24,828 nucleotides of DNA from a virus. The notes beneath the pieces are model-generated. The model was not told where the DNA came from, made no database searches, and saw only the letters and a list, made by a program, of their open reading frames with translations. Each line of letters opens with the position of its first letter. Position 1 is the first letter of the stretch. Shown here piece after piece: positions 1 to 24,828 of this stretch. The DNA lies in the IMG/VR virus record IMGVR_UViG_3300010354_000608, positions 1-24,828 of that record; one strand, given 5' to 3'. Position numbers and translations under genes: made by a program.

Positions 1-3000
1 CAGACTATCATACTGCAATATTCAATAATGGTGCTCAACTAGATAACTCTCAGAAGAGATTTGGAACTACTTCAGCATTTGTTGATGGAACAAACCAATA
101 CATTTCTCTTGCTGCATCTAGTGAGTTTGGATTTGGTACAAATTCATTCACAGTTGAGACCTGGATTAGATTGACAGATCTGGTTGGAACTCAACAAGTA
201 TTTGATTTCAGAACTGGATCAGTTAGTGATCTTGCTCCTACTGTCTATGTTTCTAATGGTGGTCAAATTAGATTCTACGCAAATGGATCTGATAGAATTC
301 TTGGGTCTACTCTAAATTCTGGAGTATGGTATCATGTTGCTCTATGTAGAGCAGGTGGATTTACCAGACTTTATGTCAATGGAACTAGAGTAGGATCAAC
401 GTATACTGATAGCAACAACTATGGTTCATCCAAGACTCTGACAATTGGTGCAGGATATGATGGTGGAAATCCATTTGGGGGACACTTTGATGAATTTAGA
501 GTGTCAAATATTAGCCTTTATACTGCAGATACTATTACAGTTCAAACTGGTATTTACCAGGGAGATTCTAATACAAAGTTACTACTTCATTTTGATGGAG
601 AAGATGGTGCAACAGAATGTATTGATTGGTCTGGTGCCGCTACTTGGAATGAGGACGATGAGTTTGTAAATACTGGAATTCTATTCCGTTATTATGATGC
701 TGCAAATGAGATAGAAAATAATCTAGATCTAATTTGTGCAGAGGCAGTTTATCAAACCGATAGAAACTTCCCACGTCTACACATTCCAACTACACTTGCT
801 TCAAATCGTGGGGCAGATTCATACAATTTGCTCCTAGCAAACCTAGAGTTTATTGCTAATGAGGCATATGACCGCATTGCTCCAACTCCTCCTAGTGGCA
901 CAACCAGAACTGATTGTACAGATGATGTTCAGGATGTTATCCGCAACATTGCTTACAACCTGAAGTATGGTTCAAACTCTAAGACTTGGGATGCTGCAGA
1001 ACAGTATGTTACTGGAAATGTTCTACAACACCTAGTTGGCAATGAGCAGGATTCGGTAGATGTATTCAATGAAGCGAGAGACATTGCTAAAGAAATTATC
1101 AACAACACTACAGTAACTGTAAGTGGATCGCATGGACTAACACAGTCTAAAGATACCTCTATCACTTACGTGTTTGGTGGATGTACAGACATTGAAGATG
1201 CTATCGATGACTTGATGGCAATCGTTACCGATACCATTCAAGATCCAGATGGTTCTGATGCAGTTACTTACCCATCATCTATTTCTCAAGTAACTAGAAC
1301 TCATCCACAGCATACTCGTTGCATCACAGATCTAAAAATTACAATTACTGAGATCCTCAAAGATATCAGAAATGGAGCAAACTCATATACCTGGGATGCT
1401 GCAGCATTCTATGTAAACAGAAGTGTTTCCCCAGTAACACTAAACCATGTTGTTGGTGAAGAAGCAGAAACCTCATGGGCATATGACAAAGCAAGAGATC
1501 TTGCTATTCAGGCAATGAGGGGAGAAACCATTACGATCACTGGTGATCATGGATATGTTCAGGAGATTGATAATTCTATTATTATTGATCCTGCTGGGGC
1601 ACCATACTGTGCAGATGTAGCATCGACAATTGATAATCTATTCGATATCGTAATCAATACACTCGATGAAGCTTATACTAATCAAATTGATTATCTCGGA
1701 ACCGTAACTAGAACTATTGCTCCATACGAATTTGCTACTGCTAAAGTGTATGCATTTAGATCTGATGATCTACTTGTCACAGATGTTGACGCCACAAATA
1801 AAAAATTCTGGACTAGTGAAATTTATGACCCTACTTATTATAGATTCCTAGATGCTGCTGGATTGATTTCAGTAAATGCAGAGGCAATCATCGATGAAAC
1901 TTCAGGACGACTACTTGCTAGATATCCAGTTCTTCTTACCGAAATGCCAGGAAATGAAGATGGTACTAGCAGTGGAACTAATAGATGTAAAACTGATCTT
2001 TCTCTAATACTTTCTGCCCTCATCAAAGATTTGACTTATGGTGGAAACAGATATACTACAGAGGCAGCAAAGTTCTATCTAGGTGCTAATGATGAAGTTA
2101 GATTCATTCGTTTGCAGTTGTGGGGATCCCTATATGCACACGAACAACTTGCAGAAATGTGTAAGTTGGCTATTACTGGTGATTTGAAAGCATCTGCTCA
2201 ATATACTGATGCTGTAATCGTTTCTGATGTTGGGATTACAAATGATCCAGGTGGATGTGCAAACGTCAAGACTGCAATTGATAATCTCATTCAAAGCATG
2301 AATGATATCATTGCTCCAGCAATTGATAGGTATAGAGATGCTGCGGATCTAATTGTATTCAATAGAGACTATATTGCAGAAGAAGCAATTGGATTGCTAG
2401 AAGATGAATTCTATTACACTCTGAGCAATAATCAAACATACCGATCATATGAATATCCAGGTGGAGATATCGATGGTCGTAATACATGCATTAGAGATGC
2501 TAAGTACATTATTGATGCCATTGCTTCAGATCTGTTGACTGGTGGTAATAATAGCATTCTACGCGCAGCAGAATATTATCTTGACTCTCAATTGAATATT
2601 GATTATGTTGAAGATCAACTATCAGCAACTCTATATGCTTGGGATAGAATTGGATTCCTATGCAAGAAAGCAATTGGAAATCTATTACAATCATCCAATC
2701 AAATTCAGTTGACTAGCGACCACTATGTTGCTCAATTCACAGACGAAACTGCATATTCGGATACGACCATTACTCATGATATTTCTACCCCAGGTGGAAA
2801 TTACAGTGCTCTAGACTGTGCCGATGTTCAGTCAAGTATTGATAACCTAGTCACCGCAGCTATCGATACACTTGCACCATCTGGAGATCTGGGACTTTCT
2901 GCATCTAGAATTTTGCTATTCAATAAAAATTACTATGATAAAGAAATCACTCAAGAAATCACCTTGCAGTGGGGATCGATTACAACTGAACAAAGATCAT

Positions 3001-6000
3001 TTATTGAAGAAGTAGCAGATAATATTATTCACGATTTGATTATCACAAAGGAAACTGTTCTTGATAATCAGATCACATCTGATTATGCCAATGCACAAAC
3101 ATATAATACTCTGAGAAATCTTCTAACAACTGTTGATACTGAAAATCAAAATCTGAACCTAATTCCAAACAATCAAACTGAAAATCTCACAATTTCTCCA
3201 TGGACTACCAATGCTGCAAATACAGTAACATCTGATGTTGGTACAGCGCCAGATGGAACCATAACAGCAGACAAATTCATCCCTGGTACAACTGGAACTG
3301 CTGATAGAGCAGTCTATAGAGATTATGTACTAACTGCATATACAACATACGATAGAGATAATGTAACACTTGATGTAGATACAATCACCTTTGATGAAGG
3401 TGTTGATGCATCTTATCAGAAATATACGTGGTCAATTTTCTTCAAAGATGCTGGTTATAATAATGCCCGTATCAGAGTTCAATGGGATGCTACCCATTAT
3501 GCATTCTTCAATATTTCTCTAGTAAATGGAACTCCAGGATCACTATTCTATAGTGGAATTACTGGAGTTACCAATGGAGTTATTCCACAGGGCAATGGAT
3601 GGTATAGAGCATACATCAGTTTCGATGTTCCTTTTGGTATCACATCAGTTAGACTGATGGCATATGGCACATCGACTTCTTCCCCAACTGCAATTGGAAA
3701 TGGAACCAGTGGCGTATTGATGTGGGGCGCTAAATTTGCAAAGGATAATATTGATATTTACGAATCTCAAGATGGAGCATTCTTCTATCCAGATAATGAA
3801 TATAACGTAAAAACCTATATCATTGATAGATTGGAATACTTCATGAATAGGGCAGCAAGTGGCACACTAACTACTCCATCTCCCCTAATTACATTCCCAT
3901 CATATACCAATGCATCTCTACAATCCAATTATACTTCGGCAGATATCACTTCATTTATATCTACTGTACTGGATCAGTATAGAAATCAACTTCTAGATCC
4001 TGCATACTTTATTCAGGCTGGTCTCCAAACGGGCATCGAGTTGTTGACTAAGACATATGGAACTAGATCAATTCCAGTACCTCTTGGTGGTCAAATTGAA
4101 CAATCATCTTTTGCATATGGAACCTCTTCGGATAACTCAGTTGAAATTTCTGGATATATTGAAAATAGTGCCGAAGTTGCCAAGAGTTATGTTAGGTTGA
4201 CAGTAACGGATGTTACTGATGGACCATTCGTAGTAAACGATACTACATCTAAGCAAGGAACTCCAGGAACAACTGGAGTATTGTATGCATTCTTCAGTGA
4301 TGAAAACTTCACTTATTTGGATATGGAAATTACTGCAGGAACTTGGGCAGTATCTGACGTTGTTACAAGTGCAGGTGGAGCATATGCAACAATTGTCGAT
4401 ATTGAATCGAGACTTCAAGTAATTGGTCTTACTGGAGATTTTGAAGATGGTAAGCAGTTCAGAGCATATACTAGTGATACTACAGCAGAGGTTGTTGATT
4501 TTATTAGATCTGAAGCTGCTGTAACTAGCAATCTTGGTGGAAAACTCACTGTCGATACTGAATCTTTGATTGGACCATTTGAAACAACTTCAGTCGTATA
4601 CCCACAAACATCCAGAATCTACTTGGATCTGATTCAATATTCTGGTATTGGATTGAATGTTGGAGATATTGTCGTTGCTGGTGGATACATTCGTTATGGG
4701 GTAACTGTAAGTTCCACATTGAATACCTTTACTAAGGGTGGAACTCTATATGGAGTTATCAACGGTAGTAAAGATCCAAATAAGAGAGCAATTATCGTTG
4801 ATATTGATCTTGATAATGGATTTATTTACGCACAACCATATCTCGGAACCTTTATAAATGGACAATCATTTGGTTATTATGGTCCAGCGGACGGTGATGT
4901 TCCAGTTGGATTTGCAACAATTCAAACAAGTACCACAATCGCTGGAAATGCTGCTGGAAGAATTGTAGATATCAAGACAGTTGGTACTCAAACTCGTGTA
5001 TTCCTAGCAGAACTTAGGGGAACTTGGACTGATAGACAAACTGTAATTGGTAGAGGTGGATATGGTGCTATTGTATATGTTACATCAGAATTGAAGGGAA
5101 GAATCAAACGTGCTTTCCGTGGATTTGATGGTGTACAGACAGAGTTCAAACTTACAACTGCAAATGGCACTCCATACTTCCCAGATCCAGAAGGACATCT
5201 ACTAGTCTTCATCAATGGTATTCTGCAACCACCTGGGGCATCGAATGCATACACCGCATTCTCAGATACTATTGCATTTAGTGAACCACCCGAAGTTGGA
5301 GCAGCATTTGTAGGATTCTATCTCGGAAAACTACGTCAATTGGATGACATTTCGTTTGAATTTGATTCACTACGTCAGTCATTCAACCTACGTCGTAGTG
5401 GTACATTCTACTCACTAACTCTTACCGATGGTGTACAATCTTCCGTCGTTAGACCAGAGAATAACATCATTGTTTCCCTCAATGGTGTTATCCAAGAACC
5501 TGGTATTGGATTCACTCTCGTTGGTTCTAGAATCATCTTCAGTGAAATTCCTCGTGTTGGATCAACGTTTGTTGCGTTCTCTTATGTTGGATCTGAAGCT
5601 GACGTTGATGCTGAAATTGTCGTTCCTCCAGTTGAGCCAGGTGATCTTCTCACAATTGAAGGTGAAACTGTAGATCGTGAAGTTGCTGTTATTGAGTCTT
5701 CAAACTCACTTATCACAATTGATTATCTTGGATCTGTATTTGGTAAGGATGCTTCTGCAACCGCTACAATCACAAGGGGTAGAATCAGAGAAGCCAGAGT
5801 AACTTCTGGTGGTTCTGGATATACTTCTCGCCCACTAGTCAGAATTGACTCCGTTACTGGTTTTGATGCAAATATCAAAGCTCTTGTCGGTGTACAAAGA
5901 ATTGAAATGGTCAATGGTGGATCTGGGTACAAATCCCCAACTGTTGTTGTGGAAACCACAGTTCCAGATGATTGGACTCCCCCAAATCTATCTCTATATG

Positions 6001-6266
6001 GAGAAGATGGTGTTGTAAATCTAATCGATGCCTACAGCATTCCTCAGCAAGAACTTCCTCCTGAGAGTGGAGTTGTAGATGATAGTAATACAACTAGTGG
6101 TGGAACAACTGGTGGAGGTGGATCTGTAGGTCAAACCACTGGATCTACCGATTCCAGCGGAACTGTATATGATGGAGAACTTGGATCTGTCTGGACTCGC
6201 CCATCCCAAGCATACACAGTTCCAAACTTCGATATTACTACCATATTTGTTTCCAGTACAACCTAA
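1..6266 (+). CDS. Giant phage structural/adhesin protein with LamG-like N-terminal part (5' end outside window)
   Basis: The reading frame is open from base 3 to the TAA at 6264-6266, giving about 2087 visible residues. The first possible start (TTG at 171) lies inside a domain, so the true start is upstream of the window. Visible residues 1-190 resemble a LamG/concanavalin-like lectin fold (motifs FTVETWIR, WYHVALCR, LYVNGTRVGS, HFDEFRVS). Residues about 220-960 hold four alpha-helical repeats with conserved Cys, listed separately. Residues about 1066-1263 look like a jelly-roll module of phage fibres (YTWSIFFKDAG, GNGWYRAYISF). Two phage-fibre beta modules follow at about 1733-1776 and 1821-1863 (FINGILQPPG, SLNGVIQEPG), then two GSGY beta units and a Gly/Ser/Thr-rich linker at about 2022-2056. 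I infer a virion surface protein that binds host glycans; lectin plus jelly-roll suits adsorption. It lies first in a late block ahead of baseplate genes. The domain assignments are by eye; the exact virion position is unknown. Confidence 0.85.
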   Translation, partial: DYHTAIFNNGAQLDNSQKRFGTTSAFVDGTNQYISLAASSEFGFGTNSFTVETWIRLTDLVGTQQVFDFRTGSVSDLAPTVYVSNGGQIRFYANGSDRILGSTLNSGVWYHVALCRAGGFTRLYVNGTRVGSTYTDSNNYGSSKTLTIGAGYDGGNPFGGHFDEFRVSNISLYTADTITVQTGIYQGDSNTKLLLHFDGEDGATECIDWSGAATWNEDDEFVNTGILFRYYDAANEIENNLDLICAEAVYQTDRNFPRLHIPTTLASNRGADSYNLLLANLEFIANEAYDRIAPTPPSGTTRTDCTDDVQDVIRNIAYNLKYGSNSKTWDAAEQYVTGNVLQHLVGNEQDSVDVFNEARDIAKEIINNTTVTVSGSHGLTQSKDTSITYVFGGCTDIEDAIDDLMAIVTDTIQDPDGSDAVTYPSSISQVTRTHPQHTRCITDLKITITEILKDIRNGANSYTWDAAAFYVNRSVSPVTLNHVVGEEAETSWAYDKARDLAIQAMRGETITITGDHGYVQEIDNSIIIDPAGAPYCADVASTIDNLFDIVINTLDEAYTNQIDYLGTVTRTIAPYEFATAKVYAFRSDDLLVTDVDATNKKFWTSEIYDPTYYRFLDAAGLISVNAEAIIDETSGRLLARYPVLLTEMPGNEDGTSSGTNRCKTDLSLILSALIKDLTYGGNRYTTEAAKFYLGANDEVRFIRLQLWGSLYAHEQLAEMCKLAITGDLKASAQYTDAVIVSDVGITNDPGGCANVKTAIDNLIQSMNDIIAPAIDRYRDAADLIVFNRDYIAEEAIGLLEDEFYYTLSNNQTYRSYEYPGGDIDGRNTCIRDAKYIIDAIASDLLTGGNNSILRAAEYYLDSQLNIDYVEDQLSATLYAWDRIGFLCKKAIGNLLQSSNQIQLTSDHYVAQFTDETAYSDTTITHDISTPGGNYSALDCADVQSSIDNLVTAAIDTLAPSGDLGLSASRILLFNKNYYDKEITQEITLQWGSITTEQRSFIEEVADNIIHDLIITKETVLDNQITSDYANAQTYNTLRNLLTTVDTENQNLNLIPNNQTENLTISPWTTNAANTVTSDVGTAPDGTITADKFIPGTTGTADRAVYRDYVLTAYTTYDRDNVTLDVDTITFDEGVDASYQKYTWSIFFKDAGYNNARIRVQWDATHYAFFNISLVNGTPGSLFYSGITGVTNGVIPQGNGWYRAYISFDVPFGITSVRLMAYGTSTSSPTAIGNGTSGVLMWGAKFAKDNIDIYESQDGAFFYPDNEYNVKTYIIDRLEYFMNRAASGTLTTPSPLITFPSYTNASLQSNYTSADITSFISTVLDQYRNQLLDPAYFIQAGLQTGIELLTKTYGTRSIPVPLGGQIEQSSFAYGTSSDNSVEISGYIENSAEVAKSYVRLTVTDVTDGPFVVNDTTSKQGTPGTTGVLYAFFSDENFTYLDMEITAGTWAVSDVVTSAGGAYATIVDIESRLQVIGLTGDFEDGKQFRAYTSDTTAEVVDFIRSEAAVTSNLGGKLTVDTESLIGPFETTSVVYPQTSRIYLDLIQYSGIGLNVGDIVVAGGYIRYGVTVSSTLNTFTKGGTLYGVINGSKDPNKRAIIVDIDLDNGFIYAQPYLGTFINGQSFGYYGPADGDVPVGFATIQTSTTIAGNAAGRIVDIKTVGTQTRVFLAELRGTWTDRQTVIGRGGYGAIVYVTSELKGRIKRAFRGFDGVQTEFKLTTANGTPYFPDPEGHLLVFINGILQPPGASNAYTAFSDTIAFSEPPEVGAAFVGFYLGKLRQLDDISFEFDSLRQSFNLRRSGTFYSLTLTDGVQSSVVRPENNIIVSLNGVIQEPGIGFTLVGSRIIFSEIPRVGSTFVAFSYVGSEADVDAEIVVPPVEPGDLLTIEGETVDREVAVIESSNSLITIDYLGSVFGKDASATATITRGRIREARVTSGGSGYTSRPLVRIDSVTGFDANIKALVGVQRIEMVNGGSGYKSPTVVVETTVPDDWTPPNLSLYGEDGVVNLIDAYSIPQQELPPESGVVDDSNTTSGGTTGGGGSVGQTTGSTDSSGTVYDGELGSVWTRPSQAYTVPNFDITTIFVSSTT
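660..2880 (+). repeat. Four degenerate alpha-helical, Cys-containing repeat modules inside the giant protein
   Basis: Each module carries a Cys-x-x-D helix followed by DL/N-x-x-G-G/S/A-N and an A-A-x-x-Y segment. The first-half cysteines are encoded at 915, 1320, 1986 and 2487 (CTDDVQDVI, CITDLKITI, CKTDLSLIL, CIRDAKYII). The second half carries a matching Cys-x-D/N-V/I helix near 1182, 1608, 2256 and 2817 (CTDIEDAIDD, CADVASTIDN, CANVKTAIDN, CADVQSSIDN). Unit spacing is irregular (405, 666 and 501 bases), and a short DAA-x-LI-x-x-N segment precedes the later copies. The DNA copies are well diverged, so these are old protein repeats and not recent duplications. The function is unknown; a helical spacer or stalk is plausible. 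Confidence 0.7.
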
Positions 6267-6270
6267 ATAA
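6263..6270 (+). promoter_or_regulatory. Weak late-promoter-like motif CTAAATAA
   Basis: CTAAATAA overlaps the stop codon of the upstream giant gene and lies about 20 bases before the next ATG. It resembles the T4 late octamer TATAAATA less well than the other junction motifs in this window. A GAGGA ribosome-binding site follows at 6274-6278. This could be chance in AT-rich DNA. Confidence 0.35.
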
Positions 6271-6289
6271 TGTGAGGATTCAATAGAAA

Positions 6290-7168
6290 ATGGCAATATC
6301 AAGTACAACCGCATCACTGCATTCCAATGGCAATATAGAAATTATTACCAATGGATTGCCAGATCCAGCACTCTATGGGGATCCTCTTGGTTCTGGGTTA
6401 TTTCCAGACAATCCAAATACAATCACACCACATACACAGACATTTGAGTTTTTCTATAGAGGTGGGGAAGCAAAAGATCTTCCAAATCCCCAGCAAACTA
6501 CTCTAGGACCCCAGGGAATCGCTCTCAATGGAGTTGTATTATTCAACCCATCTGCCGCCCCAGGACCACTACCAGGGACGACTACACAACCTCCTGTAGG
6601 GTTCTCATACAATGCTGTGTACAATGAAGATGCCTATGGTGTTGATGCATGTGGTGGGCATCCAGAAGAAGATGGTAATTATCACTATCACTCTGCAGCA
6701 TTCTTAGTAAACTGTTGGGGTTCTAAAGTTATATCTTCAAACAGTTATTTTTCATCATCATCTTACAATGGAGATTATTTCAGACATCCTGATGGTCACT
6801 CCAAAATTGTAGGAATTTGTTTTGATGGATATCCGATTTATGGTCCATTTGGATATACAAATCCAAACGATCAACTTAGTGAACCGATACGAATGCGTAG
6901 TTCTTATAGAGCATATCCATCTCCAAGAGTGGGCAGAGGAAGTACATATGCTCAGATACCACCTGGCGTTTATGTACAGGATTTTGAATATGTTGAAAAT
7001 CTTGGTACATTAGATGAATTCAATGGTAGATATAGTGTTACTCCAGATTATCCATCTGGAACATATGCATATTATCTGACTGTGGATTCCGAAAATAGAC
7101 CAGTATATCCATACATCTTTGGAAATTCCACTAGAAAACCAAGAGCTTCTTTTGAGCACGCTCACTAA
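6290..7168 (+). CDS. YHYH-domain phage structural protein
   Basis: This 292-residue protein is essentially one YHYH domain (Pfam family of that name). The signature is Y131-H132-Y133-H134 within EEDGNYHYHS. It is followed by RHPDGHSK (165-172), DGYPIYGP (179-186), the block LGTLDEFNGR and the terminal TYAYYLTVD...PVYPY. All family landmarks are present and in order, so the gene looks intact. No signal peptide or membrane segment is evident. The biochemical role of YHYH domains is not established; the His-rich signature suggests metal binding, which is inference. The start is ATG 6290, with GAGGA 11 bases before it. It sits 23 bases after the giant adhesin gene and is paralogous to part of the protein at 8433-11969, which has lost the YHYH histidines. 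The position in a baseplate/fibre block suggests a virion component. Confidence 0.85.
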   Translation: MAISSTTASLHSNGNIEIITNGLPDPALYGDPLGSGLFPDNPNTITPHTQTFEFFYRGGEAKDLPNPQQTTLGPQGIALNGVVLFNPSAAPGPLPGTTTQPPVGFSYNAVYNEDAYGVDACGGHPEEDGNYHYHSAAFLVNCWGSKVISSNSYFSSSSYNGDYFRHPDGHSKIVGICFDGYPIYGPFGYTNPNDQLSEPIRMRSSYRAYPSPRVGRGSTYAQIPPGVYVQDFEYVENLGTLDEFNGRYSVTPDYPSGTYAYYLTVDSENRPVYPYIFGNSTRKPRASFEHAH

Positions 7169-7171
7169 TTC

Positions 7172-7179
7172 CATAAATA
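7172..7179 (+). promoter_or_regulatory. T4-type late promoter CATAAATA
   Basis: CATAAATA lies in the 28-base junction between the YHYH gene and the gp10-like gene, 17 bases before ATG 7197. It differs from the T4 late octamer TATAAATA only at the first base, a position reported as relaxed in cyanophage relatives. An initiation point about 5-6 bases downstream would give a very short leader. Confidence 0.55.
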
Positions 7180-7196
7180 ACTAAAAAGTCAGAGTA

Positions 7197-8423
7197 ATGG
7201 CAAAACAATCACTAAATATTGGTTCTGTGCCAAATGACGGTACTGGAGATTCTTTGAGATCTGGTGCGTCGAAGTTGAACAGCAATTTCACAGAACTGTA
7301 TGGGGCAGTAGGAAATGGAAATAACCTGACAGTTAGTGTTGCTAACGCACAGCAGGGACAAGTTCTTAGATGGAATGGTAGTACCTTTGTGCCCCAGGAT
7401 TATGGATCTCTAACATCAACATTGGATGTCAATAACTACAGTATTGTCAGCAGCAACAACGGGCATATTGTTCTTGACCCAAATGGAACTGGTGATGTAA
7501 ATTTGGTATATGGTGGACAAACTGCAAACTTTGATGGAGTAAGCGGTAGAGCACTAATTAGTGGTCCAATTGCATATGATAATGAATTTGATACTATTGG
7601 AGCAGCACCATCAAATAGCACTTATAAAGGATATTTCTTCACAGTAAACGGCAATAACAGTCCAAAAGTAAACATGTCGGTGACTGGTGTTGGCGATTCT
7701 ACGGTAGATCTTGTAACAAAACTCGATAGTGTCAATGTTCTAGCGGATGTGGACACTGCAACAAATGCACCATCAAATAATCAGGTTCTAAAATGGAGTG
7801 CTGCTCAAGCAAAGTGGATTCCTGGTGATGATGCAGCTGGCGCTTCAACTCAAAATATCTTCCAAACAGTTGTTGCCGATACTGGTTCTACTACAGCAAA
7901 TAGTCCAACAGATACATTGACCATCTCTGGAGGCACTAACTGTACTACTGTTGTTAGTGGAGATACAGTAACAGTCAATGTAGATGGAAATTTCGAACTG
8001 GAAGAACTCACTGATGTAAATCTAACTAGTGTTGCTAGAGGAGAATCTCTAACTTATGATACTCAGGGAAATGGTGCAACAGCGGCATGGATCAACCAGC
8101 CATCTCCAACACTTTGGTATATTTTCTCAGTTGGATTGAATAATAACTCATATCTAGTTGAAGGTCCTGGGCAGACACAAACTGATGATGCTGATCTCCA
8201 TCTTTATCGAGGATTTACTTACATCTTTGTCAATAATGCTGGATCAAACCACCCACTAAGAATTCAATCTACAACTGGATTGGCTGGTTCTGAGTGGACA
8301 TTGGGAGTAACTGGAGATAAAGCAGGCAGACAGTATTTTACGGTTCCTCATAGCGCACCAAATACTTTATATTATCAATGCACAATCCATGTCAATATGT
8401 CTGGAATCCTGTACATCAAATAA
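7197..8423 (+). CDS. Baseplate/fibre protein with T4 gp10-like N-terminus and C-terminal cupredoxin-like domain
   Basis: This is a 408-residue protein. Residues 3-45 (LNIGSVPNDGTGDSLR, KLNSNFTELYGAVGNG) match the N-terminal pattern of T4 baseplate wedge gp10, which has NIG-x-x-x-DDGTGD-x-LR-x-G-x-KIN-x-NF-x-ELY. The middle carries three fibre units of the form L/V-x-x-V...Q-V-L-x-W: GQVLRWNGSTFVPQD, NQVLKWSAAQAKWIPGDD and a weaker third. Residues about 325-408 form a cupredoxin-like domain: FTYIFVNNA, H352 in SNHPLRI, then C395-x2-H398-x2-M401 in YYQCTIHVNMSG. The 43-residue His-to-Cys distance is close to that of plastocyanin, so a type-1-like copper site is possible but unproven. A CATAAATA promoter motif precedes it. 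T4 gp10 is about 600 residues and has no such domain, so this is a partial homologue and not a full orthologue; no gene symbol is given. Confidence 0.8.
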   Translation: MAKQSLNIGSVPNDGTGDSLRSGASKLNSNFTELYGAVGNGNNLTVSVANAQQGQVLRWNGSTFVPQDYGSLTSTLDVNNYSIVSSNNGHIVLDPNGTGDVNLVYGGQTANFDGVSGRALISGPIAYDNEFDTIGAAPSNSTYKGYFFTVNGNNSPKVNMSVTGVGDSTVDLVTKLDSVNVLADVDTATNAPSNNQVLKWSAAQAKWIPGDDAAGASTQNIFQTVVADTGSTTANSPTDTLTISGGTNCTTVVSGDTVTVNVDGNFELEELTDVNLTSVARGESLTYDTQGNGATAAWINQPSPTLWYIFSVGLNNNSYLVEGPGQTQTDDADLHLYRGFTYIFVNNAGSNHPLRIQSTTGLAGSEWTLGVTGDKAGRQYFTVPHSAPNTLYYQCTIHVNMSGILYIK

Positions 8424-8432
8424 TAAGATAAT

Positions 8433-11400
8433 ATGGCAAGAGTAATTCCTGGATCTGGTGCAGTAATCAAACCAAATTTCAATGATGAATTTGGTATTGC
8501 TTCTGTAGATGTACTTTCTGGTGGTTCTGGATACACAAATTCAGATCCACCAAGATTGACAGTCGATAATTGCGGAACACCTGAAGTAGAAGCAGTATTA
8601 TATCCATATATCGATGAAGATTCTGGAAAAATCGTATATGTAAGAGTACTTGAACCTGGTAAGGGATATGATCCACTAAGGGTTTCGATTATACCTAAAC
8701 AGGATTCTATTACAGTAATAGATTCCTTTGATGCTAATAGAATTTGGACTTCTTCGAATACATCAGTAACTAGTGGTAGATTTATCGAGTATGATAGACT
8801 TCGAGTAACTACAAATGGGATACCAGATCCAGCTCCATATAACAAAGGAAATGTATTTGCTACTCCATATAATCATACTTTCATTTATAGAGGCGGTAAA
8901 GATGTTCCCAAGTATTCTGCAAGGATCGTATATAATGACGCTCCAAGAGGAATTACCTCAAATGGAGTAGAACTTCATACACCAGATTTTTACAATCTTT
9001 TGCCAGGAGTTCCAATCCCTGAAGCTGGATTCACTTATGATATTGTAAAGACTCCCGATCTTTTAGACTTGGATCAATATGGAGGAACTACCAGTGAAGA
9101 TGGAAATCTGTTAGGAAAATATTTTTACACGTCAGCAAACCTTCTTCAGGCATATAACGCATCTGGGAGTGTTTATAGTATTGCTCCATATTATAAAGGC
9201 AGTAACTATCAGGGAGATAGAGGAAGACATCCAGATGGTCACTCAAAAATTATTGGATACTCTTATGATGGTTATCCTATCTATGGTCCATACGGGTATT
9301 CAGATCCAAATATCAGTTCAAACGTTATCATTTTAGAATCATCATATAGGTTGAAGACTACTGATGAAACTGAAGTACTAAGACCCAAAGTAGTAACTCC
9401 GTCAACTACAACATATACAGTCACTGTTGCTCCTGCACAAACCACTGGAACTGGAAATCGTTACTACATTACTGGTGGTGGATTCACTAATGCAGAGAAG
9501 CAGTTTCTAAATCTTGAGAGGGGAAGCACTTATGTTTTCAATCAAGATGATACTACAAATACTACTCATGCTATTTTGTTTTCTCCATATGGATCTAGTA
9601 CTGCACAGGGATGGCATAGTCCTGGGATCATTGCTGGAGATAGAACAGCGTTATGGGAAAAGGGTGTAACGTATTACCTAGAAAATTCTCAAGTAACATA
9701 TGAGACTTATGTTGAAAATTTCAATGCAGCAACTCTAAGAAGGGTTGAATTTGAAGTACCTATTGATGCTCCAGATATTCTGTATTATTTCTGTTACAAT
9801 CATTCGAACATGGCAGAACGTTTGGTTATCGATGGATATCCAAATGGTACATTTGTTCAGGATAATATCTATGAGGAAGGACTTGGAGATCTCGATGAAT
9901 TCAATGGTAGATTTTGCAAAACACCAGAGTATCCAAATGGAACATACGCATATTTTCTTACCGTAGACTCTAATTCAGATCCAGTATATCCATATAGTAT
10001 TGGACCTAAATTTTATGGAAAGGAATATTTGCCTGGACCTAATGGAGAACAATTACCAGAACCGTCTTTAGATTCTCCAAAGGGAGCGTATGCAATTCCA
10101 GAAGTTGATGAAACCACGGGAGAAATTACTTACATCAACGTTAGATCCAGTGGAGATGGATATTTCGGAGAAGCAAACGTTAGTATTTTTGGCGGAGAAG
10201 GATCTGGAGCCCAAGCAACAGCAGTTACTAAAACAGTTACTGGTTTGGCACTTATCTCTGAGGGTGTGAACTATGCTACTGCACCAAATATTTTCTTTCA
10301 AGGAGGAGGTGGATCTGGTGCTAAGGGAGTTGCTTATATTGATCCAGCTGGTAAAGTTACAAGCATCCAAATAAACAATCCTGGACAATACTATAGTCAA
10401 TCCCCATACATCATTATTGATGGTGGTGGTGGTCTTGGAGCAAAAGCACGAGCAATAGTAAGTCAGGGTCAAATTCAAAGTATAGAGATTACTAATCCTG
10501 GAAGTGGATATACTTCATCACCACAGGTTATTTTTACAAAGTTAGCGACACTAAAGAGAACAGTAAGAAATCGCCAATCATTCAATTCTGTCGATTTTCA
10601 ACTCTGCGGTCTCACTTCACCAGTTGATGTCAACCAAACTTCAATTTATGTCGATAGTACAGATTCTTTCCCTGGATCTGGAACTTTATTGATTGGTAAT
10701 GAAGTAGTAAGATATACATCAAAGTCCAAACAAAGATTTACTGGTCTCTCTAGAGCACTCAATTTTAGATTTGATCAGAGAATTATTTTAGATACGGATC
10801 AGGATGATCCAGATACAGGTGTCTCAACTTATGAATTCAAAGTTGGTGATAGGGTAATTAGACGTGTTGAAAATTCTTCCAACAAAATTGCAATTGTTTA
10901 TGATTGGAAACCAGAGAGTAGGGAATTATTCGTAAAATTTGAAGTTGATGATTTGGCATTTATTGATGCTGGCATTCCATCTTCAGAAGAAAGAGTAATT
11001 TCATTTGATGGTGGCATTGCAGAGTCGTCATTTACAGCACAATTGCCACATCTAACGGAAAGTAATGACGGAAGTTTTATCAAACTATTTGTTGGTGATC
11101 CAGTGTATCTCTCGAAAGTTACACCTCAAATAGTTTTGACTAATACTCGTTATGTTGATGCTGATGACAATGGGTTACCAGATGTTATCAATGCTGGAAC
11201 TGGATTTGAAAATCAAATTTCTCTCGATGGGGGAGTTTATAACTCTCTATATGGTATTGAAGAAACAGTTGGTGGAACGAATACAACTCTATTCCAAGTT
11301 GGTGATGGTATTACTGACTCTAGTTTGCCATCAAAGATTGCTACAGTTGATATCGCTGGAGCACTTGGTGATGGAGTTGAGCATGATGCAGATGTAATTC

Positions 11401-11969
11401 TAACATTGGATTCCAGATATTCGAATAGCGTTTCATACTTCCCTGGTGAAATCATCACTGGGGAGCAAAGTGGAATACAAGCTGAAGTAGTTGAGTGGAA
11501 TCCAACTACACGAAAACTCCATCTAACTAACATTGTTCCTTATGATACTGGCGATGTGAATCTTGGAATAAATGGTAAATACTATAGATTCTCCAAGAAA
11601 TCTACTATTATTGAAATTCGTGTAGTTGACGCTGGTGTAAACTACACCGCTGCACCAACTCTTGATATAGAAACAGTAGCAGATGGTATAAGTGCTACTG
11701 CTACTGCAGTGATGACATCATCTGGAGATCAAATTGATTATGTTGATGTAACTGTAGAGGGATATGGATATGAACAATATGTTGACGAGATTACGAATAT
11801 TCTACATCCAACAATTACTATAACAAACGATATTTCAGATACTACTGGTGCTAATGCTTCCGTTGAAGCAATAGTTGGTGGAGAATATATTGTTGGAAAC
11901 AATGGAGGACGTTGGAGAGTGAAGGAAATCGAATATCTAACCCTAGTTAGAAACGAGTTTTCTACATAG
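8433..11969 (+). CDS. Large structural protein: degenerate YHYH domain interrupted by a cupredoxin-like insertion, then GSGY beta repeats
   Basis: This is a 1178-residue protein. The N-terminal GSGY-type beta units (LSGGSGYTNS) lead into a YHYH-type domain at about 100-540 that parallels the gene at 6290. RGRHPDGHSKIIGYSYDGYPIYGPYGY is shared as the same landmarks, but the signature position reads Y230-F-Y-T233, so both histidines are gone. Between the segment after DGYPIYGP and the closing block LGDLDEFNGR lies an insert of about 120 residues with cupredoxin features: GSTYVFNQDD, H379, and C454-x2-H457-x2-M460 in YYFCYNHSNM. Residues about 567-700 form GSGY/GGGGSGA beta repeats, followed by a SGA beta unit (FPGEIITGEQSG) near 1007 and two more GSGY units. 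The gene starts 9 bases after its neighbour with only a weak ribosome-binding site, so translational coupling is likely. It is probably a virion baseplate or fibre component. Confidence 0.8.
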   Translation: MARVIPGSGAVIKPNFNDEFGIASVDVLSGGSGYTNSDPPRLTVDNCGTPEVEAVLYPYIDEDSGKIVYVRVLEPGKGYDPLRVSIIPKQDSITVIDSFDANRIWTSSNTSVTSGRFIEYDRLRVTTNGIPDPAPYNKGNVFATPYNHTFIYRGGKDVPKYSARIVYNDAPRGITSNGVELHTPDFYNLLPGVPIPEAGFTYDIVKTPDLLDLDQYGGTTSEDGNLLGKYFYTSANLLQAYNASGSVYSIAPYYKGSNYQGDRGRHPDGHSKIIGYSYDGYPIYGPYGYSDPNISSNVIILESSYRLKTTDETEVLRPKVVTPSTTTYTVTVAPAQTTGTGNRYYITGGGFTNAEKQFLNLERGSTYVFNQDDTTNTTHAILFSPYGSSTAQGWHSPGIIAGDRTALWEKGVTYYLENSQVTYETYVENFNAATLRRVEFEVPIDAPDILYYFCYNHSNMAERLVIDGYPNGTFVQDNIYEEGLGDLDEFNGRFCKTPEYPNGTYAYFLTVDSNSDPVYPYSIGPKFYGKEYLPGPNGEQLPEPSLDSPKGAYAIPEVDETTGEITYINVRSSGDGYFGEANVSIFGGEGSGAQATAVTKTVTGLALISEGVNYATAPNIFFQGGGGSGAKGVAYIDPAGKVTSIQINNPGQYYSQSPYIIIDGGGGLGAKARAIVSQGQIQSIEITNPGSGYTSSPQVIFTKLATLKRTVRNRQSFNSVDFQLCGLTSPVDVNQTSIYVDSTDSFPGSGTLLIGNEVVRYTSKSKQRFTGLSRALNFRFDQRIILDTDQDDPDTGVSTYEFKVGDRVIRRVENSSNKIAIVYDWKPESRELFVKFEVDDLAFIDAGIPSSEERVISFDGGIAESSFTAQLPHLTESNDGSFIKLFVGDPVYLSKVTPQIVLTNTRYVDADDNGLPDVINAGTGFENQISLDGGVYNSLYGIEETVGGTNTTLFQVGDGITDSSLPSKIATVDIAGALGDGVEHDADVILTLDSRYSNSVSYFPGEIITGEQSGIQAEVVEWNPTTRKLHLTNIVPYDTGDVNLGINGKYYRFSKKSTIIEIRVVDAGVNYTAAPTLDIETVADGISATATAVMTSSGDQIDYVDVTVEGYGYEQYVDEITNILHPTITITNDISDTTGANASVEAIVGGEYIVGNNGGRWRVKEIEYLTLVRNEFST
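10131..10539 (+). repeat. Tandem GSGY / GGGGSGA beta-repeat array in the large YHYH-cupredoxin protein
   Basis: Four consecutive units of about 38 residues share a pattern of short strand, G-x-x-Y, P-x-I/V-x-I/F, then a glycine run with SGA. Examples are SSGDGYFGEA with GGEGSGAQA, SEGVNYATAP with GGGGSGAKG, NPGQYYSQSP with GGGGLGAKA, and NPGSGYTSSP. The DNA copies differ, so the repeat is maintained at protein level. Related single units occur in the giant protein at 5800-5960, in gp8 at 12660-12820 and elsewhere in this same protein. Confidence 0.7.
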
Positions 11970-11972
11970 TAC

Positions 11973-11980
11973 TATAAATA
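11973..11980 (+). promoter_or_regulatory. Perfect T4 late promoter TATAAATA upstream of gp8
   Basis: The exact T4 late-promoter octamer TATAAATA lies in the 35-base junction just after the TAG of the upstream gene and 24 bases before the gp8 ATG at 12005. A GAGG ribosome-binding site follows at 11987-11990. The placement and exact match make this the strongest promoter candidate in the window; it would drive gp8, the DUF4815 gene and the two small genes. Confidence 0.7.
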
Positions 11981-12004
11981 AGTAACGAGGAAAAGTTCTA
12001 AAAA

Positions 12005-13537
12005 ATGGCAGCCCTACTTACAGATCAATTCAGGATCTTCTCTGCGAAGAAGTTCATCAAATCTCTTGAGGGACCAGTTGCGACGCAATCAGATGCGGAT
12101 GCTGGTTCTAGTAGGGATCGTCTATATGTGTTTATTGGAAGACCGCAAGAATGGGATAATGAGAATTCTCCCCCACAGGCAATCGATTCGTTTGACCAAT
12201 TTTCGGATTCTTATGATGATATGATTTCTCTGAAGAGAATTCTAGCATCAGATACGATTCAAGTTATTCGAAGAATTGATTGGACACCTCCAGAGCAAAC
12301 AACAGGTGGTCTCGGATACACATATGACATGTATCGTCATGACTATTCGCCAACCAGTACTGCAGCTTCTGGTGCTACAAAACTATATGATGCGGATTAC
12401 TATGTTGTAAACTCAAACTATCAAGTTTATAAGTGCATCTACAATGGTACGTCGCCATCGGACCCCAACGGAAAACCCTCAACTATCGAACCAACTGGTA
12501 CTTCTACTTCTATTATCACCACTGCTGATGGTTATCGTTGGAAGTATATGTACACCATCCCAGTGGCACAGGTTCTGAAGTTCTTCTCGAACGACTACAT
12601 GCCAGTATTTTCTAGTTCTGCTGTTATTACAAACGCAGTTGCTGGTGAAATTGATACGGTTGTAATTACTTCTTCAGGTTCTGGTTATAACAATGGAACT
12701 TATGACAACATTGCTATTGCTGGGGATGGAGTTGGTGGAAGAATTTCAGTAGTTATTGATGGTGGTAAAATCATTGCTGCTACGGTAACTTCTGGTGGAA
12801 CTGGATATACATTCGCAAAAATTAGCGTAGATGCTATTCCTGGTATTGGAACTGGTTCTGCAGGTCAAATTGACATTATCATTCCTCCACCAGGGGGACA
12901 TGGATTTGATCCAGTTATGGAATTGGGTGCCTACCGTGTCATGGTAAACGCAAAGCTATCATATGATGAAGGTGCTGGAGATTTTCCAGTAGATAATGAT
13001 TACAGAAGAGTTGGTCTTCTGGTAAATCCACAAAAGTATGGAACTACCGAACTTCTTTCCGATCTAACAGTTTCTGCAACTAGAGCAGTCATTTTTCCAC
13101 AAACATTCCAAGGTAATTTCCTACCAGATGAAATTATCACCCAAACTCGTGTTGTGTCTGGTGGATCCGTCACTTCTCGCGCTAGGGTAATTTCGTGGAA
13201 TCCAACCACTAAGGTTTTGAAATACTACCAGAATAGAATTGATGGCATTTATCCAGAAATTATTGGATCGTTGAATGAATTTGATGGATCCAATCCAATT
13301 CAGGGTATATCATCTGGTTCTTCATCTGAACCAGATATTACATTCCCAAGTGTACCAAATACATCTACCCGTGTCATCAATGGTACTGAATATGACTTGG
13401 GCATGAGATTCACATCTGGATATGCAAAACCAGAAGTTTCCTTCAACACTGGCGAGATTATTTACCTAGATAATAGAAGATCAATTAGTCGTGCCAGCGA
13501 CCAGATTGAAGACATCAAAATCGTAATCGAGTTCTAA
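12005..13537 (+). CDS. 8: Baseplate wedge subunit gp8 (T4-like), enlarged by beta modules
   Basis: This is a 510-residue protein; T4 gp8 has 334. The N-terminal third matches gp8 in order: F-R-x-F/x-x-x-K-F-I near the start, LYVFIGRPQEWDNE, ISLKRILASDTIQVIRRIDW, VYKCIYNG, TIEPTGT and DGYRWKYMYTIP. The C-terminus matches again with FNTGEIIYLDNRRSISRASD and QIEDIKIVIEF, and the core segment YRRVGLLVNPQKYG is also recognisable. Extra length comes from a GSGY beta insert at about 215-300 (SSGSGYNNG, SGGTGYTFA) and a SGA-type unit at about 375-420 (FLPDEIITQ, ARVISWNPTTKVLKYY). In T4, gp8 forms part of the baseplate wedge with gp10, gp7, gp6, gp53 and gp25. The start ATG 12005 follows a perfect TATAAATA; a GAGG lies 14 bases upstream of the ATG. 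The downstream giant gene begins 4 bases after the stop. Confidence 0.9.
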   Translation: MAALLTDQFRIFSAKKFIKSLEGPVATQSDADAGSSRDRLYVFIGRPQEWDNENSPPQAIDSFDQFSDSYDDMISLKRILASDTIQVIRRIDWTPPEQTTGGLGYTYDMYRHDYSPTSTAASGATKLYDADYYVVNSNYQVYKCIYNGTSPSDPNGKPSTIEPTGTSTSIITTADGYRWKYMYTIPVAQVLKFFSNDYMPVFSSSAVITNAVAGEIDTVVITSSGSGYNNGTYDNIAIAGDGVGGRISVVIDGGKIIAATVTSGGTGYTFAKISVDAIPGIGTGSAGQIDIIIPPPGGHGFDPVMELGAYRVMVNAKLSYDEGAGDFPVDNDYRRVGLLVNPQKYGTTELLSDLTVSATRAVIFPQTFQGNFLPDEIITQTRVVSGGSVTSRARVISWNPTTKVLKYYQNRIDGIYPEIIGSLNEFDGSNPIQGISSGSSSEPDITFPSVPNTSTRVINGTEYDLGMRFTSGYAKPEVSFNTGEIIYLDNRRSISRASDQIEDIKIVIEF

Positions 13538-13541
13538 AGAG

Positions 13542-16500
13542 ATGCCACAGAATACTAACCTCAACGTCACGCCATATTACGACGACTTTGATAAGAAAAA
13601 GAACTTCTATAAGGTTCTTTTTAGACCTGGATTCCCCATTCAGGCACGGGAACTTACAACGTCACAAAGTATTTTACAGAATCAAATTGAATCTGTAGGT
13701 ACTCACTTGTTCAAAGAGGGTGCTATGGTCATCCCTGGACAAGTTGGATATGATTCAAATATTGATTGTATTTTACTTCAGGCAAGTTTTCTTGGTGCAA
13801 ACGTAGAACTCTATAGAGAGCAGTTGACTGGCAGAATTATCACTGGTCTCAATAATGGCGTAAAAGCAAAGGTATTGTATTCTATCCCCGCTAAAGAATC
13901 TGAGCGTGGATATATTACTTTATATCTGAAGTATGTGCAAAATGGTGGAGTCGAATCTACCACCAGAACATTTGAAAATAATGAACAGATCTCTGCAGAT
14001 GCAGATATTACTTTTGGAACTACTCTGATTGAATCTGGATCTCCATTCGCACAACTACTTCCATCTTCATCACTATCCGTTGGATCTTCTGCATATATTG
14101 CAGAAGGAGTATATTTTATTCGTGGTCATTTTGTTGATGTAAGTGCTCAATATATTCTTCTAGATCAGTATGGAAATAACCCAACTTATAGGGTTGGTCT
14201 AGCTGTCACAGAATCGATCGTAACTTCTGAAGACGATGATTCTCTAAATGATAATGCTGCTGGTAGTTCAAACTATTCTGCTCCTGGGGCACATCGCTTC
14301 AAAATCTCCACAAAACTAGTCAAAAAAACTATTGATGATGAGTCAGATAAAAACTTCATTGAACTACTTCGTCTCAATAATTCAAAAATTCAGAAGTTTG
14401 TAACAAGAACTGCGCTCAATGAACTGGAGAAGTCTTTAGCACTAAGAACTTTCCAGACAAATGGCAACTACGTAATTAGAAATTATTCAATCGTCGTTAG
14501 GGATCAGCTAAACGATGATGCAAAATCTGGAATCAATGGAGTATATCAATCTGGATCTATTACTAAGAGTGGTCTTGTAGCAAGTGATGATTACTATACT
14601 GCAGAGATTAGTCCTGGTGTTGCATATGTAAATGGTTACCAGATTGAAACAATTACAACACAATTTATCGATTTTCCCAAACCAAGAGATACCAAGGCTC
14701 TACAAAATCAAATTGTCCCATTTGCAGTTGGAAACTCACTCACAGTCGAAAATATTTTCGGTTTTCCAAACTTCACTGGATCTTCTTCAGTTACTAACTC
14801 TTATCAAGTCTTAGAAATTAGAGATCAACGAACAGATCCAGATGGTGTAACTGGAATGTTTGATGACCCTCAAGGAAATGTCATTGGATATGCAAGAGCT
14901 CTTACTATGGAGCACGTTTCCAATGGTCCAAATGGTACATATGGAGATTCTGACGATATCTATCAAATGAATATCTTTGATATTCAAATGTTTGGCATTC
15001 TCAGACTTTCAGCAGCTACTACAATTTCTCAGGGATCTCAGATTGTTGGTGGAACTTCTGGAGCAAGATGCTTCATTGTTGATACCCAAACATCAGCAAC
15101 CCACATAAAAGTTTACCAACAGGAAGGAACATTCTCGGTCGGAGAAACTATTTTCGTTGATGGTATTGCTAAGGGAGTTATTACACACGTACATAGATAC
15201 GAGTTTTCTGAGTCACGTTCTTTAGTGTCAAGAGATGAATCCACATCTCAAGTTGAATTCACATCAAATATCATTCTTGACGACTATCTAACAATTGATG
15301 GTGATACATTCACATATGATAGTGGTGCTGGAACTCTGACTGGATTCAACTCAAATTATGCAAAAGATTTGAGACCTGGGGATATTCTATATTTCAGTGG
15401 TGTTGATTATCTGGTGGTAGAAGATGTAGATCCGACTGCTTTGAACACGCAAGGCATTTCAACAATTTTTGATTACGCGAATCAAGTAGTCAGTGTAAAT
15501 TCTGGTAGTGGAACTGTAGTTGATGGTGTATATTCCACCATCGTTAGAGGAAGATCTCAACTTCTAGGAAGAGAAAATAATGATCTTTTCAGTGCTATGC
15601 CGAAGAAATACGTCAAGAGTATTTCTGACGAGTCTATGATCGTTAGACGAACATACGATTCTCTAACAGTTCCTGCTGGTTCGGTTACCATTGATCTTGG
15701 TGGAAATGAGCAGTTTTCTGCCATTGAAAATGAAAACTACAATCTAACTGTCCTAGCATCTAGTAATCCAAGTTATCCAGTAGGAAGTCAAATTGAACTA
15801 CTAACGAATTCAGCAGACTCTGCAGAAGTGGGATATGCAACATTTACATCACTAGATAGAACGACTCTGAATATTGACAATCTAACAAATATTACGTCTG
15901 TAAAGTTGACAGCAACCCTTTCTAAGAATGTTGTCAATAAGAAATTGAAGACACTTTCAAAGATGTTTGTTCTGAAAGTGAATAGAACGCTATCAGATAA
16001 AGATACTCAAAGATATGGATTGACATATTCAAATCTATACGGTACTAGAATTGAAGATCCAGAGATTTCTCTTGGGGTATCCGATGCGTTCCAATTGAAT
16101 GCTGTTTATGAATCATTGAATGATGATGATCCTGTTATCCCATCACTAACCATCGCAGAATCTGCATTCTTTGCTGCAGGAACCTTCATTACTGGTAAAA
16201 CTTCTGGAGCAAAAGGAAAAGTAGTACAGTTTTCGACAACAAATCTCACAGTAAATTACATTGGTGTTTCTGGTACGTTTATACCAGGCGAACAGATTAG
16301 CGGATTCAATTCATCTGGAGAAATTATTAGTGCCCTCATCAACGATGATGCTGCTGCAATTGTCTCTGGGTCTAAAGTTGTAACTGATGATTATTACATC
16401 GAACTAAATCAGACTGGATTCTTCTACAACACATCTAAATTAGTTCGTAAACCAGGAAGAAGACCAGCGGTAAGAAAACTACTTGTAGTATATGATTGGT

Positions 16501-19500
16501 TGGCACATCAATCTACAGGAGATTATTTTGCGGGTCAGTCCTATACAGGCATTTCTTATTATGACATTCCATTCTTCAATCAGGCATTGTGTCTAACTGA
16601 CTTCCTTGATTTCAGACCATCTGCTAAAAACCTCTATAGTGGTACTGGAACTGCATCATCACCAGCATATGTTGCCTGCTCTACTCTCGATTTCAAATCC
16701 AGACTATTTACTTCTGGGTCTACTGTAATTGATATTCCAAAATTAGATAGTGACTTCCGTTGTGACTTTGATTTCTATCTACCAAGAGTTGATAAACTGT
16801 TTGTGTCTTCTGAGGGAGGATTCCAAGTAATCTCTGGAAAATCTGCAGAGGTTCCAGAGCCACCAGAAGATATACAGAATGCAATGCTTCTGGCAACAAT
16901 CAGAATGAGACCATATGGATTTGATCCAGAGAAGGATGTTGTTATTACTAAGGAAGATAATCGTCGCTATACGATGAGAGATATTGGTAGTCTCGATCGT
17001 CGTTTGAGCAATGTTGAGTACTACACTTCACTATCACTACTAGAAAGTGATACCGCAAATACAAAAATTGTTGATGCTACTGGTAAAGATCGTTTGAAAA
17101 ATGGATTTATTGTCGATGATTTTGCATCTCACGATAAATCTGATACGTCTAATTCTGATTATAAAGTGTCGCTGGATTATGCACAGGGTCATTGTAGACC
17201 AGCACACTACACAACTAATGTCAGTCTAGAGTGGAATCAATCGGCATCCACAAATATTCAACAGACAGGTCCACTGCTTACTCTTCCATATGAAGAGGAA
17301 ATGATCGTAAATCAACCATATGCATCTAGAGTTGTAAACGTAAACCCATTCAACGTCTTTACATATATTGGTCGTATTGATCTAACTCCATCTACTGATG
17401 ACTGGATCGATACCAAGAGGGAGCCAGCAAAGATTACCCAGATTGAGGGTAACTATGAGGCAACCAGAAAAGAAATGAACGTTGATCAAAATGGATTTGC
17501 CCCAATTCAATGGAATGCATGGCAGACTTCATGGGTTGGCGAAAAAGTAACTTCTACAAAAACTGTTTATCAACCAGATTGGGTTGCTTCTGACGTTGGC
17601 AAATCTCCTGCTCCATGGGTTTGGGGTGGAAAGGGTCTACGTAGAATCAATGAAGTAGATACGATTGAAGTAACAACTGGTTTGACTCGTACTGGAACTA
17701 GAAGCAAGGTAGTTCCAAAAATTGAAAACCAATCTCTTGGAGATTCTCTACTATCCAGTACAGTTGTTCCTTGGATTCGTTCCAGAAACGTACAACTATA
17801 TGCTGCTCGTCTAAAACCAAGAACTCGTTTCTATGCATTCTTTGATAATGTAGCATTTACAAATTATATGATTCCAAAGGTCATTGAACTTGTAAAAGAT
17901 AGTGCTTTAGATTCTAGAAGCAATGCAACGCCATTTGTAATTGGTGAAACCGTAGTTGGGCAAACATCTGGATGTAAACTAATTGTTGCTGCTCCTAATG
18001 ATGGATTTGAATTCAATCCATATGATGACACAGAGATGCCAGAGTCATATGCTTCGGCAACATCATTCTTGAATATTGATACGGAAAAAATGGCAAAGCA
18101 AGTTGCTGGTGATTCCTATGGCAATATACAAGTTGGTGAAGTTCTAATTGGTTCCTCTGGTGCAAAGGCAGTCGTAAAAGATCGTCGCTTAGTTTCCGAC
18201 AGATCTGGTAATTTGAAATCTGCTATGTGGATTCCAGATCCAAATGTAGACACAAACCCACGTTGGGGAACTGGAAAGAGAAATATCCGCCTAACAACAT
18301 CAGATACTGATAGTCGTCTTGCTGGTGCTGTTGCATCTTCTGCAGAAACGTGGTATTTGGCAACTGGTATTCTCAATACTGTTCAAGAAAATATTCTTGC
18401 AGTAAGAAATGCAGATATTGTTATTGACACAGTAACTGAAGAAACGATCGAACTATCTACAAGAGAGGAAACTCGTCAAGTTGGTTGGTATGACCCTCTA
18501 GCACAGTCATTTATTATCGATAAACCAGGTGGATGCTTCCTGACAGGATTTGATGTATTCTTCTTCACAAAAGATAGTGCAATTCCAATTTCATGCCAGA
18601 TTCGTGCAATGGAAAACGGATATCCATCTAAGAGAATTCTTCCATTCAGTGACGTTACTCTAAATCCATCTGAAGTTCAGGTATCTGAAAATGGTTCTAT
18701 TGCGACCAGATTTACATTCCAGGCTCCAGTATACCTACTGCAATCCGTAGAATATTGTTTCGTACTTCTCTCAGACTCAAACGAATATCAAGTTTGGGTA
18801 TCAAGAATGGGCGATAATGATGTTACAGATAATAGAACTATTTCTGAACAACCATATGCAGGTGTACTGTTCAAATCACAAAACGCTTCTACTTGGACTG
18901 CAGATCAATACGAAGATTTGAAATTCACTGCATATCTCGCTAAGTTCAATATTGGTCTCCCATCGAAAGCAATTTTCAATAACACAGCTCTCGCTCTTGG
19001 CAATAGAGGAATTCTGAATCTACGTAATAATCCAGTAATTACCCAAAAACCAGATCAAAACCTAATTATGAGTTTGGCAAATGTTTCCTACACTATTGGG
19101 GCTACCATTAGATATATCTCTGGTGGAAATACTTATATTGGTAGTGGAACTGTAAAGGATAGTTATGAAGCAGCAACTGGAACGATTCTAGTGTTGACAG
19201 ATGTTGTTGGATCTTTCCCACAAACATCAAGAGTAACTTCTTCTAGAACCGAGGCATCAATCGTTGTAAGTGGAGAGAGCACTGATTTTACAGTAGGAAA
19301 CGTCATCAAAAATGCATCACTATCTACAGCAGAAATTACTGCATGGAACAGTGGGACAAATACCCTAACTGTAAATTATGTTTCTGCATCATCTGGTGGA
19401 GTAGTATTCCAAGCAAATGATACTATCACTGAATACTCAGCAATTGAATCAACGAGTGCAATTCAAACAGCAACGATTGATAGCCTGACATACTCTGGAG

Positions 19501-20837
19501 ACCAAGTTGACGCTGGGGCATATATATCACCTACTGTTACTCAGAAGGGAGCATATGCAACCAGTCAACAGTATGTAACCATTCGTCATTCAAACCACTG
19601 TATGCATGATACGAATAATAACGTACAAATTACTGGGGTTAGATCTGAAGTCGATCCTACATATCTGCTGAATGCAATTGGTGCCACTGAAACTAGTATT
19701 ACTGTTGATAATGCATCTCTATTCCATAAGGTAATCAACGGATCACCTATTAGCCAAACAAATCCAGGATATATTAGAATTATTGCATCTCAAGTAGGAG
19801 AAAATGGAGATATTCCAGTTGCAGATATTGGTGAATTTGTAAATCAAGAAATTATCCCATATACTGCCATTAGTAATGATGGTTCTACAATCACCCTCCA
19901 ACAGAGAACAGGTTCTTCATATGCATTCCCAGAGGGTTCTATTGTCGAATGCTATAACTTGGATGGCATCCCACTAACAACAATCAATAAGATTCATACA
20001 AGTATCACTTCACCAACTTTAGATACTTACGATCTGTATGTTGGTAATGTTGCTACCGATGGTATTGTTGCTGGTGGTTCACTTGCAACTGCAACTCAAA
20101 ACGTTCAATTTGACGTGCTGACTCCACAGTTCGCATCAGTGTCATTCCCAGAAACATCATTGTCTGCAAGAGCACAAGTGATTACTGGAACATCTATTGG
20201 AGATGGTTCTGCTAACGTCGATCAAAATTCCTTTGTCAATGATGGTCAATTTATTGATATTTCTCTTGAGGGTGGAAACTATCTCGATTCTCCAAGAATG
20301 ATCGCATCTCAACTAAACGAGAATGAGGAACTCAGCGGAAATAAATCCATGAGAATGGAACTAACATTTGATAGTATAAAGGAATATATTAGTCCATATA
20401 TTGACTTGGATAGAACATCTATCATTACGACAATGAACAGAATCAATAATCCAACTCTACCAGATTCTGCTCTAAATTCTGTCAATGATCAACATGAAGC
20501 AGTCTATATTACAAAAGTTGCCACTCTGGCAAATAATTCAGGATCTATCAAAGTAGATTTTGCTGCTTACCGCCCAGAAGACACTGAACTTTTGGTCCTA
20601 TATAGAGTACGTCCAGTGGGAAGCACTACGCCAATTCAACAAATTGACTATTCGTACTTCCCAACAGAACTTTCCTCTGTTCCTGGAACAACTAGACTCG
20701 AAAGATATTTCGATTATTCATACGAAGTACAGGGTCTAAAATTTGACCAATATCAGATCAAAATTGTTATGCGCTCACCAATTCAATCGAGAGTACCAAT
20801 CCTATCTGATTTCAGAGCAATCGCACTCGCAATCTAA
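13542..20837 (+). CDS. Giant DUF4815-type phage structural protein (2431 aa)
   Basis: The N-terminus has the DUF4815 signature: YYDDFD, NFYKVLFRPGFPIQARELT, TSQSILQNQIES, and VIPGQVGYD (residues about 12-75). Up to about residue 500 it continues as this family, with VNGYQIET near 365. Several SGA beta units follow (TSGARCFIVD about 505, TSGAKGKVVQF about 885, TSGCKLIVAAP about 1472, SSGAKAVVKD about 1534). A conserved core at about 1644-1800 contains DPLAQSFIIDKPGG (from residue 1651), CQIRAMENGYPS and YCFVLLSDSNEYQVW. The C-terminus (IQQIDYSYFP...FDQYQIKIVMRSPIQ...SDFRAIALAI) matches the usual end of such phage proteins. No membrane segment or catalytic motif is visible. The role is unproven; its position directly after gp8 suggests a peripheral baseplate protein, perhaps connecting the wedge to fibres. 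The ATG lies 4 bases after the gp8 stop, and the TAA overlaps the next start as TAATG, so coupled translation is likely. Confidence 0.85.
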   Translation: MPQNTNLNVTPYYDDFDKKKNFYKVLFRPGFPIQARELTTSQSILQNQIESVGTHLFKEGAMVIPGQVGYDSNIDCILLQASFLGANVELYREQLTGRIITGLNNGVKAKVLYSIPAKESERGYITLYLKYVQNGGVESTTRTFENNEQISADADITFGTTLIESGSPFAQLLPSSSLSVGSSAYIAEGVYFIRGHFVDVSAQYILLDQYGNNPTYRVGLAVTESIVTSEDDDSLNDNAAGSSNYSAPGAHRFKISTKLVKKTIDDESDKNFIELLRLNNSKIQKFVTRTALNELEKSLALRTFQTNGNYVIRNYSIVVRDQLNDDAKSGINGVYQSGSITKSGLVASDDYYTAEISPGVAYVNGYQIETITTQFIDFPKPRDTKALQNQIVPFAVGNSLTVENIFGFPNFTGSSSVTNSYQVLEIRDQRTDPDGVTGMFDDPQGNVIGYARALTMEHVSNGPNGTYGDSDDIYQMNIFDIQMFGILRLSAATTISQGSQIVGGTSGARCFIVDTQTSATHIKVYQQEGTFSVGETIFVDGIAKGVITHVHRYEFSESRSLVSRDESTSQVEFTSNIILDDYLTIDGDTFTYDSGAGTLTGFNSNYAKDLRPGDILYFSGVDYLVVEDVDPTALNTQGISTIFDYANQVVSVNSGSGTVVDGVYSTIVRGRSQLLGRENNDLFSAMPKKYVKSISDESMIVRRTYDSLTVPAGSVTIDLGGNEQFSAIENENYNLTVLASSNPSYPVGSQIELLTNSADSAEVGYATFTSLDRTTLNIDNLTNITSVKLTATLSKNVVNKKLKTLSKMFVLKVNRTLSDKDTQRYGLTYSNLYGTRIEDPEISLGVSDAFQLNAVYESLNDDDPVIPSLTIAESAFFAAGTFITGKTSGAKGKVVQFSTTNLTVNYIGVSGTFIPGEQISGFNSSGEIISALINDDAAAIVSGSKVVTDDYYIELNQTGFFYNTSKLVRKPGRRPAVRKLLVVYDWLAHQSTGDYFAGQSYTGISYYDIPFFNQALCLTDFLDFRPSAKNLYSGTGTASSPAYVACSTLDFKSRLFTSGSTVIDIPKLDSDFRCDFDFYLPRVDKLFVSSEGGFQVISGKSAEVPEPPEDIQNAMLLATIRMRPYGFDPEKDVVITKEDNRRYTMRDIGSLDRRLSNVEYYTSLSLLESDTANTKIVDATGKDRLKNGFIVDDFASHDKSDTSNSDYKVSLDYAQGHCRPAHYTTNVSLEWNQSASTNIQQTGPLLTLPYEEEMIVNQPYASRVVNVNPFNVFTYIGRIDLTPSTDDWIDTKREPAKITQIEGNYEATRKEMNVDQNGFAPIQWNAWQTSWVGEKVTSTKTVYQPDWVASDVGKSPAPWVWGGKGLRRINEVDTIEVTTGLTRTGTRSKVVPKIENQSLGDSLLSSTVVPWIRSRNVQLYAARLKPRTRFYAFFDNVAFTNYMIPKVIELVKDSALDSRSNATPFVIGETVVGQTSGCKLIVAAPNDGFEFNPYDDTEMPESYASATSFLNIDTEKMAKQVAGDSYGNIQVGEVLIGSSGAKAVVKDRRLVSDRSGNLKSAMWIPDPNVDTNPRWGTGKRNIRLTTSDTDSRLAGAVASSAETWYLATGILNTVQENILAVRNADIVIDTVTEETIELSTREETRQVGWYDPLAQSFIIDKPGGCFLTGFDVFFFTKDSAIPISCQIRAMENGYPSKRILPFSDVTLNPSEVQVSENGSIATRFTFQAPVYLLQSVEYCFVLLSDSNEYQVWVSRMGDNDVTDNRTISEQPYAGVLFKSQNASTWTADQYEDLKFTAYLAKFNIGLPSKAIFNNTALALGNRGILNLRNNPVITQKPDQNLIMSLANVSYTIGATIRYISGGNTYIGSGTVKDSYEAATGTILVLTDVVGSFPQTSRVTSSRTEASIVVSGESTDFTVGNVIKNASLSTAEITAWNSGTNTLTVNYVSASSGGVVFQANDTITEYSAIESTSAIQTATIDSLTYSGDQVDAGAYISPTVTQKGAYATSQQYVTIRHSNHCMHDTNNNVQITGVRSEVDPTYLLNAIGATETSITVDNASLFHKVINGSPISQTNPGYIRIIASQVGENGDIPVADIGEFVNQEIIPYTAISNDGSTITLQQRTGSSYAFPEGSIVECYNLDGIPLTTINKIHTSITSPTLDTYDLYVGNVATDGIVAGGSLATATQNVQFDVLTPQFASVSFPETSLSARAQVITGTSIGDGSANVDQNSFVNDGQFIDISLEGGNYLDSPRMIASQLNENEELSGNKSMRMELTFDSIKEYISPYIDLDRTSIITTMNRINNPTLPDSALNSVNDQHEAVYITKVATLANNSGSIKVDFAAYRPEDTELLVLYRVRPVGSTTPIQQIDYSYFPTELSSVPGTTRLERYFDYSYEVQGLKFDQYQIKIVMRSPIQSRVPILSDFRAIALAI

Positions 20838-21085
20838 TGGACTGGTCTAAGGCACGTAGAGTACAGGATCACCCCGACTTTGTTCGGGGTGCAAATGGAG
20901 AAATTGTTTTATCAAATAAAGCAATTTACGACTCCTACATGGCAGGTATAGAAGCAGAGGAAAATCGTGAGAAGCAAATTGACTCTTTACAGTCGGATGT
21001 TTCCATGCTAAAATCTGAATTGAGTGATATAAAATCGCTCTTACTAACGTTAGTTCAAAATCAAAGTAAACATTATGACGATTGA
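20837..21085 (+). CDS. Small coiled-coil phage protein (82 aa)
   Basis: The ATG shares one base with the TAA of the giant upstream gene (TAATG), indicating coupled translation. Residues about 10-35 carry a HPDFVRG-x-x-x-E-I-V-L-S-N-K-x-x-Y-D-S-Y motif similar in style to small conserved proteins of T4-like phages (HPDLVRD-type). Residues about 42-75 form a clear heptad coiled coil (IDSLQSDVSMLKSELSDI). No signal peptide or membrane segment is seen. The function is unknown. It overlaps the next coiled-coil gene by 11 bases, so the two products may act together, for example as assembly factors. The first codons contain a perfect GC-rich hairpin, listed separately. Confidence 0.8.
   Translation: MDWSKARRVQDHPDFVRGANGEIVLSNKAIYDSYMAGIEAEENREKQIDSLQSDVSMLKSELSDIKSLLLTLVQNQSKHYDD
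20870..20891 (+). other. Perfect 8-bp GC-rich hairpin inside the start of the 82-aa gene
   Basis: CACCCCGA at 20870-20877 and TCGGGGTG at 20884-20891 are exact inverse complements around the six-base loop CTTTGT. It starts 33 bases after the ATG. No T-tract follows, so it is not an intrinsic terminator. In otherwise AT-rich DNA it would be a stable mRNA element, perhaps affecting RNA processing or translation at this junction; chance or protein-level constraint (HPDFVRG) is also possible. Confidence 0.5.
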
Positions 21086-21299
21086 AAAAGTATCTCAGGA
21101 TGAAATGCTGCGACAATTTCGGGAGAGGTTCGAACAACTTCAAGACGAAAATAAGCAGTTGGCACAAAAGATTCGTGACAATGAGGGTGTTGCACTGAAA
21201 CTTTTGGGAGCAATTGAAGCGTTATCATATTATATTGAAGAAGATAGCGAAGAAGATCAGGAAGAAGAATCCACAGAAGCACCTGTAGAAACTGAATAG
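21075..21299 (+). CDS. Small acidic coiled-coil protein (74 aa), possible fibre-assembly chaperone
   Basis: It starts at ATG 21075, overlapping the previous gene by 11 bases in another frame. Residues about 8-35 form a heptad coiled coil (MLRQFRERFEQLQDENKQLA) and continue to a short hydrophobic helix (LKLLGAIEAL). The last 22 residues are almost all Glu, Asp or small (EEDSEEDQEEESTEAPVE). Size, coiled coil and acidic tail resemble the layout of T4 gp57A, the small coiled-coil chaperone for tail fibres, but I see no clear sequence match, so this is an analogy from layout and position only. It lies immediately before a tail fibre gene and is followed by an intrinsic terminator at 21307-21331. 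Confidence 0.75.
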   Translation: MTIEKVSQDEMLRQFRERFEQLQDENKQLAQKIRDNEGVALKLLGAIEALSYYIEEDSEEDQEEESTEAPVETE

Positions 21300-21306
21300 A
21301 TCTCAG

Positions 21307-21331
21307 AGGGGAGATAAATACTCCCCTTTTT
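21307..21331 (+). terminator. Intrinsic terminator after the small-gene pair
   Basis: A 7-bp stem AGGGGAG (21307-21313) pairs with CTCCCCT (21321-21327) around a 7-base loop ATAAATA, and a T-run covers 21327-21331. It begins 8 bases after the stop of the 74-residue gene and would end the late transcript before the tail fibre gene. The loop is itself the core of a late promoter, listed separately. Confidence 0.8.
21313..21320 (+). promoter_or_regulatory. Late-promoter core GATAAATA occupying the terminator loop
   Basis: GATAAATA differs from T4 TATAAATA only at the first base and fills the loop of the terminator hairpin. A transcript starting 5-6 bases downstream would begin within the descending stem and so would escape the hairpin. 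The evidence is sequence match only; a CATAAATA lies 24 bases further on. Confidence 0.35.
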
Positions 21332-21336
21332 CTTTG

Positions 21337-21344
21337 CATAAATA
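21337..21344 (+). promoter_or_regulatory. T4-type late promoter CATAAATA upstream of the tail fibre gene
   Basis: CATAAATA lies just after the terminator T-run and 36 bases before the fibre ATG at 21381. The same octamer precedes the gp10-like gene at 7172. Together with the terminator it makes the fibre gene an independent late unit. No strong ribosome-binding site is visible between it and the ATG. Confidence 0.6.
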
Positions 21345-21380
21345 ATCCAGAGGCAAATTATCAAAAAGTTGTGACCTGAA

Positions 21381-23087
21381 ATGGCAAATAGAATCCAGCT
21401 AAGACGTGGCGGATCTCAAGAATGGAGAAACGCTAACCCAGTGCTCGCACAGGGAGAAATCGGAATTGACCTAGACTCGGGACGTATCAAAATCGGGGAT
21501 GGTTCTACCGCATGGAACTCTCTTGCGTATGAAAGACCTGTAGAATCGGTTGCAAACACTGCAAACTCACTGGTACAAAGAGATGCTGATGGTAACTTCG
21601 CTGCTGGTGTCGTAACTGCAACTCTCATTGGTAACGCATCTACAGCATCTCGTCTTTCCAACATTAGACAGATTCAACTCACTCAAGATGTTGTTGCCTC
21701 AGGTGTTTTTGATGGATCTGCAAACCTAAACTTAGCAGCACAACTAAATATCGTCACTTCTTTGCCCCATTATGATGGAACTACAACTTCTACTGGTACT
21801 TACACAAAGGTAGTTGTAGATGCAAAGGGAAGAATTACAAATGCCTCAAGTCCAACTACAATTCAGGCGTATGGTCTAGATACAAGCATTGAAGGAACTG
21901 GTGCTCAACCATACGATAATGACCTCGAAGCAGTTTCCAATCTAACTACAACTGGTATTGCCATTCGTTCTGGTGATGGAAACTGGACAACTAGAAGCAT
22001 TCTATCTACTGCTGGTCAAATTGTTGTTACTAACGGTTCTGGTACTGGAGGTAACCCACAAATTGATTTGGCAACTACAACTGTAGTTTCTGGAAACTAT
22101 AATACTGAAAATCTAAATTCAGTATCAGCAAATGGTCCTCTGGGAGAACCATATGGTACTCAAACAGTAAACACTGTAAAATTTACTGTTGATAATAGAG
22201 GTAGATTGCAATCTGCCACAAATGTACCTATTGCAACTGCCACTGAAGGCAGTAAGTACCCCGCATATGGTGCTGGTACAACCTATAGTAGATACGATAT
22301 CATCGAGACTGGCAACAATGTCTACCAAGCAATTACTAATATTTCTGCGGGTGGTGGTGCCCCAACTCATACTGATAGCAGCGATACTGGAGGATGGCGC
22401 TTCCTCGCGGCTGCGGCAATTGAGCAGAAGGGATTGGCTTCCTTTGCACAGGAAGATTTCGACGTTGACAACAACGGGCACGTTACCATTGCCGCCAAAG
22501 CTGTAGATAATACTCAACTCCAAAACAACAGAATCTCCTTTGCAGATGGCAACACCAAGGAAGATTTTGAACTCGACCAAGAACTCACCGCAACCACAGG
22601 TTATCGTGGTTTCAACTATCTAAATTATGTAACTGTCAATGATACTAGTGGTTCTCTTCTCTTTACTGCTAATAATACTGCAAATTCTGGCAGTGGTGGT
22701 GTTGATATCAACGTTGATACTAACATCAGTGGTGCCAATATCATTCTTGATAGACCTGGTACTTCTCCTCTGCAAACTATTGAGCGTACCGCTGGGTCTC
22801 TCAAAATTTTCCACAACGTCAATTCTGCCACAGATAGAACTCTTGATATTGTTAGTACCAACGCTGGTGCTGGCAGTGCCACCATCAATATCACTGCTGA
22901 CAATGATATCGTCATCTCCAGCACAACTGGAACAAACTATGTCAAAGCAGAAGATATTTGGTTCAGAGCAAATACAATAACATCTGACAATTCAACTATT
23001 ATTATTGATCCTGCAACTGAAGGAGATAATACTGGTACTGTTCAGATCAAAGGCAATCTCCAAATTGATGGAACTACACAACTGTAA
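21381..23087 (+). CDS. Mosaic tail fibre protein, N-terminal part (frame ends prematurely by apparent frameshift)
   Basis: This frame gives 568 residues. Residues 1-55 (RIQLRRGGSQEWRNANPVLA, GEIGIDLDSGRIKIGDGSTAW) match the Mtd-type N-terminal domain common on phage fibres. Two fibre-repeat units follow (SGVFDGSANL with GTYTKVVVDAKGRIT about 108-155; TVKFTVDNRGRLQS about 266-280). Residues about 293-345 look like a small chitin-binding-type module (YSRYDIIETGNNVYQAI, GGWRFL). The segment NRISFADGNTKEDFELD and the Asp/Asn/Gly-rich stretch to about 560 are typical of marine T4-like fibres. The frame stops at TAA 23085-23087 within IDGTT, but the sequence expected to follow (TTVNSTTVTIDDPI) continues uninterrupted in the -1 frame. 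I therefore read this as the 5' part of one longer gene. A CATAAATA promoter precedes it. Confidence 0.85.
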   Translation: MANRIQLRRGGSQEWRNANPVLAQGEIGIDLDSGRIKIGDGSTAWNSLAYERPVESVANTANSLVQRDADGNFAAGVVTATLIGNASTASRLSNIRQIQLTQDVVASGVFDGSANLNLAAQLNIVTSLPHYDGTTTSTGTYTKVVVDAKGRITNASSPTTIQAYGLDTSIEGTGAQPYDNDLEAVSNLTTTGIAIRSGDGNWTTRSILSTAGQIVVTNGSGTGGNPQIDLATTTVVSGNYNTENLNSVSANGPLGEPYGTQTVNTVKFTVDNRGRLQSATNVPIATATEGSKYPAYGAGTTYSRYDIIETGNNVYQAITNISAGGGAPTHTDSSDTGGWRFLAAAAIEQKGLASFAQEDFDVDNNGHVTIAAKAVDNTQLQNNRISFADGNTKEDFELDQELTATTGYRGFNYLNYVTVNDTSGSLLFTANNTANSGSGGVDINVDTNISGANIILDRPGTSPLQTIERTAGSLKIFHNVNSATDRTLDIVSTNAGAGSATINITADNDIVISSTTGTNYVKAEDIWFRANTITSDNSTIIIDPATEGDNTGTVQIKGNLQIDGTTQL

Positions 23088-24828
23088 ATAGCACCACTGT
23101 AACTATCGATGATCCAATCATTACTCTTGGTGGTGATCAAACTCCGACAGTTGATGATAATAAGGATCGTGGTGTTGAATTCAAGTACTATGATACTCAA
23201 GCAAGACTAGGTTTCTTCGGATGGGATGACTCATATGCAACGCTTGCTGGTACAACTGGCGGATACCGCTTCCTCTATAATGCTACGAATACTTCGGAAG
23301 TCTTTTCTGGTACTGATGCTGGTATCATTGGTGGTAATCTTGCTCTTACCTCCAATGTGGGATCTAGCGGCGTCACTAACGGTACTCTTGTTGTTACTGG
23401 CGGTACTGGAATCTCCGAAAATCTAAACGTAGGTGGAAGACAAAATCTTGCTGGAGATTTCAACATCAACTCTGGTAAGTTCACCGTTGCTTCTTCCACT
23501 GGTGATACTGTCATTGCTCGTGATTTGAATGTAAACAGAGATACAGATCTTGATGGTACTCTCAACGTTGATGGTAATGCAACATTCCAAACTAATGTTA
23601 CCATCAATGCAGATAATGCACTGTTTGATATTCAAACAAATGCAGGAGTATCTAAGTTTAGTGTAGATACAGATAACGGCAATACTGTCATTCAGGGAAC
23701 TGTAGATGTAACTGATAATGTTACATTGAATAAGAATGTCACTCTCGTTGGTTCGAATACTGCAGCAACAGAATATTTCAAAATCAAGAATGGATCGTCT
23801 GTAGATAAATTTACAGTTGATAGTTCATCTGGTAATACTCTAATTGAAGGAACACTAACAAATACTGGAGCAGTTGACCTAAACAGTACACTAAATGTTG
23901 CTGGTCTAATTAGATTTGAAAGTACTGATGCTCCAACAGTTGTTCAGAATGGTTCAACAGGTCTATATGAAATTCAAAGTGGTGATTATGGTTCATTCAG
24001 ATTTGATGGTGGTGGATATGTAGAAGGTGTTGCACTCTTCAATGATGATATCTATTGTAACGGTGCTCTGATCGTAAAGGATACTGGAGACACTGGTGTT
24101 GCGTCTACAGTTTCGAACCTGTCAGTACGTTACAAATCAACTCTCGGTAGTGGTGCAGGAATCACAGATAATGCAAGTTATAATCCATCATATGCTACCC
24201 ACACAAGCTCAACTCTCGTAGTAAGAAGTGGTGCTGGAATTTACAGAAGTCTTCATGTCGGTGCAACACTATCTGGAGATGGATTCTTCGTTGGTAAAAA
24301 GAATTCTGGAGATACTGCAAAGTTCAGTGTTATTGGCGCTACTGGTAACACAAGTATCGTAGGAACTCTAGATGTAACTGGAAATGTTACTTTCACTAAT
24401 AATCTAACTGTAAATGGATCTCTAACTACGATTGGTAATGCAAATACTGATATTCTAACAGTCAATGCTGATGCAACTCTGACAGATAATCTAACTGTCA
24501 ATCAAGCAGTAGACTTCGATAGTACACTGAACGTAGATGGTGCTGTAGATTTCAATAGCACTCTGGTTGTTGATGATAACACCACATTCAATAGAAATGT
24601 CACTCTAGTAGGATCAAATACTGCGGCAACAGAATACTTCAGAGTAAATAATGCATCTAACGCTACTAAGTTTGAAGTTGATAGTGCATCTGGAAATACA
24701 TCTATTGCTGGTACTCTTGGAGTTACTGGTGCCACATCAATCACATCAACACTAGGAGTTGGCGGTGTAACATCTCTAACCAATAGCGCAGATCAGACAC
24801 TTACTGGAACCTATGCTGCTGATGGTGC
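23078..24828 (+). CDS. Tail fibre protein, C-terminal continuation in -1 frame (3' end outside window)
   Basis: The frame with codons at 23078, 23081 and so on is open for about 583 codons to the window edge. It begins TTVNSTTVTIDDPIITLGGD, then DNKDRGVEFKYYD, LGFFGWDDS and ATNTSEVFSG, a conserved fibre segment that normally directly follows a N-L-x-I/V-x-G-T-T stretch, exactly where the upstream frame stops. I find no ATG codon anywhere in this frame, which argues against an independent gene. The last stop in this frame upstream is TGA at 23066-23068, so the shift must fall between 23069 and 23087. Inserting one A to give ACA-ACA-ACT-GTA restores a single frame. The rest is short beta repeats, expected to form a trimeric beta-rich shaft. 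Confidence 0.8.
23477..24718 (+). repeat. Five KFxV...GNTxI fibre-shaft repeats, including one 129-base duplicated unit
   Basis: The motif K-F-x-V-x(4-5)-G-N/D-T-x-I is encoded at 23477, 23654, 23807, 24320 and 24668. Copies three and five lie in longer units at 23729-23857 and 24590-24718, both 129 bases. They encode N-K/R-NVTLVGSNTAATEYF onward, with 31 of 43 residues identical by my count, and differ at many silent sites. Short L-x-V-x-G units (TLNVDG, TLDVTG, LTVNGS) fill the spaces. This is typical of a repetitive trimeric fibre shaft. Confidence 0.75.

Follow-up and report, generated by a model that had tools for sequence, protein, structure and literature searches.

A cupredoxin-like barrel nested in a loop of the YHYH domain of a T4-like cyanophage baseplate protein

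The baseplate protein that we call p3 carries a cupredoxin-like domain inside a loop of its YHYH domain, and this nested layout is the usual one among PHROG 708 proteins rather than peculiar to the phage from which our sequence derives. The explanation that we favor, and which we hold to be rather probable as a whole, is that p3 would be a structural protein at the edge of the cyanophage baseplate, in which a YHYH domain serves as a scaffold; sequence, distribution and model show that one loop of this domain displays a cupredoxin barrel, which has a putative copper site. To our knowledge, little of the cyanophage baseplate has been characterized, in contrast to that of T4.

The window, i.e., the whole stretch of DNA that was analyzed, is a 24.8-kb virus fragment carrying a T4-like cyanophage baseplate operon with the following features.

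171-6266: long fibre/lectin ORF of 2031 aa, whose N-terminal domain is concanavalin/laminin-G-like (Pfam E 4.2e-16); structural protein of PHROG 18802/701
6290..7168, + strand: p1, a free-standing YHYH protein without insert and with intact YHYH motif (PF14240, E 5.6e-38; loop of 56 aa)
7197..8423, + strand: p2, a gp9-like baseplate wedge / tail-fibre connector (PHROG 677, T4_gp9_10_N)
8094..8420, + strand: terminal, non-nested cupredoxin-like domain of p2 (H352, C395, H398, M401)
8433..11969, + strand: p3, 1178 aa, 'baseplate wedge subunit' (PHROG 708), between gp9 (p2) and gp8
8799..9350, + strand: first part of the p3 YHYH domain, residues 123-306 (BLASTP to p1, Pfam PF14240, alignment), with RHPDGHSK at 9225-9248 and DGYPIYGP at 9267-9290
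9387..9842, + strand: nested cupredoxin domain of p3, residues ~319-470 (model, VIA-align, Foldseek)
9567..9569, + strand: H379, putative first histidine ligand (alignments)
9792..9812, + strand: C454-x2-H457-x2-M460, putative remaining type-1 copper ligands, with amicyanin-like spacing
9840..10004, + strand: last part of the p3 YHYH domain, residues 470-524 (BLASTP to p1; PF14240 stretch 469-514), with LDEFNGR at 9891-9911
10053..11969, + strand: C-terminal part of p3, residues 541-1178, the insert-free marker for the family tree
12005-13537: gp8
13542-20837: large ORF at the VrlC position, by synteny with S-ShM2

Further downstream, the ORF at 21381-23087 of the window encodes an Mtd_N domain, as found at the N-terminus of the major tropism determinant (Pfam E 4.9e-15).

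The assignment of p3 is supported by a full-length profile match to PHROG 708 (1543 bits), a family of the category 'tail', and by the gene order gp9 - p3 - gp8, which recurs in annotated relatives and places p3 in the baseplate synteny of PHROG 708. The nearest isolates are the Ahtivirus phages S-SSM2, S-ShM2 and S-RIM14, and p3 is 62% identical to its S-SSM2 counterpart over the full length; no DNA-level match to the window was present in the phage collection searched. The PHROG 708 / T4-GC 399 proteins of the Kyanoviridae S-SSM2, S-ShM2, S-SSM4, syn9 and S-SM1 are orthologous to p3 over its full length, and these phages share with the window both the order gp9 - p3 - gp8 - VrlC and the nested cupredoxin. 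Virion proteomes have been published for S-SM1, syn9 and S-PM2 (PMC3037559).

The interruption of the YHYH domain is evident from a comparison of p1 and p3. A sequence-only reading of this DNA had described collinear landmarks in the two proteins, and all three occur in the same order (RHPDGHSK at residues 165/265, DGYPIYGP at 179/279 and LDEFNGR at 241/487 of p1/p3). BLASTP aligns the proteins in two collinear pieces, residues 16-207 of p1 with 123-306 of p3 (43% identity, E 8e-28) and 224-278 with 470-524 (65% identity, E 5e-19). The loop between DGYPIYG and DEFNGR comprises 202 aa in p3 and 56 aa in p1; the extra residues reported before LDEFNGR are thus present, though they number 146 rather than ~120, and the insert, placed earlier at 9460-9830, lies in that region with slightly wider limits (9387-9842). 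The residues H379, C454, H457 and M460 are located exactly as that reading had given them. Against PF14240, p3 scores 79.3 bits in two stretches, with a cut-off of 25, and it shares with this family the conserved RHxxGHSK and DGYPIYG, but its domain is interrupted by the barrel, and most histidines of the YHYH motif are missing from it. The insert itself is recognized by pairwise BLAST to the C-terminal domain of p2 and by profiles of PHROG 708 (3e-41) and of PHROG 677, i.e., gp9 (2.9e-8). Together with homologues in 303 phage records and the modelled barrel, these matches show that the similarity is beyond chance.

Structure prediction of residues 95-546, for which the AlphaFold input was a 36-row alignment of the window and viral-contig sequences, yielded a model with a pLDDT of 83.9 and a pTM of 0.81, in which a separate barrel sits within the YHYH loop. 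The insert (residues ~224-376 of the model) is its best-modelled part, with a pLDDT of about 86-97 by blocks, and has the Greek-key beta barrel of the cupredoxin fold. All 50 of the VIA-align matches listed are cupredoxin-fold proteins, headed by the N-terminal domain of Hyphomicrobium nitrite reductase (2dv6; Z 9.8, rmsd 2.6, 106 residues) and including two-domain laccases (Z about 8.5) and rusticyanin (8.1). The top Foldseek matches, AcoP and rusticyanin, reach an E of only about 1e-3. In a viral structure library, the YHYH proteins of S-RIM14 and P-TIM40 cover most of the p3 model (TMq 0.52). This supports the view that the YHYH scaffold is continuous around the barrel, even though the model is less certain there than in the insert. 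The claim of a cupredoxin-like domain within a YHYH loop is therefore borne out by the collinear YHYH halves, the confident model and the structural matches. In sequence searches against solved structures, p3 alone gave no match, and the best match of the cupredoxin alignment, pseudoazurin, is not significant on its own (E 0.085). No Pfam family covers the insert of the window, and one member of the alignment touches Copper-bind at E 0.18.

The type-1 cupredoxins amicyanin, pseudoazurin, rusticyanin, AcoP and the Hyphomicrobium nitrite reductase N-terminal domain have in common with the p3 insert the predicted fold and the arrangement of a His followed by Cys-x2-His-x2-Met. However, their identity to it is about 15% or less, and the p3 insert is nested in a virion protein and its metal is only putative. 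H379, C454, H457 and M460 follow the canonical type-1 order His, Cys, His, Met, and a profile alignment matches the C-x2-H-x2-M of p3 to the corresponding ligand motifs in pseudoazurin and amicyanin, a coincidence that is not significant alone. The C-terminal domain of the gp9 connector (PHROG 677), encoded next door, is homologous to the insert and has the same ligand quartet, but it lies at the end of its protein instead of being nested, is shorter by about 40 residues and belongs to a separate clade. Among gp9 tails picked without using the ligand motif, the full quartet is found in 58/61 distinct sequences. One-insert orthologues of p3 likewise keep H-C-H-M in this loop, which we call loop 2, in all lineages but one; the exception (L067-L074) reads HCHK, the Met ligand being replaced by Lys (CHNHINK), and has no second insert.

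With respect to the distribution of the nested layout, homologues of the insert occur in 303 phage records and orthologues of the C-terminal part of p3 in 290, such that the search of phage proteins proposed by the sequence-only reading finds the arrangement many times over. Free-standing, p1-type YHYH proteins of phages have loops of 56-59 residues and lack the insert. The same reading had named non-phage homologues that all contain the insert as evidence against nesting. YHYH is present in 34/296 sampled Bacteroidota genomes, and the loci read there have no insert, their loop being 56-70 residues where measurable and devoid of a C-x2-H-x2..4-M motif; these proteins otherwise carry BACON and Ig-like domains and secretion tails. 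In the sequences examined, only phages thus have the insertion, and the idea that the insert is an integral part of the YHYH fold is ruled out by its absence from p1-type and sampled Bacteroidota YHYH proteins. One scan of genome contigs yielded two YHYH loci, of which one (L119, on a 188-kb contig of Nonlabens xiamenensis, NZ_RMVE01000006.1) was rejected as a bacterial homologue: the contig is 98.9% identical to P-TIM40 over 8.6 kb, and thus represents phage DNA in a bacterial assembly.

The window p3 belongs to a one-insert group, whereas most sampled members of PHROG 708 (e.g., syn9, S-SSM5, P-SSM4, S-RIM2 and S-RIM8) have two inserts, have lost the loop-2 ligands and lack the p1 gene. In these Kyanoviridae, an extra block is found in another YHYH loop (loop 1), before RHPDGHSK, and consists of a small beta domain, which weakly resembles part of the T4 baseplate protein 5iv5 chain BJ (Z 7.9, 77 residues), followed by a second region ending in C-x2-H-x2-M. 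This region looks cupredoxin-like from its motif pattern, the structural matches covering mainly the loop-2 barrel. All two-insert orthologues have lost the loop-2 ligands and carry C-x2-H-x2-M in loop 1, and the fold of their loop-2 barrel is still recognized (auracyanin A, Z 8.1). In the model of one such protein (L101), the YHYH scaffold has a pLDDT mostly under 60, and hence the inserts alone were used.

A tree built from the insert-free C-terminal region unites the two-insert proteins in one clade (support 100, starred), and the outgroups P-TIM40, S-SZBM1 and S-CREM1 have no YHYH part in their p3 homologue, which makes one insert the simpler ancestral state. This suggests a single gain of the second insert and a single loss of the older site. 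The relocation of the ligands further suggests that one metal site per protein is retained, although this is one evolutionary event and the coupling has an n of 1. A p1 gene stands beside every one-insert p3 examined and beside 0/34 two-insert p3; L050, an apparent exception, has a p1 with RHTDGHS. Since the two-insert phages still keep a ligand-free barrel, the barrel must have a role beyond metal, and the loop-1 barrels of giant baseplate proteins, which are often without ligands, likewise indicate that a barrel can persist without its site.

How the nested domain arose is a separate matter. The sequence-only reading had proposed that the YHYH gene was duplicated locally and that the domain was captured from the gene in between, and the adjacency of the three genes and the homology of their domains would be in line with p1 duplication and gp9 cupredoxin capture in the window lineage. 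However, the YHYH tree separates p1-type and bacterial domains from p3-type domains plus one giant-ORF domain (SH-aLRT 97, starred), with the p1 and p3 of the window each within its own ortholog group, and this deep split speaks against local duplication of p1 as the source of the p3 YHYH domain. Trees of cupredoxin domains contain many weak branches, and only starred branches and the AU test were relied on. Here, gp9 cupredoxins form one clade (100/99, starred) with the p3 insert placed elsewhere, and forcing the two cupredoxins of the window to be sisters is rejected (AU p = 0.0011), which discards p2 as a recent or immediate source; an ancient common source of the gp9 and p3 cupredoxins is possible. 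Given also that the nested layout is found across the whole PHROG 708 family, we regard duplication and capture in the window lineage as highly improbable.

Instead, YHYH loops seem to have received cupredoxins on several occasions, to judge from the different positions within the loops and from the several YHYH domains with barrels. The giant ORFs have a barrel with about 50% identity to that of the window, placed in the same loop but across the PxGxFxxDxxY strand from it, and another YHYH domain of these ORFs carries barrels of its own, one of them apparently split by a further complete barrel. This nested pair occurs in giant baseplate ORFs of ~3100 aa (L020, residues ~920-1430; also L015 and L077), where GHPFHLKT...CEFHGGM lies inside ...THPFWIQ...CENHAAM, and the inner and outer domains are sisters in the tree (98, starred).

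What p3 does with its two domains can be approached from the residues that have been kept. YHYH domains have been predicted to be metal (Zn)-dependent hydrolases with a conserved triad of histidines and an aspartate (PMC7824862). Alignments of p3 show that the histidines of RHxxGHSK and the aspartate of DGY are invariant and that the GGH and YHYH histidines are mostly gone, so that p1 is a more plausible Zn hydrolase than p3, for which this function is doubtful. On these sequence grounds, the N-terminal YHYH domain of p3 would probably have lost catalysis and serve as a scaffold. For the barrel, the conserved ligands and the apparent move of the site between nested inserts in the sister clade lead us to infer putative copper binding, most likely through H379/C454/H457/M460 in a type-1-like site, which would be filled once the virion is in seawater. 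Its likeliest role would be that of a metal-stabilized surface module for attachment or for baseplate packing beside the gp9 connector with its related barrel, a tentative proposal that we rate at somewhat less than an even chance.

Alternatively, the barrel could be purely structural, an Ig-like display or packing domain of cupredoxin ancestry whose ligands are functionless leftovers. Ig-like modules are frequent in baseplate and fibre proteins, and the ligand-free barrels kept by two-insert orthologues and giant proteins argue that the fold is useful without metal. Yet neutral leftovers would be expected to decay independently, whereas the quartet is complete in nearly all the gp9 tails counted above and, at 40-60% identity, in almost every one-insert p3, and the loop-1 insert carries ligands in all cases of loop-2 loss; we therefore think this explanation unlikely, though deserving of attention. 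Other metals can also bind His/Cys/His/Met sets, and a site for another metal (e.g., Zn), or one that stores or scavenges metal, would accommodate the lineage with Lys for Met, but most lineages still have Met as the fourth ligand, and the barrel folds like a copper protein, so that a site other than type-1 copper appears quite improbable.

A redox use of the barrel is possible, though less likely than a surface module. The type-1-like ligand set and its amicyanin-like spacing would suit a module acting with the YHYH domain or, at injection, with photosynthetic or periplasmic electron carriers of the host, and cyanophages also carry plastocyanin genes, petE being listed (PMC3037559). Against such a partnership, which we judge improbable, neither p3 nor its neighbours show a partner or a second redox center, and most putative metal ligands of the p3 YHYH domain are gone.

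If the copper site is real, the presence in a virion protein of a type-1 site that is conserved and has apparently been relocated would amount to an unexpected metal requirement for infection. T4-like cyanophages are among the most abundant viruses of the ocean. A broader idea, on which we lean to the doubtful side, is that a baseplate with built-in copper-binding barrels is a design shared generally by marine T4-like phages, with YHYH as the receiving scaffold for repeated cupredoxin insertion (in two loops, in more than one YHYH lineage, and as cupredoxin within cupredoxin) and with selection preserving one or more copper-competent barrels in each protein; on this idea, the virion would be a copper-carrying particle in which the metal matters for stability or host entry. 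A natural pair of states, with the site in loop 2 and loop 1, respectively, is offered by one-insert phages (e.g., S-SSM2 and S-SSM4) and two-insert phages (e.g., syn9). The p3 family also illustrates cleanly how domains can nest repeatedly at fixed loops of a single scaffold.

In the literature searched, the coverage of which is incomplete, we found no paper joining cupredoxins and phage tail fibres, and no mention of cupredoxin in that retrieved for 'YHYH domain'; a wider search on cupredoxins and bacteriophages returned, by title, nothing on phage structural proteins. The remark in the sequence-only reading that YHYH-cupredoxin nesting is undescribed agrees with this. The domain architecture is thus real, widespread and made of known parts, with an unusual pattern of ligand relocation, and apparently undescribed. 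Cupredoxin-like domains bearing the quartet also occur outside recognized YHYH domains, in virion or fibre-region proteins of the marine phages 023Pt_psg01, S-TIM66, P-SSM5 and P-TIM68 (L038, L039, L040 and L041), and weaker cupredoxin-like matches reach fibres of podoviruses and Pelagibacter phages.
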